Position numbers and translations under genes: made by a program. 64,000 nt of DNA from Microcaldota archaeon. Its GTDB lineage: Archaea; Micrarchaeota; Micrarchaeia; Micrarchaeales; Micrarchaeaceae. Where the stretch lies: assembly GCA_021811435.1 (NCBI GenBank), contig JAJZOR010000005.1, positions 1-64,000 of the forward strand, in the 5' to 3' direction. Below the pieces are notes generated by a model, which was not told the DNA's origin, searched no databases, and saw nothing but the letters and a program-made list of their open reading frames with translations. Below are positions 1-64,000 of this stretch, one piece after another (positions within the stretch are counted from its first letter, which is position 1; each line of letters begins with the position of its first letter).

Positions 1-351
1 AAAGCAATCAAACAGTACATGCTTGGCGCCGATGCAGTATCAGAATGGAAGGAGGGCAGCCCCATCATATGGAGAGGAGAATGGAACGGCAGAAAATATG
101 AGGATAAAGGAAAGATACTAAAGCTCGTTCCTAGAAGCCTCATTAGATACAGCCATTTCAGCCCACTAGCGGGATTACCTGATGCACCTGAAAATTACCA
201 TATAGTCACTGTGGAATTGACCGGCAGAGGATCACACACCTTAGTGTCTCTGTCCCAAACAAATAACCATACGCAAGAGGCACTGCAGCACAATGAGCAA
301 GGATGGAAAATGATGCTTGATGGGCTTAAGAAGTATCTGGAGCAGAAGTAG
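1..351 (+). CDS. AHSA1/SRPBCC-domain protein, 5' truncated by window edge
   Basis: C-terminal part of a START-like (SRPBCC, AHSA1 type) small ligand-binding fold. The frame is open from base 1 (KAIKQY before the first Met at 19), so the real start lies outside the window. The pattern of a WxGEW-like strand, a long beta stretch and a terminal amphipathic helix (WKMMLDGLKKYLEQK) fits the family, whose members bind hydrophobic ligands or stimulate chaperones. The substrate cannot be told. It ends 14 nt before the tRNA-Asn on the other strand. Confidence 0.75.
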   Translation, partial: KAIKQYMLGADAVSEWKEGSPIIWRGEWNGRKYEDKGKILKLVPRSLIRYSHFSPLAGLPDAPENYHIVTVELTGRGSHTLVSLSQTNNHTQEALQHNEQGWKMMLDGLKKYLEQK

Positions 352-365
352 CCCATGAAGCGCAT

Positions 366-437
366 CGCCCGAAGCAGGGATCGAACCTGCGACCTATTGA
401 TTAACAGTCAATCGCTCTACCACTGAGCTATTCGGGC
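366..437 (-). tRNA. tRNA-Asn (GTT)
   Basis: Read on the minus strand, all arms pair: acceptor GCCCGAA/TTCGGGC, D-stem GCTC/GAGC, anticodon stem ATTGA/TCAAT with loop CTGTTAA (anticodon GTT), T-stem GCAGG/CCTGC with TTCGATC loop, discriminator G. No intron, and CCA is not encoded. The first 10 nt of the tRNA are also the last codons of the upstream minus-strand CDS. Confidence 0.97.
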
Positions 438-1114
438 TTGAAGAAGTCAAATGACCTGGCAAGATTTATTACCCTTACATAAATAAAAGTGTTTCCTATC
501 AGCCTGTCAGTCTCCTGGACTATGTCATTCGTATAATCGTAACTGTAGAAGCAACATGCTCTACCGCGCGGGGTTTCGGAGTATGACAGGATGTCGACAG
601 AATCATCCGAAAGCAGGTCGAACGAACCTATGAAACTTGTCCGTTTGTAATCGAACGCGTATACCCTGCCTATGCTCTCTTCCTGTAGCGACCTATTTAC
701 CATGCCCTTTATTATCGATTTGTAATCGCTAACGTGTGCGTTGATCACTTTTCTGGCGGCGCCGTGCGCATCCCCATCGAATAATTTTGGGGAGAGTTCT
801 ATTATCGGCATGTTATAACTTTGAGGGTCGTGGGATGGGCTGTTGGCAAGATCGAAGCTTTCCTTGATGTAGGGTGAGCCAGGATAGTACCTCCCGAAGT
901 TGCCTGGACTTGCAAATGGATAGTAGTAGAGCAGGCGGCTGCCGCCTATGGTTTCGCCGAACGAGAGAACGTTGTAGCGGCCGGACCGAGTGAAAGCGCA
1001 TAGGTTGTTTTGGATATTCGACTCGAAGGTGAACGCGTGCCTGCCTAAATCGGTAGGGGAGGAAAGTTCCACGAGCGAGCCGAGCCGCGCTTTTGGGCCT
1101 TTCTGCATTTGCAT
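428..1114 (-). CDS. hypothetical protein overlapping tRNA-Asn
   Basis: Soluble protein of about 228 residues with no signal peptide or membrane segment and no motif I recognise; rich in Tyr, Ser and Asp. The stop TAG lies inside the 5' end of the tRNA-Asn gene (last codons AAG CCC GAA TAG), so mRNA and tRNA share 10 nt. ATG 1114 follows the stop of the surface-protein gene at 1127 by 12 nt. GTGATGCAA just before a second ATG (1108) may act as the ribosome binding site, so the start could be 1108. Likely co-transcribed with its upstream neighbour. Confidence 0.7.
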   Translation of the reverse strand: MQMQKGPKARLGSLVELSSPTDLGRHAFTFESNIQNNLCAFTRSGRYNVLSFGETIGGSRLLYYYPFASPGNFGRYYPGSPYIKESFDLANSPSHDPQSYNMPIIELSPKLFDGDAHGAARKVINAHVSDYKSIIKGMVNRSLQEESIGRVYAFDYKRTSFIGSFDLLSDDSVDILSYSETPRGRACCFYSYDYTNDIVQETDRLIGNTFIYVRVINLARSFDFFKPE

Positions 1115-1126
1115 CACACTGCGAGG

Positions 1127-1969
1127 CTACTTGAAGATAAGGCTGATCAGGTACATTATGGCATATGCCGGCTCGTATATTATCGGGAACGCCACTGCAC
1201 CCTGGCCTATTGCACTGTAATCGTTGAGGACAGATGCGTTCACAACCAATGTAACGTTGGTCTGCTTGTAGACGAGCGGGCTGCGGGCGGACTCGACGTG
1301 CAGGGAGACGGGCCATGTGCCAGGGGTGTCCTCATATACAGGATATGAGAAGTTTTCGCTTGTGTGATGCAGGGCTATCACGGTCGCGGTTACGTTGTTG
1401 AATGCAGGCAGGCCGGAAGCCGTTATCGTGAACGGATTGTCGGACACGCCGGTGTTATTTATCGTCACATGTATGACGGCCGGTTCGCCTGGACCCGCAA
1501 TTATCTGTGATGGATACGCTGACAGCTTGAAAACGTTAGGCGTAACGTTTACATGCGCCAATATCGTCAGGTTGCCCAATTTTGAGTAGTTGCCTATGTT
1601 TACAGCCGTCAATGTGAAGTTATATGTGCCGTTCCTGCTGCTAGAAGACGAAGTTATCTCGACTGATAGATTAGCCGTATAAAGCGCTGAGTTCTCAGCG
1701 GCCCAACCATTTGGCAGGCCTGAAGCCATGAATTCATTCCAGCCCAAGGTGTTTATTGCACCAGTGGCGTTGGTGGTAGCCGCAGAGATTGTTACATAAA
1801 AGGTCTGGCCTGGCCCGACATCGCCCAGGAATAGCTGAGCCCCGTTGTAGAGCGTGGCATTGGACGGATTGACTACGTGCACGTACATTGAATTTGACAG
1901 GGGGGCCAAAGCCAGCGCTACGGCAAAAAACAGCGCCGCCTTTGATATTGGGTTAGACAATATTACCAC
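1127..1969 (-). CDS. secreted or membrane-anchored surface protein
   Basis: Extracytoplasmic protein of about 280 residues. A hydrophobic segment (residues 9-26) serves as signal or anchor, about 200 residues of beta-rich Ig-like sequence carry many N-x-S/T sequons, and a second hydrophobic segment closes the C-terminus (YAIMYLISLIF). The repeated style (ITISAATTNATG, VTINNTGVSDN) resembles archaeal CARDB/NPCBM-like surface domains. The start codon is GTG; a TATTTAAG box about 26-30 nt upstream suggests a nearly leaderless transcript. Downstream gene follows after 12 nt. Function beyond envelope location is unknown. Confidence 0.75.
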   Translation of the reverse strand: MVILSNPISKAALFFAVALALAPLSNSMYVHVVNPSNATLYNGAQLFLGDVGPGQTFYVTISAATTNATGAINTLGWNEFMASGLPNGWAAENSALYTANLSVEITSSSSSRNGTYNFTLTAVNIGNYSKLGNLTILAHVNVTPNVFKLSAYPSQIIAGPGEPAVIHVTINNTGVSDNPFTITASGLPAFNNVTATVIALHHTSENFSYPVYEDTPGTWPVSLHVESARSPLVYKQTNVTLVVNASVLNDYSAIGQGAVAFPIIYEPAYAIMYLISLIFK

Positions 1970-2003
1970 TGCTATATTTTAGTCTACGATTCCGCTTAAA
2001 TAC

Positions 2004-2567
2004 CTAACGCTCAGCGTTGCTGCTGACTTTTCTTATGAGCCCGGCTAGCTCCTTCGCGTTTTTAACAAGCGTCCTTCGCTCACCTGCGTTTGATATTATG
2101 AAGTCGGCATCCGCCATCGCCCCGCGCACGCCGTACCTGAACTCCTTCTTCTCCCTCCACAGGAAATCCTTATAGGAATCGAAGTCGTCGCTCCTTCCCC
2201 TTTGCACCATCCTCCTATATCTTACGCGGGGCGGGGCGGTTATCGCTATGACGTACATGGTGCCCTTCAGGTGCTTCCTGAAATAATCAAGCTCCTTCCG
2301 GCTTCTTATCCCCACCACGGCTATGTCCCCCTTGCGCCTGTGGATCTCCGACACTGTAAGCTTCGCCACTGCCATGCTACCGTGCCGCTCCCTGAGTTGG
2401 AGCGCGAAGTTCCTCAGCGTGTGGTTGTCTATCGTGATGCCCTTTTCTTCCATCATGTTCCTTACTATCTGACCCATTTCTATAGAAGCGAAACCGTTCC
2501 TGTGCAACATTGAAGCGAGCGAGGATTTGCCGCTTCCGGGCATCCCAGTCAAACATAACACGATCAT
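2004..2567 (-). CDS. P-loop nucleotide kinase, UPF0200 family
   Basis: Adenylate-kinase/dephospho-CoA-kinase-like P-loop protein of 187 residues. Walker A GMPGSGKS sits at residues 8-15, followed by an acidic/Arg lid region (RSDDFDSYKDFLWRE) and VVGIRSRKE. This layout is typical of archaeal UPF0200 proteins, whose substrate is not firmly assigned. An upstream in-frame extension exists, but ATG 2567 fits best: it puts the P-loop at the N-terminus and follows the pilin stop by 8 nt with a GTGGT ribosome binding site. Confidence 0.85.
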   Translation of the reverse strand: MIVLCLTGMPGSGKSSLASMLHRNGFASIEMGQIVRNMMEEKGITIDNHTLRNFALQLRERHGSMAVAKLTVSEIHRRKGDIAVVGIRSRKELDYFRKHLKGTMYVIAITAPPRVRYRRMVQRGRSDDFDSYKDFLWREKKEFRYGVRGAMADADFIISNAGERRTLVKNAKELAGLIRKVSSNAER

Positions 2568-2575
2568 TTTACCAC

Positions 2576-3142
2576 TCAAGTATATTTTGTATTGAAAGTC
2601 GCGACCACCTGCACAGTATGCACTGAGCGCGGCAAGCCGGCGTATGTGTAGTTTATCCATACTAACCCGTTGAACTGGTCACCGAGGTTCCCGGTAGCCC
2701 GGCCTGATGCATCGTAGCAGTATGCTGAGAACGCCCCTGAAGAGTCGCTCGCTATGACGAGGCCGTTGGCCAGCGCATTGCTAGGATAGTATGCACCGGT
2801 TATTATAGGGTTGTAAGGTAGCACATCTACATTGCCGTATGCCGGCATGCTGCCAGATGTATTGGCCGACGAGGAGCATCCTACGCCCGTTATGTTTATC
2901 TGACCGTTCGTGTTCTGGGACAGCACGACCGTGAGATTGCCTGACGTGCTGAGCGATGCCGCATCGCAGATGAAAGATGACGATGGGGACGCGCAACTTA
3001 TCGGTGCGAGCCTGTTATTGAAAAGGCCCACCCTGAATATGACGTAAAGCGAGAGCGTTATTATGAGTATTGCTATACCGTATGATAGCATGAAGTCTAA
3101 GGCCACTTGGCCCCTAATCCCGCCGGCGCGCTTCTTTTCCAT
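2576..3142 (-). CDS. type IV pilin-like protein, class III signal peptide
   Basis: Prepilin-like protein of 188 residues. The N-terminus has a basic head (MEKKRAGGIRG), a Q-V-A-L-D-F start of the mature helix and a 20-residue hydrophobic segment, matching archaeal class III signal peptides cleaved by a PibD/FlaK-type peptidase after the Gly. The remainder is Ser/Gly/Asn-rich extracellular sequence with four Cys, probably disulfide-bonded. Same architecture as the N-termini of the proteins at 32371-33966 and 34081-35661. The kinase downstream is translationally close (8 nt). Confidence 0.85.
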   Translation of the reverse strand: MEKKRAGGIRGQVALDFMLSYGIAILIITLSLYVIFRVGLFNNRLAPISCASPSSSFICDAASLSTSGNLTVVLSQNTNGQINITGVGCSSSANTSGSMPAYGNVDVLPYNPIITGAYYPSNALANGLVIASDSSGAFSAYCYDASGRATGNLGDQFNGLVWINYTYAGLPRSVHTVQVVATFNTKYT

Positions 3143-3172
3143 GCAACACTTCTTATAATTCTTTACAGGGTT

Positions 3173-4366
3173 TCAGCCCTTCCGGCCGACCTGCAGCCTT
3201 ACCCCTGTCGGGTCCCTTGTTATCTTTATATCAAGGTTCTGGTCACTGAACAACTTCTCAAGCTCCTCGTACGTATAGGAGCCGAGATTCGTGGCGGGCA
3301 CCCCCTTGTCCTTGAGTATCGCGTCCCTCCGCTCCTTCAGCTTCTCCTTCTCGGACTGGGCGAACCTTATGGAAAGCTTTGGTATTTCCTTGTTGGAATC
3401 GAAGAGGTTCTCTATGTCGCTCAGGTTTATGCTCTTGAAGCCTGCGTCCTGCAGTATGAACGGCATTACGGCGTCGAACTCGCCGCTGACCTCCTTCACA
3501 AGATTTTCTACGTTCTCCTTCATCCCAGCTATTACGAACTCGGTGTTGTTCAGGAAGCCTACGAAGGCGCCCTTGGTCTTTGTCCTTATTATGTCCTGCA
3601 GCAGCTGCGACACCAGGCGGAGTATGACCATAGCGGACTGGTTGCCGAACCTCCTGGCGTATACGCCCAGGTTATCTATGCTCAGCGTGCCTATCACGTA
3701 CTCGCCGTTCTCCTTTATGGAGCGCTCTATCTCCTTGGATATGCGCTCCTCGTCAGGCAGGTCTATGAGCGCATCGAAGCGCTTGCCCTTCTTCCTGAGG
3801 AATATCGTGACCAGGGTGCGTATCTCGCCTGGGTCGAAAGGCTTCCTTACGTAGTAGTCCGCTCCGTACTCCAGGCCCTTGAACCTGTTGCTCGTAGGGT
3901 CCATGGCGCTTACCAGTATGACTATCGTGTTGCTCAGCTCCGGGTCGCTCTTTATAGTCTGACATATGTCAAGGCCGTTCTTGTTAGGCAGCATCAGATC
4001 AAGCACTACTAGATCAGGCCTGTTCTTCCTTATGAACGACATCGCCTCGCCTCCGTCGTATATCTGGCTGACCTCGAAGCCTTTGCCTATCGTTATGGCC
4101 ATCAGCTTGCTTATGCTCTTGTCATCCTCAACTATGAGCACCTTGTTTATCTGGGATCCCTCGTCGAGGATGTAGTAGGTCATTATGCCGCCGCTGCTCC
4201 TTGAGGCTATGCGCTTGCTGGCCTCTAGCTGCATGATGGCCTCCTTCAACGCGCTCTCCGGTATGCCGCGGCTGAAAGCTATCTCGCTTAGGTCGTTATA
4301 GGTGGTCTGCTGGCGTTCGTTTATTATGAAAAGTAGGTCGTTTGTAAAATCATGCTCTCCCGGCAT
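3173..4366 (-). CDS. response regulator: winged helix - REC - degenerate GGDEF-like domain
   Basis: 397-residue two-component regulator. Residues 1-70 look like a winged helix; 75-195 are a receiver domain with acidic cluster E80-D81-D82, phospho-acceptor D123 (VVLDLMLP) and Lys in YYVRKPFD. About 205-320 follow the fold pattern of a diguanylate cyclase domain (LSIDNLGVYARRFGNQ), but the signature GGDEF is LNNTEF, so cyclase activity is unlikely. A charged tail follows. Start ATG 4366 is chosen for its GGTGA site 5 nt upstream over an in-frame extension to 4447. The likely kinase partner lies 1.8 kb away at 6127-8370. Confidence 0.88.
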   Translation of the reverse strand: MPGEHDFTNDLLFIINERQQTTYNDLSEIAFSRGIPESALKEAIMQLEASKRIASRSSGGIMTYYILDEGSQINKVLIVEDDKSISKLMAITIGKGFEVSQIYDGGEAMSFIRKNRPDLVVLDLMLPNKNGLDICQTIKSDPELSNTIVILVSAMDPTSNRFKGLEYGADYYVRKPFDPGEIRTLVTIFLRKKGKRFDALIDLPDEERISKEIERSIKENGEYVIGTLSIDNLGVYARRFGNQSAMVILRLVSQLLQDIIRTKTKGAFVGFLNNTEFVIAGMKENVENLVKEVSGEFDAVMPFILQDAGFKSINLSDIENLFDSNKEIPKLSIRFAQSEKEKLKERRDAILKDKGVPATNLGSYTYEELEKLFSDQNLDIKITRDPTGVRLQVGRKG

Positions 4367-4553
4367 CGTAGTCACCCATACGTTATAGACAAAAAGGCTA
4401 ATATTCCTTACCATTTCTGCTTTCGAAAAACTTCCGGGGGATAACACTATAGGCTGCCCTGATGCCCGGTTGTAGCATTGTCCGCATGTTTGGGGTCGTA
4501 TGCCCTGCCTGCGATAGTATTAAAAGATTTATCAAAAAATGCATATCGGTTCG

Positions 4554-5630
4554 ATGGCCATTGATAAAAATGCACAGAAGGAGGAGCCGACCGGGCCCGC
4601 CCCGGCAAAGAAGGCTAAGAATGGTAGCCATCTGCCTGCCATAATCATACTGGTTATAATAGTGCTTGCCGTCGTGTATTTCGCCTTAGGCTACCTGAAT
4701 TCTGCTCAGACAGTTACTATAACAGGCACCACAGCTTTGACGATCAGTGCTGCGCCGCAGATCATGGTCCTGAACGGCACCTCGTACATGATATCGCTAG
4801 ATTCATACAACGCCACCGAAAAGACCGCACACGTATACCTCAATGCACTGCCGCCCTTCATCAACCCAGAGTATAATATAACGCTGGTCCAGGGCGTGCC
4901 GGTTAGGGTGAATGCCGGCACCTCTGATTATGCCACAATGCTCATCGTGCTTTCCAACGCCTCAAGCGGATCTGCGAAGGTGGATATATCACAGATACCT
5001 CTAGAACTTCAAGAAAGGCCTAACTCCACTTACATAGCTTTGGTAAACACTTCGCTTTCGGCTTACGGGCAACCGCCCTCCAAGGCCGCCAACAAGACGA
5101 CGACTTCAATCGCAACCACGGCCCCGGCCACAACAACCAAGACGACCACCGTGGCGACTACAACCACCATAAACCAGAGCGCTAACGAGACTCAGGAGGT
5201 AATAGCCGCACTGGAAAAGGGCCTCTATTACCCTATAATGCTGAACTACTCTAAGGTATACGCAAATTCGGTTAATTGTACGCCAACGCTGTACAATGCA
5301 GTATACAAGAGCTATTACAACAAGACCGCATCGGGCGTATCTGATTATGCGAACTCGAGCGCAATAACGCCGTATGCACTTAATTACACGGTTTCCAACT
5401 ATGCCAGTGGCTATTCGACGGTCACGTACAGCACTACGTCACATTCCGCGGCCACGACCGGGGTCGCGCTGACCGTAAACATAAGCAGGAGCTCCGGCCT
5501 CATAGTAGCGGAGCAGCTGCCGCTGAACGGCGTCTATGGAGGATCGAATGCGACGCAGCTTAATTCTGGCCTCAAAAAGATAGCCCTCATAGGCGGTGCA
5601 TGCGGAGTAGACGTGTTTTCCGCAGCCTGA
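4554..5630 (+). CDS. membrane-anchored extracellular protein with Thr-rich stalk
   Basis: About 358 residues: short cytoplasmic Lys-rich head, one transmembrane helix (near residues 27-46, HLPAIIILVIIVLAVVYFAL), an extracellular domain with many N-x-S/T sequons, a Thr/Ala/Pro stalk rich in TTT runs (near 175-205), and a second domain with two Cys (NCTPT, GACGV). This is a typical archaeal N-terminally anchored surface protein. A TATTAAAAG promoter at 4518-4526 puts transcription start close to ATG 4554, so a leaderless message from 4554 is preferred over the ATG at 4539. No function recognised. Confidence 0.8.
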   Translation: MAIDKNAQKEEPTGPAPAKKAKNGSHLPAIIILVIIVLAVVYFALGYLNSAQTVTITGTTALTISAAPQIMVLNGTSYMISLDSYNATEKTAHVYLNALPPFINPEYNITLVQGVPVRVNAGTSDYATMLIVLSNASSGSAKVDISQIPLELQERPNSTYIALVNTSLSAYGQPPSKAANKTTTSIATTAPATTTKTTTVATTTTINQSANETQEVIAALEKGLYYPIMLNYSKVYANSVNCTPTLYNAVYKSYYNKTASGVSDYANSSAITPYALNYTVSNYASGYSTVTYSTTSHSAATTGVALTVNISRSSGLIVAEQLPLNGVYGGSNATQLNSGLKKIALIGGACGVDVFSAA

Positions 5631-5682
5631 GAGGGGACATCCCCGAATAAAAAAGGCCGCAGGGCTTCCAAATGGTGCAGCG

Positions 5683-6072
5683 TCAGATCTGCGATAACAC
5701 CGATTGATAGACCGAGAGCATGAAAAGCGCTATTATTATCGCATGGCTGGCCACGCAGTAAATGCAGACCGCTCTGAGCCTCACTTGTATGCCGATAAGC
5801 CAAGCCACAAGCAAAAGCCCTGCAGAGTTGTAGAAGACGAGCGGCAGGGCTGCTATAGGATAGTGATAGAGCAGCACGCCCACAAGAAAGAAAGCCGCGC
5901 CGCAGATTGCGGTCGGCACGCCAAAAATCGCGGGATTCACACCCAGTACGCTCTTGCAGTCGACGATGCGGCCTTTTGGGCAGTAGAGCTTTACAATGCC
6001 GATCCTATACAGCACTATGTATAACGAGATCGACAGCCCGGCGAGCGACAGCACGATGTACACCGGGATCAT
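5683..6072 (-). CDS. VKOR-family disulfide-forming membrane protein
   Basis: 129-residue four-helix membrane protein of the vitamin K epoxide reductase family, which regenerates oxidising equivalents (via quinones) for a DsbA/thioredoxin-like partner outside the membrane. Diagnostic residues: loop pair C31/C39 (YCPKGRIVDC), the Ser and IFGVP that follow, and the CXXC C103-IY-C106. Length matches single-domain prokaryotic VKOR without fused thioredoxin. The many paired Cys in the surface proteins of this window are plausible clients. Confidence 0.93.
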   Translation of the reverse strand: MIPVYIVLSLAGLSISLYIVLYRIGIVKLYCPKGRIVDCKSVLGVNPAIFGVPTAICGAAFFLVGVLLYHYPIAALPLVFYNSAGLLLVAWLIGIQVRLRAVCIYCVASHAIIIALFMLSVYQSVLSQI

Positions 6073-6126
6073 GGCATTACCGTTAATAGCGTGAGGTTCG
6101 CGGATCCGGCGCCCATATGCGCACGA

Positions 6127-8370
6127 TTACTGCTGGGTGTGCTGCCTCTTCCTCGACTGGCGCTGCGTTATCGGAAGGGTGAAGATGAAGGTGCTGCCCT
6201 TGCCGACCTCGGACTCGACCTTTATCTTGCCGTGATGCAGCTTTATTATGTCCTTCGTTATGGACAGGCCCAGCCCTGTGCCGGTCCCTTCCGGCTTCAC
6301 GAGGCCCTTCCTCGGCACCTGATAGAACTTCTTGAACAGCTTCTGCTTGTCCTCCGGGCTGATCCCCATCCCGGTGTCCTTCACCTGCACCTGTATCTTG
6401 GTCCTGCTCTTCCTCTCTGCGCTTACTGATATGCCGCCGGAATCGGTGAACTTTATTGCGTTGCCTATCAGGTTCACGAATACCTGAATTAGCCTGTTCT
6501 GGTCAGCGGTTATCTCTGGCACATCGTACTTGACATCCCACGAGAACTGCAGCCCCTTGTTCTGGGCTGCCTCCTCAAGCGACTTTATGCTAGGGTTGTT
6601 CCTCAGCTCGACCATATTGACTTCCTTGAAGTCCAGCTCGACCTTGTTGGCGTCCAGCTTGGTCGCGTCGAGTATCTGCTGTATTATCAGCATGAGCCTG
6701 CCGGCCTCGTCGATTATCGTCTTTATGTTGTCCTTCTGCTCCTCGTTCATCTGGCCGAACTCGCCCTCGTACAGGAACTTGGAGAAGCCTATTATGCTGG
6801 TCAGGGGGGTCTTGAGCTCGTGCGATATGTTGTATATGAACTCGGACTTGAGCTCGCTGTTGCCCTCCAGCTTCTTGATGCGGTTGAAGCTCTCCTTTAG
6901 CGAGGTCTCCTGCATCTGCAGGCGCTCCTTCGTCTCCAGCTCCTTTATCAGGAGGATGTAGTAATCCTCACCGCCCTTGTCCTTGAGCAGGCGCACATGG
7001 TGCGTTGCAGGTATCCTCGTCCTGTCCTTCTTGAATATGTTGACGTATGTATTGTCGGCCTTGCCGCCGTTCCTCACGTACGTTATGTCCCTGTCCAGCA
7101 TTGACGGGTCCTCGTATAGCATCTTTATGTCCTTGCCTATTATCTCATCCTTGTTGTAGCCGAGCACGCGCTCCATTGGCACGTTGCACTCCTTTATGAA
7201 GCCCAAGCTGTCTATCGTGATTACCATGTCGTTGGTGGCGCTCACGAAATCCATTAGGTCCTCGCTCACTATGTCGACGTACTCCTCCAGGTCCGCCTTC
7301 GAAACCGCTACCACCGCGCCGTAGAATGACCTTGCCACGACTATGTGCGATCTTATGATTGAAGAGGTGCTCGTTACGAGACGCAAAGTGCCTGCCAGTA
7401 TGCCTGAGCCGCCGGGCTTCAGCTTGCCGTCTTCGCCAGCCAGCAGCGTCCTGCCCTGCTGATCCGTCAGATCCAGCATGGACTTGCCGAGCATGGCGGC
7501 CGGAGGATAACCGAGGAACTGGCCAAACCCCTTGGACGCCTGCCTTATTATGAAGTCGTTGTCTATGAACACCAATGCGACGTCGTTGCTGTAGTCTATC
7601 GCAGCCATAGTGCTCTTGAACAGAGAATGCCCTGTGGAGTCCAGAAGCAGCACGTGCAGCAGGCTGTCGCTTATCTTAGCCACGCTGACCGCGTACACTA
7701 GAGGGTCAGCGCCCTGGCCGAAGGCCACCTCTGCATTGAAACCCTTGGACAGGGTCGCGAGGGCGGCGAAATCCATGTTCAGGACATTGCTCACTTTTAT
7801 CTCGTTCCCTGATCCGATGTTAAGCGCCTTCATGGCGCTCTTGTTGGCTTTTATTATGTTGCCTGTGCTTGACACAAGCATCTGCGGCACGCTGTCGCTG
7901 AAAGCGGCATCGAAGTAAGTGGCCAGCTTCAGGTTCTTGCCCCTTTCCTTCTTGTACATCATCGCGTAGCCCACGAGCGGCACGCCAAGCGAAAGTATCT
8001 GTATAAGCTCGTTGCTGAACTTGTTCTCGAAATTGGACAGCATCTCAAGGACGAACACCACCCGGCCTTCGACTATCACAGGTATGGCGGCGTAACTTTT
8101 GTACCCTGCGTTCCTGTAGCTTATCAGCTCCGGGAATGCGGAGTATTCGCTCAGCTGGTTGTCGACGTAGACTTTTTTCGTGTTGGAAACGTATTCGCAG
8201 ACTGCGCCGTTCCGCTCCACCTGCACCTCCGTGAGCATGGTCTTCTCAACGCCGAAAAGGCCGTTCACGAGGTTCGCAAAATTAGACTGGATGTCGTTAT
8301 TCTCGGATGCCCCGTTCAATACCTGGGATATGTCTAGCAGTAACTTGCTGGTCGCTATGTTCTCGGTCAT
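6127..8370 (-). CDS. multi-PAS/GAF sensor histidine kinase
   Basis: 747-residue cytosolic histidine kinase without membrane segments. Order: GAF-like domain (about 10-140), two divergent PAS-like domains (150-380), a clear PAS (about 375-490, VITIDSLGFIKECN), a coiled linker, HisKA with H517 (NISHELKTPL) and a HATPase with N-box (NLIGNAIKF), G1 (DTGMGIS) and G2 (GTGTGLGLSI). It should autophosphorylate on His and pass phosphate to a receiver; the response regulator at 3173-4366 is the nearest candidate. The tail is Gln/Arg-rich. Complete two-component pairs are uncommon in reduced DPANN genomes. Confidence 0.95.
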   Translation of the reverse strand: MTENIATSKLLLDISQVLNGASENNDIQSNFANLVNGLFGVEKTMLTEVQVERNGAVCEYVSNTKKVYVDNQLSEYSAFPELISYRNAGYKSYAAIPVIVEGRVVFVLEMLSNFENKFSNELIQILSLGVPLVGYAMMYKKERGKNLKLATYFDAAFSDSVPQMLVSSTGNIIKANKSAMKALNIGSGNEIKVSNVLNMDFAALATLSKGFNAEVAFGQGADPLVYAVSVAKISDSLLHVLLLDSTGHSLFKSTMAAIDYSNDVALVFIDNDFIIRQASKGFGQFLGYPPAAMLGKSMLDLTDQQGRTLLAGEDGKLKPGGSGILAGTLRLVTSTSSIIRSHIVVARSFYGAVVAVSKADLEEYVDIVSEDLMDFVSATNDMVITIDSLGFIKECNVPMERVLGYNKDEIIGKDIKMLYEDPSMLDRDITYVRNGGKADNTYVNIFKKDRTRIPATHHVRLLKDKGGEDYYILLIKELETKERLQMQETSLKESFNRIKKLEGNSELKSEFIYNISHELKTPLTSIIGFSKFLYEGEFGQMNEEQKDNIKTIIDEAGRLMLIIQQILDATKLDANKVELDFKEVNMVELRNNPSIKSLEEAAQNKGLQFSWDVKYDVPEITADQNRLIQVFVNLIGNAIKFTDSGGISVSAERKSRTKIQVQVKDTGMGISPEDKQKLFKKFYQVPRKGLVKPEGTGTGLGLSITKDIIKLHHGKIKVESEVGKGSTFIFTLPITQRQSRKRQHTQQ

Positions 8371-8520
8371 GCATTCATCTGCCCTTCTCAGAACCGTGCC
8401 TTAGACTATATGATGCCATGACAAAGTATATAAAAGTAGCCGCTTATTTCTTTATCGTCGGGATTTAAACGGCGTCATGCGGGGCGGCTGGAGTCGATTG
8501 ACAGGGTGGCAGTGATTGGG

Positions 8521-9174
8521 ATGAAAGAGTTGTACGGAGGGGTCTACTCGTTTGACGGAAAGCTGGCTACGAAGAACCTGGCCAAGGGGCGCAGGGTCTA
8601 TAATGAGGATCTCATCCAGTACGAAGGCGCCGAATACAGGACCTGGAACCCTTACAGGAGCAAGCTGGCTGCAGCCATATTGAACGGGCTCAAGAACTTC
8701 AGGATAGATGCGGGAAACGCTGTGCTGTACCTAGGCGCGGCCACCGGCACCACGGCGAGCCACGTAAGCGACGTGGTGGGCGAAGACGGACGCGTATACT
8801 GCGTAGAGATATCAGAAAGGAACATGCGCGAACTGATAAAGGTGTGCGAATCGAGGGGCAACATGCTGCCGCTCCTGGGGGACGCGATGCACACCGAGAG
8901 GTACAGCGATGCAGTGATAAAGTGCGACGCGATCTATCAGGACGTATCAGCCAGGGATCAGGCGCTCATACTTAAGGCCAACAGCGTCTTCCTCAAGAAG
9001 GGCGGCTACGCGTATTTTGTGATAAAATCCCAGAGCATCGACATATCGAGGAAGCCGAAGGAGGTGTTCGACCAGGAACTCGCGAAGCTGGAGGGCGAGT
9101 TCGAGATTATAGAGACGCTGAGCCTAGAGCCGTTCGACAGCATGCACCTTTTCGCAGTGCTCAGAAGAAAGTAG
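8521..9174 (+). CDS. flpA: fibrillarin-like rRNA/tRNA 2'-O-methyltransferase
   Basis: Archaeal fibrillarin, the SAM-dependent methylase of C/D box sRNPs that 2'-O-methylates rRNA with L7Ae and Nop5. Family hallmarks: RTWNPYRSKLAAAI, SAM motif VLYLGAATGTTASHVSD, EISERNM, DAMHTERY and IYQDVSARDQA. About 217 residues, full length. ATG 8521 is preferred over GTG 8506 because a GTGAT site lies just upstream; a GGATTTAAAC TATA element is at 8460. Nop5 is not adjacent, unlike in many archaea. Confidence 0.96.
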   Translation: MKELYGGVYSFDGKLATKNLAKGRRVYNEDLIQYEGAEYRTWNPYRSKLAAAILNGLKNFRIDAGNAVLYLGAATGTTASHVSDVVGEDGRVYCVEISERNMRELIKVCESRGNMLPLLGDAMHTERYSDAVIKCDAIYQDVSARDQALILKANSVFLKKGGYAYFVIKSQSIDISRKPKEVFDQELAKLEGEFEIIETLSLEPFDSMHLFAVLRRK

Positions 9175-9216
9175 CGCTCATTTATTAAATTTGATTGACA
9201 AAATATCTGTGATAGA

Positions 9217-10050
9217 ATGGACGTAAAGCCGTATGTGGAGATTATACGGAAAACTGGCAGCCAGGCGCGCAAGCTCTTCTGCGCCTACTGCGGAGCGCAG
9301 ACGCCGGCTGGCAGCGCCGAGGGATTGTGCTCCGGTTGCGAGAGCCCTGTGTACTACACGCTTGACGAGGTGAGGGCCACAAGCCCGGCCATAATAGACG
9401 TGCTAGGCAGGATAAACGATGCGATTGCCAAGAACGGATACGATGCTGCATCCGCGGATTACGAGAAGCTGATGGCAGGCAACAAGGATGACGCCAACTT
9501 ATTTTACGTGGCTGGCCTCTTTTACATAAAGTACTCGAATTACGAAGTGAGCAGGATAAACTACAAGCTGCCGGGCTTCATGGAACAGAACTCAGCGCAG
9601 AGGCACAGAGCCAACGACCTGACGTCGAAGGCCAGACTACTGCTAAATAGAGCGGTTTACATAAGCGACGCCGCAGTGGCCATGGGAAACGACGCCCTCA
9701 GGCAGACCTACATACGCTTCCTGTGTTCGATCAAGCTCCAGAAGCTCAGGGAGGCCAAAGGCAGCCTCGAAAAGATAAAGGGCATGGGCGACCGCACGCT
9801 TGCAAGCTACGCCGAGCTCGTGCTTAGAACTAACGCTGGCGAATACGACTATGTCATAGGGCACGCAAAGGAACTTATCAGCGCGCAAGACTTCGTACCC
9901 AACGCGGCTTTCTACTTATCTGCGGCGCTGTTCAAGAAAAGGATGTATGGGGAATCGGAGGCGGTGGTTAAGGCCCTGGACGACCAGCTAGCTACCAGCA
10001 ACGTCAGGGAACTGCTAGGCGAAATCGCGCGGGCGAAGGCGTCATTTTGA
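9217..10050 (+). CDS. zinc-ribbon and TPR-like repeat protein
   Basis: 277 residues. A zinc ribbon sits at about 22-48 (CAYCGAQ...CSGCESP), followed by an all-helical region with TPR-like repeats (ANLFYVAGLFYIKYSNYEVS, AAFYLSAALFKKRMYGESEAVV). Such proteins are usually adaptors; no catalytic motif is visible. It follows fibrillarin by 42 nt on the same strand and overlaps the convergent gltX stop by 9 nt. Specific role unknown. Confidence 0.75.
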   Translation: MDVKPYVEIIRKTGSQARKLFCAYCGAQTPAGSAEGLCSGCESPVYYTLDEVRATSPAIIDVLGRINDAIAKNGYDAASADYEKLMAGNKDDANLFYVAGLFYIKYSNYEVSRINYKLPGFMEQNSAQRHRANDLTSKARLLLNRAVYISDAAVAMGNDALRQTYIRFLCSIKLQKLREAKGSLEKIKGMGDRTLASYAELVLRTNAGEYDYVIGHAKELISAQDFVPNAAFYLSAALFKKRMYGESEAVVKALDDQLATSNVRELLGEIARAKASF

Positions 10051-11775
10051 TATGAATATGAACTGCTTGCGTTCCCCTTCGTTTTTATCAAAGATGCAGT
10101 AGCCGAACCTCTCGAACTGCACTATCTCATGCTCCTTAAGCTCGCGCGCGTAGCCCTCCGCGTATCCGGACACCTTCCCCATGCTGTCCGCATTGAAATT
10201 GCCGCTGTCGTCGAATATAGGGCCCGGGATGAGTATTGTACATGCAACCTTGTCCGCGCCGGGTACCCATTGTATTATTTTGTCATCGGGGTTGTCCACG
10301 CTCTTGTCGGCCTCAATCCTGTCCCCCACTGCGCGGATCCTTATGTCGAAAAGGTCCTTTAGCCTGACAGAACCTTTGTTCGCGCCCTCCAGCCCATTTG
10401 CATCCTGGCCGCTGATGTAAAAATCGCTGCCAGTCTTGTACTCCCTGAATCCGTAATCCCTAGATGGATGCAACTTCAGCCTCACGTCGGCTTGACCCGC
10501 CCCGTTGACCTTTACCATTACAGGGTCGCTAACGAAGAAGAGATGCTTTGCTACAGGGTCTATCAGCTTCCTGTTTTCCGCGAACAGCATTTCCAGCGGT
10601 ACGGTACTGTCGGTCCTGCTCATCCCGAACCTGAGTATGAATGCCCTTATGGCGTCGGGCTGCAGACCGCGGCGGCGCATCGCCATTACCGTAAGCAGCC
10701 TTGGGTCGTCCCAGCTGCTTAGTGAGCCATCGTTTATCAGCTTTCTAAGTTCCCTCTTGTGGGCGGTGAGGCCGCCCTTTATCTGGAGCATTGCCTGGTA
10801 GTGCATCCTTGGCAACTTCAGACCTAGGTACTTGAGCACTAGGCGATAGCTCTCGTCAAATATCTCGTACTCCTTGCCCCTTACTACGTCCGTGATCCCG
10901 TTGAAGTTGTCTATTAGCGGAGTGTTGATGTGGTATGTGGGCCATACGATGTACTTATTGCCCTGCCTGTAGTGCGCGGCTTCCTTAATCCTGAAGATTG
11001 CAGGGTCGCGCAGGGTCGTATTCTCCGAGGCCATGTCGCCCTTGAGCCTGACCAGCACCTGGCCCTCTGCGAACTTGCCCGCAAGCATGTCGTTGAACAG
11101 CGACGAGTTGGCTTCGGGTTTCTGCTCCCTGTGTAAGCACTCCTTTTTGGCGAACCTGTTCTTTTTGACCTCCTCGGAGCTGCACATGCAGACGTAGGCG
11201 TTGCCTTGGTCGAAGAGCCTCCTGCATATGTCGTACTCCTTCTCGATATAATCGCTTGCGTAGTATTCCCTGCTGAACTTTATGCCGAGCCATGCCGTGT
11301 CCCTCTTTATCCCCTCCACGTATTCCTGCCTGCATTTCTCCGGATTGGTGTCATCGAAGTAGAGGAATATCTGGCCGCCGTACACCCTTGCAAGCTCGTC
11401 GCTGATTATGCACTGCTTTGCATTGCCCAGCGTCATGTAGCCGCCGGGCTCCGGTGGGTAGCGGGTAAATACCATGCCCTCCTCCGCGCCATCTATTACG
11501 AATTTCGGTTTTGCAGTCTTCTCAGCGGTTTCCCGCGCCCTCTGCTCGAACTCCTCCTCAAAAGGCGCGTATTGCACTTCCAAATCCGCCTTGCTGAGTT
11601 TATTCACCGACGCAACCGCCTCCTGGACTGCGGCCTTGAGTTCCTTTATCGGAACGTCCTTTGCGCCCGGTATGACCTTGCCTAGGACGCTCCCGATATC
11701 TGCCTTCCCGTAATCGAGCGCGTTCTTTATTGCGAACTTTCTTATGGAGCCCTTAACATACTCGCTTATCGCCAT
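10042..11775 (-). CDS. gltX: glutamyl-tRNA synthetase (archaeal non-discriminating type)
   Basis: 577-residue class I aminoacyl-tRNA synthetase that charges tRNA-Glu, and in archaea commonly also tRNA-Gln for later amidation. After an archaeal N-terminal helical domain, the HIGH-equivalent PEPGGYMTLGNAK and TRYPPEP precede the Rossmann fold; DTNPE, DVVRGKE and a KMSKS-like AHKRELRKL follow; the C-terminus is the beta-barrel GlnRS-like anticodon domain. ATG 11775 has a GTGGTATGG ribosome site 4 nt upstream; an in-frame TTG at 11790 is less likely. Starts 12 nt after the stop of the membrane-protein gene. Confidence 0.96.
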   Translation of the reverse strand: MAISEYVKGSIRKFAIKNALDYGKADIGSVLGKVIPGAKDVPIKELKAAVQEAVASVNKLSKADLEVQYAPFEEEFEQRARETAEKTAKPKFVIDGAEEGMVFTRYPPEPGGYMTLGNAKQCIISDELARVYGGQIFLYFDDTNPEKCRQEYVEGIKRDTAWLGIKFSREYYASDYIEKEYDICRRLFDQGNAYVCMCSSEEVKKNRFAKKECLHREQKPEANSSLFNDMLAGKFAEGQVLVRLKGDMASENTTLRDPAIFRIKEAAHYRQGNKYIVWPTYHINTPLIDNFNGITDVVRGKEYEIFDESYRLVLKYLGLKLPRMHYQAMLQIKGGLTAHKRELRKLINDGSLSSWDDPRLLTVMAMRRRGLQPDAIRAFILRFGMSRTDSTVPLEMLFAENRKLIDPVAKHLFFVSDPVMVKVNGAGQADVRLKLHPSRDYGFREYKTGSDFYISGQDANGLEGANKGSVRLKDLFDIRIRAVGDRIEADKSVDNPDDKIIQWVPGADKVACTILIPGPIFDDSGNFNADSMGKVSGYAEGYARELKEHEIVQFERFGYCIFDKNEGERKQFIFISK

Positions 11776-11786
11776 CCATACCACGC

Positions 11787-12428
11787 TCAATTCGACAAAG
11801 ACACGTTGAATTGCCCGTCTTCTATGGTGCCGTTCGCTGACACCACGGCGAATACTTTAAGCCTGAGGGCAGAATTAAGCGGCGGCGGGTCCGTAAGGCC
11901 CAATGTTGCATTTGAGCCGGGTGCGGCAATGGATATCGGCTGGTTGTGGAAATAGAGCGTTATGTATTGCGGCAGGCTTACTTTTGCCGTTGAAGATACG
12001 TTTATCCCTGCAAGCGCATTTGCGGGCGGCGGTGTCGAACTGGACTCCAACGCGTTGTATATCACGCTCTGCATGCCGTTCGGGTTGATGCGCACCGTGT
12101 AGACATTGAACTGGTTGCCTAGCGGCACGTAGTTGTTTATAGAGCCGTTTGCCTGCATGCCTGAAAGTACGCCAGATACGGCGCCTGAATAGTTAACTGC
12201 AGGGCCTGAAAGCTTCACGATAGAGAAGTTTGTATAGCCCAGAATTATGGAGTTCACATAACCTATGACCGGATAGCCCTGCGACTGGACCACGGTGCTG
12301 GTCGATGTGCTGGCAGAGCCGTTGCCGAATGACACGTAAGATGATATGAACATTATGGCAACTGCCAATGTGCCTATGAAAAGTATGGTCTTCCTGCGCT
12401 TCTCGCCTTTATCGTTCGCTTCAGCCAT
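11787..12428 (-). CDS. single-pass membrane protein, extracellular domain
   Basis: 213 residues: charged cytoplasmic N-terminus (KGEKRRK), one transmembrane helix at about 14-31, then a Ser/Thr-rich extracellular domain with several sequons and no Cys. No recognisable catalytic motif. It sits immediately upstream of gltX in the same direction, suggesting co-transcription with no obvious functional link. Confidence 0.7.
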   Translation of the reverse strand: MAEANDKGEKRRKTILFIGTLAVAIMFISSYVSFGNGSASTSTSTVVQSQGYPVIGYVNSIILGYTNFSIVKLSGPAVNYSGAVSGVLSGMQANGSINNYVPLGNQFNVYTVRINPNGMQSVIYNALESSSTPPPANALAGINVSSTAKVSLPQYITLYFHNQPISIAAPGSNATLGLTDPPPLNSALRLKVFAVVSANGTIEDGQFNVSLSN

Positions 12429-12551
12429 TCCGAATCAGTCCTCACAGTTTTTAGCCCTGCCGACCTGCCACTCGGCATCGGGCAGATATTGATTATGTTG
12501 AAAAGTTTTTATAGATATGGCATCAAAAGTATTCTTACCGTGGGTAATCGT

Positions 12552-13265
12552 ATGGTTTTCAAGGATGGGGACTTTTTGGAGGTAGAGTACAGCGTATGGA
12601 ACGCTTCTGACAGCAGGCTGATTGCAACCACAAGCGCGGATGAGGCGAAGAAGGCGGGGCTTTTCAGCGAGAAGGGGCATTACGGCCCAGTGCTGGTGAT
12701 ACTGGGATCGAACGGGGTAATAAAGGGCCTCGACAGGGAGCTCAGGGGCATGGAGCCCAACCAGAAGAAGAAGTTCACCTTCAAGCCCGAAGACGCGTTC
12801 GGGCAACGGAGCGAGAGCCTTGTCAGGGTGATGCCGCTCTCTGACTTCAGGGCGAGGGACATAAACCCGCAGCCGGGCATGCAGGTCAACATAGACGACA
12901 TGACAGCGGTGATAAAGAGCGTCAACTCGGGTAGGGTCGTAGTGGATGCGAACCATCCGTATGCAGGCAGGAACGTCAGTTACGATGTGACCGTGCTAAG
13001 GAAACTCAACACCGGGAACGAGAAGATACTGGCTCTTGGCGACACCTACAACGCCAAGCCCACTTCCGCGCAGATAAAGGACAAGGACGCGGAGATACTG
13101 TTCGACGAAAAGGTCAGGAAGGACGCAGACTATTTCGTCGGGAAGGCGAGCCTGGTAGCTTCCGCATTCAACTATATCGGCGACATAGATAGGATAGTGG
13201 TCAGGGAGGAGTATGTAAGGCCGAAGGCCGCTGCGACAGATGGCGCAGAAGCCGGTAATGAGTGA
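12552..13265 (+). CDS. FKBP-type peptidyl-prolyl isomerase, long SlyD-like form
   Basis: Cytosolic prolyl isomerase of 237 residues. The FKBP core (FLEVEYSVWNA, IKGLDRELRGMEPNQKKKF) has an inserted IF chaperone flap (about 90-140) ending in the family-typical HPYAGRNVSYDVTVL, plus an archaeal C-terminal extension of about 90 residues. ATG 12552 is chosen because it begins the conserved MVFKDGDF strand; a TTTTTATAG promoter at about 12506-12514 places transcription start near 12538. A second, membrane-anchored FKBP is at 52835-53443. Confidence 0.92.
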   Translation: MVFKDGDFLEVEYSVWNASDSRLIATTSADEAKKAGLFSEKGHYGPVLVILGSNGVIKGLDRELRGMEPNQKKKFTFKPEDAFGQRSESLVRVMPLSDFRARDINPQPGMQVNIDDMTAVIKSVNSGRVVVDANHPYAGRNVSYDVTVLRKLNTGNEKILALGDTYNAKPTSAQIKDKDAEILFDEKVRKDADYFVGKASLVASAFNYIGDIDRIVVREEYVRPKAAATDGAEAGNE

Positions 13266-13274
13266 GCGATAGCC

Positions 13275-13469
13275 TCAGGTCTTTATGTTTAGAGCGAAGG
13301 TGCTAGCCACCTTCAGGCCCAGCTTCTTTGCTATCTCTGATTTCTCGACGTTAAGCACTATTATGTAGCCGTTCCACTTGGTGGTCAGGTCGTTCGAGCC
13401 GCAAAGCGGACACACATCCCCGTGGCTTTTCATTATGAACCTGCAATTTTTGCATGCCTTCTCTTCCAT
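13275..13469 (-). CDS. spt4: transcription elongation factor Spt4 (RNAP subunit E'')
   Basis: 64-residue zinc protein. The pattern CKNC...CPLCG followed by WNGYIIVLN matches archaeal Spt4/RpoE2, which binds NusG (Spt5) and clamps RNA polymerase for processive elongation. ATG 13469 has a GTGAT site 4 nt upstream, overriding a longer in-frame reading. Last gene of the PIN-rpoE1-spt4 operon, 4 nt after rpoE1. Confidence 0.95.
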   Translation of the reverse strand: MEEKACKNCRFIMKSHGDVCPLCGSNDLTTKWNGYIIVLNVEKSEIAKKLGLKVASTFALNIKT

Positions 13470-13473
13470 AGGA

Positions 13474-14064
13474 TCACTTTGGTTTTTCCTGCTTTTCCTT
13501 CTTCTGTCCTGCGCCGGGTTTCTGGCCGGACCTGGTCGATATCCATTCGAGCTTGCCAAGGCCCTCTGGCTTCATCGTGAGGGCTATCTTCGAGTCCTTT
13601 ATAGACGTCTTCATGCTTACGGTAGATATCTTAGCGTATACGATGTCGCCCTTCTTCAGGTTCCTCCCGGTCTTCCTGGAAACGAATGCGGGCACCTTCT
13701 TGTCGAATGACAGGAAGTCGCTGGTTATCTGCGACACGTGCACCAGGCCGTCCATCGGCCCTATCCTCACGAAGGCGCCGAATTCCGCCAGCTCGGTGAC
13801 CTCGCCTATGACGACTTCGTCCACCTTGGGCATGAACGACAGGACGCTGAACTCAGCCTCATGGTGCGTGGCCGGGTCTCCCGGATAGATGACTCCGTCG
13901 CTGACGTTCTTGACATCGAACACGGCAACTATGACCCCAAGGTCCCTGTCAATGGTGCCCTCGTACTTCCTCTGCAGCACCTGCATTGCCACGTCCTCTA
14001 TGTCCTTGTCGAAGTACTCCGGAGAGAGCTTGAACATGTCCCTTACAGTATAGATGTTGTACAT
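13474..14064 (-). CDS. rpoE1: DNA-directed RNA polymerase subunit Rpo7 (E')
   Basis: 196 residues. The N-terminal Rpb7 tip domain (about 1-78, MYNIYTVRDMFKLSPEYF) is followed by an S1 RNA-binding domain (about 82-165, GEVTELAEFGAFVRIGPMDGLVHVSQI). It forms the stalk with Rpo4 and binds nascent RNA. A Lys/Gln-rich tail of about 20 residues is unusual but harmless. Between a PIN gene and spt4, as in many archaea. Confidence 0.97.
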   Translation of the reverse strand: MYNIYTVRDMFKLSPEYFDKDIEDVAMQVLQRKYEGTIDRDLGVIVAVFDVKNVSDGVIYPGDPATHHEAEFSVLSFMPKVDEVVIGEVTELAEFGAFVRIGPMDGLVHVSQITSDFLSFDKKVPAFVSRKTGRNLKKGDIVYAKISTVSMKTSIKDSKIALTMKPEGLGKLEWISTRSGQKPGAGQKKEKQEKPK

Positions 14065-14082
14065 CGATACACCTTACAAGTA

Positions 14083-14451
14083 TTATTTAAGCATGCCGTT
14101 CCTTGCAATCTTTAAGGCTTTGACACCGCTGGCGCGCAGCTTCTTTATCAACGCGGTGTCGTTCGTGATTACGCTTATTGTCTTGTCCCTCTTAGCCGCG
14201 CTCAGTATCCAAGAATCGACACTTATATTTGCATCAGCAACATTAATATCTTTAATCCCTATGGCCACAAGGGAGGTCTTGGCGGTTATGCCTATAGCAG
14301 TAGGCTGCTGCGCTATGCCCTTCAACTCGTTTATCACGCCCTTGGATATCAGTATGTCGCGGCCAGGAAGCTGCTGCTCAACGTGCTCGAATATGTCGTG
14401 CCCGTTGGAGAAGGCAAAAAGGATTGAGCTGGTGTCGACTATCACCTTCAT
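14083..14451 (-). CDS. PIN-domain ribonuclease, FCF1/Utp24-like
   Basis: 122-residue PIN domain. Metal-binding acidic residues appear at the ends of strands: VDTSSILFAF near the N-terminus, NELKGIA, DSWILSAA and TNDTALIKK. Small stand-alone PIN proteins upstream of rpoE1 are a conserved archaeal arrangement and probably process RNA, possibly rRNA. ATG 14451 is preferred because the PIN strand begins MKVIVDTSS. Divergent from the CoA-binding gene at 14512 over a 60 bp shared promoter region. Confidence 0.88.
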   Translation of the reverse strand: MKVIVDTSSILFAFSNGHDIFEHVEQQLPGRDILISKGVINELKGIAQQPTAIGITAKTSLVAIGIKDINVADANISVDSWILSAAKRDKTISVITNDTALIKKLRASGVKALKIARNGMLK

Positions 14452-14511
14452 TTTAAAACCGTTACTAAATGAGGTACAAAGGTTTAATATTGTGCGCTGC
14501 GATTTCCTAAT

Positions 14512-14916
14512 ATGGCGGATAGTGCAGATGTAATAGACAGGATACTGAAGGGTTCCCACACCATAGCCGTGGTGGGATGCTCAAGGGAGCCGGGCAAGCC
14601 CAGCCATGACGTTCCCGCTTACCTCCAGTCGGTGGGGTACAGGATAATACCGGTTAACCCTTTCGCCGACACCATACTCGGGGAGAATGTATACAGGAGG
14701 CTGACAGACATAAAGGAACCGGTTGATGTGGTGGACGTCTTCAGGCCGGCGCCCGAGACTCCGGCGATAGCTAGAGATGCCATTGAGATCCACGCAAAGG
14801 TGCTGTGGCTGCAGGAGGGCATAGCCAATGATGAGGCCAGGCGGATAGCGGAAAATGGGGGCATGCTTTTCGTGATGGACAGGTGCATTATGAAGGAGCA
14901 TGCGAGGCGTAACTGA
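14512..14916 (+). CDS. CoA-binding domain protein (YccU-like)
   Basis: 134 residues forming a single Rossmann-type CoA-binding domain: VVGCSREPGKPSHDV near the N-terminus, RIIPVNPFA, DVVDVFRPAPETP and VLWLQEGI. This is the stand-alone relative of the succinyl-CoA synthetase domain; its cellular role is uncertain. A TTTAATATT element at 14480 fits a leaderless start at ATG 14512. Confidence 0.9.
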   Translation: MADSADVIDRILKGSHTIAVVGCSREPGKPSHDVPAYLQSVGYRIIPVNPFADTILGENVYRRLTDIKEPVDVVDVFRPAPETPAIARDAIEIHAKVLWLQEGIANDEARRIAENGGMLFVMDRCIMKEHARRN

Positions 14917-14946
14917 TAACAGGCCGGCGCAAAATGGAAAGAAGAG

Positions 14947-15345
14947 CTATTGCTGGTCCGGACGCGCCACTGGACCGCTCCTTAGTTTCTTTATCCTTTC
15001 GAGCTTCAGGCCCAGTACCTCAAGAAGCACCACCGCGTTGTTGTGCTCCTCGTCCTTCGCGGAGAAAAGCAGCGTAAGAGGGTCATGCTCCTGCGCCAGC
15101 GCGATCAGCTTGGACATCGCCCTGTTGGACTCCAGCTCCGCCTTGTAGCGCTTCCGGAAATCCTGCCACTTTGCGGGGTCGTGGGCGAACCATTTCCGCA
15201 GTTCAGCGGAGGGGGCGACGTCCTTCATCCACATGTCTATGTTCTGGGTGCCGGTCCGCACGCCTCTAGGCCATAGGCCGTCGATGAGCACGCGCGTGCC
15301 GTCCCTGACGTCTATCTTCTCATAGACCCGCTTTATCTTTATCAT
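14947..15345 (-). CDS. DUF488 family protein (YeaO-like)
   Basis: 132 residues with the DUF488 signatures VLIDGLWPRGV near the N-terminus, WFAHDPAKWQDF mid-protein and LLFSAKDEEHNNAVVLLEVL near the C-terminus. The family is widespread and proposed to resemble DNA-repair-linked small enzymes, but its biochemical function is not established. Convergent with the CoA-binding gene. Confidence 0.9.
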   Translation of the reverse strand: MIKIKRVYEKIDVRDGTRVLIDGLWPRGVRTGTQNIDMWMKDVAPSAELRKWFAHDPAKWQDFRKRYKAELESNRAMSKLIALAQEHDPLTLLFSAKDEEHNNAVVLLEVLGLKLERIKKLRSGPVARPDQQ

Positions 15346-15514
15346 AATTTAGGTATTGCATGTGCATGTTTTTATTACTTACATAGCGGCACGACCCGAT
15401 GCGCGCACTATCGCAGCGAAATGCGAGAGAAAAAAAGGAAAACAACATCGCAACAGCGAAAGTATTATAAGCTTATATAGCATATTATTCGCGAGGCGAC
15501 TTTAGGTGAACTGA

Positions 15515-15895
15515 ATGGGGATTTTTGATAAACTAGGGAAGACGCTTGGGACCTCGAAGGAACTAGACGTCGAAGAGTACATGAACTCTGCAGAGATGGA
15601 GAACGTAGACGTGATGAACGAACCCGCCGATTTTTACATAAAGCCGGTTGCGCTCAGGGAGGAGTCTGACGTTGCGCTCATACAGGGAGAGCTGCAGAAG
15701 AAGAACATAATACTTCTAAACATATCCGAGCTTTCCAAGAGGCCGAACACGCTTAAGACCATGGTGGATTCGCTCAAGGAATACGTGACCAAGATAAACG
15801 GCGACATAGCGAGGATAGACGACGAGAAGATACTGCTCACTCCGGCCAAGGTCAAGATAATAAAGAACAAGAAGCCGCAGCAGCCTAAGATGTAG
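15515..15895 (+). CDS. sepF: archaeal cell-division protein SepF
   Basis: 126 residues. An N-terminal amphipathic helix (MGIFDKLGKTLG) for membrane binding, an acidic linker, and the SepF core (about 42-118, IKPVALREESDVALIQGELQKKN, ILLTPAKVKI). In archaea with FtsZ, SepF anchors FtsZ to the membrane. Both FtsZ paralogs are encoded 3 kb downstream (18791-20902). Promoter TTATAAGCTTATATAG at about 15465. Its stop overlaps the convergent methyltransferase gene by 11 nt. Confidence 0.93.
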   Translation: MGIFDKLGKTLGTSKELDVEEYMNSAEMENVDVMNEPADFYIKPVALREESDVALIQGELQKKNIILLNISELSKRPNTLKTMVDSLKEYVTKINGDIARIDDEKILLTPAKVKIIKNKKPQQPKM

Positions 15896-16607
15896 AGCGC
15901 GCGGAACGCTTTTCCTTTTTGTTTCTGCTACTGAGCCCGATGGCGATAGCGCTGAGCTCTTTGGCCGTTGGCATAGACCTGTTTATTACGTGCCTGAATG
16001 CCATCACCACCGCAGCCTTGTCCCTTATGCTAGCGTTTGAGCGCACGGCGGTTGAAAACAGCCTCACGAGGCCGTCGCGTTCCGCGCCTGAAGCCCTCAT
16101 CGATTCCATCCTCTCGTATCGCGCGCGGCCCTTAGTGAGCTCATAGAGCGCTATTGCCAGCGCATGCGATATGTTAAGCACAGGATATTCGGGGTTGGAC
16201 CTTATGAATACGGTGGCATCGCACATGCGCAGCTCATCCTTGGTTAGCCCGGTGTCGTCCCTCCCGATCACCAGCGAGACGTCCTGCGTCTTTACGGCGC
16301 CTGCGAATTTGCTGGAGAACTCCTCAAGCGGGAAGACGTTGTGGAAGGATTTCTCGGTCTTGTGCCAGATGCCCGTAGTCCCTATGGCGAATGTTCCCGA
16401 AGTCGCTTCGCGCAGGCTCCTGACGACTGCGGCGTGCTCAAGGAGATCGCGCGCGTGCTTCGAATACTTTATAGCCTGGCTGCCGGCGGCATTGCACCGC
16501 GGATTGACGAGCACAAGCCCGGCAACCCCGAAATTCTTGGACACCCTGGCTGCGTAGCCCAGGTTTATCTGGTACTTGGGCCCCACCAGCACCACCCTTA
16601 TGCTCAT
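15885..16607 (-). CDS. TrmJ-like SPOUT RNA 2'-O-methyltransferase
   Basis: 240 residues with the three SpoU/TrmH motifs: motif 1 LVGPKYQINLGYAARVSKNF, motif 2 LVIGRDDTGLTKDEL, motif 3 YPVLNISHALAIALYEL, which form the knotted SAM site. TrmJ enzymes 2'-O-methylate tRNA position 32; the closest assignment here is TrmJ, but rRNA targets are possible. ATG 16607 follows the CPBP stop by 4 nt with a GTGAG site. Confidence 0.9.
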   Translation of the reverse strand: MSIRVVLVGPKYQINLGYAARVSKNFGVAGLVLVNPRCNAAGSQAIKYSKHARDLLEHAAVVRSLREATSGTFAIGTTGIWHKTEKSFHNVFPLEEFSSKFAGAVKTQDVSLVIGRDDTGLTKDELRMCDATVFIRSNPEYPVLNISHALAIALYELTKGRARYERMESMRASGAERDGLVRLFSTAVRSNASIRDKAAVVMAFRHVINRSMPTAKELSAIAIGLSSRNKKEKRSARSTS

Positions 16608-16611
16608 TGGC

Positions 16612-17301
16612 TCACTGGACAAGCGCGAGTATGCCGATCAGATTGACAAGTACGTGGCATATCACTGAAGGATACAGCGATTCGGTCTTCCTAAAAACGT
16701 ATCCGGCCACAAGCCCGAAGACCAGCGCGCCGAGGGCCTCGGAAATCGAAGCGTAGCCGCTGTGCAGCACCATGAACAGGATGGCGCTGAGGATCACGCC
16801 GAAACGCTTTACTAGGAAGCCCCGGAATAGTATCTCCTCGTCCAGCGGAGCTGCCAGGACGGTGAATGCCAGCACGTAAAGCGGCGCGCCCTGGAACGCC
16901 GAACTTGTATTGGTAGGCAGCGGTATGCCGGTATAGGATGAGAAGCCGGAAATGGCGACTTCGAGAAACAGTATTACGACCAGCATCAGCAGGCCGATGC
17001 CGATGTTCCTGTACGTGAGCTTTGCTCTGGAAAGGCCCAGTTCTGAGATTACTCGGATAGGGTCCATGCCCTTTGATAGCAGTATGTTTATCGCTATCAG
17101 CGGGAACGCTAGGGATAGCGCTATTGACGAGTCCTGGACCGCTAGTTTGTTCTGGGGCTGCACTGCGCTGACGTAGTTGAACCAGACAGTGAGCGCCAGC
17201 GCGGCAATCAGCGCCAGGAAAAACGCGCCCTTCAGCGCATCGTTGGGCCTGCTTGCGTTCTTAATCGCGGCTTTCCGGCCCCTGCGGCCCTTCGATGCCA
17301 A
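16612..17301 (-). CDS. CPBP (CAAX-like) intramembrane metalloprotease
   Basis: Multi-pass membrane protease of the CPBP/Abi family. The glutamate pair in DEEILFRGFL and the His of FMVLHSGYAS form the metal site, and a third helix carries ICHVLVN. About 229 residues if translation starts at TTG 17301, just after the eS31 stop at 17315. The in-frame region further upstream lies inside the eS31 frame and is low-complexity, so it is not used. Substrate unknown; some family members confer self-immunity to bacteriocins or process prenylated proteins. Confidence 0.85.
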   Translation of the reverse strand: MASKGRRGRKAAIKNASRPNDALKGAFFLALIAALALTVWFNYVSAVQPQNKLAVQDSSIALSLAFPLIAINILLSKGMDPIRVISELGLSRAKLTYRNIGIGLLMLVVILFLEVAISGFSSYTGIPLPTNTSSAFQGAPLYVLAFTVLAAPLDEEILFRGFLVKRFGVILSAILFMVLHSGYASISEALGALVFGLVAGYVFRKTESLYPSVICHVLVNLIGILALVQ

Positions 17302-17314
17302 AAACTCGACCTTC

Positions 17315-17467
17315 CTACTTCTGCTGCTTGAACTCGGTGTAGCCGCACTTGCCGCATGCATAGCGGTTCTTGTGGTCGGCCATGCGCGAACCGCACTTCT
17401 GGCATCGGCGGCCCGGCTTGTACGGCTTGGTCTCCTTTTTCTTTTTCGAGTCCTTTGCGTCTGCCAT
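17315..17467 (-). CDS. rps27ae: ribosomal protein eS31 (S27ae)
   Basis: 50-residue zinc-ribbon ribosomal protein of the small subunit. Lys-rich head, then CQKCGSRMADHKNRYACGKC with four zinc-binding Cys and the typical GYTEF end. ATG 17467 is selected from a longer in-frame reading because the protein then has exact family length. It follows eS24 by 4 nt, the common archaeal order. Confidence 0.95.
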   Translation of the reverse strand: MADAKDSKKKKETKPYKPGRRCQKCGSRMADHKNRYACGKCGYTEFKQQK

Positions 17468-17471
17468 GCAC

Positions 17472-17804
17472 TCATCCCTTCTTCTCCTTTGGCGGCTTGG
17501 CCTCGGGCTTCTGCTCTGCGCCCTTCTCCTTTTTGACCAGCCTCTCCTGTATGTGCTTGGGCTCCAGCCTCTTAAGGTCGGCCTCGGCCTTGTAAGCATG
17601 CGCAGTGCACTCACACCTCTTGACCCCGAAGCCCTGGCTCATGTTCACCACTATGGTAGCGGTAGGATCCAGGCCCAACTTCTTGCATAGCTCTGCCTTG
17701 GCCGAGTCCCTTGACGGAGTTGCATTTTCCGATAGTATGTAGAACTTTATCTCGCGCCTGCTGAGCAGGGCGTTGCTCGAGTCCGAAGTTATCTTTATTT
17801 CCAT
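17472..17804 (-). CDS. rps24e: ribosomal protein eS24
   Basis: 110 residues: MEIKITSDSSNALLSRREI start, GLDPTATIVVNMSQGFGVKRCECTAHAY core, and a Lys/Pro tail. Small-subunit protein. Start ATG 17804 sits behind GGTTGAT, which overlaps the aIF5A stop; a GTG at 17813 is possible but less likely. Middle gene of the aIF5A-eS24-eS31-CPBP-TrmJ run. Confidence 0.95.
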   Translation of the reverse strand: MEIKITSDSSNALLSRREIKFYILSENATPSRDSAKAELCKKLGLDPTATIVVNMSQGFGVKRCECTAHAYKAEADLKRLEPKHIQERLVKKEKGAEQKPEAKPPKEKKG

Positions 17805-17805
17805 A

Positions 17806-18207
17806 TCAACCACTAAGCACCCTTGATAGGGCCTTCCTGCCCATCGCCTCCATGACCTCCACCTCAGTCGACGGATTGACCTTGCCCCTGAGTTCCTCAG
17901 GTATCGGCAGGTCGTATACCTCGTAAGTCTCCGGGTCCATCAGCTGCGCGGAATCGCCGTTGACCGAGACCACCTGTGCCTTCCTCTTCGTTATTACCGG
18001 CACCTCAACGTCGCTGTGGCTCGGCTGGAGCAGCGTCTTCTTCTGCCCGTCGAATATGCCTATCGCGGTGATCCTCATCTTGGCGGACCCGTGCTTGCCT
18101 GGCGAACTCGTCTCTATGTCGACCACCCTGCATGGTATCCCGTCTATGAGCAGGAACCTTCCGGTCTTAAGGTCCTTGGCGGAAGCAAAAGTAACATCAT
18201 CGCTCAT
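17806..18207 (-). CDS. eif5a: translation factor aIF5A
   Basis: 133 residues. The hypusination loop SPGKHGSAK places the modified Lys at residue 38; an SH3-like N-domain and a C-terminal OB fold (GDSAQLMDPETYEVYDLPIP) complete the factor, which relieves ribosome stalling at polyproline and similar sequences. First gene of a five-gene run. Its promoter region holds the perfect 14 bp palindrome AAGTATATATACTT at 18262-18275. Confidence 0.97.
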   Translation of the reverse strand: MSDDVTFASAKDLKTGRFLLIDGIPCRVVDIETSSPGKHGSAKMRITAIGIFDGQKKTLLQPSHSDVEVPVITKRKAQVVSVNGDSAQLMDPETYEVYDLPIPEELRGKVNPSTEVEVMEAMGRKALSRVLSG

Positions 18208-18261
18208 TCAATCACAACTCTCTGGATGAAATAGCAAATCCAGTGGAATTATTGGTGTGAA

Positions 18262-18275
18262 AAGTATATATACTT
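18262..18275. promoter_or_regulatory. palindromic TATA element upstream of aIF5A
   Basis: AAGTATATATACTT is a perfect palindrome about 55-68 nt upstream of the aIF5A start and could drive transcription either way. No convincing plus-strand gene follows, so it is probably the aIF5A operon TATA box with a 5' leader of about 35 nt. Confidence 0.5.
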
Positions 18276-18344
18276 GATAGATGGCGAGGGCGCGGAAGCT
18301 CAACCGATTTTGGCTTCAGTGGTGGCGCGGAATATCGTGGCGTA

Positions 18345-18497
18345 CTATCTGCAGCGTATTGCGCGCCGCAGCGATGAACGTTGGTTATCTGGACCCTTCC
18401 CTGCATCGCTGGCGAACTTGTCTAGGCCCAGCAATATATCCTGCGAACTTTCAATAGCCTTAATCTGTTGCTTGCCGTTTGCCTTGTAGCTTTCCAT
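18345..18497 (-). CDS. possible small protein (50 aa)
   Basis: Open frame of 50 codons starting ATG 18497 (MESYKANGKQQIKAIESSQD) with a plausible amphipathic composition ending in a basic tail (SSLRRAIRCR). No motif recognised, weak ribosome site. It follows another small frame (18527-18700) by 29 nt on the same strand in an otherwise gene-free 580 nt stretch between ftsZ2 and aIF5A. Could be a short gene, a remnant or chance. Confidence 0.3.
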   Translation of the reverse strand: MESYKANGKQQIKAIESSQDILLGLDKFASDAGKGPDNQRSSLRRAIRCR

Positions 18498-18526
18498 TCA
18501 TGCCGCTTCAATCATTTCTCGCTGTA

Positions 18527-18700
18527 TCAGAGCCCCACTTTCTCCTCGATTTCATCCAGAAGACCCAGTTTTAGTTTTATACGGCAAAGCCACGCATTAA
18601 GCTCCGGCCGGCCGGGAAAAACTCTTGTGATGCTGCGCATCAGCTTTCCGCGCGCGATACGAGCTTTCGCGGGCTGGTCAAGTATCTCTTGGACATGCAT
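18527..18700 (-). CDS. possible small basic protein (57 aa)
   Basis: ATG 18700 opens 57 codons (MHVQEILDQPAKARIARGKL ... LDEIEEKVGL), predicted mostly helical, with alternating basic and acidic faces. It reads like a small DNA-binding or antitoxin-type protein, but I recognise no family. Codons use CGT/CGC for Arg, unlike the AGA/AGG-rich neighbours. Real status uncertain. Confidence 0.35.
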   Translation of the reverse strand: MHVQEILDQPAKARIARGKLMRSITRVFPGRPELNAWLCRIKLKLGLLDEIEEKVGL

Positions 18701-18790
18701 TTAGACGCTTTTATGGACCAAGAAAACGGCTAAAATACCTGCGGCTGGAGGCGCTTAAGATAAAAAATAAAGGAAAAGAGAAAAATGAAA

Positions 18791-19813
18791 TTATATTATG
18801 TCGAGATCCAGGGCCGTGTTCCTTACCTCGTATGCGCCCTGCCTAGGATTCACCTGTCCGATCCTCGGCGTTACGCCAGTGATTATTGACATGACCCTTA
18901 TCTGGTCGGTCATCTCCGGAACCAGCCTTGCGCCGAATATCACGTTGGCCTTTGGATCCAGGCCCTCAGTGACGCCCTCGCCTATGCGCGTGGCCTCCTG
19001 TATGGTCAGGGACGTTCCACCTATGACGTGCACGAGCGCGCTCTTGGCCCCATTGAGGTCTACGTTGAGCAGCGGGTGGTCCAGCGTCGACTTGACTACG
19101 TGGTTTACCCTGTCAGTACCGCTCCCGGAGCCTATGTTTATGACGGCCGTGCCGGCGTCGCGCATGACAGTCCTCACATCGGCGAAGTCCAGGTTTATCA
19201 GGCTCGGCAGCGTTATCGTGTCCGCTATCCCCTTGACCGCGTTCGCGGTTACGTTGTCTATAAGCTCGAATGCCTTCTCCATCTGGAGGTTAGGCGCGTA
19301 GCTCAGGAGCCTGTCATTCTCTATGACTATCGTTGTGTCTGCGTTCTTGCTGAGCTGCTGCAGACCCCAGTCGGCCTTCGCTTTCCTGCTCCTCTCAAGT
19401 GAGAACGGGTATGTGACGAACGCGACTACGAGCGATCCCTGCTCCCTTGCCATCTGTGCGATGAGGGGCGCTGATCCGCCGCCTGTGCCGCCTCCCATGC
19501 CTGCAGCTATGAATACCATGTCGTAGCCCTGTATCAGGTCGAGTACCTCGGCCCTGCTTGCATCGGCTGACTTGGCCCCGACCTCAGGATATCCGCCTGC
19601 TCCCAGCCCGTGCGTTATGTCCTTACCTAGAAGCAGCTTCTTGTGGGCGTTCACTATGTTCAGGTGCTTAGCATCGGTATTCATCGCTATCGTTGTGGCG
19701 CTTTTTATACCGCTGTTATACAGCCTGTTGACAAGGTTGCTACCCTGCCCTCCTAATCCTATCACTGCCAACTTGGCAGTGAAGTCGTTGTCCATTGGGT
19801 TCTCTAAGGTCAT
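18791..19813 (-). CDS. ftsZ2: cell-division GTPase FtsZ (second paralog)
   Basis: 340-residue tubulin-family GTPase. Nucleotide loop GMGGGTGGGSAP (GGGTGTG in canonical FtsZ), N-terminal GLGGQGSNLVNRL, and T7 loop NLDFADV retaining the catalytic Asp residues. Euryarchaea use two FtsZs with distinct roles in ring assembly and constriction. ATG 19813 is supported by GGTGGAT upstream. It lies 36 nt after ftsZ1 in an apparent operon. Confidence 0.96.
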   Translation of the reverse strand: MTLENPMDNDFTAKLAVIGLGGQGSNLVNRLYNSGIKSATTIAMNTDAKHLNIVNAHKKLLLGKDITHGLGAGGYPEVGAKSADASRAEVLDLIQGYDMVFIAAGMGGGTGGGSAPLIAQMAREQGSLVVAFVTYPFSLERSRKAKADWGLQQLSKNADTTIVIENDRLLSYAPNLQMEKAFELIDNVTANAVKGIADTITLPSLINLDFADVRTVMRDAGTAVINIGSGSGTDRVNHVVKSTLDHPLLNVDLNGAKSALVHVIGGTSLTIQEATRIGEGVTEGLDPKANVIFGARLVPEMTDQIRVMSIITGVTPRIGQVNPRQGAYEVRNTALDLDII

Positions 19814-19849
19814 TCGATCCACCGTCGTTAACACTATACTCTGAACTGG

Positions 19850-20902
19850 TCAGCCTATCATTTCAAGGTCGCTGTACGGGGAGCTCTGCTTCTTCTCGGA
19901 GAGGTGCCCGACTATGCTCGAGCCCTTCACTCCGGTCACTATGGCCACTATCTCTATCTGGTCCTCGTAGCCAGGTATTATCCTAGCGCCCCATTTTATG
20001 TTCGCCTTTGGATCCATGCGGTCGGTTATTATCTCGCCCGCCTTTATTGCATCGCCTATGGTCAATGAGCCACCGCCGGATATGTGTATCAGCGCGCCCT
20101 GGGCCCCTTCGAAGTCGACGTCTAGCAGCTTGTTCTTGAGCACGGCCTCTGCGGCTATGTTTACCTTCTCGTTGCCCTTTCCGCTTCCGACCGCTATGAA
20201 GCCCACGTCTCCGTTGCCCATTATGCTCCTTACGTCAGCGAAGTCTATGTTTATCAGGCTTGGCTGGGTTATTGTCCAGACAAGTCCGCCTATCGCCTTT
20301 GCGAGGACCTCATCTGCAAGCTTGAATGCCTCGTCCATCGGAAGGTTCGGCACGAGCTTCACCAAGCGGTTGTTATCAAGTATTATCACGCTGTCGCAGT
20401 ACTTCCTAAGTTCGTTTATGCCCTCCTCGGCCTTGACCTTCCTTACCCTCTCGAGATCGAACGGGTAGGTCACCATCGCTACGACTATGGCGCCCTGCTC
20501 CTTTGCTATCTGGGCAGCCACCTTGACTGCGCCGGTGCCCGTGCCGCCTCCCATGCCTGCGCACAGGAAAATCAACTGCGCGCCAGAGAATGCATTCTCT
20601 ATGAGAGAGCGGTCCACCTCTGCGGCCTTTTCGCCGACCTTCGGGTCTCCGCCTGCACCCAGGCCCCTGGTTATGCTCTTGCCTATCAGTATCTTCTTTA
20701 TGCGGTCGTCTATTATCTTGAAGTGCTGCGCGTCAGTGTTCAACGCAACAAAATCAGTGCCCTTCACGCCTGCCCTTAGCAGCCTGTTCACAATGTTGTT
20801 GCCCGCGCCGCCGAAACCTGCGGTTATTATCTTTATCTCAGTCGAACTGAAAGCCTCCTCAGATGGCTTACTCTCTCCCAGAATGTCGTTAAGGTCGTTC
20901 AT
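19850..20902 (-). CDS. ftsZ1: cell-division GTPase FtsZ (first paralog)
   Basis: 350 residues with the canonical GTP loop GMGGGTGTGAVKVAAQ, GFGGAGNNIVNRL and T7 loop NIDFADV. The N-terminal 20 residues are acidic and flexible; the C-terminal tail is short (SSPYSDLEMIG) and may bind SepF. A TTTATATG box about 25-30 nt upstream in the minus direction drives the ftsZ1-ftsZ2 pair; divergent from eS8. Confidence 0.97.
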   Translation of the reverse strand: MNDLNDILGESKPSEEAFSSTEIKIITAGFGGAGNNIVNRLLRAGVKGTDFVALNTDAQHFKIIDDRIKKILIGKSITRGLGAGGDPKVGEKAAEVDRSLIENAFSGAQLIFLCAGMGGGTGTGAVKVAAQIAKEQGAIVVAMVTYPFDLERVRKVKAEEGINELRKYCDSVIILDNNRLVKLVPNLPMDEAFKLADEVLAKAIGGLVWTITQPSLINIDFADVRSIMGNGDVGFIAVGSGKGNEKVNIAAEAVLKNKLLDVDFEGAQGALIHISGGGSLTIGDAIKAGEIITDRMDPKANIKWGARIIPGYEDQIEIVAIVTGVKGSSIVGHLSEKKQSSPYSDLEMIG

Positions 20903-21169
20903 TACATCGCCTAATTTTATTTTATCATATAAAGCTTTAAAAACCTTGCGCCATTTGTCTTAATTGACGTAGTTTCACCATTTACCAAAATTTTGTTTAT
21001 CTGGATAAACATAGTTGTATCATGGTAATTATTTTAGGGTTCGGGGATCTGGCACCGCGTGCCGATTTCCAGCGCTATGGAATAGGAAAATTCGACAACG
21101 TTTATAAAGGTTTAGCCTACAATATATATGCTTTTTCGAATGCTTTTGCTTCTAAAAGATAGTGATTAG
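20903..21169. promoter_or_regulatory. divergent promoter region ftsZ1 / eS8
   Basis: 267 nt without a gene. One end holds the ftsZ1 TATA (TTTATATG, minus, near 20928); the other holds the eS8 promoter TTTATAAAGG at about 21099-21108 followed by a 60 nt AT-rich leader. No stable structure stands out. Confidence 0.6.
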
Positions 21170-21568
21170 ATGAGCCAATTTGGTAAACAGATACACTCAC
21201 GGTCCAAGACCAAGAAGAATGGAAATGGTAAGAGGAGGAACAAGATCAGGGACAAGAAGAGGAGCGAGATGGGCAATTACTTCATCGCCACGAAACTGGC
21301 CGAGGCCGACAGGGTAGATATCGTAAGGCGGCGCGGAGGGATGGAGGCGCCGGTTCTCAAGAATGCCGGTTTCGCGAACCTGCTCACGAAGCAGGGCTAC
21401 AAGAAAGTGGCGATAAAGGGCGTCACGGACTCGCCCGATAACAGGAACTTCGCCAGGCAGAACATAATAACAAAGGGCACCATGATTAACACCGAACTAG
21501 GCAAGGCGGTTGTCATAAACAGGCCTGGTAGGGAAGGCAGCATAAACGCAAGGCTCCTAGAGGCATAA
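21170..21568 (+). CDS. rps8e: ribosomal protein eS8
   Basis: 132 residues of the eS8 family: basic head with KIRDKKRSEMG, VRRRGGMEAPVLKNAGFANLLTKQGYKK and the C-terminal NTELGKAVVINRPGREG. Small-subunit protein found in archaea and eukaryotes. GTGATTAG ribosome site before ATG 21170. First gene of a unit with the next two genes (5 nt and 0 nt spacing). Confidence 0.96.
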   Translation: MSQFGKQIHSRSKTKKNGNGKRRNKIRDKKRSEMGNYFIATKLAEADRVDIVRRRGGMEAPVLKNAGFANLLTKQGYKKVAIKGVTDSPDNRNFARQNIITKGTMINTELGKAVVINRPGREGSINARLLEA

Positions 21569-21572
21569 TCGC

Positions 21573-21950
21573 ATGTCAGTCAGAGTATTCGCGTGCGCGA
21601 GGGACGAGGTCGAAGCGCTGAAGAAACTGCTCGAATATGACCCGGCCCTGGATAAGGGACTTTCAGTCGAGGCGCTACGCAAGCTGCAGGAGGACAAGTA
21701 CGGCAGCGTGATATTCGCGAGGAAGGAGTTCAGTCTGCGTGAGGGACGCTCATTCGGGATTGACGACGACAACTTTTACCTGTACCTCAAGGCTGATGAC
21801 GATTTCCTCAAGGCGGCGGAGGAGCGGTTTTCGCACGAGTTCAAGACGGTGAAGCACGCCGATCCGGGTGTAGAGCAGAAGCTCACCGCGTTCATAAGCG
21901 AGGAGGAGAACAAGGCCAACCAGGGCTTTGGCGCGATATTTGGTGGTTGA
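21573..21950 (+). CDS. hypothetical protein in eS8 operon
   Basis: 125-residue acidic soluble protein. An alpha/beta first half (VRVFACARDEVEALKKLLEY, YGSVIFARKEFSLREG) is followed by a helical C-terminus ending GFGAIFGG. The pattern of alternating strands and charged helices suggests a small RNA- or protein-binding domain, but I do not recognise it. Tight coupling (stop TGA directly followed by the argF ATG) indicates translation with its neighbours. Confidence 0.75.
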   Translation: MSVRVFACARDEVEALKKLLEYDPALDKGLSVEALRKLQEDKYGSVIFARKEFSLREGRSFGIDDDNFYLYLKADDDFLKAAEERFSHEFKTVKHADPGVEQKLTAFISEEENKANQGFGAIFGG

Positions 21951-22850
21951 ATGCACCTGCTTAGTTCGGACGACCTTTCGAAGGACAACATAAACAGGAT
22001 ATTCGGAATAGCAGACGCCATAGTAGCAGGGAAGGAGGGGCTGGCGCTGAAGGAGCACGCGACAGTTGCGCTGATGTTCCAGAAGCCGTCGACCAGGACA
22101 AGGGTATCCTTCGCATCCGCCATAGCGCAACTCGGAGCTACGCCGATATTCGTAGACTCGCAGACATCGCAGCTCTCGAGGGGCGAGACCATAGCTGACA
22201 CGGCTAGGATGCTGAGCAGCTACTGCGATTTCATAGTAGCAAGGCTGAACAAGCACAGCGACCTGATGGAGATAGCGCAGAATTCGACGGTGCCAGTCAT
22301 AAACGCGCTCACGGAACTGGAGCACCCTACGCAGGCACTTGCGGACGTTTACACTGTGAGGTCGCACGAGAAGAACCTCAAGAACGTGAAGATTGCGTTC
22401 GTAGGGGACATAGCGACCAATACCGTTAACTCGCTGATGCTGACGGCGACCAAGATGGGCGCCAGGATGGTGCTCATAGGGCCTAGGGAGTGCAAGCCGA
22501 ATGCCAGGATACTGAACAAAGCCAAGGAGTACGGGACCGTAGAGGTATACGACTCCTTGGAGGATGGCATAGACGACTGCGATTTCATATATACCGACAC
22601 TTTCGTTAGCATGGGCGAGGAGGCGGAGGCAGAAGCAAGGAGGAGGATGTTCGCGCCTTACCAGATAAACGCAAACGTGATCGGCATGGCGAAGAAAAGC
22701 GCGCTCGTGCTGCATTGCCTGCCGGCGCACAGGGGAGAGGAGATAACATCGGACGTGCTTGACGGTCCGCAGAGCATAGTTTGGGAGCAGGCGCGCAACA
22801 AGATGCTGCTCGCGAAAGCGATTCTTCTTTACCTTTCCCAGATAGACTAG
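21951..22850 (+). CDS. argF: ornithine carbamoyltransferase
   Basis: 299 residues. Carbamoyl-phosphate motif FQKPSTRTRVSF, HPTQALAD, and the ornithine-specific HCLPAHRG and SMGEE loops (aspartate carbamoyltransferases lack these). It forms citrulline from ornithine and carbamoyl phosphate in arginine synthesis, or runs in reverse in the arginine deiminase pathway. No other arg gene is in the window, so the direction is open. GGTGGTTGA forms the ribosome site within the preceding stop. Confidence 0.92.
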   Translation: MHLLSSDDLSKDNINRIFGIADAIVAGKEGLALKEHATVALMFQKPSTRTRVSFASAIAQLGATPIFVDSQTSQLSRGETIADTARMLSSYCDFIVARLNKHSDLMEIAQNSTVPVINALTELEHPTQALADVYTVRSHEKNLKNVKIAFVGDIATNTVNSLMLTATKMGARMVLIGPRECKPNARILNKAKEYGTVEVYDSLEDGIDDCDFIYTDTFVSMGEEAEAEARRRMFAPYQINANVIGMAKKSALVLHCLPAHRGEEITSDVLDGPQSIVWEQARNKMLLAKAILLYLSQID

Positions 22851-22961
22851 CGCTACGATTCTCGGCGGCAAAATCTGCCGGCGCGCGCGGTCCGCTCCTG
22901 CGCGGATATTTATATTTTAGTGGTTGAAACCTTACTAGCCGGTTTGCGGCAGTCTGGTGGA

Positions 22962-23546
22962 ATGGGGCTAGTTAAGGATATCACAATAGCAGTAGTCGTC
23001 CTGATAGTGATATTCGGCATAGCGTTCCTATTCGCTCACAAACAAAGCAGCGGGACGCTGAGTGAAAGCCAGGCGATGGCCAACGTGACCAAGGATTTGA
23101 GCGAGACGTATCTGGGCGCGAACATAACAATACTGAACATTTCAGAGCTGGGCAACGGCAACTACAGCTTCATTGTGCGCCTCCTCTTCAATGGGACTAG
23201 GGCCTGCCCTACAATATACACTAATACATACATCTATCCGGGCTTTACTTTCGTGCCTATACGCTATAACAGCTACGTGCCCGGCAGGATAGGGTGCACG
23301 CAGCCGAACGGGAAGCCAAACCAGATAGCATCGCCTTACATAGCGATAGGCTGGGCGACCAACCAGTCCATACCGTTGCTGACCTACCTGAACGATTATG
23401 GTTACGACAACGTTAGCGTTAAAGCCAAGCCTTATAACGCGACAGGGACGTGGATCGTGAACTACACCGCGGATATGGCGAATGCATCGTCTTGGTGCGT
23501 GGTCCTTTCAGAGAACGGTGCATTGGCTAGCCAGGGCTATTGTTGA
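22962..23546 (+). CDS. single-pass membrane protein, extracellular domain
   Basis: 194 residues: transmembrane helix at about residues 4-25 (LVKDITIAVVVLIVIFGIAF), then an extracellular domain with many sequons and four Cys. A GTG at 22920 opens a longer frame, but the TATA TATTTATATT at 22908 lies too close to it; ATG 22962 fits the promoter. No function recognised. Confidence 0.7.
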   Translation: MGLVKDITIAVVVLIVIFGIAFLFAHKQSSGTLSESQAMANVTKDLSETYLGANITILNISELGNGNYSFIVRLLFNGTRACPTIYTNTYIYPGFTFVPIRYNSYVPGRIGCTQPNGKPNQIASPYIAIGWATNQSIPLLTYLNDYGYDNVSVKAKPYNATGTWIVNYTADMANASSWCVVLSENGALASQGYC

Positions 23547-23577
23547 ATTAGATGCTAGATGAAAATAAGTTTACGTT

Positions 23578-23655
23578 ATGGGAACGGTATTGGCAGCTCT
23601 CTTTATTATGATAGGCGCCATTGCCCGTTATTTCGTATTTTATAATGTGCAGTAG
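23578..23655 (+). CDS. possible hydrophobic micropeptide (25 aa)
   Basis: Short frame MGTVLAALFIMIGAIARYFV... that would form one membrane helix, sitting between a surface-protein gene and the FkbM gene. No clear ribosome site; may be chance. Confidence 0.25.
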   Translation: MGTVLAALFIMIGAIARYFVFYNVQ

Positions 23656-23664
23656 GTTAATTGA

Positions 23665-24612
23665 ATGATAGACTTTAGAGAAGTAGACAATGTAAGCATA
23701 TTGGACTTATTGGTTTCAAAGATGCTTATCTTTACAAAAATGGACTTGATAAAAGTCATAGTTGATACAACAAATAACTGGGCTTCGTTGCCGCTTTCAT
23801 ATTTCAGTGGAGGCGGCGGGTTTACCGCCAAATTTAGGGATGGAAAGACTAAAACATACGGAAGCATGATAGAATTTTTCAACGATGCAGTAATAGCATA
23901 TTTGATTAAATCTGGGAAAGTTAAGGAACGCGGCGGAGCAGTTGAATTTGATTATGGTGGCAGGAGAGTTGCAATGCTTGGAGGGCTACCGCTTTGCGCC
24001 GGGTTGATATTCGAGAACTTTTTGAACGACCAATATTCATGGCTCACGGTTGAAGATAAAACTGTGATAGATATAGGTGCAAATATCGGTGACACGGCCA
24101 TATATTTTGGAATCAGGGGCGCGAAGAGAGTTTACGCTTTCGAACCGTATCCATATGCTTACCGATTTGCAAGGGAAAACATAAAGCTAAACGGACTAGG
24201 CGATAGGGTAGAGGTGCTAAACGAAGCTTGTGGAGGCAGTAAAGATGCATGTATAAAGATAGACAGAAATTTCAAAAGTTTAAGGAATACGGCGCTGAAA
24301 GATTTCCACCATGGTAAAGCCATACGGATCGAATCCATTGGCGAGATCGTAGAGAGATTCGGCCTTGATGGGGCGGTGCTAAAAATAGACTGCGAAGGAT
24401 ATGAATATGGGATAATATTGGATTCTAGCAGAAAGACACTACGAAGATTCGATCAGATTATGGTGGAGTACCATTTCGGATATATCAATATAGTCAAAAA
24501 ATTGAAGGAAGCAGGCTTTTCCGTAAAACATACAATGCCTATGTTTGTACCGGACAGAAGCAACAACGCTTATGGAATGCTGGAAGGCAACATACGAGCA
24601 GTTAAGGTTTAA
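23665..24612 (+). CDS. FkbM-family SAM methyltransferase
   Basis: 315 residues. SAM motif VIDIGANIGDTAIYFGIRGA, then YAFEPYPYAY, and LKIDCEGYEYGIIL are the FkbM hallmarks; members O-methylate sugars of glycans or lipids. The N-terminal 120 residues are divergent. Base composition is clearly more AT-rich than upstream genes and it opens a cassette of glycosylation genes, so a sugar substrate is likely. Confidence 0.9.
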   Translation: MIDFREVDNVSILDLLVSKMLIFTKMDLIKVIVDTTNNWASLPLSYFSGGGGFTAKFRDGKTKTYGSMIEFFNDAVIAYLIKSGKVKERGGAVEFDYGGRRVAMLGGLPLCAGLIFENFLNDQYSWLTVEDKTVIDIGANIGDTAIYFGIRGAKRVYAFEPYPYAYRFARENIKLNGLGDRVEVLNEACGGSKDACIKIDRNFKSLRNTALKDFHHGKAIRIESIGEIVERFGLDGAVLKIDCEGYEYGIILDSSRKTLRRFDQIMVEYHFGYINIVKKLKEAGFSVKHTMPMFVPDRSNNAYGMLEGNIRAVKV

Positions 24613-24777
24613 GCGCTGTTAGCAGATTTTGATTGACATTAATGCCATGTGCGATTTTGGGTAGGCGCTTGAGGCTGATTAGCTTATTTGTTAGCTCATC
24701 AAACTTTGTCGCCTAAGGCTGTTTTATGAATGAATTTTCTTGTAGTCAAGAAGCCAGATTTAGCTAAACAGGTACGC

Positions 24778-26442
24778 TTATTTTATTTTTTTGTATATAG
24801 TAAGCGGCGGTGCATCGCCGGAGTATGCCAGGAACGGATTACTTACGTTATAGACCATACTGTAGTCTGTCAGATTCCTGCTTACGCAGCTATCGAAATT
24901 GTCTGTGTATGATGGGCTTAAATCGAAGCTTATAGTGCCTCCCATTGCTATATAAGTACCGTTTGTCAGGTTATCTATATATGAAACGCTGCAGTTTTCT
25001 AGGTATGCGATGTTATACTTGTATGAAGTAAGGAGGTTGGCCTCGCCTGAAAAAAAGAAGCTGCTATAGAATTTTGAGGATGGATGTGTGCTCATATAAT
25101 TAATGAAAGAATGGAGCGTGTACATTGATGCCCTGTAGAACCCTATATCATTGTTGAGTACGCTTATATCGTAATACAGGACTACGCATATTAAAATAAA
25201 TGCAATGGCGTATAACAACATGCTTTTATGCTTCAGCATGGCCTCTAAACCTAGCGCAGTGACGACTATTAGAGGGAGCGTGAACACGGTAGTTATGTAA
25301 GTTACCTCGCTTATTGGATAGTAGTCCACAACGCCTTTGGCGATATTTACGTTGGAAGGAAAGAACATTATGGTTATCAGATAGAACACAAAGAGACCTA
25401 TGAACGCTAGTGCCCATTTGTTTTTGCGCATAAATACTATGTCTAATCCTGCCATTGCGATGAATGCGTAAAACGAGGCGCCGAAATATTTTAAGTAGGG
25501 ATCTACGGTAATAGGGGAATCGGTAAGCACTGATGGATAGAATGACGGGTAACCTGTCGTGTAAACAAGGCAGAAATTGCTTGATACGCAATAGCTCACT
25601 GTTGGCTGCGTCGCGTCTTGGTATACGTATACGGCGTGGGTTAATTCGGGGTATAAGAGATAATTGCCAGCCTCCAGTAAGTATACCAAGCCGATTAGGG
25701 AATATGCAATTATGAATCCCAGTACTATGAATGCGAAATTTTTAACTACGATTTTGTATGCCAACTTTTCTTTTAATGCGCCTACAATGCACATAATGGC
25801 GAATACTAATGGCAATAATGCCCCTATTGGATTAGTTATATATGTCAGGCCGGCGAATACGCCTGCGCTTAGATATAAGCTTATTTTATGTTTCTCATTT
25901 GCTATGATAAATGCGTAAATCGCTATATCGCCCATCATCATCGCAGGCACGAGCGGCTGTATATGTGTGGAAAACAAAACGTCAACAGGGAAGAATGCGA
26001 ATAAAAATGTGCCGATGACTGCTGCTCTGAATCTAGAAATGCGCTCGATTATTAAGAATATGAAGAAACCCTCTATGACCGAAGTAAGTATAACATAGTA
26101 TATTGCTATGTTTGCAGAAAAACCAAATATTTCCTGCAGCAATATTTCAGGATATATAAATCCTACATAGAATTGGAATTCCTCCGCCGGGTTACATCCA
26201 CAACGACTAAAATTGTTAAAGTTGATATCTGTATATGGCGAGAAGGATATTTGGTTTTTGAATAGAACGACAAGGGAGTATGTGTTTAGATATATTCCTT
26301 CATCTTGAGAATTGGCAAATATTGGGCCGCTGTAATAATAGAAGCGAACACTAAGTATTAGTAGCATTAAAAGTAAGATAACGGTTAGTCTTACGTTTTT
26401 GCGTTTACGCAGCCTAGAATAGGTATTCTTCATCATATGCAT
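24778..26442 (-). CDS. multi-pass GT39/PMT-like glycosyltransferase
   Basis: About 554 residues with 10-12 hydrophobic helices. After the first helix comes FANSQDEGIYL, the acidic pair used by GT-C enzymes for metal or catalysis, then loops like those of ArnT/dolichyl-phosphate-mannose transferases, and a long soluble C-terminal loop. It probably transfers a sugar from a polyprenyl phosphate on the outer face. ATG 26442 has a GTGAG site; a GTG at 26451 is also possible. Downstream of the polyprenyl-sugar synthase. Confidence 0.8.
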   Translation of the reverse strand: MHMMKNTYSRLRKRKNVRLTVILLLMLLILSVRFYYYSGPIFANSQDEGIYLNTYSLVVLFKNQISFSPYTDINFNNFSRCGCNPAEEFQFYVGFIYPEILLQEIFGFSANIAIYYVILTSVIEGFFIFLIIERISRFRAAVIGTFLFAFFPVDVLFSTHIQPLVPAMMMGDIAIYAFIIANEKHKISLYLSAGVFAGLTYITNPIGALLPLVFAIMCIVGALKEKLAYKIVVKNFAFIVLGFIIAYSLIGLVYLLEAGNYLLYPELTHAVYVYQDATQPTVSYCVSSNFCLVYTTGYPSFYPSVLTDSPITVDPYLKYFGASFYAFIAMAGLDIVFMRKNKWALAFIGLFVFYLITIMFFPSNVNIAKGVVDYYPISEVTYITTVFTLPLIVVTALGLEAMLKHKSMLLYAIAFILICVVLYYDISVLNNDIGFYRASMYTLHSFINYMSTHPSSKFYSSFFFSGEANLLTSYKYNIAYLENCSVSYIDNLTNGTYIAMGGTISFDLSPSYTDNFDSCVSRNLTDYSMVYNVSNPFLAYSGDAPPLTIYKKIK

Positions 26443-26452
26443 TATGCTCACG

Positions 26453-27241
26453 TTACCAATTAGCTATTAGTCTGTATAACGCTGGTCTTAATTTAGCAGG
26501 GATTATAAAGCTAAACCTTGAATGAATTATCCTAAACCCTATTGCAACAAAAAACATCTGCGCACTTCTTAATCCGAGGTTTATCTTCATGCTACTATCG
26601 CTCTTATTAACAAATTTTATAGGTATCTCATCTACTTTTTTGTTTTCTATTTTAAGCTCATAGAGTAGGTTTAAATCAAAACTAACATCCATTAATATGA
26701 TTCTACTAAGCACATTTTTTAACGCACTTTTTTTAAACAGTTTCGCTCCGCACTGTGTATCATTGAACTTTAATCCGAACAAAATTTTTACTACCTTATT
26801 GTAGGCGCGTGAGGCAATTCGTCCTTGCGAACTTAGATGACCTTGGTTTATGCTTCCCTTTGCGTACCTCGATGCTATCACACCATCTAATTTAGCATCT
26901 TGAATCTTATCTATCAGTTTTATTAGCTCTTCACCAGATATGGCATCATCTGCATCGGCGAACCCTATAATGCTCTCATTTTTAGACTTCTTGTAGGCAT
27001 ATTTGAAGCCCCTTAATATAGCAAAACCCTTACCTTTTCGTTTACTATTTTTTATTAGGGATATAACATTGTATTTTGATGAATAAGAGGAGACGACTTT
27101 ATTTGTATTATCTGTGCTGTCTGAAACAACCAATATGTGTGTATCTGTGTATCTCTTTGCAACTGTATTCAAGTAATCCTCCAACGTGGGCTTTATCCTT
27201 TTTTCTTCGTTATATGCGGGTATAACGATCCAAACTTCCAT
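26453..27241 (-). CDS. GT2 dolichyl-phosphate glucose/mannose synthase-like
   Basis: 262 residues. GT-A fold with VIPAYNEEKRI, VVSDSTDNTNKVV, DxD-type FADADDAI, TQCGAKLFKK and a C-terminal amphipathic region, closest to Alg5/DPM1-type enzymes that load glucose or mannose onto dolichyl phosphate. It would supply the donor for the adjacent GT39-like proteins. AT-rich codons and many AAA/ATA triplets. Ends 11 nt before the GT39 gene start. Confidence 0.88.
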   Translation of the reverse strand: MEVWIVIPAYNEEKRIKPTLEDYLNTVAKRYTDTHILVVSDSTDNTNKVVSSYSSKYNVISLIKNSKRKGKGFAILRGFKYAYKKSKNESIIGFADADDAISGEELIKLIDKIQDAKLDGVIASRYAKGSINQGHLSSQGRIASRAYNKVVKILFGLKFNDTQCGAKLFKKSALKNVLSRIILMDVSFDLNLLYELKIENKKVDEIPIKFVNKSDSSMKINLGLRSAQMFFVAIGFRIIHSRFSFIIPAKLRPALYRLIANW

Positions 27242-27285
27242 AATATCATTACTATTTTTTGTTATTAATGACGAGCCAGTGGGAT

Positions 27286-28899
27286 TTAGTTACCGCCCTG
27301 TGCTTTATAATATACTGTGAGATTTTTGTAATAAGAGTTAACAAACGATGTGTATAAAGTGCCAGTAGTAGAAGAAGGAGGTGGAGCGGCATAGGCAATG
27401 GTAAGATTGCATTGCTTTGCCATTGAAGCGTTGTAGAAATATATTATGTAACCTACGCCATTAACGTAATTGCAGGGCGGCAGAGACGAAAAGAAATAAA
27501 ATGTGTGTTGAAAATTTGTAAATGCAGGAGCTGGAATTTGGTAGGTATCATATAAAATGGCATTTGAGGGCAATGTGTTTGTATAGTTACCCACTTCTAC
27601 AATTTCAAATATTTGCCCATACTGCTGCATGGCTGTATACTGTATCGAACTGAAAGACTGTGAAAACAATATGAATAGCATATAACCTAAGAGTAAATAG
27701 GGTAGGATTATCGTAAAGCGCTTTATACCAGTTTTATATTTTTCGAATGTCGTGATTAGCGAGTCCATTCCGAATCCAAGAATTAGGACTAATGCGGGCC
27801 AAATTATTAGAGTGTAACGAGGTAGAGGGTACCAAATGCCATTTGTATAGTAGTGAATGCTGGCAGTCCCAAAACTTAAATAAAGGAAACACCAGAGAAT
27901 CCATATTAGTGGAATGGTCATTCTTTTTTCCTTTTTAAAAATCAGGTAACATAAAGCCAATAATACGACATACGAGTATATTCCATAATAATAAGGACTG
28001 AAAAAGTCAAATTCTGAAACAGGATTTATCGCCAAGTTAATGTGAAGGTATGCTAGTATGTTATTTAATGAACTTATACCTTGTGGGAACATTTGTGTCA
28101 GGTATATCATTATAGGGCTTGAGTTACCGCACGAACCATGATTCACAGAGCAGAAATCGCTGATAGATAGCGCGTTTGACTTGTATATTTCAAATGGATT
28201 ATTTGATAGCATTACGCCTATTAGCATCATAAGCAAAATTCCTGCAATAAGTGCTGCGGAGAAGCCTATGAAATCTTTGTTGACATAGGCGTGCCTGCTC
28301 TTAATTAAGAGTATAAAAAGCACTGGAAGTATCAGTATTTCTTCTGGAGTTATCATAAATCCGATTATTGCTATAAAACTGGAAAGTGAAACCATGTATA
28401 ATCTTTTTCTTTTATCTTTCTGCTTTGCGGATATAATCATAAGAAAAATAGCTAGTGTGACAAAAAATGCCATTGGAACATTGTCTCCTAAACTAAGTGC
28501 ATCAAATACTGCAAGTGGAAAAAAACTATATAGCAAGGCTGCAAAGAGACCTGCTCGTGTTCCGTAAATCTCCTTTCCTATTAAGAAGATTAATATATCG
28601 GTACCGACAAGGCACAGCACATCGAATAGAACCGAAGAGAATCTACTAACTCCAAGTAGTTGCATGAACAAGTGTATTGCACCTATAAGGATTAGGCGCG
28701 GACCAAGCATATAATCGTAGTTTAGTACTGCAGCGGCTCCGCCGGGTGTACCTATAGTATAAGCATCCACTACGTAGTCGTAGCCATTTGGTTGGTACGC
28801 AGGATCAGGACCATAGTAAAATGAGAAGCATAGCGTTATAGATAGAAAGCATATTAGGGCGATGGCTAAATATAGAATTATACGATTTCGGCTTAGCAC
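27286..28899 (-). CDS. multi-pass GT39-like glycosyltransferase
   Basis: 537 residues, about 11 membrane helices, acidic YGPDPAYQ and NGYDYVVDAY in the first outer loop, then LGPRLILI and a soluble C-terminal domain with Cys pairs. Same architecture as the protein at 24778-26442 with weak similarity, so a paralog acting on another sugar is likely. AT-rich. Head of the minus-strand glycosylation run. Confidence 0.78.
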   Translation of the reverse strand: MLSRNRIILYLAIALICFLSITLCFSFYYGPDPAYQPNGYDYVVDAYTIGTPGGAAAVLNYDYMLGPRLILIGAIHLFMQLLGVSRFSSVLFDVLCLVGTDILIFLIGKEIYGTRAGLFAALLYSFFPLAVFDALSLGDNVPMAFFVTLAIFLMIISAKQKDKRKRLYMVSLSSFIAIIGFMITPEEILILPVLFILLIKSRHAYVNKDFIGFSAALIAGILLMMLIGVMLSNNPFEIYKSNALSISDFCSVNHGSCGNSSPIMIYLTQMFPQGISSLNNILAYLHINLAINPVSEFDFFSPYYYGIYSYVVLLALCYLIFKKEKRMTIPLIWILWCFLYLSFGTASIHYYTNGIWYPLPRYTLIIWPALVLILGFGMDSLITTFEKYKTGIKRFTIILPYLLLGYMLFILFSQSFSSIQYTAMQQYGQIFEIVEVGNYTNTLPSNAILYDTYQIPAPAFTNFQHTFYFFSSLPPCNYVNGVGYIIYFYNASMAKQCNLTIAYAAPPPSSTTGTLYTSFVNSYYKNLTVYYKAQGGN

Positions 28900-29119
28900 A
28901 CGCGAACCTTTTTTGCTTTTTTATGCTTCGTCTTGGGTGGCACCATTGTCAAACCTATTATTTCTGATTATTTAGTACTTGATAATTATAAAGTTGTAAT
29001 GGCATCTACGTTAAATTTTTTAGCAGTAGCACTTAAACAGCTATTACGGACGTAGGAAGGTTGCGGGCAATCCGTGATCTGATATAGCTCACGCTGGACC
29101 ATGAACAAAAAGAAAAGAA

Positions 29120-29145
29120 GATTGAGGAGAAGGACCTTGTCATTA
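29120..29145 (-). repeat. 3' arm of 23S rRNA processing stem
   Basis: Reads in RNA sense as TAATGACAAGGTCC TTCTCC TC and pairs with the arm at 31989-32021 on the other side of the 23S gene, with small internal loops around a central GACC/GGTC helix. This resembles the bulge-helix-bulge stem cut by the archaeal splicing endonuclease during rRNA maturation. Confidence 0.75.
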
Positions 29146-31988
29146 AGTCAGGCTTTAGTAACGGTATGTTCGCAGATCGCGTGAGCTTTCTGTTTACGCA
29201 CCCGTCCTATCAAAGTCGTCTATTGCGACCGCCATAGTGTCTCGTTTCGGGTCTGGCTTCGTCCTTAGATGCTTTCAGGACTTATCCGTTTGGCGCGTGG
29301 CTACCCGGCAATGCATTCACAACCGGTACACTAGAGGCGCCGATTCCTTGTTACTCTCGTATTAAAGTGAATCTTATCCTCCGACACTAACACTCCCAGT
29401 AGATATTACCGTACTGTCTCGCGACGTACTGAACTCAGCTCGTGTTGGTTTTTAATGGACGAGCAGTCCAACCATTGGCGGCTTCTGCACCGCCAGGATA
29501 ACCAAGGCCCATATCGATGTATCAATGCGCGGGGTCGCTGTGGACGCTCACCCGCGACGAATCGGTTACCTCCAGAGTAACTTGTTTGACAGCTCGGAGC
29601 CCCATCAAAAGAGCTACCGACGTTCGTTAAGCCCCTCTTTCGAGTCTGCATACCACGCTTTTCAGTATACAGTCAGCCCAGCATTTGCCTTTTCGCTTAC
29701 CGGTAGGTTCCCAACCCACCTAAGCTGAGCATTGGCCACTTTCGTTTCCTTATCGAAAGCAACCGTCCAGTCTAACTATCCACCTGTAGCTGTCCCCATC
29801 ACTGGGTTAGCCGCACGACAAATTAAAAGCGGTGTTACATTGTCGCTCCACGTGGGCCGCAGCCCACGCTTCGACGCTCCCGCTTACGCTATGTATAATC
29901 CATCGTGCAACAACTGCAGGCTATAGTCAAGCTTCATGGAGACTTCATTTCCCACTGAGAGATCGCGGCATATTCACCGCGCAGTAAGTTCACCAGGTCC
30001 GTGGTTGGGACAGTGGAACAATCGTTACGCCCTTCATGCAAGTCACCGATTAAGTGACGAGGTATTACGCTACCTCAAGAGAGTCAGAGTTACTCCCGCT
30101 CTTTGCCAGCGCTTATTCCCGTTGAACCGGGCTTTCACGTACTGGCGGTGAGCAGGCGTCACCCACTGTACTAGGCGTTTCCGCTTTGCGGTGAGTTGTG
30201 TTTTAGATAAACAGTCGTTGTTCCCTTGTTAGTGACATCTGCGCTTACCGAGCGCAGACACGGCTTATCGATAACTTACGCCACTAATTTGCCGATTTCC
30301 CTAACCACGGTTCTCCCGTCACACCTCGGCCTTTTCAGCCAGCAACACTTGTACTAGATCTAGGTACGGACTGACATGATCGTTGCGGATTCCCTTTTCA
30401 CGGGCCCAAGAAATCATCCCATTAGTTCATTTAGCTGCTTCTCCTCATAACGAGACTCCGTAGCCATTTGCACTGTCTTGCGGGACTATCCCCAGGCGTC
30501 AGAAATCCACCTTGCGTTGCCGCTCCTACATGTCAGGGGCTGGGATATTAACCAGCTTCCCTTTTGAGATAAGGTGATTGGCCTACCTCTTAGGATCGCC
30601 TAATTCTCCGCTGACGAGCGTTGCGAAGAAACCCGTGTGCTTAAGGTGTATTGGATTCTTACCAATATATGCTGTTACTGATACCAGGATTTTCTCTGCG
30701 GCACGGTCCATACGAACTTTCGAACGTACTTCCAGCCATGCCGCACGCCTTCTTACCAGATCTTATCGATCTCTATGGTCTCGGTACCTAATTTAGCCCC
30801 GTATATTTTCGGCAAGGAATGTCTCAACTGGTACGCTATTACGCGTTTTTTGAAGGATGGCTGCTTCTGAGCCTACCTCCCAGCTGTCTTAGGCACTCCC
30901 TCCCTTTGATACATTTGATTAGGATTTGGGGACCTTAACCATAGTCACTATCTTTGCAGTCTCGCGGGGCTAGCTTACCCAACCTCGCCGACTCCTGTGG
31001 TCTACGCAGCGCATGCATTCGGAGTTTGATAAGAAGGTGGAACCTTTCGATTCCTTACCCCCTAGTCGGTCGCTCTACCGCATGTGCAAGCTCGCACAGA
31101 GCTATCCTAAAGATACTTCAGAAGGGACCCGCTATTGCCGTGTTCGAGTGGTATATCGCCGCTACCCGTAACTCACCCAACAGGACATGCCATGACAGGT
31201 GGCGGACCTCCACCAGGCGTTAGCCTAGCTTCATCCTGGTCACGCGTAGCTCACAACGGCTTCGGGTCGCATAAAAGTGACTTGGGCATTTTCATACCTT
31301 GCTCCTCGCATGCTGCGAGCTCTCGCTTTCGCTGCGCCTTTCGGCTCGCCACTCACTATGCACTCCCTGGCTCTTGCTTCAAGAAGAATGGCAAAACACT
31401 GTTCCAAGCGCCTCGCCCATCCGTCTCCAGATGGAGCTTCGGCGCCCTTCATTCCTTTCATGCCTTGCCTTCGTGTCACCACCTAGTTTCAGATCTCGTT
31501 TCAATCCCACGCGTGTGGGTTCTTTTCAGCTTTCGCTCGCGCTACTTGTTCGCTATCGGTCTGTAGTCAATATTTAGGGTTGGGGTTTAATGCCCCCGTA
31601 TTCACACCGTGTACTCAGACGGTGTTACTCGCTTGTAGCTATGCCCATCGCACTTCGCCTACGAGACTGTCACTCTCTATGGTCGCTCTTTCCAGAGCGT
31701 TCAGCTCATGTTCTGGGTCAAACGCTACGCCACATCTCCGCGCCTTTTGCAAGGCGGGATTCGGTGCGCCCTCCGCTGTTTTCATTCGCATTACTAGCAG
31801 CATCGATTTTCTTTCTTCTCCTGCGGGTACTAAGATATTTCAGTTCCCCGCGTGCGCCTGCGTATTGCTACGCATTATTCGGTGATCCCGGGTTCAGAGC
31901 CCGACTTGCGGCTACCCCGGGCTTATCGCAGCTTGCCACGACCTTCTTCGCTACTACAGCCAAGCCATCCTCTAGGTGGTTTTATTTA
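29146..31988 (-). rRNA. rrl: 23S ribosomal RNA (divergent)
   Basis: About 2840 nt on the minus strand. The 5' end reads like archaeal 23S (GAGGATGGCTTGGC, GGTCGTGGCAAGCTGCG); domain II keeps the GTPase-centre segment CAGAAGCAGCC, and the 3' domain keeps GGCGCCTCTAGTGTACCGG. Ends are set by a complementary processing stem. Several universally conserved sites differ (P-loop, peptidyl-transferase ring, helix 69, sarcin-ricin loop), as detailed in the findings. No 16S or 5S is linked. Length is normal, so no large intron is present. Many small frames across it are not genes. Confidence 0.93.
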
Positions 31989-32021
31989 TAATGACAAAGG
32001 TCTTTTCTCCTCAAATCAATC
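31989..32021 (-). repeat. 5' arm of 23S rRNA processing stem
   Basis: RNA-sense sequence GATTGA TTTGAGGAG AAAAGACC TTTGTCATTA is the complement of the arm at 29120-29145 apart from small bulges, giving a stem of about 22 bp that loops out the whole 23S. It marks the precursor boundaries of a separate 23S transcript. Confidence 0.75.
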
Positions 32022-32167
32022 GCACAAACGCACGATCTCACAAGCAGCATTGATTACGCCCTCTAGGTTAAGCATTTTTCATCAAGCAAAAGCGCTCTCT
32101 AAATACGGTGTGCCTATAAGAGCTCGTGCTGCATAAATTGCACCAGCCATTAATTGCTGAATAAAGG

Positions 32168-32175
32168 TTTAAATA
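32168..32175 (+). promoter_or_regulatory. TATA box of structured RNA candidate
   Basis: TTTAAATA is a consensus archaeal TATA box, preceded by the purine-rich AATAAAGG as a BRE-like element. The predicted start is near 32195-32200, where the structured segment begins. No open frame follows. Confidence 0.6.
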
Positions 32176-32194
32176 CGTTCTGTGCATTTCGCTG

Positions 32195-32340
32195 GTAGGG
32201 AAGGTGCCGGAAGCAGCCGGCGCCCTGCGGATAAGCCGTGTCAAGGGATAGGGATTCAATGAGGATAGTACAGCGTCACAGTGCCGGCAGAAGCGGTCAA
32301 AACCCCAACTGCAAGCAGTGGGGATATTCTCTGAAGCAAT
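32195..32340 (+). ncRNA. candidate structured non-coding RNA
   Basis: GC-rich segment in an AT-rich gap, right behind a strong TATA box and without an open frame. Two clear hairpins: GGTGCCGG/CCGGCGCC closing the loop AAGCAG (32203-32224), and CCCC-A-ACTGC/GCAGT-GGGG with loop AA (32303-32323). It does not match the conserved cores of tRNA, RNase P, SRP RNA or 5S that I know. Could be a diverged form of one of these, a guide RNA, or new. Confidence 0.45.
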
Positions 32341-32370
32341 AAAAACTGATTGGTACTGTTTAGCGCTAGT

Positions 32371-33966
32371 TTAGTGGTAGTATAAGAACACTATGCCACT
32401 GGGCGCCTGTCTGGGCGACCCGTCGGTACCGCCCGCCTTCTGCCCCGAGCCCCCGCGGCCCCCGCCGCCGAATGATGTGCCTGCATTTCCCCCATTGCCG
32501 TAACTACCGCTGCAAGAGCCGCTACAAGAGTAAGTGCCGCTGCCGCCGCCTCCGCCATAAGCGCCTCCGTAACCAGTCCAAGGGTTAGCACCTCCGTAAC
32601 CACCCATCCCGCCGCTGGCCGTTATTGTGCCCTGATTGCCTATGAGTCCGCTGAGCGCTATGAAAACCGTACCACCGACCCCTCCTTCACCTCCTCCTCC
32701 GCCGCCGCCGAAAGCGCAATTGTTGTTCACGCAGATGTATGGTGGGTTACCCATGTTGCCGACGCCTGCGCCATTAGCTTCTATTGTACCACCGCTGTTG
32801 TTCAAGTAAGAAGTGTAAATTTCGACTATTCCGCCGCCATTGCCGCCTCTGCCGCCGCTCTGGCCTCCAGCGCCTAGATTTCCTGGGCAGTTGAGCCCTG
32901 CCCCTCCTCCTCCTCCGCCCGCGCCGCCCTGACCCCCAGATAGCAAGTGACCGAACAGATATGAGCTTCTTGATATCCCATTTCCTCCATTACCTCCGCT
33001 GCTGCCGCCTTGGGCAGAGCCGCATCCACCGGTGGTCCAGGTGCCTCCCGAGCCCCCACTCCCTCCTCCGCCGCCGTCATGGGTATCGGTTATCGTACCT
33101 GCGTTGTTTAGGTAGCTAGCGGCAGAAATCCAGTGGCCCATCTCGTCAAGCGTGACTCCGCTCTGCACCGTTATATTGTAGGTGGCGTTCACATCTCCGT
33201 GGAGCTGACCCGCGAAATTGCTGTCGAAACTGCTGTTGTAGATTACCGTGCCTGGGCAGACACCGCTAAGCAGATTGTAACATATCTGTATGCTGGTGGA
33301 GGTCGATGTAGATGAGGTGGTTGAGGTTGATGTGCTGCTGGAACTGGATGAGGTGGATGACGAAGTAGTGGTAGAAATGCTGGTACTCGAAGTAGAGGAG
33401 GTAGTTGAAGTTGAAGATCCGCCGCCTGCGCTTACAAAGGCGCCGGATCCGCTGTTCTGCGCGCTTATGGTCGCTACCTTGGCGTACTGGACTCCTGCGT
33501 AGCACTGCGGGTTGGTGCAGTATCCAATCCAAACGTAAGCAGAAAGTGGGGCGCCGACAGGTGCTGCGATTGGTATGCCGCCTTGGGCAAGGCTGTTGAA
33601 GTCTACGGTCACGGTCTGGCCGGGTGCGAGATTGCCTATAGCGTAAGAATATGATGACATGTTGGCAGGTATGCCGGAGCTGTCAAGACCGAGGCTTTCT
33701 GAAGCGACGAACACGTTCACTGCGTAGTAGTACCTGCCGGTGCTCTGGCCGAAAGTGAAGGACACTGCGTTGGCGGTGTAACTTGGGTTATAACATGTGT
33801 AGGCTGATTGCGCCGCGCATACGTTTGGTGAGGGAGGCCCATTGAGAAGCCCTAATGCGAAGAGCACGGTTATTATTATTGCTATGACGAGTATCGCCCA
33901 ACCGTAGGTCATCAGGTACTCCATCGCCGACTGGGCCTTGGGCTTTGTGTTGCATTCCTTGTACAT
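32371..33966 (-). CDS. pilin-like surface protein with Gly-rich C-terminal domain
   Basis: 531 residues in three parts. Residues 1-175: class III signal peptide (KAQSAMEYLMTYGWAIL) and a pilin-like head with Cys pairs. About 176-230: Ser/Thr linker. About 230-531: Gly-rich, sequon-containing domain with GGxGG repeats and paired Cys, reminiscent of parallel beta or polyglycine-helix surface proteins. ATG 33966 has a GTGAG site. The first part is nearly identical to the protein at 34081-35661, the rest unrelated. The stop abuts a tRNA-like stretch judged to be chance. Confidence 0.85.
   Translation of the reverse strand: MYKECNTKPKAQSAMEYLMTYGWAILVIAIIITVLFALGLLNGPPSPNVCAAQSAYTCYNPSYTANAVSFTFGQSTGRYYYAVNVFVASESLGLDSSGIPANMSSYSYAIGNLAPGQTVTVDFNSLAQGGIPIAAPVGAPLSAYVWIGYCTNPQCYAGVQYAKVATISAQNSGSGAFVSAGGGSSTSTTSSTSSTSISTTTSSSTSSSSSSTSTSTTSSTSTSTSIQICYNLLSGVCPGTVIYNSSFDSNFAGQLHGDVNATYNITVQSGVTLDEMGHWISAASYLNNAGTITDTHDGGGGGSGGSGGTWTTGGCGSAQGGSSGGNGGNGISRSSYLFGHLLSGGQGGAGGGGGGAGLNCPGNLGAGGQSGGRGGNGGGIVEIYTSYLNNSGGTIEANGAGVGNMGNPPYICVNNNCAFGGGGGGGEGGVGGTVFIALSGLIGNQGTITASGGMGGYGGANPWTGYGGAYGGGGGSGTYSCSGSCSGSYGNGGNAGTSFGGGGRGGSGQKAGGTDGSPRQAPSGIVFLYYH
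33689..33765. repeat. 77 bp direct repeat, copy 1 (pilin head)
   Basis: This 77 bp segment, coding the YYYAVNVFVASESLGLD part of the pilin head, is identical to 35402-35478 while flanking bases differ at scattered sites. Identity over all codon positions points to recent duplication or gene conversion. Confidence 0.85.
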
Positions 33967-34080
33967 CGTCTCACTATGTGCTTGCCAATTTACATATTTA
34001 TATTGGGAAGTATATCGTATTCTTTTCGATTCATGAACAAGCGAATGGTCGGATTGCGTAATTTCGAACCAGATGCAGCA

Positions 34081-35661
34081 TCACTGCACTGAGCCAAAGC
34101 TAGCACTTGGCATTCCACCCTGCAATGGCATCAGCCTCTCATCCCAGAAATACAGCTTAGCGGAAAAGCTGTTAGGCGTATTGAGCTGCATTGTCAGGTA
34201 GTTCTCCCCGCCGCACTCATTGAAATTCGGGTTCAGCCCTGTCGACGCGTTGTTCGTTGTCTCGGCGACCGCGTTATTAAGCATTAGTGCCTGCCCGGTC
34301 TGGTTGGCCCACAGCGTGTAGAGCGTAGGGCTCATGTATGTGGGATCCGAGACGCTGGGCGCGCCGTTATTCATGACGTTAAGATTGACTTGGCCGCTGC
34401 CGAAGTTGCTGCCGAACGTTATGCAGCTGCCAAGGGCGAAAACGCCCTGGGACGTGAAGTCGTTGGGGTTGCTGTTTACGGCCTCGTACCAGTCGGTAGC
34501 CATAGGCACTGGTAGCGGAGCAGTGGATGACGTAGATATGCCACCGATTCCAGCCGCACCCGTATTTGTTACAGTTATGCTGTTGGGGTTATCTGTTATG
34601 CCGGCGGTGGAGGATTGGCCTGCATACCAGCCGGAGGGCAAGTTGCCGCCGCTAAGCCCGCCGAAAGCCTGGTAGAACGCGAATACGTTATGACCATCGT
34701 CAAACTGGGCGTAGCTTGATTGCGCGTAGCTGCCTCCGTATAGCTGCGGCGCCTCGCCCGTCGGGCCGCCGGGCGACATCACGTTGCTGGGCATTAAGTT
34801 CATGTATATGTTGAGCGTTCCGCCGTTGCCGCTTATGGTGTTTGAGCCCAGATTCACCCACCACGTCGATGGGAGAGAACTGGTACTGCATCCGCTCGCG
34901 CACCACGCCTCCAATGCAGTCCCTGTATCTGCTGCACCGGTAGTGAATTCTACGTTGCTTAAGCCTGAATTAGCGTATGTAAAGCAGTTGCCGCCGCCGC
35001 ACGTAGAGCTTCCTATTGTAAGCATCTGCTGGAATTTTGATGGAGTAGCGGTGCTGCCGGACGTAGTGGTAAGGGTTATTTGCACGTAATGAATCGTGCT
35101 AGTGCTGGTGCTCGATGTGGAGGTGCTCGAAGTCGAGGATCCACCTCCGAAGGCGCTGGATCCGCTGGCCTGCGCGTTTATCGCGGCGACCTTGGAGTAC
35201 TGGACGCCGCCGGTGCACTGGGAGTTGGTGCAGTATCCGAGCCATACGTATGCCGCTAGCGGGGTGCCGACAGGCGCGTCGGGCTGTATGCCGCCCTGCG
35301 CAAGGCTGTTGAAGTCCACAGTGACGGTCTGGCCGGGTGCGAGGCTGCCTATCGCATAAGAATACGACGATATGTTGGCAGGTTTGTTGGAGCTGTCTAG
35401 GCCGAGGCTTTCTGAAGCGACGAACACGTTCACTGCGTAGTAGTACCTGCCGGTGCTCTGGCCGAAAGTGAAGGACACGACATTTGATGTGTAGCTCGGA
35501 TTCGCGCAGGTGTAACCCAACTGCGCCACGCATGAGGTGGGGGCGGAGACGCCGTTGAACAAACCGAGTGCGAACAGAACGGTGATTATAACGGCAATTA
35601 CTAGTATGGCCCATCCGTAGGTCATCAGGTACTCCATCGCACTTTGCGCTTTAGTCTGCAT
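34081..35661 (-). CDS. pilin-like surface protein with DUF2341-like C-terminal domain
   Basis: 526 residues. Residues 1-175 repeat the pilin-like head of the neighbour (AQSAMEYLMTYGWAILV, FGQSTGRYYYAVN). A short Ser/Thr linker leads to a beta-rich module (VQITLTTTSGSTATPSKFQQ, STWWVNLGSNTISGNGGTLN) like DUF2341 domains of archaeal surface proteins, then a jelly-roll-like end. ATG 35661 is about 26 nt from a TTATATTAAA box, so the transcript is probably leaderless; the in-frame TTG at 35676 is unlikely. Confidence 0.85.
   Translation of the reverse strand: MQTKAQSAMEYLMTYGWAILVIAVIITVLFALGLFNGVSAPTSCVAQLGYTCANPSYTSNVVSFTFGQSTGRYYYAVNVFVASESLGLDSSNKPANISSYSYAIGSLAPGQTVTVDFNSLAQGGIQPDAPVGTPLAAYVWLGYCTNSQCTGGVQYSKVAAINAQASGSSAFGGGSSTSSTSTSSTSTSTIHYVQITLTTTSGSTATPSKFQQMLTIGSSTCGGGNCFTYANSGLSNVEFTTGAADTGTALEAWCASGCSTSSLPSTWWVNLGSNTISGNGGTLNIYMNLMPSNVMSPGGPTGEAPQLYGGSYAQSSYAQFDDGHNVFAFYQAFGGLSGGNLPSGWYAGQSSTAGITDNPNSITVTNTGAAGIGGISTSSTAPLPVPMATDWYEAVNSNPNDFTSQGVFALGSCITFGSNFGSGQVNLNVMNNGAPSVSDPTYMSPTLYTLWANQTGQALMLNNAVAETTNNASTGLNPNFNECGGENYLTMQLNTPNSFSAKLYFWDERLMPLQGGMPSASFGSVQ
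35402..35478. repeat. 77 bp direct repeat, copy 2 (pilin head)
   Basis: Identical to 33689-33765; see that entry. The two copies lie in the same reading frame of the two pilin-like genes. Confidence 0.85.
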
Positions 35662-36108
35662 TAACCCGCGCTGCAAAATTTAATATAATTGTATACAAAA
35701 CAAAGGCTTAAATATGTTGCTCCAGTCCGCATGGATTAGGAGCGCGGCATTTTGGTATGACATGTTTTACTTACTTGACTACGCCACATGGAACATAGGT
35801 TACACTACAGGTATTCCATCGATGACTGGGCATTGGATGCGGAAGCACGCTGCCTTGCCGTATATTTCCTATCGAATCCATTCGGAAGAGACGCTATGCA
35901 TAGCTTCAACGCAATTTTTGTTGATGCGGACATATAATCACGGCACGCTTGCGCATTGCGCAGCATGCTCAGCGTCCATTACACTGACTAATTACGATAC
36001 AAGGGAATCGCCTTGATCTATCTATATAAAAGCTTAAAAGCATTGTATCGGCAGTGGCATTTGATAGGAACTCGATAGTTTTCTAGGAGGGCGCGTTTTA
36101 CGGCATAT
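35662..36108. other. gene-free 447 nt region with two plus-strand TATA boxes
   Basis: CTTAAATATG at about 35707 and CTATATAAAAGC at about 36023 both look like plus-strand promoters, yet no convincing plus-strand gene follows; the one longer frame (35714-36016) begins inside the first box and has no protein-like composition. It may hold short RNAs or be a decayed gene. The pilin promoter occupies the left end. Confidence 0.4.
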
Positions 36109-36666
36109 TTATTTCTTTCCGATCCTTATCGTCCAATCCACAAGCGATTTCAGGAGGGCGCGTATTACCTCCCTGGTCTTTTCGTCGGTGAGTGCTCCGC
36201 CCTTTATCTTTTCGGCCACTCCGGCGACGATGCATTCCGGCTTGTTTATTGGATGCATGTCCAAGTACACCATAGATTGCCGTAAGTGGTACTGCGCCCT
36301 GGAGCCGCCTAGCATGCCTGACGAGGAGCTTATTATGGCAGCCGGCTTGTCCTCGAACGAGTTGTCCGGATACGGCCTTGAGGCCCAATCCATGGCGTTT
36401 TTGAGGAAACCCGGTATTGAATAGTTGTACTCCGGCGTGACTATCAGTACGGCGTCCGCGGCCTTTATATGGGCCTTGAAATCCCTGACCGCGCTTGGAA
36501 TGCTCTGCTCCATGTCGGCGTTGTACATCGGTATGCCGTTTATCTCGAATACCTCTATCTCTGCGTTTGCAGGGGCGAGCTTCTGCGCTTCAAGCATCAG
36601 TGCCCTGCTGTAGGAGCCCTTCCTCAGGCTGCCGCCGAACGCCAGTATCCTGACCTTTTTGTCCAT
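36109..36666 (-). CDS. NAD(P)H-dependent FMN reductase
   Basis: 185-residue flavodoxin-like fold. FMN phosphate loop FGGSLRKGSYSRAL, the family signature PEYNYSIPGFLKNAMDW, and SSSGMLGGSRAQ. Members (ChrR/azoreductase-like) use NAD(P)H to reduce quinones, chromate or free flavin, often for oxidative-stress defence. Monocistronic by context. Confidence 0.94.
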   Translation of the reverse strand: MDKKVRILAFGGSLRKGSYSRALMLEAQKLAPANAEIEVFEINGIPMYNADMEQSIPSAVRDFKAHIKAADAVLIVTPEYNYSIPGFLKNAMDWASRPYPDNSFEDKPAAIISSSSGMLGGSRAQYHLRQSMVYLDMHPINKPECIVAGVAEKIKGGALTDEKTREVIRALLKSLVDWTIRIGKK

Positions 36667-36770
36667 ATTATCAAACCGTTAACCGATGCATTGGTAGATC
36701 TTTAGTATTCCAAGCCAGCACGCCTTGCCGTGCATGGCGTATTGCATTAGCCATAGCGCGAATCGCGTTC

Positions 36771-37319
36771 TTAAACGCGTAGCTGGCGCAGCTGCCGGCC
36801 GCAGTTTATGCAAAACTTGGAGTTGGGCGGATTCTGCGTGTTGCAGTATTTGCAAAGTATGTAATTGGGATTCGGGCCTGCCGGCTGGTCGCTCACTATG
36901 TTTCTCCTGACGTTGGAGCCGCCGCGCTCGTCCTCCGCCATTCTGTCCAATATACCGTTTATGAACTTTACAAGCTCTATGGCGTCGGGGTAGCGCAATC
37001 CGTTTATCTCGGATGTCCTTCCCGGGTCGCCGCCGCCTCCGCTGCCGCCTGCGCCGCGGGTTCCGATTACCACGGTACTTGATATGATGCCGCGTTGGAG
37101 CCTGACATAAGCGACTGAACTGTACGTGATTACCTCTGTCGTCGTTCTTATCTTCGAGAACCTATTCATGATTATGATACGTTTTGTGGTGGCTATCACT
37201 ATGCTCGGCGCCCAGAGCGCACCGCCAGGCCCTATCCTGCGCTGCCTCGCGGTAAGCAGGGCCCTTTCCCCGGCGTTTAGTATGTCTTTTGCCTGGTCTA
37301 CGTATCTTTGGTTTATCAA
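36771..37319 (-). CDS. PH-like domain and zinc-ribbon protein
   Basis: 182 residues. About 15-125 look like a bacterial-type PH domain (RALLTARQRRIGPGG, VIATTKRIIIMN, TYSSVAYVRLQRGIISS) interrupted by a Gly-rich loop; the C-terminus is a zinc ribbon CKYCNTQNPPNSKFCINCG. A membrane or protein adaptor is plausible. Divergent from the THUMP-FtsJ gene. Confidence 0.75.
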   Translation of the reverse strand: MINQRYVDQAKDILNAGERALLTARQRRIGPGGALWAPSIVIATTKRIIIMNRFSKIRTTTEVITYSSVAYVRLQRGIISSTVVIGTRGAGGSGGGGDPGRTSEINGLRYPDAIELVKFINGILDRMAEDERGGSNVRRNIVSDQPAGPNPNYILCKYCNTQNPPNSKFCINCGRQLRQLRV

Positions 37320-37440
37320 GCTTATCCACTGCGGTAGTTCGGGTTTTATTATGTTCGTTAAGATATATAATTGGATATGAAACCTATTTGGCGGGTTTGG
37401 AGCGTGTGATGCATGCTCTAAATGCGGGCCTATCCGGCTG

Positions 37441-38586
37441 GTGTTAATTGTGGAAGGGAAAAACTATGTTGCGTTCACCGACTTCAGGTTCGTCAACGAA
37501 GCCAAAAGCGAGCTTGGCATGATATTCAGGGGTAGGGCGGAGGGCCTGAGGCCGCTCTACGGGGAGGTGCTGCTCTTCAGGCTCGACGAGGACTATGGCA
37601 GGGCCATAGGCGAATTCAGGGCAGCTAGGCCTACATTCATCTACGGACTGCTCCAAGTGGCTAAGTCGCTATACTTTGACGGGACTTATGACGGCATTAT
37701 GGCCGCGCTGAAAGACATTCTTGAGGAGGGCAGGAAATTCAGGATAGAGGTCAAAAACGTTTGGGCAGCGGTGGATGAAACAGCCAAGGACGTCGAGGTA
37801 CTGCTGGGGCGCGCCATGGAGGGCAGCGGCCTCACCGCAGACCTATCGTCACCTGAGGTAATGGTTTACGTGGTGCTCGTGAACGACAGGGCGCTGATCT
37901 GCACCCTGGATGTAGGGCTTTACGGGCAATATGTCATGGATCCTTTCAGGAAGGCGAACAAGAGCGGCTATAGCGCCCTGAATCGCTCCGAATACAAACT
38001 CGCCGAGGCGGTCGAATCTTTCGGGATAGACGTCGGATCGGTTGCGCTCTGCCTTGACGTGGGCGCCGCGCCGGGCGGGTGGAGCAACTACATGCTGAAG
38101 CACGGGGCCAAGGTGGTCGCCGTAGACAGTGCGCTGCTTGATTACGGCAAGCTAGCAGCCAGGAGTATACTTGTTGTTACTGAAAATGGAAATGTAGGCG
38201 ACCTGTCTGGAGGGCGGCCAGAAATTCGGATAAGGAGCGCCGCGCCGGGCGCGCTGCCAGGCGACATATCTGAATACGACATGGTGCATATAAAGGGCAG
38301 GGCACAGGATGCGCTGCCTGCGGTGCTCGGCAGGTTGGGCAAATTCGATATGGCCCTGTCTGACATGAACACGACTCCGGAGGAAAGCGCCAAGGTGTTG
38401 GATGGGATTGCAGGCGCGATCAAGGAGGGGGGGCGCGTGGTGCTCACCATAAAGTTGGTTGACAACCGCGTGCAGAAGCACATAAACGACGTGAAGCGCA
38501 TACTCTCGCAAAATTACGGCGGTTTCATGGTCAAAAAGCTGCCGCATGACAGGATGGAGCTTACCGCCTTTGCCATAAAGAAGTGA
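37441..38586 (+). CDS. THUMP-FtsJ RNA 2'-O-methyltransferase (RlmM-like layout)
   Basis: 381 residues: an N-terminal region and THUMP-like domain (about 60-160) followed by an RrmJ/FtsJ Rossmann domain with CLDVGAAPGGWSNYML (motif I), DMALSDMN (motif IV) and a lysine near VVLTIKL as expected for the K-D-K-E 2'-O-methylase tetrad. The order matches bacterial RlmM, which methylates C2498 in 23S rRNA. Start is GTG 37441 (a later GTG is possible). TATA AGATATATAATT near 37362. Confidence 0.85.
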   Translation: MLIVEGKNYVAFTDFRFVNEAKSELGMIFRGRAEGLRPLYGEVLLFRLDEDYGRAIGEFRAARPTFIYGLLQVAKSLYFDGTYDGIMAALKDILEEGRKFRIEVKNVWAAVDETAKDVEVLLGRAMEGSGLTADLSSPEVMVYVVLVNDRALICTLDVGLYGQYVMDPFRKANKSGYSALNRSEYKLAEAVESFGIDVGSVALCLDVGAAPGGWSNYMLKHGAKVVAVDSALLDYGKLAARSILVVTENGNVGDLSGGRPEIRIRSAAPGALPGDISEYDMVHIKGRAQDALPAVLGRLGKFDMALSDMNTTPEESAKVLDGIAGAIKEGGRVVLTIKLVDNRVQKHINDVKRILSQNYGGFMVKKLPHDRMELTAFAIKK

Positions 38587-38734
38587 CAGGACGCCCCAGG
38601 CAAGTGGAGAGCGGATGTACTTTGGTATCAGGGCAGCCCACATGAAATCTTATAGCTCTAAGCAGAGTATATCTTGATTGAAACCATGCTGCTGAGTGCA
38701 GAATGAAGCTGCTGCAATGATTGGGAGTGATATT

Positions 38735-39085
38735 ATGATGCCGAACATCGACCCTAGGACTATGAGGAACATGATGGCCAGGATGGGGATAAAATCTTCC
38801 GAGATAAACGCGGACAAGGTCTCGATCGAGTGCCCGACCAAAACGATAATTATAGAGAACCCCCAGGTAACCCTTATAGAGGCGCAGGGGACCAAGAGCT
38901 TCCAGATAACAGGGGATATAAGCGAGATAGAGAGGAGCGTTGCGATAGACATATCGGAAGACGATGTGAAAATGGTGATGGAGAGGTCAGGCGCTTCTGA
39001 GGAGGCCTCACGCAATGCGCTGGAGGGGACCGGAGGGGACATAGCCGCGGCGATCCTGAAGCTAGGCCAGGACAAAGATCAATAA
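38735..39085 (+). CDS. nac: nascent polypeptide-associated complex protein
   Basis: 116 residues, homolog of NAC-alpha. The NAC beta-barrel (KTIIIENPQVTLIEAQGTKSFQITG) precedes a C-terminal UBA domain (DDVKMVMERSGASEEASRNALEGTGGDIAAAIL). Archaeal NAC binds ribosomes as a homodimer and shields nascent chains. ATG 38735 has a GTGAT site 4 nt upstream; the longer in-frame reading from 38696 lacks one. Overlaps the convergent DUF424 gene by 7 nt. Confidence 0.95.
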   Translation: MMPNIDPRTMRNMMARMGIKSSEINADKVSIECPTKTIIIENPQVTLIEAQGTKSFQITGDISEIERSVAIDISEDDVKMVMERSGASEEASRNALEGTGGDIAAAILKLGQDKDQ

Positions 39086-39390
39086 TCTACCTTGTAGGCC
39101 TGCGCGTAAGGCACGCCTTTGACGTCCTTCACGTTCTCTTTGGTTATCGCGGATACCGCCATTGCGACCTGGACTGATTCCGCCCCTATCGCGTTGACCG
39201 ACAGGAGACTGCCGACGTCTATCATTTCCTTTGCCTTGCTGCCGTCGACCAGGTCGCCCATATAGAACTCCGAATAGCTCTTAACGTCTATGAAAACGTC
39301 GCCGTCGTCCAGCACGCTCTTTATGAGCGATTCATCGCACATTGCCAGTATGACGCCTCCGTCCGTCTTGTGCAACTTTATGTATATCAT
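39079..39390 (-). CDS. DUF424 family protein
   Basis: 103 residues matching archaeal DUF424: MIYIKLHKTDGGVILAMCDESLI, then FIDVKSYSEFY and the SVNAIGAESVQVA core. A conserved archaeal family of unknown function, often near translation genes. Promoter shared region with the GT2 gene is only 33 nt, so it is probably downstream in one transcript. Confidence 0.85.
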   Translation of the reverse strand: MIYIKLHKTDGGVILAMCDESLIKSVLDDGDVFIDVKSYSEFYMGDLVDGSKAKEMIDVGSLLSVNAIGAESVQVAMAVSAITKENVKDVKGVPYAQAYKVDY

Positions 39391-39423
39391 CTAACCACCG
39401 GCCCATGGACCCGACTGCACGGC

Positions 39424-40968
39424 TCAACCGTACTTGTAGAAAAGTATCGTGGCGCAGGAATACATGAAACCGTACCAGAGGAGCCAGACCCCTCCAGGCA
39501 CATGGTTTATGTTTATCGCGTAGACGCCGAGCACTATGAGCAACCCGGTAAAAAGCAGTTCCACTTTCGTGTTGTATATGGAAAAAAGCAGCCTGTTTTC
39601 GTTGGGGTTGACTTCCCTTGACCAGCGCGTCGAAGACGTGCCCTTGTTAAAAAGCGCGGCGATGGCGGCCTTTGTCCTTATTATGGCAAGCGCGTAATTG
39701 AGCAGGAACACCATGAAACCCTTGCGTATCGACTTGAAGTAGACCCTTGTGAGTATTATGGGCATTATGAACGAAAGCAAGAACGCCAGCACGCCGAAAG
39801 CCTCGAAGTCCAGCGGCAGGTACTTTGACTGCAGGAACTCTGTTATGGTAAGGCTTACGAACGGCACTGATGAGAACGCAATCAGCATAGACACTATGGT
39901 GAACAGGACGAGAACGAATGACAGGTAGTTCAGGCTGAAGCCGTGCGTTATGTAATCCATGCTGGTAAGCGTGGTCAGCTTGCGCAGCCTCTTTGATTTC
40001 TTGAAGAAATAGCCTATGAACTGCGTGTTGCCGTAGTTGTAGCGCCACTGCTGCCTCATCAATTCCGTGAACGTCCTTATCGGCCTGCCAAGCGCGTATA
40101 CTTTTGGCACGTAGAGGCTTTTGAAGTTGTGCATGTCTGACTCGAAGCTGAAGAACGTGTCCTCTATGACGTACTCCGGGAAGCCGCCGACGCTTTCTAT
40201 CGCCTCCCTGTTTATCAGGCCGCATGAGCCTGCAAATATGGCGGTGTTATCCAGCGCCCTTGCCGGCTGTATGAACCTGAAGAAGAACGCATTGAAAAGC
40301 TCGACGGAATCCGAGAAGAACGATCCGCTCGCGTATTTCTTTGTGGTCTGTATGTAAGAGAGCTTCTTGTCCTCGAAATATGGCAGCAGGTCCATAAGGA
40401 AATTTGCGTTTATCAGGTATTCGTCGTAGTCGAATATCGCTATCAGCTTCTCGTTGGAGTGTTTCAAGAAGTTGTTGAGCGCGCCGGCCTTGAAGCCCTC
40501 CCTCGACGCCCTGTGCAGGTATACTATGCCGTGCTTCCCCGCGAAGGCCTTCAGCTCGCCGGCTATCTCCTGCTTCGTGGAATCGTCCAGCAGGTAGTAC
40601 CTTATCTTGTCCTTGGGGTATCTCAGGGTCATTAGCCTTGACAGGTTGCTTTCCACCTGCTTCGGATCCTCGTTGAAAACCGGTATGGCCACGGCAACCG
40701 TAGGGTATGCTTTGACCGGCTTGAGCTTTTTTGTTATCTTCTTAAGGTAGCCGGTGTAAAAAAAAGACCTGTAATACCAGATCGAGGCGGTCACGTTGAA
40801 GAAGCCGGCGATGAGCGCGAGTATAGTGAACGATATCGCCAGGATGTACATGTACAGGCTATTGGCTATGTATATCATGTATATGGAGAAGCCGAGGCCG
40901 CTGAGTGCGAGTAGGGCGAACATTAGTATCGTGACAAACCGGAAGCTGATAATTTTATTCCCGTGCAT
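39424..40968 (-). CDS. membrane GT2 glycosyltransferase (cellulose-synthase-like)
   Basis: 514 residues. Two N-terminal helices, a cytosolic GT-A domain (AIPVFNEDPKQVE, first Asp in LLDDSTK, DxD in FDYDEYL, acceptor EDTFFS and a QQWRYNYG motif like the QxxRW of processive synthases), then about five C-terminal helices. It probably polymerises or adds sugar to a lipid or exopolysaccharide at the inner face. Not AT-rich, thus native unlike the 24-29 kb cassette. Confidence 0.88.
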   Translation of the reverse strand: MHGNKIISFRFVTILMFALLALSGLGFSIYMIYIANSLYMYILAISFTILALIAGFFNVTASIWYYRSFFYTGYLKKITKKLKPVKAYPTVAVAIPVFNEDPKQVESNLSRLMTLRYPKDKIRYYLLDDSTKQEIAGELKAFAGKHGIVYLHRASREGFKAGALNNFLKHSNEKLIAIFDYDEYLINANFLMDLLPYFEDKKLSYIQTTKKYASGSFFSDSVELFNAFFFRFIQPARALDNTAIFAGSCGLINREAIESVGGFPEYVIEDTFFSFESDMHNFKSLYVPKVYALGRPIRTFTELMRQQWRYNYGNTQFIGYFFKKSKRLRKLTTLTSMDYITHGFSLNYLSFVLVLFTIVSMLIAFSSVPFVSLTITEFLQSKYLPLDFEAFGVLAFLLSFIMPIILTRVYFKSIRKGFMVFLLNYALAIIRTKAAIAALFNKGTSSTRWSREVNPNENRLLFSIYNTKVELLFTGLLIVLGVYAININHVPGGVWLLWYGFMYSCATILFYKYG

Positions 40969-41024
40969 AATAGTACGCTGTTTGCCGTTGGATAAGATGC
41001 AGAAACAATTGGAGTAGAAGATAT

Positions 41025-41033
41025 TTAATTGTA
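41025..41033 (+). promoter_or_regulatory. TATA box of tRNA-Ser
   Basis: ATATTTAAT lies 40-48 nt upstream of the mature tRNA 5' end, giving a short 5' leader before RNase P cleavage. Confidence 0.5.
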
Positions 41034-41072
41034 CGCCACACCAATAATCTTCGATTTACGTAAGCGCTGCAT

Positions 41073-41172
41073 GCCAGGGTGGCGGAAACCGGTAACGCGC
41101 CAGTTTTCAAAGGCGAAACTCGAGATCTGGTTTCCATTCGTGGAAGTTTGGGTTCAAATCCCAACCCTGGCG
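41073..41172 (+). tRNA. tRNA-Ser (CGA) with probable 14 nt intron at position 30/31
   Basis: Class II tRNA: acceptor GCCAGGG/CCCTGGC, D-stem GCG/CGC, variable arm TTCCA-TTCG-TGGAA, T-stem TTGGG/CCCAA, discriminator G73 as in archaeal tRNA-Ser. The anticodon arm folds only if 41104-41117 is removed: CCAG+A pairs with TCTGG around loop CTCGAGA, anticodon CGA. The intron would lie in the anticodon stem rather than at 37/38; a strict bulge-helix-bulge is not obvious, so exact ends need RNA data. Confidence 0.85.
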
Positions 41173-41341
41173 CTTACTTGATTACTTAGATAGCGTGCCG
41201 GGCGATCTGCAAGAAACGCTTAAATAGGTTTTATTCTCTACTTTATCCAAGCGCAATCGATGAGGGGCGAGCCGTTGGTGCCTGCGCACTGCATATAGTC
41301 ATTGCAGGGCATGGCAGCGCTATGATGCTAAGGATGGTTTT

Positions 41342-42265
41342 ATGCATGAAATATTAGTTACAGAGCCGGAATACCTGGACAACGACGCGAGGGAAGCACT
41401 GGGGAGGATAGGCCACGTCACCGCAAAGCGCATGTCAAGGAACGAGTTGGAGCAGATCATACCCAAGATCGATGTGCTGTTCATAAGGATAGACACGGCA
41501 GTGGACGCGGCGCTCATAGACAAGGCCAAGAACCTCAAGATAATAGGCTCGGTCACCACAGGGCTGAACCACATAGACATGGACTACGCAGGCAAGCGCG
41601 GCATAACGGTGGTGAACCTCCATGGCACGCACACGATATCCACGGCGCAGCACACATTCGCGCTCATGCTCGCGCTCTGCAGGAACATACCGTGGGCCTA
41701 CGACAACATCAGGGCAGGCAGGTGGGAGCGCTACAAGTTCATAGGCACTGAACTGGAGGGCAAGACCCTCGGCGTAGTAGGGATAGGCAGGATAGGCTCG
41801 CAGGTGGCCGCATACGCCAAGGCCTTCGGCATGAAGACCGTGGCATACGACCCGTACGCCAAGCCCGGCGATGTGCCGCTGGTGGACAGCCTCGACAAGC
41901 TGCTGGCCCAAGCGGACATAGTGACGATACACGCCATGCTCACGGACGAGACGCAGGGGCTCATGGGGGCAAAGCAATTCGCAAGAATGAAGAAGGGAGC
42001 GCTGCTGGTGAACACCGCCAGGGCGGAGATAGTCGACCAAGCCGCACTGCTGCAGGCACTGGGTTCCGGGCAACTGGGCGGGGCCGCATTCGACGTCTTC
42101 GCGAAGGAACCGGTAGAGAACATTGAGGACCCGATGGTGAAGTACGCAATCGGGCACAGGAACCTCATACTGACGCCGCACATAGGTGCGTCAACCAAGG
42201 AGGCGGCCCATGCGGCCTGCCTTGAAATAGCCGGAAGCATAGAGAAGGCGCTCAATGGCACCTGA
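41342..42265 (+). CDS. D-2-hydroxyacid dehydrogenase, SerA-like
   Basis: 307 residues. NAD-binding Rossmann core GKTLGVVGIGRIGSQVAAY, with substrate-binding Arg, Glu and His positions expected in NTARAEIVD, FAKEPVE and LTPHIGAST. Without the C-terminal ACT domain of long phosphoglycerate dehydrogenases, so the substrate may be 3-phosphoglycerate or another 2-hydroxyacid. A TTAAATA box near 41220 leaves a 5' leader of about 95 nt with a 12-codon frame. Confidence 0.9.
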   Translation: MHEILVTEPEYLDNDAREALGRIGHVTAKRMSRNELEQIIPKIDVLFIRIDTAVDAALIDKAKNLKIIGSVTTGLNHIDMDYAGKRGITVVNLHGTHTISTAQHTFALMLALCRNIPWAYDNIRAGRWERYKFIGTELEGKTLGVVGIGRIGSQVAAYAKAFGMKTVAYDPYAKPGDVPLVDSLDKLLAQADIVTIHAMLTDETQGLMGAKQFARMKKGALLVNTARAEIVDQAALLQALGSGQLGGAAFDVFAKEPVENIEDPMVKYAIGHRNLILTPHIGASTKEAAHAACLEIAGSIEKALNGT

Positions 42266-42313
42266 GCTGCACTGGGCAAAAGCCTCGCATATTCACGTTT
42301 TAATGGTGTAACA

Positions 42314-43030
42314 ATGCCAGCGCATATACATGCCAAGGAAGGAGATGTTGCCAGCAGGGTGGTCATCTGCGGCGACCCTGCCAGGGTTGAGGCGCTTTCT
42401 AAGCTGCTTGAAAGGCCGAAGGTCGTAAACACCAACAGGGGTTTCATAGCCTACACAGGCAAGTTCAACGGCAGGGACGTCACGATAGCGGCGCACGGGA
42501 TAGGCCAGCCCTCCGTAGCGATAGTGATAGAGGAGCTCGCGCAGCTCGGGGCGAAGGAGATAGTGAGGCTGGGAACGTGCGGCGGACTTGAGGCGGGCAT
42601 GAGGGTAGGCGACCTGGCGGTGCCTGTGGGCGCAACATACACTTACGGGGGCACGGTGACGCAGTACATAGGCTCAGCGCTGCGCGACAAGGCGATGGCG
42701 CAGACGCCGGATTACGGCTTGACAGGGAGGATAGCGCGCGCCCTTGAATCGATGCGCATGAAATTCGTGGTCACTAACGCTTACAGCTCGGACTCGTTCT
42801 ATTCCCTGGACGACGGGATCGCCAAGGAACTCGCGGCATACGGCAACGGGGTCGTGGAGATGGAGGTGGCCACGGTATTCATGCTCGGCAAGAGGAAGGG
42901 ATTGAAGGCCGCCTGCCTGCTCGTAGTGAGCGACAACGTCATAAAGCACACCAAGCTCTTCAGCCACTCAGAGCTGGAAGGGAAGGTGATGCTCGCCGGA
43001 AAGGCCGTGCTCGAGGCCCTTACTGCTTGA
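42314..43030 (+). CDS. purine nucleoside / uridine phosphorylase
   Basis: 238 residues of the trimeric/hexameric NP-I family: VVICGDPARVEALSKLL (phosphate loop), RLGTCGG, VPVGATYTYGGT and the ribose/base site VEMEVATVFMLG. It cleaves nucleosides with phosphate to base and ribose-1-phosphate; purine use is most likely but not certain. Salvage fits a reduced genome. Confidence 0.9.
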   Translation: MPAHIHAKEGDVASRVVICGDPARVEALSKLLERPKVVNTNRGFIAYTGKFNGRDVTIAAHGIGQPSVAIVIEELAQLGAKEIVRLGTCGGLEAGMRVGDLAVPVGATYTYGGTVTQYIGSALRDKAMAQTPDYGLTGRIARALESMRMKFVVTNAYSSDSFYSLDDGIAKELAAYGNGVVEMEVATVFMLGKRKGLKAACLLVVSDNVIKHTKLFSHSELEGKVMLAGKAVLEALTA

Positions 43031-43046
43031 CATGCCGCGCCCTGCG

Positions 43047-44483
43047 TCACTTGGCAGATGCCGGCTGGCGGACCTGAGGACCCTTCTTCTTTCTTGTCAG
43101 GTACAGGTAGGCAGCTATCGCGGCGATGGCCAATGCCAGCAGTATAAGCAGCAGGTACGAGCTTGAGCCTTTGACCGGAGGCTGGCTTATTGTAGTGGTC
43201 TGTCCAGCGCCAGGGCCTACTGTCACAGTTGGTATCGTGGTGGGCGTGACCGGCGTTGTGGTCGCCGTCACGTTTTGCTGCGCTGTGGTCGTGGCGTTAG
43301 GCAGTATTGTGGTCGTCGCCGTGGTGTTTGATACGGGGGCGTATATGACGTTGAACGAGTATGATGCGTTCGTAACGAAGCCCTGCTGCCTGGAGAAGCC
43401 GCCGAAGCAGTATACGGTAGAGTTATAAGGCGTGCAGCTTTCGCCGGATATGTAGAGAGGGTAGTCTGCCAGCCTTGTCCACGGCCCCAGCGCGCCGCTG
43501 GGCTGCACGCCAGCGTAATAGAACCCTGCCGTTGTGCTGTTGCTGGCGCCTATTAGCCCGCCGACGCACAGCACTGAACCGCGCAGGAATACACAACTCT
43601 GAGAGTTTATGGAGAACGGGTAATTAGCCGTGGCGAGCCATTTGCCAAGCGAGCCATCGGGCTGTATCTTTGAGTAGTATACGCTGTTGGTGTTGCCGCC
43701 GGGTGTTAGTCCGCCTATGCAGTAGACGTAGCTGCCGGAAGCGACGCACGATTCCGCGGCCACAGCCTTCGGATATGCCGAAGTGGAGTTCAATGCGCTT
43801 AGGCCGCCCGGCACGCCCATCTGCGCGTAATAAACGGAATTGGTGAGGTTGCGCTTGTATATGGTGTTGGATACGGAGTACAGATTGACTATGCGGGTGC
43901 CGTTGGGGGCGTTATAGGTAGTTAGATTGAAGCCACCGATGCAGTAGATGTAGACGCCGCCTGCGGCGCAGCTATTCAGGAACGGCGTGAAGGGATACAC
44001 TCCGCCAACTCCCCATCCTCCTATGGTGCCGGAGGCGTATGCCTTGCTTATGTAAACGGACTGCTGCGGCCCAAGCGCCGGGGGCAGACCGGTGATGGAC
44101 GCGTTAGCGGAGGAGTTGCTGCCTGAAGAAGTGTTTTTCGGGGGGTTGTGCGCTATGCCGCCGACGCATGCGATGTATGAGTTGTTGACTGAATAGGCGC
44201 ACTCCTGGTTGGTCTCGTTCTCTGGATACTGCGGCAAGGCGTACCACTGGCCTATCGTACCGTTAGCATTTATGGACGCTGACGGCGTGTAGTTGGCGCC
44301 TCCGCCGACGCAGTAGACGTCGCCCTGTAGCGCGAAGCAGCTTGGATAATTCAGAGGCGGCATGTTGCTCGGCAGGCTAATCCATGAGGCCTGCTCTATA
44401 GTCTGTGCCGGAGCCAGGGAGAAGAGCGAGGCTGAGAGCATTATCGAAGCAAGAAGCGCTATGGTCAGGCCTTCGTATCCCAA
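43047..44483 (-). CDS. kelch-like repeat surface protein, C-terminally anchored
   Basis: 478 residues. N-terminal signal helix, then about six repeats of a kelch-like unit with paired Cys and GG (YCVGG, ACVGG, YCIGG), a Thr/Pro/Val stalk (TTTILPNATTTAQQ), and a C-terminal helix followed by KKKG. This predicts a cell-surface beta-propeller on a stalk, disulfide-stabilised. Convergent with the phosphorylase gene. Confidence 0.88.
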   Translation of the reverse strand: MGYEGLTIALLASIMLSASLFSLAPAQTIEQASWISLPSNMPPLNYPSCFALQGDVYCVGGGANYTPSASINANGTIGQWYALPQYPENETNQECAYSVNNSYIACVGGIAHNPPKNTSSGSNSSANASITGLPPALGPQQSVYISKAYASGTIGGWGVGGVYPFTPFLNSCAAGGVYIYCIGGFNLTTYNAPNGTRIVNLYSVSNTIYKRNLTNSVYYAQMGVPGGLSALNSTSAYPKAVAAESCVASGSYVYCIGGLTPGGNTNSVYYSKIQPDGSLGKWLATANYPFSINSQSCVFLRGSVLCVGGLIGASNSTTAGFYYAGVQPSGALGPWTRLADYPLYISGESCTPYNSTVYCFGGFSRQQGFVTNASYSFNVIYAPVSNTTATTTILPNATTTAQQNVTATTTPVTPTTIPTVTVGPGAGQTTTISQPPVKGSSSYLLLILLALAIAAIAAYLYLTRKKKGPQVRQPASAK

Positions 44484-44515
44484 ACAATCATCGGATTATA
44501 ATTCTTTTGAAGACA

Positions 44516-44989
44516 TTAAAGCTTTGCGTTTTTCTGATGCAGCACTTCTATGTACCTGACGCGCCCCCTGGCGCGCTGCTCGGCGTATTCGCGAATCACC
44601 CTCCTCACCACGGGATACTCCATCGCACTCAGCGCATCGCCGATGTCGAACCATTTGTATGCGGTGGCTTCCACATTGTCGATCCTTACGCGCGAACTCA
44701 CGGCCCTGCACACGGTCTCGAAGTAGATGAAATGGCGCCTGGAGAACTTGCCGGATGTGGCCGAAACGCTCTCGGCGACCGCGACTACGCCGAGGGGCCT
44801 CACCCTTAGGCCGGTCTCCTCATAGGCCTCGCGCTTCGCCGCGTCGAGGACATGCTCGCCGCGCTCTATGTGGCCTCCGGGAACCATCCACTTGTTGTCA
44901 AGCTTAGGCGTCCTTATCAGCAACAGCCTGCCCCTCTTGTCGAAAATGTAGGCACCCACGACAGGCTCTGGGCGGCTTGCCGCCGACAC
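44516..44989 (-). CDS. NUDIX hydrolase
   Basis: 157 residues. NUDIX box GGHIERGEHVLDAAKREAYEETG sets the metal-binding Glu residues of a nucleoside-diphosphate-X hydrolase; substrate not assignable. The start is GTG 44989 behind GGAGG; a TTG at 45007 is the alternative. It follows pyruvate kinase by 22 nt on the same strand. Confidence 0.9.
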   Translation of the reverse strand: MSAASRPEPVVGAYIFDKRGRLLLIRTPKLDNKWMVPGGHIERGEHVLDAAKREAYEETGLRVRPLGVVAVAESVSATSGKFSRRHFIYFETVCRAVSSRVRIDNVEATAYKWFDIGDALSAMEYPVVRRVIREYAEQRARGRVRYIEVLHQKNAKL

Positions 44990-45011
44990 ATCGATTGTCC
45001 TCCGCAATACA

Positions 45012-46385
45012 TCAGCCCCGCTCTATGTACCTCATCGTGTCCAGGCTGCCCGGCTTGTTTGGAGAGCTAGATATGACTATGTACCTGTGCATGCCCTCCC
45101 TCTTCGCTATCTGGCGTATGAATGCGAGCATCCGGTCCGTGGTATCGTAGCGTTTTATATGCACGGACTCGAGCCCCCTGTACAGAGAAAGCGAGCGCGC
45201 AACCTTTTGGGACACGGCAACTGATATCAGGCGGGTGTTCGGGCGCAGGGCTGCCATTATCTTGGCCGAAGTGCCGGTCTGTGTAGGTATGAATATGCAG
45301 TCGGTGCTGTACCTCTCGGCCAGGCTCGCGGTTGCGAATGCTATGCCCAGGTTTATGCTCTTTATCTTGGAGTCCAGCTGCACCGGCTGGCTGGGCTGGC
45401 TCTCCGCAGCGTTGGCTATCTCCACCAGGAACTTCACCGCCTCTTCGGGATAGCGGCCGGCAGCGGTCTCGTCGCTGAGCATAAGGCAGTCCACGCTGCT
45501 GGCCACCGCGCTGGCGATGTCGCTCGCTTCCGCTCTGGTAGGCACGGGGCTGTCCACCATGCTCGCAAGAAGCTGCGTGGCGACTATGACAGGCTTCTGC
45601 GCCTCCCTTGCCGCCTCCACGATCCTTTTCTGCAGCTCAGGGATGTGTATTATGTTCATCTCTATCGCGAGGTCCCCCCTGGCGACCATTACGCCGTCCG
45701 CCTCCCTGACTATGGAGCCTATGTTGGCCACGGCCTCGCTCTTCTCTATCTTCGCTATAAGGTTGATTTTGCCTGTCCTGGCCCTGAGCTCGCGGAGGTT
45801 CGACGCGGACTTGACGAATGACATGGCTATGAAGTCGAAGTCCGACGACTTTGCGAACCTCGCCAGCTCCACGTCTGCAGCCGTAGGGGGCGAGGCGCTG
45901 ATGTGCGCGCCTATCAGGCTGACCCCCTTGTCGCTGCCTATGACGCCATCGGACAGCGCCCTTGCGACCACCGAGTCGCCATTTATTGCGGTTACATGGA
46001 ATGCAAGCTGGCCGTCGCCTATGTCTATAGTGCAGCCCTTCTTCGCGTCATTGTGCAGTGGATAATCAACAGGCACGCAGTCCGCCGATTTCTTGGAACG
46101 GGACGGCACGAAAGTGACGATGTCCCCCTTACTTACCTTCAGATCGGCATCCATCCTGCCCGTCCTTATCTTAGGACCGGGGAGGTCGGCCATTATGGAT
46201 ATCTCCCTGCCAAGCGCCTTCGCTATGCTCCTGACTGCCTTGATTCCAGCGAGCCACTGCGCCCTGTCGCCGTGGGACATGTTGAACCGCACTATGTCTG
46301 CGTGCCTGAGGACGCCCCTCAGCACCTTTGGATCCACTATGCCCGGACCGTAAGTGACCATTATCTTGGTCTTGAGCACCCTCAT
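45012..46385 (-). CDS. pyk: pyruvate kinase
   Basis: 457 residues. Last glycolytic step, PEP + ADP to pyruvate + ATP. FNMSHGD, MADLPGPKIRTG, the catalytic Lys in LIAKIEKSEA, VARGDLAIE and LSDETAAGRYPEEAV, and a C-terminal allosteric domain. ATG 46385 has GGTGG 6 nt upstream and overlaps the stop of the small zinc-finger gene by 4 nt (ATGA), implying translational coupling. Confidence 0.96.
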   Translation of the reverse strand: MRVLKTKIMVTYGPGIVDPKVLRGVLRHADIVRFNMSHGDRAQWLAGIKAVRSIAKALGREISIMADLPGPKIRTGRMDADLKVSKGDIVTFVPSRSKKSADCVPVDYPLHNDAKKGCTIDIGDGQLAFHVTAINGDSVVARALSDGVIGSDKGVSLIGAHISASPPTAADVELARFAKSSDFDFIAMSFVKSASNLRELRARTGKINLIAKIEKSEAVANIGSIVREADGVMVARGDLAIEMNIIHIPELQKRIVEAAREAQKPVIVATQLLASMVDSPVPTRAEASDIASAVASSVDCLMLSDETAAGRYPEEAVKFLVEIANAAESQPSQPVQLDSKIKSINLGIAFATASLAERYSTDCIFIPTQTGTSAKIMAALRPNTRLISVAVSQKVARSLSLYRGLESVHIKRYDTTDRMLAFIRQIAKREGMHRYIVISSSPNKPGSLDTMRYIERG

Positions 46386-46546
46386 CTGCGACCACCCTTG
46401 CGGCCCAGCGACCTGCCGCGCGAACACGACGGGCAGAGCCCGGTCTTTGCATCATAGTGATTGCGGCAGACATGCCTTCCGCACATCTTGCAGGTGTTGG
46501 TCGCGATACCGCCGCACACATGGCAGAGGGTCACTACATCCGGCAT
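46382..46546 (-). CDS. small zinc-finger protein coupled to pyk
   Basis: 54 residues with a dense Cys/His array: LCHVCGGIAT, CKMCGRHVC, NHYDAK, LCPSC and a basic tail RGRSLGRKGGRR. The spacing fits two zinc sites, as in small archaeal HIT-like or ribosome-associated zinc fingers. It starts at ATG 46546 and its TGA overlaps the pyk ATG. Too short for usual gene-length cutoffs. Function unknown. Confidence 0.8.
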   Translation of the reverse strand: MPDVVTLCHVCGGIATNTCKMCGRHVCRNHYDAKTGLCPSCSRGRSLGRKGGRR

Positions 46547-46556
46547 TATATCACTG

Positions 46557-47498
46557 TTATTTCTCCATCAAGATACTAAAATCTATGGCACCGCCCAGCT
46601 CTTCCATGGCCCTCTTTAGCGACATAGGCCGCATGCCGTGGTCCTTCGCGTACTGGCACTGGTACCTTATGTACTGCTCGTTTACGCGCGTCATGGGATT
46701 GACTGTCTTGCACTTCTCTATGTAATCGGCTATGATTGTCTTGGCCGCGTCTACGTCGAAACCCTTGACGTTTATTAAGTATGGCGCAAGTATCAGGTTG
46801 ACCACGCGATGCCTGCCGTCGTCTATCGGAAACGACATCAGCTTCTCTATCCATTCGCTTGTCCTGCCCGCGCCCTTCGGCACGGATACCTGCTGCCTCG
46901 GGACCTTTATCTCCTTCGCATAAGCGACTATCTGCTTCGGTATCTCATCATACTTTATGGGCAGACCTGCGGAAACAGACTTCGATATGGCGGTCTTCAG
47001 AAGCTGCGCGAACTGCATCTTGTCGAGCTTGACAGAACCTGAACCTAGCCTCTGGTTTATCAGTGCAAGGGAATTGCCGGGTGGGGCGTATTTTAGGAAC
47101 TGGAATACGCTTATCGAGAAATCACCGTCTTTTGCATCCGCATGGATGTCGAGCTCATCAGCCACCCGGATCACGTTCTCGACGGTGTCGCGCTCCAGCG
47201 CCATATACGACCTGTAGGCCTCCGCATCTGCGTACTTGGATATGTAGGATGCATTCCTGAGCGCGCTGACAAGCAGCCTGGCGTAGACGTAGCTCTGTAT
47301 GTATTCGAGTTGTCCGTATTGCAGGTCGCTGTAACTTAGGAACCCTTTGGAAAGGCATTCCTCCAGCGTGGCCTTGCCCATCATTATAAGATTACGGTCG
47401 GGGGCGGTCACGTTGAGCGCGCCGACTATCATTTTGGCTTCGTCCGAAAACGGGTACTTGTACGCGAATTTGAGGTCCGCGGCCTGGCCACTCATCAT
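46557..47498 (-). CDS. priL: DNA primase large subunit-like protein (PriL), altered C-terminal domain
   Basis: 313 residues. The N-terminal half resembles archaeal PriL (YPFSDEAKMIVGAL, helical). The C-terminal region reads FPIDDGRHRVVNLILAPYLINV ... ADYIEKCKTVNPMTR, which resembles PriX-like primase accessory domains, not the usual Fe-S domain with four Cys. Only three Cys are present in the whole protein. It probably binds PriS (not in window) and helps primer synthesis. Start ATG 47498 (in-frame TTG at 47501 ignored). Confidence 0.7.
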   Translation of the reverse strand: MMSGQAADLKFAYKYPFSDEAKMIVGALNVTAPDRNLIMMGKATLEECLSKGFLSYSDLQYGQLEYIQSYVYARLLVSALRNASYISKYADAEAYRSYMALERDTVENVIRVADELDIHADAKDGDFSISVFQFLKYAPPGNSLALINQRLGSGSVKLDKMQFAQLLKTAISKSVSAGLPIKYDEIPKQIVAYAKEIKVPRQQVSVPKGAGRTSEWIEKLMSFPIDDGRHRVVNLILAPYLINVKGFDVDAAKTIIADYIEKCKTVNPMTRVNEQYIRYQCQYAKDHGMRPMSLKRAMEELGGAIDFSILMEK

Positions 47499-47548
47499 CA
47501 ATACTCTTTGCCCATAAAAATATAAATTGCATTAGCAAAGTCTATGCG

Positions 47549-47621
47549 GGGGCTGTACGCTAACCTGGCAGACTACCGCGTTCGGGTCGCGGTTATCCGA
47601 GTTCAAATCTCGGCAGCCCCA
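47549..47621 (+). tRNA. tRNA-Pro (CGG)
   Basis: Acceptor GGGGCTG/CAGCCCC with discriminator A, anticodon stem CCGCG/CGCGG and loop TTCGGGT (anticodon CGG), T-stem CCGAG/CTCGG with TTCAAAT. The D-loop has the GG of class I tRNAs, but the D-stem pairs poorly (CGCT against GACT), which is odd. TATA AAATATAAATTG at 47515-47526. A fragment of this tRNA recurs at 52724-52751. Confidence 0.88.
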
Positions 47622-47816
47622 TTTCTATTTACTTTGATAATCTCGGCATGAAACCGAAAAAAATGGTCGACTTTTGGGGAACTTCACATTACATTTTGAC
47701 GACATTATAATCTGGTTTTGACAAGCCCAGAATTTCGTCTTCGATGGAAGCTAGATAGACACAAAACATATTTTCATTCTGTAGAAAGCGTTAATAAGTA
47801 GTAGATATATTACTTA

Positions 47817-47832
47817 GTATAAGGTTATACTT
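47817..47832. promoter_or_regulatory. inverted repeat at ATPase promoter
   Basis: AGTATAA-GG-TTATACT is a 7 bp inverted repeat with a 2 nt centre, sitting 17-32 nt upstream of the ATPase start and containing TATA. The flanking ACTTAGTA occurs twice in direct orientation. It may be an operator for autoregulation by the winged helix of the encoded ATPase. Confidence 0.4.
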
Positions 47833-47848
47833 AGTAAAGGTGCAATGC

Positions 47849-48871
47849 ATGAAATTATTCGATACGAAGCCCAAATCGGACCCGCATTTTCTTTATGGTA
47901 GGGAAAAGGAACTAGAACTGCTTGTACGTTATCTAAAACAAAATGATTGGATTATATTGTTAGGTCCTAGAAGGATAGGCAAAACCTCTTTGGCAAAATG
48001 TGCAATAACTAGATTAGGGTATAAAAGTATAACGATAGATGCTAGGGAGAACAACAATTTTGAAGAATCACTTTTAAAATCGCTTAAGCACCATGAAGGT
48101 TCTTTTAATATAAGGGCTGAAGTTAAGGCGCCGCATCTCCCTGTAAATTTGGGGGTAGATTATAACAGAAAATCTTCTGCGGAGAACTTAAGTGTGATGC
48201 TGAAAAAAGCAGGCCGTCTGATAGTTTTAGTGGACGAAGCTCAGTGGCTTCACAATCCTCGCAGGGTAAACATGTTACTTTCTTATATATATGACACATA
48301 TTACGACAAGATAACCTTTGTGATAACCGGATCAATGATAGGTGTAATGAAATCAATAGTAGATCCTGGGGCCAGAAGTCCATTATACGGCAGAGCAATT
48401 ACTAAAATGGAAATAGAGAGATGGGGATCTTCGGTCAGTATAGGATTTTTGAAATCAGGCACCAAGGAAGTTGGATTGGAAATGAATGACCAGATTGGTC
48501 TGACTATAGAGGAAAAGTTAGACGGCCTTCCTGGATGGCTTACCCTTTTTGGGTATAATTATGCCCATATAAAGAATCCTAATGCTGCTTTGACGGAAAC
48601 AATTAAAGAAGCAAAAAAAGTTGTTTCCCGGGAGATGAAGAACATTGGCGATCTGGGCATTGGTTTAGAAAGGATTACCGAGATATTGCAAGACTTGGCC
48701 AAGGAACCTATGAGATTTACCGACTTATTGGATTCTACGGGTTTCAGCAACGCGGTCCTTTCTAGGCATATCGATACGTTGGAACGCCTTGGCTATATAG
48801 AGAAGGACCATAGGGACGAATACCTAATAAGCGATCCAATCCTAGCTGCCTATATCAACGAAAATCCGTAA
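47849..48871 (+). CDS. archaeal AAA ATPase with C-terminal winged helix
   Basis: 340 residues of the archaeal ATPase_2 family (MNS/STAND type). Walker A GPRRIGKTSLAK (about 38-49), Walker B LIVLVDEAQWLH, sensor-like VITGSMIGVM, and a C-terminal winged helix (DSTGFSNAVLSRHIDTLERLGYIEKD). Such proteins are common on archaeal mobile elements and near tRNA genes; function usually unknown. AT-rich relative to surroundings. ATG 47849 follows AAAGGTG. Confidence 0.88.
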   Translation: MKLFDTKPKSDPHFLYGREKELELLVRYLKQNDWIILLGPRRIGKTSLAKCAITRLGYKSITIDARENNNFEESLLKSLKHHEGSFNIRAEVKAPHLPVNLGVDYNRKSSAENLSVMLKKAGRLIVLVDEAQWLHNPRRVNMLLSYIYDTYYDKITFVITGSMIGVMKSIVDPGARSPLYGRAITKMEIERWGSSVSIGFLKSGTKEVGLEMNDQIGLTIEEKLDGLPGWLTLFGYNYAHIKNPNAALTETIKEAKKVVSREMKNIGDLGIGLERITEILQDLAKEPMRFTDLLDSTGFSNAVLSRHIDTLERLGYIEKDHRDEYLISDPILAAYINENP

Positions 48872-48935
48872 GAGATACTGCTATAATTTTCTCTGATGCG
48901 AAAGCGGTATTTGGTGGACTATGCAGTACTGCAAA

Positions 48936-49346
48936 TCACAATGCCTTGTTGGCGTCCGACATAGTCTGTTTACCTATATCAGCACGTTTTGTCTGAGCTG
49001 CCATGGACGCCACCACGGCGTCCGAGACCTTTTCGTAGACGCCCTCCATAAACTCGACGAAATTGGCCTGCTGCCTCCAGAATCTTGGCTCTCCCAGTCT
49101 TTTTATTAGTGCGGCGTTGACTGTAGGTCTTTCCATAGAGTAGCTCAGGCCGGAAAAGTCAGGGGTCTGCCAGAATCTCTCTATCTCCTCCCGCATTTTG
49201 GGGCTTTTTTTTGCAATCTTTGGCTTTGCAGGACCTTTTAACGGTCCAGGAACCTGAACCTTTGCATCGATTTGGCTGCTGCTAGAAGAAATCTTGCGCC
49301 TTGCATCCCCAAGGCGCTCGAGCTGAAATTGAAGCGGCACTGCCAA
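48936..49346 (-). CDS. hypothetical protein in accessory segment
   Basis: 136 codons from a TTG start behind GGAGGT. Ser-rich, Lys/Pro-rich N-terminal part and a helical C-terminal half (IERFWQTPDFSGLSY, EPRFWRQQANFVEF) with aromatic repeats; no known motif. Directly follows the interrupted zinc-finger frame on the same strand. Might be the tail of that gene after frame damage, or a separate small gene. Confidence 0.5.
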   Translation of the reverse strand: MAVPLQFQLERLGDARRKISSSSSQIDAKVQVPGPLKGPAKPKIAKKSPKMREEIERFWQTPDFSGLSYSMERPTVNAALIKRLGEPRFWRQQANFVEFMEGVYEKVSDAVVASMAAQTKRADIGKQTMSDANKAL

Positions 49347-49420
49347 GCAATCCGATTACCTCCCTGTAGCTTGCCGAAAATGGGCTACTCTTTCCTATAC
49401 TTCCCTTGGTATGCCTGGAT

Positions 49421-49738
49421 TCAATCACTGTATTCTCTGCCCACACGCACAGACCATGGGCATCTTTCCATACTCCGTGAAGCACAAACATTCAATTCCA
49501 CCAGTTCAAAATCCACCATCACTCCAATGGAGCCGCATTCGGTGCATTTCGGGCAAAGCAGGGTATCTCACTGCTTCTGTAGCATCGATGCGCTCGGGTT
49601 CCCCTTCTGCGCTATCTTCATTGCCTTGATCCATGCCCTGAGTTCATCTTCTTTCAAATCTGCGAAATGGCATATAGTTACGCCTGATTCTTCCATTGCA
49701 TATGCAAGCTCGCTGAAATCTATACCTATCCTTTTCAT
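49421..49738 (-). pseudogene. zinc-finger gene interrupted by an in-frame TGA
   Basis: ATG 49738 opens 56 codons (MKRIGIDFSELAYAMEESG ... SASMLQKQ), stops at TGA 49568-49570, and the same frame continues with a Cys-rich zinc-ribbon-like part (LCPKCTECG ... VCASRS) to 49421. A TTTTAAAGTTTC box about 25 nt upstream suggests a leaderless gene. Family unknown. Sits beside an IS element, so decay is likely; a sequencing error or readthrough are alternatives. Confidence 0.5.
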
Positions 49739-49774
49739 ATATTGATACTTGTAGTTGAAACTTTAAAAACTTGG

Positions 49775-50762
49775 TGTCTTATCCCGAAATAAGTTCCTCA
49801 CGACAAGAAAGATATTGGCCCTCAGAGACGAAGAAATCATGAGAAAATTGAATCTGAGGAAGGTACGGTGGATAGTGAGGGAGACGAAAAAGAGGGACCT
49901 GTCTATGTACCAAATCGCAAAACAACAAGGAATAACGCAAAGATACGTTAGAATGTTGTATAAGCGCTACAAAGATGTCCAACCATACAAACTCAATAGG
50001 GCAGTCTGTTTGAGGCGGTGCGGTCGAAAGCAGCGGCCTATCACGGATTATGAGATAAACGAAGTCGTAGCAGTCAAGATGCAGATGAGATTCGGGACCT
50101 GCAATATAGAGAAGATACTTTCTGAGAGGGGCATCAAGATACCGCACAACAGAATCCACAGGATACTGATAGAAAACAATCTTGCAAAGAACGAACCGAA
50201 GAAGGGCAAGATAAGGAAGTGGATTAGGTACGGGAGGCGGCACAGTAACTCAATGTGGCATGCTGATTGGACCAAATACAGCGGCGATAACATTCTGCTT
50301 ATAGAGGACGATTCTTCTAGGTTGATTACAGGTTACATTGGATCCAAGACTGCTACGACTGACATTACAATTTCAACATTCGACTCTGCTGTAGAAAAGT
50401 GGGGTAAGCCACGAGAGGTCCTCACGGATAGAGGGACGCAATTCTGTGAGAATGAGGACAACAAATATCGGTTCAGAGAGCATCTGAAATCTCTGGGGAT
50501 AAAACACATCCTTGCAAGGGTGAAACATCCTCAGACCAATGGCAAGGTGGAACGATTAAACCATACAATATTCCAGTTGATAAAACTGAAAGGGTCGTTG
50601 GATGCAGCGGTCAAATTCTACAATGAAGAGAGGTCACACATGAGCCTGGAAAATGGCCATCTCAGGACGCCACTGACTGCGTTTTATGAGAAAAAACGAA
50701 ATAATTAAGAGGTGAGATGACGAAACAAAATTACCGAGAGGGACTTAATTCAGGACAATACA
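49775..50762 (+). mobile_element. IS481-like insertion sequence
   Basis: 988 bp element with imperfect terminal inverted repeats starting TGT: left 49775-49797 and right 50740-50762 match at about 18 of 23 positions. One transposase gene inside. No clear target-site duplication, so either the element is old or the exact ends are slightly off. Confidence 0.8.
49839..50708 (+). CDS. IS481-family DDE transposase
   Basis: 289 residues from ATG 49839 (an in-frame TTG at 49815 exists). N-terminal helix-turn-helix (MYQIAKQQGITQRYVRMLY), then an rve integrase core with catalytic DDE: Asp in WHADWT, Asp in LTDRGTQF, Glu in NGKVERLNH. No internal stop, so it may be active. Confidence 0.93.
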   Translation: MRKLNLRKVRWIVRETKKRDLSMYQIAKQQGITQRYVRMLYKRYKDVQPYKLNRAVCLRRCGRKQRPITDYEINEVVAVKMQMRFGTCNIEKILSERGIKIPHNRIHRILIENNLAKNEPKKGKIRKWIRYGRRHSNSMWHADWTKYSGDNILLIEDDSSRLITGYIGSKTATTDITISTFDSAVEKWGKPREVLTDRGTQFCENEDNKYRFREHLKSLGIKHILARVKHPQTNGKVERLNHTIFQLIKLKGSLDAAVKFYNEERSHMSLENGHLRTPLTAFYEKKRNN

Positions 50763-50856
50763 GACAGTTTATCTGTAGGAAAAACATAAATAGTTGTTAA
50801 TGAGCGTTATATCGAGCGGCGTCTGAAATCAAAAACTAGAAAGGGCTGAGCAAACA

Positions 50857-52212
50857 ATGGTTATCGTATCTAAGTTCGGCGGTGGCATCCTGAAGGATGA
50901 GGAAAACTTCAAAGCCGCTGCAAAGATTATCCGCAGCAAAAAGGAGCATACAGTTGTCGTTGTTTCGGCCGCCAACGGCGTAACTGATTCCATTATAGAG
51001 GCCTTACATAGCGCGTCCAAAGGGACCTTCGATGTCGATCTTTTCACAGAGGATCTTGCCAAAAAGCATGAGAGCCTCATCAAGCATATCGAAAATCCTA
51101 AAATCAGGGAAAGCGCCGTATCCCGAATCCGCGAGAAGGCAGCCACGCTCAACAAACTTCTTTGCGGGGTGCTTTTTTTAAGGGAGGCCTCACCACGCGT
51201 CAACGACCTAGCCATGAGTTTCGGTGAGAGGCTGTCTGGGATAGTATTCGAGGCGCATCTTCTAGATTCTGGGATAAATGCGAAAGCCTTCGAGGCCGAC
51301 AGAATTGGCATACTTACAACAGACAGGTTCGGAAAGGCAAAGCCATTACTCGAAGAGACAAGACTAAACCTCGAGAGGACTATCATACCATTCTTGAGCA
51401 AGGGAACTGCGGTGGTTACAGGGTTCTTCGGCGCAGATGAGCACGGAAACGTGACTACCTTCGGTAGAGGGGGCTCCGATTTCAGCGCCGGCATTATAGC
51501 AAATGTGCTTGATGCGGAAAGGCTGGAAATCTGGAAGGATGTCCCTGGATTTATGTCTGCAGACCCGAGAATCGTACCCCAAGCCAAAAAGATTGACATG
51601 TTGAGCTACGACGAAGCGGAAGAGCTCGGATATTTTGGCGCGAAAATACTTCATCCGAAGACCATCGCTCCGATGCGCTCAAAGAATATACCGATAGTTA
51701 TCAAAAGCATCTTAGAACCCTCCTCGGACGGGACGCAGATTTCAGAAAAGAGGCATAAGATGACGCAGGTGGCAAAATCTGTTGCAGTAAAAATGAATGT
51801 TTCTATGTTGACTGTTAAGGGTGCTGAGGTCCTTGATATGACGCAGACCATACCGTTCTTGTCAAAGCTCGCAGAGTACGACATCTCATTAGACGCAGTC
51901 TCCACATCAGAAACAGGCATGTCACTAGTTTTTGATAAAAATGATGTACACAAGGTCAAAAATGCGCTAAAGCACTTCCCGAGTGCGGAGGGGATAGAAT
52001 TCGAAGAGGACGTATCGCTCGTCGGCCTGATAGGCGAGGGCATGAAGTCAGAGCCCGGAATAAGCGGTAGGCTTTTCAGGAGCATAGGTGATGCTGGTGT
52101 GAGCATAAGAATGATATCGCAGGGGGCATCTGAGATAAATATCTCATTCGTGATAAAAAGAAAGGACGTTAATGTAGCATTAAATGCGATTCATGCTGAG
52201 TTCATGGAATGA
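50857..52212 (+). CDS. lysC: aspartate kinase (monofunctional, ACT domains)
   Basis: 451 residues. Amino-acid kinase domain with SKFGGGILKD, VVVVSAANGVT, FGERLSG, TTFGRGGSDFSA and SADPRIV, then two ACT domains (about 300-450) for Thr or Lys feedback. First step of the aspartate pathway; asd, hom, thrB and thrC are at 55-59 kb. Codons favour ATC over ATA, unlike most neighbours, and it lies within the tRNA-Pro-bounded segment, suggesting transfer. Promoter AACATAAATAG near 50785. Confidence 0.95.
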   Translation: MVIVSKFGGGILKDEENFKAAAKIIRSKKEHTVVVVSAANGVTDSIIEALHSASKGTFDVDLFTEDLAKKHESLIKHIENPKIRESAVSRIREKAATLNKLLCGVLFLREASPRVNDLAMSFGERLSGIVFEAHLLDSGINAKAFEADRIGILTTDRFGKAKPLLEETRLNLERTIIPFLSKGTAVVTGFFGADEHGNVTTFGRGGSDFSAGIIANVLDAERLEIWKDVPGFMSADPRIVPQAKKIDMLSYDEAEELGYFGAKILHPKTIAPMRSKNIPIVIKSILEPSSDGTQISEKRHKMTQVAKSVAVKMNVSMLTVKGAEVLDMTQTIPFLSKLAEYDISLDAVSTSETGMSLVFDKNDVHKVKNALKHFPSAEGIEFEEDVSLVGLIGEGMKSEPGISGRLFRSIGDAGVSIRMISQGASEINISFVIKRKDVNVALNAIHAEFME

Positions 52213-52723
52213 TGATATGTTGAGAGCGGCAATCTTGGATGCTGTGTAATCCCATCGGTGCCCATAGGCGCCTCCTTGCTGGGGTTAGTGGGGGATTGAA
52301 TTTCTAAATCTTGGGCTGGGCTTGAATCTTGACTGGCTTTTCTGGCCTTTTTTTGGGTGGTCGTATTTAGGCGGCCGAATTTAGATTTTGTCGTCGAAAA
52401 ATCATGTACCAAAATCACCGGAAAACGCCATAGTCCTAGCGACTTTGTATCCAGAAGGGAGAAGAGACCATGGATCTTTATCTAACTTAACCTGGCCACT
52501 TTGAGTAGCTAGGTTAAGGTGTTAAATAATTTTACTCTCAGTAAATTTGTATATTTTGAATACTTGAATGCAGTATAGCTCATAAGTCATGCGCTCCGAT
52601 TCAAGCATAAATCTGGTCAGTACTTGCTTATAGACTTAGAGCCTGAATTATTTGCATCGAAACGCCAGACGAAGCTTCGGATGCTTGGACTGCGCTGGAA
52701 TGGCTAGAAAGAGCGCGCTAGGG
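52213..52723. other. gene-free 510 nt stretch
   Basis: AT-rich and without a convincing frame; a 75-codon minus-strand reading (52191-52418) overlaps the lysC end and has no support. A GTTAAATAATTTTAC element at about 52520 could be a TATA box. Nothing else seen before the tRNA-Pro fragment. Confidence 0.45.
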
Positions 52724-52751
52724 CCTGGCAGACTACCGTTCGGGTCTCGGC
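52724..52751 (+). pseudogene. degenerate tRNA-Pro fragment (possible att remnant)
   Basis: CCTGGCAGACTACCG, TTCGGGTC and TCGGC follow each other here and appear in the same order in tRNA-Pro (47564-47578, 47581-47588, 47610-47614), with 2 nt and 21 nt missing. This covers the D-loop, anticodon loop and T-stem. Direct orientation, 5.1 kb apart. Confidence 0.65.
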
Positions 52752-52834
52752 GAATCAATTTTAGAAACCTAAATATAATAATAGGTTTAATTTTACGATT
52801 GAAACACAATATTTATAGGACAACGGCGGTGCGT

Positions 52835-53443
52835 ATGGAAACGATAAAAAATGATGTAGATGGAAAGGAAGTGGCACATGAACAAAAGGCCCAGACCACG
52901 AAGAGAGCAACGGGTTTGAAGAATCTTAATATTACTCCGAAGATTGCTGTCGGAGTTATAATATTGTTGGCGGCGGTTGTGGTTATTTATGTCGCGGTTA
53001 ACAATTCAATCGCTCAGGTGGTTAGGATGGGGGACACTATTTCGGTTAACTACACTGGTACGCTTACAAACGGTACCGTCTTTGATGCTAGCTCGCTACA
53101 TGGCGGGCCATTTAATTTCACTGTTGGCTCAAATGTGATTCAGGGATTTAGTAACGGTGTTATAGGCATGACAGTTGGGGAAACGAAGACGGTGACTATT
53201 CCAGTAAACGAGGCTTATGGGCCGATAAATCCTGCATTGATTATGCACGTACCGACAAATGTCTTGAAAACGGATTTGAATGTTACACCGGCAGTGGGCA
53301 TGCATATTAGGGATGGCGCGGGGGAACAGGGGGTTATCACTGCAGTAAATGCAACGAATACCACAGTGGATTTCAATTCACCCTTAGCAGGCCAGACGCT
53401 AACCTTTAAAATCACTATCGTTAAGATATTGAAAACTGCATGA
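52835..53443 (+). CDS. membrane-anchored FKBP-type prolyl isomerase
   Basis: 202 residues. Charged head, transmembrane helix at about 32-54 (IAVGVIILLAAVVVIYVAV), then an extracytoplasmic FKBP domain with an IF flap (ISVNYTGTLTNGTVFDAS, FSNGVIGMTVGETKTV, SPLAGQTLTFKI). It likely folds surface proteins. ATG 52835 lies about 25 nt after AATATTTATAGG, giving a leaderless message; the longer frame from 52652 runs through the tRNA fragment and is not credible. Confidence 0.9.
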   Translation: METIKNDVDGKEVAHEQKAQTTKRATGLKNLNITPKIAVGVIILLAAVVVIYVAVNNSIAQVVRMGDTISVNYTGTLTNGTVFDASSLHGGPFNFTVGSNVIQGFSNGVIGMTVGETKTVTIPVNEAYGPINPALIMHVPTNVLKTDLNVTPAVGMHIRDGAGEQGVITAVNATNTTVDFNSPLAGQTLTFKITIVKILKTA

Positions 53444-53584
53444 TTGATATTGATGCTATGGATAGAAAGGGTGCGCGTTGAACTTTCCCGGTTCTTCTGC
53501 TTATGGTTGCGGGCCAGGATACCATCAGCCCGCCGCTTCTTTGTATCTAATTGCGTACTGCAACTTACGGATTGCTTGAACTTA

Positions 53585-54013
53585 TTATCTCCTGATTTGC
53601 TTTAGCTGGTACGCTATTTCTTTTATTGCCCCGTTTTCCTTTACCTCTATCAAGACGCGACGATCGTAAGGCGCGGCGCTTCTCACCATTTTTGACAACT
53701 TTTTAAAGTCTGCAGCGCTTATCCTTTCGTAGTCGTACAGCACAAAGACCATCGGGAACATGTTCGGCGTGATCACTGTCGACTCTCTGACCTTGAAATA
53801 CATGCCATTTACTGAGATGCATCCTACGCGGCTGTCGTATCCTGGCAGTCTTGTATCGGATTTGAGGTAAAGGCTGAACTCCGAAGAGATGCATCGGATG
53901 TGGTCTAAGTCTGCGAAGGTCATTCTGCCTTCCCTGTTATTCGACAGTTCTGCCAGCACTTCGTCCTTCCTGACGCCTTCGGCTTTAGAATCAATTATCT
54001 TGCGCATTTCCAT
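53585..54013 (-). CDS. hypothetical protein
   Basis: 142 residues, alpha/beta, charged, no motif recognised (FKVRESTVITPNMFPMVFVL, KLSKMVRSAAPYDRRVLIEV). GGTG ribosome site 6 nt before ATG 54013. Second gene after 54036-54446 with 22 nt spacing, so probably one transcript from the promoter at about 54495. Confidence 0.7.
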   Translation of the reverse strand: MEMRKIIDSKAEGVRKDEVLAELSNNREGRMTFADLDHIRCISSEFSLYLKSDTRLPGYDSRVGCISVNGMYFKVRESTVITPNMFPMVFVLYDYERISAADFKKLSKMVRSAAPYDRRVLIEVKENGAIKEIAYQLKQIRR

Positions 54014-54035
54014 TTTAACACCTGCAAAAGCTTTA

Positions 54036-54446
54036 CTAGCCGCTGCGTATGTAATTCATTTCGCTCTGGGCTGCACGGATAAGAGCTTCCAGGACGCATT
54101 TGTCCAGATCTGTTTCTTTGTATTTCCTGATATAGGACATAAGCCCTTCAGACACGCCAAGTGCAATTTTATCCGGGGTGACAACAAATAACGGCTCCCC
54201 GTTATCTTCGTCCGCATCCAGTCTGTGCTCCGGTACGGCCTCGTTCCTTTCGGCCACCGGCCCATATCCGATGGTCGCAAGAGAGCATAAGACATCCATG
54301 CGCAGCACTCCGATTAGATCTGTCCCGTTGTACAGATCCTTCCCGTTGTATTTCTTTATCATTGTCGTTACTTTTTCAATCTTGGCCCTGTAATCCTTGG
54401 GCACATCGATTTCCATTCGCTCGCTTCGATACATCGTTTTCTCCAT
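54036..54446 (-). CDS. hypothetical protein
   Basis: 136 residues, soluble, charged, helical C-terminus (CVLEALIRAAQSEMNYIRS). No family recognised. ATG 54446 is preceded by GTGGTC; the upstream in-frame extension to 54524 would run through the TTTAAATATAT promoter. Divergent from the ACT regulator across a region with repeated TATACA half-sites, so both may respond to it. Confidence 0.7.
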   Translation of the reverse strand: MEKTMYRSERMEIDVPKDYRAKIEKVTTMIKKYNGKDLYNGTDLIGVLRMDVLCSLATIGYGPVAERNEAVPEHRLDADEDNGEPLFVVTPDKIALGVSEGLMSYIRKYKETDLDKCVLEALIRAAQSEMNYIRSG

Positions 54447-54517
54447 CTTGACCACGTTGCTATTTTTACTCAGGTATGTTATAGTTTTGGATATATTTAA
54501 ACTATCATGTATAAAAG

Positions 54518-54566
54518 TATACAATATAGATATACATATTTAAACTTAAGTGTATATAATTATACA
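54518..54566. promoter_or_regulatory. operator-like TATACA repeats in divergent promoter
   Basis: TATACA occurs at 54518, 54531 and 54561 and its complement TGTATA at 54551; TGTATA-TAAT-TATACA forms a 16 bp inverted repeat just before the ATG at 54568. The spacing suggests a regulator binding site between the two divergent units. Confidence 0.5.
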
Positions 54567-54567
54567 T

Positions 54568-55068
54568 ATGCTGAAACTGCTGGAATCATTTTTTGAGAAG
54601 GCCAGGGGCAGGAAACTTGTTGCAATGGAGTTTTTGCGCCTAGGATTAAGGGTCGACGGATTGGGGAAGATTTACTTCGGAAAGGTAGAGATCCAGCCGG
54701 CGAAGATAGGGAGGGCGCTGGGCGTTGACAGGCGGGTAGTGATAGAGACCGCCAAAGCCATTGCGCATGACGACGGGCTGCTGCCTATTTTTTACAGGCT
54801 GGAGCCGCGCGCCTTTATAGGCAATGCAGCGAAGGCGTTGGGCTTTGATACTATAGAGATACACGCAGACCCCAGGAAGAAGGGGATTGTCGCCGGAGTG
54901 ACTAAGGTCCTAGCGGGCGAGGGCATTGCAATACGCCAGATAATAAGCGACGACCCTGACCTTTTCCCTGAGCCCGTGCTGACGATAATAATAGACGGGA
55001 AGCTTGAGGCGGGGGTGATTAAGAAACTCAAGGAACTCACGTTCGCTGACAGCATTTCGGTAAGATGA
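54568..55068 (+). CDS. HTH-ACT regulator of amino-acid metabolism
   Basis: 166 residues. An N-terminal winged-helix-like domain (IGRALGVDRRVVIETAKAIAHD) and a C-terminal ACT domain (GIVAGVTKVLAGEGIAIRQIISDDPDLF). This matches archaeal predicted transcription regulators with ACT domains that sense amino acids. It lies next to the threonine operon, so feedback control of thr genes or of itself through the TATACA repeats is plausible. Confidence 0.88.
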   Translation: MLKLLESFFEKARGRKLVAMEFLRLGLRVDGLGKIYFGKVEIQPAKIGRALGVDRRVVIETAKAIAHDDGLLPIFYRLEPRAFIGNAAKALGFDTIEIHADPRKKGIVAGVTKVLAGEGIAIRQIISDDPDLFPEPVLTIIIDGKLEAGVIKKLKELTFADSISVR

Positions 55069-55151
55069 CTACGAAATGGTGCATGGTACGCAGCTATAAT
55101 CTGCAGAGGCGCCCGGTGCGTTGAACTGGGCCTCACAATAAGGGCCGGCAT

Positions 55152-56339
55152 TCAAGCCTTCAATGCTTTCATTATAGCGTCCAAATTGCCGTCCACCTCG
55201 ACCGGCGGATTCATGTACGACGGCTTTATGCTATCTAGTTTATTTGTATGGTAGCTCACCGTGGTATTCGGGTCCTTCAGTATATTTCCGGTGAGTATGC
55301 ACACGACTTTCTGGCCGGCCTTTATTACGCCCTTCTCCCTGAGCTTCTTTACTCCGGCCAATGATGCCGCTGAAGCAGGTTCGCAGCCTATCCCGCTGGC
55401 GTCTATTATGGCCTTTGCGTCAAGTATCTGGTTGTCCGAGACCTGCTCCACTACGCCATTGCTTATCTTCATCGCCTTTAGCGCTTTCTTCCAGCTAACC
55501 GGATTCCCTATCTTTATCGCGCTCGCTATTGTATCGGGATGCTTTACCCGCACCAATTCCGAGGCGCCGGCCTTCCACATCAGGTAGAATGGGTTCGCGC
55601 CCTCCGATTGTATGGCAGCGATTCTTGGTATCTTCTCTATGAAGCCCAGCTCCTTGAGTTCGGAAAACGCCTTGCCCATTGCCGAGGTATTGCCAAGGTT
55701 CCCTGCGGGCAGCGCGATCCAATCGGGGCCATCCCACCCCATTTGCTGCATCAGCTCGAAAGTTATGGCTTTCTGCCCCTCTATCCTCCATGGATTCACG
55801 GAATTCAGGATGTACATGTTGAGGTGCGCAGCGGCCTCCTGGATAAGCCGCATCGAGTCGTCGAAGTTGCCCTTTATCTGCACCACCTTGGCGCCGTATG
55901 CGATTGACTGCGCGAGCTTGCCGTATGCGATCTCGCCTGACGGTATGAAGACCACCGCCTTCAGCCCCGCCAGTGCCGCGTATGATGCCAACGAGGCGGA
56001 TGTGTTTCCTGTGGATGCGCAGCAGACTATTTTAGCTTTAAGCCTCACGGCTTCTGAAACGCCCACCGTCATCCCCCTGTCCTTGAATGAGCCGGTGGGG
56101 TTCTCCCCTTCGTGTTTGAGGTATAATTCCCTTATACCGGCGAATTCCGAAACGCGCTTATGGGAATACAATTTCGTGTTTCCTTCCCGCCTTGAGACTA
56201 TGCACTTGCTTGGCATCGACTCGTGTATCAGTTCCTTGAAGAGCCAGACGCCGCTGTCGTACGGGAATTCCCTTGCCGCTGCCCTCTTGTCGAGTTCTTT
56301 GGGCGAGATGTCGACCTCACCGAGATGGACCTCTAGCAA
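55152..56339 (-). CDS. thrC: threonine synthase (start uncertain)
   Basis: 395 residues from TTG 56339. PLP Lys in NPTGSFKDRGM, phosphate-binding ALPAGNLGNTS, SGIGCEPASAASLAG. Converts phosphohomoserine to threonine. The same frame upstream (to about 56400) encodes the family's N-terminal zinc ribbon, with CIDCGAEY and CGCGGLLEVH, yet no ATG, GTG or TTG occurs in that frame before the next stop. An ATG overlapping the thrB stop (56425) is one frame off. Either a frameshift separates start and body, or the shorter protein is made. Confidence 0.9.
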   Translation of the reverse strand: MLEVHLGEVDISPKELDKRAAAREFPYDSGVWLFKELIHESMPSKCIVSRREGNTKLYSHKRVSEFAGIRELYLKHEGENPTGSFKDRGMTVGVSEAVRLKAKIVCCASTGNTSASLASYAALAGLKAVVFIPSGEIAYGKLAQSIAYGAKVVQIKGNFDDSMRLIQEAAAHLNMYILNSVNPWRIEGQKAITFELMQQMGWDGPDWIALPAGNLGNTSAMGKAFSELKELGFIEKIPRIAAIQSEGANPFYLMWKAGASELVRVKHPDTIASAIKIGNPVSWKKALKAMKISNGVVEQVSDNQILDAKAIIDASGIGCEPASAASLAGVKKLREKGVIKAGQKVVCILTGNILKDPNTTVSYHTNKLDSIKPSYMNPPVEVDGNLDAIMKALKA

Positions 56340-56421
56340 CCCGCCGCATCCGCACTGCCATATGCTGGTCAGCCGGTATTCGGCCCCGCAATCTATGCAT
56401 CTGAGTGAGTTTGGCGTCGGA

Positions 56422-57336
56422 TCATCCCAAAACTTTTATGCCGTCATTCGATATCCGGCTAAGTATGATTTCATGCTTTTCCTTAAAGATGTTGTCTATG
56501 CGTGACAGGAGGCGGGCCTTGTTCTTATTTGACCTGTCGCCTAAAATCAATATGGCTGGCCCTGCGCCACTCGCTGCCACGCCGTAACCGAGGCCGCTCC
56601 CTGCGCCCTTTATCTCTTCGAAATGCCTTAGTATCCCGGCCTTGGCCCTGGCGGGTTCCGCTATCCTGTCATCCATCGCCTTGGTCAGGGCTTCTATGTC
56701 GCCGTCAAGCATGGAGCATATCAGCGCGGACAGGCATTGGAGGTTATGCTGTGACGACGCCCTGCTTACATTGTCAGGCAGAACGCTTCGCGCGGCCTTC
56801 GTTGAAGTTTTGCCCTCCTTCGGAGCCAATATTATGGCTTCTAAGCGGCTAGGCGCCCTTATCTTCTTTATCCTAAGCGGGTTCTTTGAGAATGCTATTG
56901 TGAAACCGCCCAGTATGGCAGGGGCGACGTTGTCCACGTGCGGAGCGCCGGCGGCTATCTGCTCGCCCAGAGAAGCGTACCTCACCAATTCTTCATCGGT
57001 GAGACCGAGGCCGAATAATTTGTTGGCTGCATACGCGACCCCGGCGGCACTCGCTGCGCTGCTGCCCAACCCGCTGCTTGGTCTTATCCCTTTATCCATC
57101 GATACGCTGAGGTGCCCAATGCCAAAGTCCTCCCTCATCTTTTTTATGACTGGGCCGCACGTGTTTTCATCAAGCTTTTCAGGAACGCGGTATTTTCCGG
57201 ACGATTTCAAAGCATCCTCGTCCGACACTGAAACGGACATCACGTCGAACGGGAGGCCCAATGCTATTCCGCATATGTCGAAACCTGATCCCATGTTCGC
57301 AGATGTTGCAGGGACCTTAATCCTTATGCTTTTCAC
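56422..57336 (-). CDS. thrB: homoserine kinase
   Basis: 304 residues, GHMP kinase. Starts IKVPATSANMGSGFD, ATP loop RPSSGLGSSAASAAG, and the C-terminal GLGYGVAASGAGPAILIL. Phosphorylates homoserine for ThrC. Its first 20 nt overlap the end of hom, and its stop overlaps an out-of-frame ATG at the thrC junction. Confidence 0.96.
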   Translation of the reverse strand: MKSIRIKVPATSANMGSGFDICGIALGLPFDVMSVSVSDEDALKSSGKYRVPEKLDENTCGPVIKKMREDFGIGHLSVSMDKGIRPSSGLGSSAASAAGVAYAANKLFGLGLTDEELVRYASLGEQIAAGAPHVDNVAPAILGGFTIAFSKNPLRIKKIRAPSRLEAIILAPKEGKTSTKAARSVLPDNVSRASSQHNLQCLSALICSMLDGDIEALTKAMDDRIAEPARAKAGILRHFEEIKGAGSGLGYGVAASGAGPAILILGDRSNKNKARLLSRIDNIFKEKHEIILSRISNDGIKVLG

Positions 57337-58393
57337 GTCTACACCGCTTCATTCCCTCTAGCGCTATTTTTAGATTTCCGGCCACCCTGCTTGCAGTGAC
57401 ATCGCCGCCGCTGCCCGGACCTGCCATGAAAATCCTGAATTCGGTCATGTTCGCCATGCACTTTATCTCTATGGCGTTGTCTATGCCCACCACGCCCGCC
57501 AGAGGGTCATTGCCGTCCAGTATCTCAGGGCCCACTGAGGCGCTAATCCTGCCATTCGTTTTCCTTATTGTGCACACAAGCTTTATCGTCTTGCCCCGTT
57601 CTTTCAGCATTCTGACCTGTGCGCCCGCTATGCCCTCTATCCCGAGATGCTTGCCATCTATGCCATACATCTTTATGGAACTCATTTCTATTTTTTTGCC
57701 GAATATGCGATTGCATAGCCCCACCACCTTCAAAGCGGAATCATAGCCTTGCGTGTCGTATCTGTAATCAGCCTCCGCGTATCCGAGCCTTATCGCATCA
57801 CTGAGCGACGCATCGAAATCAACGCTCTCGAGCCTGCCTAGCATATAGTTTGTCGAGCCGTTAAGTATCGCCCGCGCCTCTTTTATATCGGCGTTTAGGC
57901 CGCCCAGGGCCTCAAACACTGGGGTGCCGCCCATAACGCTGGCGCCGTCAAGGAACACTAGGTTCCCCTCATTGGCTAATGCCTCAACCTGCTCCATCGC
58001 ACTTATGGACCTTAGGTGATTCTTCGATGAAACCACTACGTTTGAACCGCTCCTTAACGCATGCAGGACGTCCCTGAATCCGGGCGCCTCGCTTTCAACA
58101 TTTGTCGGAGTCATGTCTATGAAGACATCGGGTTTCATCGCATCTATGACGTACTTTGCGTTGATCTTCTTTGACGCTGGGGATTCGGCTAACTTCTTGT
58201 ACCGCTCCTTCTCGCGCAGCACCCGCTTTGGATCTAGGCCATGTACATCGGCAAGGCCGCCTGTGCTGTCTAGCGCCGCTACTAGGGCTATTTTGATGCC
58301 GTTGGCATCCGCCCAGCCTGCGACCTGGTCCCACATACGGAGCAAGCCCCTGCCTACGTTGCCCAGGCCGGAGACGGCTATCTTGAACATCAT
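57317..58393 (-). CDS. hom: homoserine dehydrogenase
   Basis: 358 residues. NAD(P) motif VSGLGNVGRGLLRM, VVVSSKNHL, and the catalytic region LNGSTNYMLGRL, GYAEADYRYDTQGYDSALKV with the expected Asp and Lys. Reduces aspartate semialdehyde to homoserine. No ACT domain, so regulation must lie elsewhere. Overlaps asd by 4 nt. Confidence 0.96.
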   Translation of the reverse strand: MMFKIAVSGLGNVGRGLLRMWDQVAGWADANGIKIALVAALDSTGGLADVHGLDPKRVLREKERYKKLAESPASKKINAKYVIDAMKPDVFIDMTPTNVESEAPGFRDVLHALRSGSNVVVSSKNHLRSISAMEQVEALANEGNLVFLDGASVMGGTPVFEALGGLNADIKEARAILNGSTNYMLGRLESVDFDASLSDAIRLGYAEADYRYDTQGYDSALKVVGLCNRIFGKKIEMSSIKMYGIDGKHLGIEGIAGAQVRMLKERGKTIKLVCTIRKTNGRISASVGPEILDGNDPLAGVVGIDNAIEIKCMANMTEFRIFMAGPGSGGDVTASRVAGNLKIALEGMKRCRREKHKD

Positions 58394-59412
58394 ATATAGC
58401 CTCTAGATCGCGCTAATTCTGCGTCCAGTATGCCGGCGCCCGCGGCGCCCCTCACCAAGTTGTCCCCGACCACTGAATACGCTATGCTCTTCCTGTCAGG
58501 GCCGTACCTCAGCCTACCGACCGTGACGGACATGCCGTTCGTATCCAGGCGCGGCTGGGGCCTGTTCGACTCATCCCTCACCAATATCGGGTTCTCCGGG
58601 GCCGAATGCAGCCCTTTCAATCCAGGGAAGCGCTTCATCGATTCCTTCACGTCGCCCAGCTCCACGCTGCGCTCGAACTCTATGTATACGGAAATCGTGT
58701 GGCCGTTAAGCACAGGCACCCTGTTGCACGAGCCGAAGATGCTTATGTCGCTGCTCTTTATCGCCCCATTCTTTACCGTCCCGAATATCTTTTTGGGCTC
58801 GTCCCTAAGTTTTTCTTCCTCATCATGTATGTATGGGATGACATTTCCAAGCGCTTCTACGGAGGCTACTCCGGGATGACCTGCGCCGCTCAGGGCCTGC
58901 ATGGAAGTCGCCACGACTTTTTTCACCCCGAATTTGTCAACAAGAGGTTTGAGCGATAGGCTCAGTATTATTGTAGTACAGTTCGGATCGCACACCAACC
59001 CGCCTTTAACGTACCTTCTTTGGGCATCCAACAGCGCAAGGTGCTCGGCGTTTATTTCAGGTATCATGAGCGGCACCCTTTTGTCCATCCTGTTCGCGCT
59101 GGCTTTGCTTATAACGAGCTTGCCCTCCTCCGCGAGTTTCCATTCGGCCTCCTTAGCCATGTCTGACGGCAAGGCAGAGAAAACGACGTCTGATTCTATT
59201 TTGTCATCAATGCCCTTTACCCTTATTTCGTTTGCGTCGCCACGGATCTCTGACATTATTCCATTGCTGACGTCACCGAAGCGCTTGCCCTTCGAGCGCT
59301 CCGAAGCAACCAGCTCCGCTACGCTGAACAGCGGATGGTCTGCAAGCAACTCTATGAACTTGTGGCCTACCAGGCCTGTCGCACCTAGCACGGCAACACT
59401 TATTCTCTTCAT
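58390..59412 (-). CDS. asd: aspartate-semialdehyde dehydrogenase
   Basis: 340 residues. NADP motif VLGATGLVGHKF, catalytic Cys in CDPNCTTIIL, and SGAGHPGV and the NRVPVLNGHT substrate region with catalytic His. Reduces aspartyl phosphate. A strong AGGTGAGGAG ribosome site precedes ATG 59412. Confidence 0.96.
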   Translation of the reverse strand: MKRISVAVLGATGLVGHKFIELLADHPLFSVAELVASERSKGKRFGDVSNGIMSEIRGDANEIRVKGIDDKIESDVVFSALPSDMAKEAEWKLAEEGKLVISKASANRMDKRVPLMIPEINAEHLALLDAQRRYVKGGLVCDPNCTTIILSLSLKPLVDKFGVKKVVATSMQALSGAGHPGVASVEALGNVIPYIHDEEEKLRDEPKKIFGTVKNGAIKSSDISIFGSCNRVPVLNGHTISVYIEFERSVELGDVKESMKRFPGLKGLHSAPENPILVRDESNRPQPRLDTNGMSVTVGRLRYGPDRKSIAYSVVGDNLVRGAAGAGILDAELARSRGYI

Positions 59413-59418
59413 ATCTCC

Positions 59419-59601
59419 TCACCTAATCCAGACAATGAAGCCCGCGCTGTTCACGGGTGTGGATGCGGCCACTGCGATCTCTTTTTCCTTCCGCCCTATG
59501 GCCATCAATTTTGCAGCGCTCCTTATCAGTCCGCCTGACGAAAGGCTTTTGCCGCCGATCCTTATCACTATTCGCTTTTTTTGCATGCGATTCTGCGCCA
59601 T
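59419..59601 (-). CDS. truncated aspartate-kinase-like N-terminal fragment
   Basis: 60 residues, first gene of the thr operon. RIVIRIGGKSLSSGGLIRSA followed by AAKLM and EIAVAASTPV resembles the start of amino-acid kinases (compare VSKFGGGILKD ... AAKII ... VVVVSAA in the aspartate kinase at 50857), but the rest of the kinase is absent. It may be the remnant of the resident aspartate kinase. A TTTATATA box about 75-82 nt upstream likely drives the operon. Could instead be a small unrelated protein. Confidence 0.5.
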   Translation of the reverse strand: MAQNRMQKKRIVIRIGGKSLSSGGLIRSAAKLMAIGRKEKEIAVAASTPVNSAGFIVWIR

Positions 59602-59831
59602 TTTGATTGAGGCGACGGTCAGGGAACCACGGTTTGCCGTAACGGCTGAATCCCAGAAAAACGAAATCGGTATATAAAATTTTTCGGAGATTCAACTAGC
59701 TACGACTAGCATGTTGTAGCTGTTGCCCCTAAATCTCCGCTCAGACCCATGCTTATAGTTTAATTGCGCTGCTTTATAAACTTTTTGTAGAGTAGCTTTA
59801 AAAGGCTGCGATAAGAAATAGACCCGGTTCT

Positions 59832-60893
59832 ATGCACGCTTCGAAGGGCTTCGCCAGCGACAACAATTCCGGGGTACATCCTGCAATAATGAAAGCCATT
59901 GAAAAGGCAAACGCAGGGCACGCGATAGCCTACGGCAACGACCACTACACTATGCGCGCAATAAAGAGGATGCGCGCCAATTTCGGCGATGACATAGACG
60001 CCTATTTCGTATTCGCCGGGACAGGGGCCAACGTCGTGGCCCTTAAGTCGATGACCGATTCCTTCAATGCGATAATATGCGCAGAAACCGCGCACATGAA
60101 CATTGAGGAGGTGGGCGCACCGGAGAAGTTCACCGGGTGCAAGCTGCTTACGGTGCCGACTACCGACGGCAAGATAGGCATAGATGGCATAAGGAGGCAT
60201 CTGCACGCGATGGGCAACCCCCACCACTCGCAGCCCAGGGTCGTATCTATAACCCAGGCAACAGAGTACGGCACGGTTTACACAAAGGATGAGATTGCTG
60301 ACATAGCTGATTTCGCGCATAGCAACGGTATGCTGCTGCATGTTGACGGGGCGAGACTGGCTAACGCGGCGGTCAGCCTGGGAAGTTCGCTGAAGTCCAT
60401 CACATCGGATGCAGGCGTTGACGCGCTATCTTTCAGCGGAACTAAGAACGGCATGATGTACGGCGAGGCAGTTATATTCTTCGACAAGTCGCTTTCCCGG
60501 AACGTCAGGTTCATACAGAAGCAGGCCACGCAGTTGCCGTCCAAGATGAGATTTATATCAGCGCAATTCGAGGCCCTCCTGTCGAATGACTTGTGGAGGA
60601 GGAATGCCAAAAACGCCAACGGAATGGCCAGGAAGCTGGCATCTAGGCTGGAGGACGCGCTGGGCATAAGGATAACGCAGCGCGTTGAGGCGAACGCGGT
60701 GTTCGCGCTGATACCGAAGGGGTACATAGAGGATATACAAAGGAGGTACTTCTTCTACGTTTGGAGGGAGGAAGGCGAGTTTGCCGAGGTCCGCTTCATG
60801 CCTTCTTTTGACACCACGTCCGGAGACGTGGAGGAATTCGTGGGATTTCTTGGCGATTTGATGGCGGATAAGAAGGCTAAGCGCTTGAAATAA
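59832..60893 (+). CDS. ltaE: low-specificity threonine aldolase
   Basis: 353 residues, PLP fold I. FASDNNSGVHPAIMKAI start, TGANVVALKSM, VDGARLANAAVSLG, and the PLP Lys in FSGTKNGMMYGEA. Splits threonine (or allo-threonine) to glycine and acetaldehyde. Divergent from the threonine operon, so production and turnover lie side by side. Confidence 0.95.
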   Translation: MHASKGFASDNNSGVHPAIMKAIEKANAGHAIAYGNDHYTMRAIKRMRANFGDDIDAYFVFAGTGANVVALKSMTDSFNAIICAETAHMNIEEVGAPEKFTGCKLLTVPTTDGKIGIDGIRRHLHAMGNPHHSQPRVVSITQATEYGTVYTKDEIADIADFAHSNGMLLHVDGARLANAAVSLGSSLKSITSDAGVDALSFSGTKNGMMYGEAVIFFDKSLSRNVRFIQKQATQLPSKMRFISAQFEALLSNDLWRRNAKNANGMARKLASRLEDALGIRITQRVEANAVFALIPKGYIEDIQRRYFFYVWREEGEFAEVRFMPSFDTTSGDVEEFVGFLGDLMADKKAKRLK

Positions 60894-60895
60894 TG

Positions 60896-61837
60896 CTAGA
60901 GCCTTTTGGCGCGGCCCAGGAGCTTCACCGCGGCCGAATACGGGTCTATGCCGCTTTTTAGCATGCTGGACAGGTTACCGCTTTCGTTTCCAGAAAGCTC
61001 GTCAACCCGCTTCGATAAAATTTCCTTTGCGATCCTGTTGACCTCTGTCTTGAACGCGCGCTCTATGAAGGGTCCGGTATCAACCTGGTCCTCGTGCTCT
61101 TTTATTAGACCTACCAGCTCCTTTATGCCGCCCTTTGTCGTGCAGCTCGTGCTTGCGAGCTTCTTTGGTGTTCGGCCCTGCATTGTGGAGAGATAGGCCA
61201 TGATCGCCCTTTTTGACTGGTCCGCCCCTGGCAGGTCAGCCTTGTTCACTACGAAGATGTCGGCTATCTCCATCGTTCCGGCCTTCATCGCCTGTATCTC
61301 GTCGCCTAGGCCCGGGGCTAGAACCAGCAGCACGGTGGACGAGATGTCGAGTATGTCGACATCCGCCTGCCCTGCACCTACCGATTCGACTATTACGAGG
61401 TCGAAGCCGGCGCAGGACAGCGTTATAAGAGCTCCCATTATCGATGCCGTAAGGCCGCCCTTGGTGCCCCTTGTCGCTATGCTCCGCATGAATATGTCGC
61501 CGGAAGAGATGGTCCCTTCCATCCGTATCCTGTTGCCCAGGAACGAGCCTCCGGTAAACGGGCTGGAGGCGTCTATGGCTATTATGCCTAGCCTGTGGCC
61601 GGAAGCCGACAGCAGGGGCGCTATCTGCGATATCAGGGTGCTCTTGCCGCAGCCTGGAGGGCCTGTGACCCCTATCACGCGCGGCATTTTCTTAGGGTCG
61701 TAGATGCCGCTTATGAGTTCCGAAAACTCTTCCGGCCGGTCCTCGGCCATGCTTATGCAGCGCGCTATGCTCGCCCTGTCGCCGCGCCTTAGGCCTTCGG
61801 CCAGCGCCTTGGCCCTGGAATTCGATTGTGTCACCAT
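60896..61837 (-). CDS. meaB: MeaB/ArgK-type GTPase for methylmalonyl-CoA mutase
   Basis: 313 residues of the G3E family. Walker A GPPGCGKSTL, IAIDASSPFTGGSFLGNRIRM, ESVGAGQAD and the NKAD base motif. It protects and reloads the B12-dependent mutase. Last gene of the mutase operon, overlapping the small subunit by 7 nt. Confidence 0.95.
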   Translation of the reverse strand: MVTQSNSRAKALAEGLRRGDRASIARCISMAEDRPEEFSELISGIYDPKKMPRVIGVTGPPGCGKSTLISQIAPLLSASGHRLGIIAIDASSPFTGGSFLGNRIRMEGTISSGDIFMRSIATRGTKGGLTASIMGALITLSCAGFDLVIVESVGAGQADVDILDISSTVLLVLAPGLGDEIQAMKAGTMEIADIFVVNKADLPGADQSKRAIMAYLSTMQGRTPKKLASTSCTTKGGIKELVGLIKEHEDQVDTGPFIERAFKTEVNRIAKEILSKRVDELSGNESGNLSSMLKSGIDPYSAAVKLLGRAKRL

Positions 61838-62271
61838 CTCTTTGACCTTGCCTCTCCGGCGCGCTTCCTTATATGCGCGATTATCTCTGACATCGGCGTG
61901 CCGGGGCCGTAGTTGCCGCTGACGCCCATCTTCTCGAGGCGCGGCTTGTCTGCATCCGGGATTATGCCGCCGCCGACCACGGCTATGCCTTGAACGCGGT
62001 TCTTCTTCAGCAGCTCCATCACCTTCTTGAATATGGTCACGTGCGAGCCGTTAAGCAGGCTTATGGCTATGACGTCTACGTCCTCGTCTATAGCTATTCT
62101 TATTATCTCTTCGGGAGTGGGCAGAAGGCCCGGGTATATGACTTCCATCCCTGCGTCCCTGAAGGCCCTGGCCAGTACGTATACGCCGCGGTCATGGCCG
62201 TCTATGGCGGGCTTCGCCAGCAGCACCCTTATCGGCCTATCAGATGATTTTGGGTTCTTTCCATTCGCCAT
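61831..62271 (-). CDS. mcmA2: methylmalonyl-CoA mutase, B12-binding subunit
   Basis: 146 residues. The cobalamin lower ligand is H26 in DGHDRG, with SLLNGSHVTIF and GGGIIPDAD completing the B12 fold. Pairs with the large subunit encoded just upstream (32 nt overlap). Separate subunits are the archaeal layout. Confidence 0.96.
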   Translation of the reverse strand: MANGKNPKSSDRPIRVLLAKPAIDGHDRGVYVLARAFRDAGMEVIYPGLLPTPEEIIRIAIDEDVDVIAISLLNGSHVTIFKKVMELLKKNRVQGIAVVGGGIIPDADKPRLEKMGVSGNYGPGTPMSEIIAHIRKRAGEARSKRW

Positions 62272-63952
62272 ATACGTCCCTCCCTACTTTTACTATCTCC
62301 CCTATCGTAGCGTAAGAGCTCACCGCATCCATAACGTAAGGCATGAGGTTCGCGGTGTCGGATACCATGGCCTTGCGCAGCCTTGCCAGGCTCTCCGCCA
62401 CCCTGCTTGTGCTCCTTGATTTCCTTACGCCTGCGAGCCTGCGCCTCTGGGTGCGCTGGGCCGCCATGCTGACCTTTAGCGTGTTTATCTGCCTCTCGCT
62501 CTCCTCCCTGTACTTGTTGACCCCGACCATTACCTCCTCTCCATGCTCTAGCCTCATCTGCCTTTCATAGGACGCGTTAGCTATCTCGCTTTGGAGGTAT
62601 CCGCGCTTTATCGCCTCAAGCACGCCGCCCATCTTCCCTATCCTGTCGAAATATTCGTATGCCTCGAGCTCCATCCTGTCCGTCAGGCTCTCCAGATAAT
62701 ATGATCCGCCAAGAGGGTCGACCACGTCCTTGACGCTGGCCTCCTCTGCTATTATCTGCTGCGTCCTGAGCGCGACCTTGGCTGCCTCCTCGGTCGGCAG
62801 CGCCAGCGCCTCGTCGTAAGAGTTCGTATGTATGCTCTGAGCGCCGCCCAGGACCGTGTAAAGCGCCTCCAATGCAGTCCTGGATATGTTGTTCAGGGGC
62901 TGCTGCCACGTCAGCGTGTAGCCTGACGTCTGCGCGTGGAACCTGAGCTTCAGCGACTTCGGGTTCTTGGCACCGTATTTCTCTTTCATCACAGTGGCCC
63001 ATATCCTGCGCGCCGCCCTGAACTTCGCTATCTCCTCGAACATCTCCATTGATGAGTCGAAGAAGAATGATATCCTTGGCGCGAAATCATCGACATCTAG
63101 CCCTGCCGCTATGCCAATGTCGACGTAGTGGAAGCCGTCGGCTAGGGTGAAGGCGAGCTCCTGCGCTGCCGTGGAGCCGGCTTCCCTTATGTGGTAGCCT
63201 GAAACGCTTATGTAGTTCCATTTCGGCATCTTGCCAACGGAGTAAAGCATCATGTCCTTTATCATCCTGAGATGCGCCTCCGGCGGGTAAAACCACTCCT
63301 TCTGCGCTATGTATTCCTTCAGTATGTCGGCCTGCAGCGTGCCAGACAGCGATTCTGGCTTTATCCCGCGCTTTTGCGCTACCACGATGTACATTGAGAA
63401 CAGTATTATGGCCGGCGCGTTTATCGTCATGGATGTGCTGACCCTGTCCAGCGGTATGCCATCGAAAAGGACTTCCATGTCCTTGAGCGACGTGACATTG
63501 ACCCCGCACTTTCCTATCTCGCCCTCGGCGCGTTCGCTGTCGCAGTCCACGCCGTAGAGCGTAGGCTCGTCGAATGCTATGCTGAGCCCTGTCTCGCCGT
63601 GCTTGAGTAGGTATTTCAATCTGGCGTTGGTGTCCTCTGGCGTGCCGAAGCCGGAGAACATGCGCATGGTCCATGGCCTGCCCGCGTACATGTTAGGGTA
63701 TATGCCGCGCGTGAATGGGTAGACGCCCGGCATCTCGCCGTCTATACCGGAGGCGTCTTCATCGGTGTAGACTATTTTGCCTACATTCGGTGGCTTCCTA
63801 CCAATCCATGGTGCGAGCACTTTGCTTTCCCATTCCGCGTACTTCTTGCCGGATTTAGACGCACGCGCAGAGAGCAGCTTGGCCTTTTTGCCCCAATATG
63901 AGGCGCTGAGCGATTCCTTTTTATCACTTGCCATTAGATCAGAGATGCCCAT
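62240..63952 (-). CDS. mcmA1: methylmalonyl-CoA mutase, catalytic subunit
   Basis: 570 residues. CoA/substrate TIM barrel: [49 protein letters not shown]. Interconverts succinyl-CoA and methylmalonyl-CoA with adenosylcobalamin; no epimerase or B12 synthesis genes are in the window. An in-frame ATG 21 nt later is also possible as start. TTTTAAAT near 63985 is the operon TATA. Confidence 0.96.
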
Positions 63953-64000
63953 CGTCAGGTTTAGTTTAGTAATGCGAGCCCAATTTAAAACACTTTTCGT

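Follow-up and report, generated by a model that had tools for sequence, protein, structure and literature searches.

Order-wide changes around the peptidyl transferase centre and a shortened P loop in the 23S rRNA of the archaeal order Micrarchaeales

The peptidyl transferase centre (PTC) of the ribosome is regarded as almost frozen throughout life, and the length of the P loop as fixed. The window studied here, i.e., the whole stretch of 64,000 nt from an acidophilic, dwarf archaeon of the Micrarchaeales, carries a 23S rRNA gene altered in both, which raises the question of whether it belongs to the ribosome of an unusually fast-evolving lineage or is a specialised or decaying paralog, the two readings offered by the original prediction. 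That prediction had placed the gene at 29146-31988; a 23S gene does lie there, with limits that proved ~10 nt too short at both ends, as the Rfam archaeal LSU rRNA model (RF02540) covers 29136-31998 on the (−) strand over its entire length (positions 1-2987 of 2987). The normal length ascribed to the gene was confirmed (2863 nt, inside the range of 2823-2874 nt among its relatives in the order), as was a processing stem, whose arms at 29127-29145 and 31989-32007 are extended by GAGGAGAA/TTCTCCTC, read directly from the sequence. Cofolding of the long 23S flanks gave no clear gain over shuffles, and the stem call is therefore based on the explicit inverted repeat I3. The gene and its stem are laid out as follows.

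29136..31998, (−) strand: 23S (LSU) rRNA gene, full length and intron-free (RF02540, 2218.7 bits, model 1-2987)
31989..32007, (−) strand: 5′ arm of the processing/terminal stem (inverted repeat I3), with GAGGAGAA as its outward continuation
29127..29145, (−) strand: 3′ arm of the processing/terminal stem (inverted repeat I3)

The rRNA genes of this genome are unlinked, with the single 16S on contig C5 and the single 5S ~43 kb from the 23S on the same contig, C8. Beside the 23S, the stretch at 24000-29000 has a GC content of 35-44% compared with ~53% around it and encodes two PMT_2-type mannosyltransferases and a family 2 glycosyltransferase; these are possibly surface-glycan genes acquired horizontally. 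At 32371-33966 and 34081-35676 on the (−) strand, there is a tandem pair of 531-aa proteins that share an N-terminal QSAMEYLMTYGWAILVIA... segment, which resembles a class III (pilin-type) signal and is followed by a Ser/Thr-rich linker. Neither member of this pair has a Pfam match.

Divergence of the 23S was measured at conserved columns, defined in a first test as those in which E. coli, Deinococcus, Haloarcula, and Halococcus agree with one another and with eight or nine of nine Micrarchaeota from outside the order; archaea from outside the Micrarchaeota were represented in the comparison by the Rfam consensus and these two haloarchaea. The window differed at 68 of 823 such columns (a few of them artefacts of gap placement in the P loop). 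Thirty-nine of these differences are changed order-wide and six are private or near-private; members of the order have 0 to 19 changes of the latter kind. When the criterion was tightened by using 21 relatives from outside the order and masking the P loop, 743 conserved columns were left, of which the window differed at 50, with 25 positions changed in 80% or more of the order. The PTC ring and A loop accounted for 5 changes at 36 positions, compared with 45 at 707 positions elsewhere (p = 0.09), i.e., the PTC is not spared from change, yet it shows no significant enrichment over the rest of the molecule.

The sites concerned are given below in E. coli numbering, with counts from 47 aligned sequences of the order.

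29760..29772, (−) strand: P loop (H80), GACUGGACGGUU, 1 nt shorter than the canonical GACUGGGGCGGUC of the Rfam consensus
29940, (−) strand: C2064U, partner of 2446; the pair is UA in 46/47 order members and CG in the references
29942, (−) strand: A2062U, nucleotide of the exit-tunnel entrance; U in 37/47 order members and A in all references
29561..29571, (−) strand: PTC strand 2446-2456, with G2446A, A2448G, and A2453C; U2449, A2450, A2451, and C2452 kept
29508..29520, (−) strand: PTC strand 2497-2509 (ACAUCGAUAUGGG), with C2499A, G2505A, and C2507G; C2501, G2502, U2504, and U2506 kept
29457..29469, (−) strand: A loop 2548-2560, with compensated G2550A-C2558U and with U2554C; U2552 and G2553 kept
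29435, (−) strand: G2582A, partner of 2507; the pair is G.A in 32, G-C in 13, A-U in 1, and C-G in 1 (n = 47)
29352..29363, (−) strand: sarcin-ricin loop (SRL), with bulged G2655A (34/47 of the order) and with G2664U in this genome only

The changes at functional-core sites announced by the original prediction are real and include C2064U/G2446A, A2453C/C2499A, G2505A, C2507G/G2582A, A2062U, U2554C, G2655A, and a P loop short by 1 nt; alignment did not return the core positions to the canonical state, and the core substitutions remain. The affected positions are common to the order, and the paired ones have mostly changed on both sides. Specifically, pair 2064-2446 went from CG to UA in 46 of 47 sequences, and 2453-2499 from A.C to C.A in 44 (U.C in two and G.U in one); 2456-2495 is UA in 46/47, 2550-2558 turned from GC to AU or UA, and 2589-2605 from AU to UA. 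The single-sided changes are A2062U (37/47), G2505A (46/47), U2554C (34/47), and G2655A of the SRL (34/47). Two substitutions, A2448G and C2499A, are background shared across the phylum, and position 2503 is C in Micrarchaeota outside the order (A2503C) and A inside it.

The assignment of PTC nucleotides to contacts with the tRNA CCA end is standard structural knowledge. We found that the CCA-end and reaction-site nucleotides are almost all kept and that the layer behind them has been exchanged: G2061, C2063, A2450, A2451, C2501, U2506, U2552, G2553, C2573, G2583, U2584, U2585, and A2602 are retained in 47/47 sequences, the exceptions in the first shell being G2447 (46/47, A in one) and C2452 (42/47, U in five). 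At 29345-29370 on the (−) strand, this genome alone has G2664U and one additional A in the stem of the SRL, which represent either a real change or an assembly error. In addition, an FtsJ-domain methyltransferase is encoded ~5.4 kb from the 23S (37441-38586, (+) strand); its match to RlmM, the 2′-O-methyltransferase of C2498 in 23S, is below threshold, and this protein is a candidate for modifying the altered PTC strand.

The canonical archaeal P loop UGGGGCG is absent from the window, where UGGACG, one base short, stands instead; this lowers the status of the gene as a "typical archaeal LSU" and leaves its identity as an LSU rRNA intact. All 47 sequences of the order have CUGG(A/G)CGG, one base short, with one of them reading UUGGACGG. 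Haloarcula, Halococcus, E. coli, Deinococcus, and the other Micrarchaeota with an intact region have CUGGGGCGG, with a few C-to-U or G-to-A variants. A pattern search across 301 genomes of the phylum found the short P loop in 86, all belonging to families f1 and f2, and the canonical loop in 56, none of them in f1 or f2. In genomes matching neither pattern, the LSU is perhaps unassembled or the flanks of the pattern differ; 20 of these genomes were inspected, and eight had no 23S match. In f13, f24, f26, and f27, the P loop was canonical on inspection and had been skipped by the pattern because it is preceded by GGUUUG in place of AGUUUG, and one broken P-loop match (L233, f13) was left unjudged. 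The H80 stem under the loop is kept by covariation, with GAC...GUU and GGC...GCU as its two forms (A-U to G-C). The nucleotide was lost from the P loop before the order diversified.

The same lineage emerged when GTDB r220 genomes were scanned for TTGATACMYCGATATGGGC, which is the strand bearing A2505 and G2507; there were 70 loci, every one within an LSU rRNA gene. Ca. Micrarchaeota was the label on nearly all of their records, a few were named Marsarchaeota or uncultured archaeon, and a single locus came from a Planctomycete bin. The contig labelled Planctomycetota (JAGWZR010000042.1, L117) carries a 23S of Micrarchaeales type, and its bin is therefore probably contaminated. The window 23S has all three marks of the order type (short P loop, G2505A, and C2507G), and the sequence nearest to it (L014) comes from the same genus at 90% identity. 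An LSU tree, one of the checks proposed by the original prediction, recovered the order as a single clade (SH-aLRT 100) with a long stem branch of 0.23-0.31 changes per site, with root-to-tip values of 0.82 for the order and 0.76 for the window compared with 0.51 for other Micrarchaeota. Together with the order-wide core changes, the long stem and root-to-tip values uphold the reading of a fast-evolving lineage. We also asked whether G2505A marks this order and no other, and rejected the idea: a second Micrarchaeota clade (L223-L231; f13, f24, f26, and f27) carries an independent A2505 with C2507 and the P loop canonical, and position 2505 alone is thus not diagnostic of the order.

The other reading, a specialised or decaying second copy, requires a canonical 23S elsewhere in the cell, with the gene described here being an accessory or a pseudogene. 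A search of the full genome, also proposed at the outset, found only this one 23S gene with the bacterial and the archaeal model alike, as well as one 16S and one 5S; the assembly is a draft (92.7% complete, 25 contigs), and its missing part could formally hold another 23S. However, each of five relatives assembled in a single contig (G012, G013, G027, G046, and G066) has one 23S as well, with the same changes. The last of these is the complete genome of the cultured Ca. Micrarchaeum sp. A_DKE (NZ_CP060530, a 989,838-base contig), which belongs to the same family as the window and whose genus is placed under the order Micrarchaeales at NCBI. Its sole 23S has U2062, U2064-A2446, C2453, A2499, A2505, G2507-C2582, A2655, and the short P loop, and cryo-tomography of A_DKE revealed abundant, clustered ribosomes (PMC8975820). 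For the co-culture of A_DKE, RNA reads are available as well (PMC8975820). Two 23S genes per bin do occur, since bin G014 has two different ones (L004 and L030), but both are of the order type with the short P loop. Given a single 23S in this genome and in the single-contig genomes, the altered state of the only 23S of A_DKE, and the abundance of its ribosomes, the paralog reading fails, and we consider it highly improbable; the core changes are, moreover, common to all sampled members of the order. The second 23S of G014 (L030/L220, G014:C35) is an observation apart: it has a short P loop yet canonical G2505, C2507, and G2582 together, and it places within family f1 in the tree. The two 23S contigs of this bin have no genes in common except antisense frames inside the 23S. 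L030 was rejected as a paralog of G014 because it is indistinguishable from a foreign contig, and it reflects either a joint reversion or such a contig.

Base pairing speaks to the same question. In domains V-VI, 192 Rfam pairs have a letter at both positions; 184 of them form standard pairs in the window, and 95.8% of the pair cells are standard across the 47 sequences of the order, within which 117 of the 192 pairs have changed on both sides. The compensated helices of the original prediction are borne out by these counts and its decaying paralog is not: helices are constrained by pairing, private changes are not in excess and fall inside the range of the order, and decay is rejected. Covariation of this kind bears equally on whether errors of sequencing or assembly, or misalignment, imitate the core changes, for which we see next to no probability. 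The six private or near-private changes, including G2664U and the extra base in the SRL stem, may include errors, and MAFFT did misplace the P-loop gap. However, the changes recur in 47 aligned sequences and in 86 genomes that stem from many projects, the Rfam alignment yields identical calls, and the compensated partners lie far apart in sequence. Most of the core changes recur in dozens of genomes that were assembled independently, and sequencing error is therefore not their source.

We conclude that the gene is very probably the sole, functional 23S of a Micrarchaeales archaeon, one that evolved fast on the stem of the order and in which the layer outside the catalytic nucleotides appears to have been rebuilt. 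That it is the only 23S found in the genome and that its changes are order-wide argue for a ribosome that is inherited and evidently works, and against a redundant or decaying copy. In the stem lineage of the order, a fast-evolving ribosome would have had its P loop and second shell rebuilt by compensatory change, and the changes would most likely have spread as slightly harmful mutations that were later compensated, in the small populations of host-dependent cells. Among the observations that count against this explanation are the non-standard G.A pair at 2507-2582 in 32/47 sequences and the private G2664U of the SRL, which it does not explain.

The lost base of the P loop would most simply be G2250, the sequence being compatible with more than one placement of the deletion. 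We prefer G2250 because G2251-G2252 then stay available to the tRNA and the tolerant position 2253 is occupied by A or G; in E. coli mutant data, G2251 and G2252 are the least tolerant, and G2253 and G2505 are highly tolerant (PMC7049736). After this loss, C75-C74 of the P-site tRNA would pair with G2251-G2252. Peptide-bond chemistry would proceed as usual, given that A2450, A2451, C2063, C2501, U2506, U2585, A2602, G2553, and G2583 are all present and that G2250 is the likely lost base. In Thermus, G2505A, A2453G, U2500C, and G2447A are viable (PMC7345174). The tRNA that meets the P loop is presumably of the normal kind, since CCA is not encoded in the two tRNAs read in the window and a gene for the archaeal CCA-adding enzyme is present. 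A tRNA at 41073-41172 on the (+) strand, found by Rfam and missed by ARAGORN, is 100 nt long, a length that suggests an intron.

Alternatively, GGA or GGG between U2249 and C2254 might seat the CCA end of the tRNA in a different geometry, with the rest compensating, which we regard as rather unlikely. The family of the window would then possibly do without the 2252-C74 pair, the rebuilt second shell of the PTC and the tip of uL3 would compensate, and, if this were true, we would be dealing with a natural ribosome that seats peptidyl-tRNA in another way. As for uL3 itself, its tip motif GYHxRT has become G(Y/F)NYR(T/S) in the order (L188-L218), with GFNYRI in this genome, and in family f1, Phe replaces the PTC-proximal Trp of GPWHP. 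Judging from these sequences, uL3 has plausibly co-adapted with the altered 23S. In a genome search, the uL3 match of two order members (L209 of G015 and G013:C1:902547-903485) spans one in-frame TGA.

Fast evolution on the stem of the order, our preferred explanation, has a milder counterpart in the 16S, where 34 of 622 conserved columns are changed in a style like that of the 23S. The 16S of this genome (L050, G000:C5:25476-26962) has compensated swaps in the decoding site and the pseudoknot. Specifically, C18-G917 has become G-C, and, adjoining the decoding site, C1404-G1497 has become U-A and U1406.U1495 has become C-G; G527A is present as well. These pairs enter into another explanation, that ribosome inhibitors or ribotoxins selected the changes at 2062, 2453, 2499/2500, 2505, and 2655 of the SRL, followed by compensation, with 1404-1497 and 1406-1495 of the 16S as drug- or toxin-blocking changes. 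Pair 1406-1495, the aminoglycoside site, is indeed among those changed, many of the alterations fall on positions known from drug binding or resistance, and G2505A originated twice in the phylum. A set of PTC mutants in Thermus comprises G2447A, A2453G, U2500C, A2503G, U2504C/A, and G2505A, with A2503G and G2505A isolated as chloramphenicol-resistant (PMC7345174). However, drug sites coincide with the conserved core, and an overlap is therefore expected from position; the majority of the order-wide changes fall outside drug sites, the enrichment in the PTC is not significant (5/36 vs 45/707, p = 0.09), and no producer or selective agent is known. Selection by inhibitors is thus an unlikely source of the changes, blocking substitutions in the 16S included.

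An order with a co-cultured member in which the PTC and the P loop are both changed, with compensation, amounts to a natural experiment, one that separates dispensable core contacts (second shell) from indispensable ones (first shell) and offers ready-made combinations of changes for ribosome engineering. The order Micrarchaeales gains a strong synapomorphy, and caution is called for in LSU phylogenies and with rRNA primers or probes at "universal" sites. We found neither the P-loop deletion in Micrarchaeales nor the set of core changes described in the open-access literature, the scope of our search.

Among known systems, DPANN archaea have unlinked rRNA genes (PMC8997704), and the 16S, 23S, and 5S lie apart here as well; this likeness is one of layout only and says nothing about the core sequence. 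In the 23S of Thermoproteota, the A loop varies naturally at C2554/C2555, a variation linked to heat stability in a study in which neither DPANN nor Micrarchaeota come up (Nissley et al. 2023, PMC9976906). Both cases are lineage-specific, natural substitutions in the archaeal PTC, and U2554C occurs in 34/47 sequences of our order. However, the Thermoproteota variation concerns two A-loop positions and is tied to heat stability (PMC9976906), whereas the changes in Micrarchaeales extend to the P loop, PTC ring, and SRL of the 23S and to the decoding site of the 16S. PTC mutants of E. coli and Thermus demonstrate that several of the same positions can be changed, with G2505A and with changes at A2453, U2500, A2062, and G2253 (PMC7049736; PMC7345174). 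In contrast to these laboratory mutants, whose ribosomes are normal but for one or a few changes, Micrarchaeales have many changes fixed jointly, with their partners changed and a base deleted from the P loop.

Follow-up and report, generated by a model that had tools for sequence, protein, structure and literature searches.

The question raised by this locus is why a piece of a tRNA gene lies 5.1 kb downstream of the intact gene, and whether the DNA in between was carried there by a mobile element. The window (the whole stretch of 64,000 nucleotides that was analyzed) comes from a Candidatus Micrarchaeota genome of 1.1 Mb in 25 contigs, which we compared with relatives from the same group, all of the named ones being metagenome-assembled genomes (MAGs). 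The original prediction was of a segment bounded by tRNA-Pro and a tRNA-Pro fragment, holding an ATPase, a broken gene, an IS481-like element and an aspartate kinase, and it took this segment to be a decayed integrative element at a tRNA attachment (att) site. Both boundaries are present, on the same strand and in direct orientation, and everything named in that prediction lies between them:

47549-47621, + strand: intact tRNA-Pro(CGG) (tRNA call), the proposed attB/attL of the element
47840-48871, + strand: archaeal ATPase (ATPase_2 with a C-terminal HTH; Pfam)
48936-49745, - strand: broken gene with frameshifts, of no recognized family (three-frame reading)
49775-50757, + strand: IS481-like insertion with imperfect terminal inverted repeats at 49775 and 50757 and a transposase at 49815-50708 (NCBIfam, repeats)
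50857-52212, + strand: monofunctional aspartate kinase of 451 residues with ACT domains (Pfam), the only aspartate kinase detected in the genome
52255-52284, + strand: linker relic with core TAGGCGCCTCCTTGCTNGGG at 52265-52284, which elsewhere flanks integrase/att junctions
52367-52400, + strand: possible second, older att relic, a degenerate tRNA-Pro 3' end plus flank; weak (9 mismatches in 30)
52605-52710, + strand: upstream block of intN, with a TATA-like CTTATAGAC at 52627-52635; homologous to the intN upstream block of genome G004
52700-52752, + strand: intN, the start codon and first codons (MARKSALG) of a partitioned integrase gene, in frame into the tRNA copy (motif, frame and upstream comparison)
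52724-52750, + strand: attR, a partial tRNA-Pro copy of positions 16-44 with a 2-base deletion (alignment to the tRNA)
52835-53443, + strand: FKBP-type peptidyl-prolyl isomerase (Pfam), the first gene outside the proposed element, with its own TATA-like TATTTATA upstream

The tRNA copy is short and eroded. It reads CCTGGCAGACTACCG--TTCGGGTCTCGG (15 exact bases, a 2-base gap, and then 11 of 12 bases with one mismatch), and the 3' end of the tRNA is not clear in it. When a 201-base query was compared with the 1.1 Mb genome, tRNA-Pro was the sole meaningful match (E = 0.0012; the next has E = 2.3). A match over 29 columns is by itself of moderate significance, so that the fragment alone would be weak evidence; its 5' context is what settles its identity. 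Composition, which had been proposed as a check, shows a lower GC for the segment (0.443 over 47622-52752, as compared with 0.514 across the window) but leaves the right border unmarked; the dip runs on to approximately 54.5 kb, beyond attR, and composition was for this reason rejected as a border marker. (A strongly low-GC island, at 0.35-0.41 against 0.51 for the window, occupies positions 23500-29000, outside the present finding.)

The 5' context resembles the start of an integrase gene. A reading frame begins ATGGCTAGAAA... at 52700 (ATGGCTAGAAAGAGCGCGCTAGGG) and passes in frame into tRNA sequence, giving MARKSALG-PGRLP in the integrase frame up to the 2-base deletion. The layout of upstream block, start and tRNA copy is also that of G004, a genome of the same genus, in which 52 bases of tRNA-Pro(CGG) (98% identity) lie away from the usual PriX neighbor and are preceded by a block with the TATA-like CTTATATAC and by ATGGCTAGAAAAATAGACGGTAAA. 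Aligned with G004, the 106 bases upstream of the window copy score 54, against a best score of 30 in 1000 shuffles (upstream parts only). The 11-mer ATGGCTAGRAA is found at six distinct sites in the approximately 2.2 Mb of DNA searched (the window locus, G004, L237 and three tRNA-Leu loci, of which two belong to the window's own genome and one to G003), each of them with a tRNA copy within tens of bases downstream; at L237 the copy is of tRNA-Pro(CGG) and lies 0.8 kb downstream of the gene. By our estimate chance alone would yield approximately two such 11-mers in this amount of DNA, but not adjoining tRNA copies. The frame through the tRNA (PGRLP...) is the one used by intC, the catalytic C-part of the recombinase, behind tRNA-Pro at L171 and at L126/L136. 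Because the start codon, the upstream block and the reading frame match integrase 5' ends in other genomes, we place the tRNA fragment within intN, the 5' portion of an SSV-type ('suicidal') tyrosine recombinase gene that has been partitioned; this accounts for an otherwise puzzling piece of tRNA.

The search for integrase relics that was suggested at the outset thus turns one up, at 52700-52752 with its upstream block at 52605-52710. The claim that the integrase had been lost holds for its catalytic part, but the 5' end survives from the ATG at 52700. Nothing convincing of intC or of any integrase core was detected in the window, and we therefore speak of a remnant, not of a functional member. 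(After the 2-base deletion the frame from 52700 continues open into the FKBP gene, to 53443, possibly by chance.) The same evidence bears on the view that the fragment is a random match, or the slippage relic of a non-mobile tRNA duplication. A match of only 29 columns with a genome-wide E of approximately 0.001 is compatible with that view, but it would leave the agreement with integrase 5' ends elsewhere, and the tRNA copies behind six of six motif sites, without explanation; given the intN context we rule out a chance match and consider the view as a whole highly improbable.

The form of the complete element can be read in relatives. Across the genus, tyrosine recombinase genes sit immediately behind tRNA genes, with the frame open through the 3' part of the tRNA; at tRNA-Pro(TGG) (L126 and L136) this frame is PGRLPALGAGYPSSNLGLP followed by TDDKSTTKSVF. 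Directly behind tRNA-Pro(CGG), the tRNA of the window locus, intC is present at L171 (truncated), L187 and L193, as it is at other tRNAs of the window's own genome. Complete attL-intC-cargo-intN-attR units are found at L171 and L187, both at the same tRNA-Pro, and at L129, at tRNA-Leu in the window's own genome. The intC frame of L171 is PGRLPASGAGYPSSNLGSP followed by ILSLLTTKSEF, and 2.6 kb further on a second tRNA copy is entered in this frame from a start codon (MLEKCDAKPGRLLALGASHPSSNLGSPI); the cargo of this 2.6 kb unit is a transposase and a DeoC-type aldolase. At L187 (genome G016) the tRNA is followed by QISAAP and then CFVSGRG, with MQASNQISAAP 3.5 kb on, and the cargo is an N6/N4 methylase and an HNH endonuclease. 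Both ends of L129 read LSAFVSSNLTPCTFKSR, 3.1 kb apart, and their shared sequence extends approximately 45 bases beyond the tRNA. In every clean case examined the integrase gene is split; the clean elements that we measured are short (about 1.8-3.5 kb), and we identified no replication gene among their contents.

The stretch from tRNA-Pro(CGG) to 52752 is thus very probably what remains, after decay, of a small integrative element of the SSV type (suicidal), and the original reading of a decayed element at a tRNA att site gains support from the attR copy inside intN and from the intact units at the same tRNA. Elements of this type keep their attachment site, a copy of the tRNA, within the 5' part of the tyrosine recombinase gene that they encode. 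When one inserts into the tRNA, that gene is split: intC comes to lie behind the rebuilt tRNA, and intN (promoter, start codon and first codons) is carried with the second tRNA copy (attR) to the opposite border. In the window, intC would afterward have been deleted, an IS inserted and one gene broken, with the ATPase and the aspartate kinase remaining; tRNA-Pro, and intN with attR at 52605-52752, would be the surviving parts of the element. While the intN/attR structure and its intact equivalents in relatives can be read directly from the DNA, we infer the integration event and the joint arrival of the cargo.

Comparison of the locus among relatives yielded no clean empty site, and none of them has tRNA-Pro followed directly by FKBP. 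In G002 the ATPase, the IS and the kinase are absent between tRNA-Pro and the next gene, and the gene order beyond differs; approximately 115 bases after tRNA-Pro come genes that in the window lie past FKBP. A module of three genes (two unknown genes and a TrpY-like regulator) is at 53585-55068 in the window, between FKBP and ThrC, and directly behind tRNA-Pro in G002 (L065, 14158-15625); the module has therefore moved, and the locus has been rearranged as well. The window and G003 have PriX-tRNA-Pro on the left and FKBP-ThrC-ThrB on the right in common, and the DNA between differs apart from the kinase. The interval in G003 (approximately 12 kb) contains Vsr, a cytosine methylase, a predicted type II restriction ATPase, int1, a 15-base copy of the tRNA 3' end, a broken int2, further genes and the aspartate kinase, with int1 (- strand), the tRNA copy (17275-17289) and int2 (+ strand) forming junctions stacked at tRNA-Pro. 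No intN/attR relic was seen between its aspartate kinase and FKBP. A 30-base piece of tRNA-Asn (93% identity) lies near int1 in G003, in an att-like position (L067, 16980-17009); it is at most a candidate att site, and was dropped as a parallel case of intN.

These comparisons show tRNA-Pro(CGG) to be a recurrent insertion hotspot at which defense and enzyme cargo are usual. The window ATPase, which is 74% identical to a protein from another family and has no close relative within its own genus or family, fits this cargo pattern; proteins with 74% and 59% identity are found in two genomes of that other family, and the gene was acquired horizontally. The 74% identical ATPase lies shortly behind tRNA-Ser in G040 (L153, 8386-10055), where neither an integrase nor a tRNA copy was found beside it; a search of viral contigs for relatives of the ATPase and of intC found none. 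The insertion sequence is present in one copy in the genome. It has the TGTC-type inverted ends of the IS481 family, and its transposase has NCBIfam transpos_IS481 as best match, but the score of 164 bits is under the curated cut-off of 224, so that we call it IS481-like only.

The aspartate kinase, listed in the original prediction as codon-atypical cargo, does lie between the tRNA and attR but is not private to this genome: a copy with 80% identity occupies the same interval between tRNA-Pro and the FKBP gene in the sister species G003, with unrelated flanks on both sides, and strain-specific cargo is thereby rejected. Shared gene order in distant relatives, named beforehand as an observation that would count against the element, is found for the kinase only, and within the genus only. 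Since the sister species has it in the same place, the kinase is old at this spot; its arrival as element cargo is uncertain. It could instead be ordinary resident DNA of the threonine cluster, with the tRNA fragment brought beside it by rearrangement and no mobile carrier involved, a reading to which we give slightly less than even chances. The order kinase-FKBP-ThrC-ThrB-Hom-Asd is the same in G003, and the kinase is the sole one detected in the window's genome (G000); G001 and G002 instead carry a short aspartate kinase after asd in the threonine cluster, which neither G000 nor G003 has. The divergence of the kinase (pS 0.61) falls slightly below the values for other shared genes (0.65-0.84) and does not decide between inheritance and transfer. 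Resident DNA is harder to reconcile with the location of the kinase between the tRNA and attR, with its absence beside FKBP in G002, with the lack of a close homolog elsewhere in the family and with the enzyme cargo (DeoC-type aldolase) of the L171 element at the same tRNA. (The threonine cluster of the window, at 57317-59832 [compare L066 and L152], is without the short kinase, whose place may have been taken by the 451-residue kinase near tRNA-Pro.)

The segment might also be a composite of several hotspot insertions, in which the ATPase, the broken gene and the linker relic would belong to one element and intN/attR (52605-52752) to another, with the kinase either older or resident. The 20-base linker core occurs exactly at only four loci in five genomes of the genus, namely the window and three loci beside integrase junctions in G003 and G004, and 52367-52400 is the best match in the window to the G002 tRNA end plus flank. 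Because of this second right-end-like relic (52255-52400) inside the proposed element, more than one insertion event is likely. The stacked junctions of G003 at the same tRNA, and the kinase common to both species amid unrelated flanks, point in the same direction, but the segment retains a single good tRNA copy, and the other att-like site is a poor match; we give the full composite, too, slightly less than even chances. The remnant of a small suicidal element remains our best explanation, against which stand the missing intC, the eroded attR, the lack of a tRNA-Pro-FKBP relative, the kinase in G003 and the second relic.

The window's own genome has approximately nine tRNA genes or tRNA-like loci with a tyrosine recombinase C-part open in frame directly behind them: C20 (L126), C6 (L128, L134), C1 (L129), C19 (L130), C4 (L131), C7 (L127), C22 (L132) and C2 (L133). 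Between sister species, intC genes at the same tRNA have dN/dS of roughly 0.1-0.2. Their identity between G000 and G001 is 87-90% (Pro, Leu and Gln), compared with 54% for PriX, a pattern more in keeping with elements that circulate than with vertical retention, and we rejected the idea that they are domesticated by the host. It is an even call, in our judgment, whether an abundant and apparently undescribed family of miniature elements with suicidal integrases exists in Micrarchaeota (about 1.8-5 kb, with a conserved MAR[K/N] intN start, one to three cargo genes and intC). Its members would take up a considerable fraction of the tRNA genes in a genome of 1.1 Mb and would move restriction-modification systems as well as single metabolic enzymes, one of which may be the aspartate kinase that in this lineage replaced the kinase of the threonine cluster. 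Only a few groups of archaea are known to have suicidal integrases, and there is debate over how such integrases are maintained once they have destroyed their gene. Very small DPANN genomes with some nine tRNA-linked intC genes, several with a matching intN/attR, would be a rich data set on that persistence, and would also inform how reduced archaea gain defense and metabolic genes.

Among known systems, pNOB8-type (type II, classical) integrases likewise use tRNA att sites and are tyrosine recombinases, but their gene stays intact on insertion; here the gene is split at L129, L171 and L187, and only intN is left in the window. The Thaumarchaeota integrated mobile elements, as far as the available text describes them (PMC6563490), are likewise archaeal integrated elements known from genome sequence, in different hosts; according to a review, tRNA genes hold over half of their attB sites (PMC8371274). 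The closest likeness is to the SSV-type (type I, suicidal) integrases of SSV1/SSV2, pTN3 and pT26-2, in which attP lies inside the integrase gene, intN and intC are split in a tRNA that is rebuilt, and the att site is translated as part of the protein (PMC8371274). That review gives Sulfolobales, Desulfurococcales, Thermococcales, Archaeoglobales and Methanosarcinales as hosts, and the word DPANN is absent from it; we found no report of suicidal integrases in Micrarchaeota in the open-licence literature. The window has the tRNA att site with an intact tRNA and the intN with a tRNA copy in the integrase frame, and differs in having no intC behind the tRNA; the elements described here share with the SSV type an att site inside a tyrosine recombinase gene split at a tRNA, and differ in their Micrarchaeota host and in the small size of the clean elements (approximately 1.8-3.5 kb). 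The type of element is therefore known, and its occurrence in Micrarchaeota is apparently described here for the first time.
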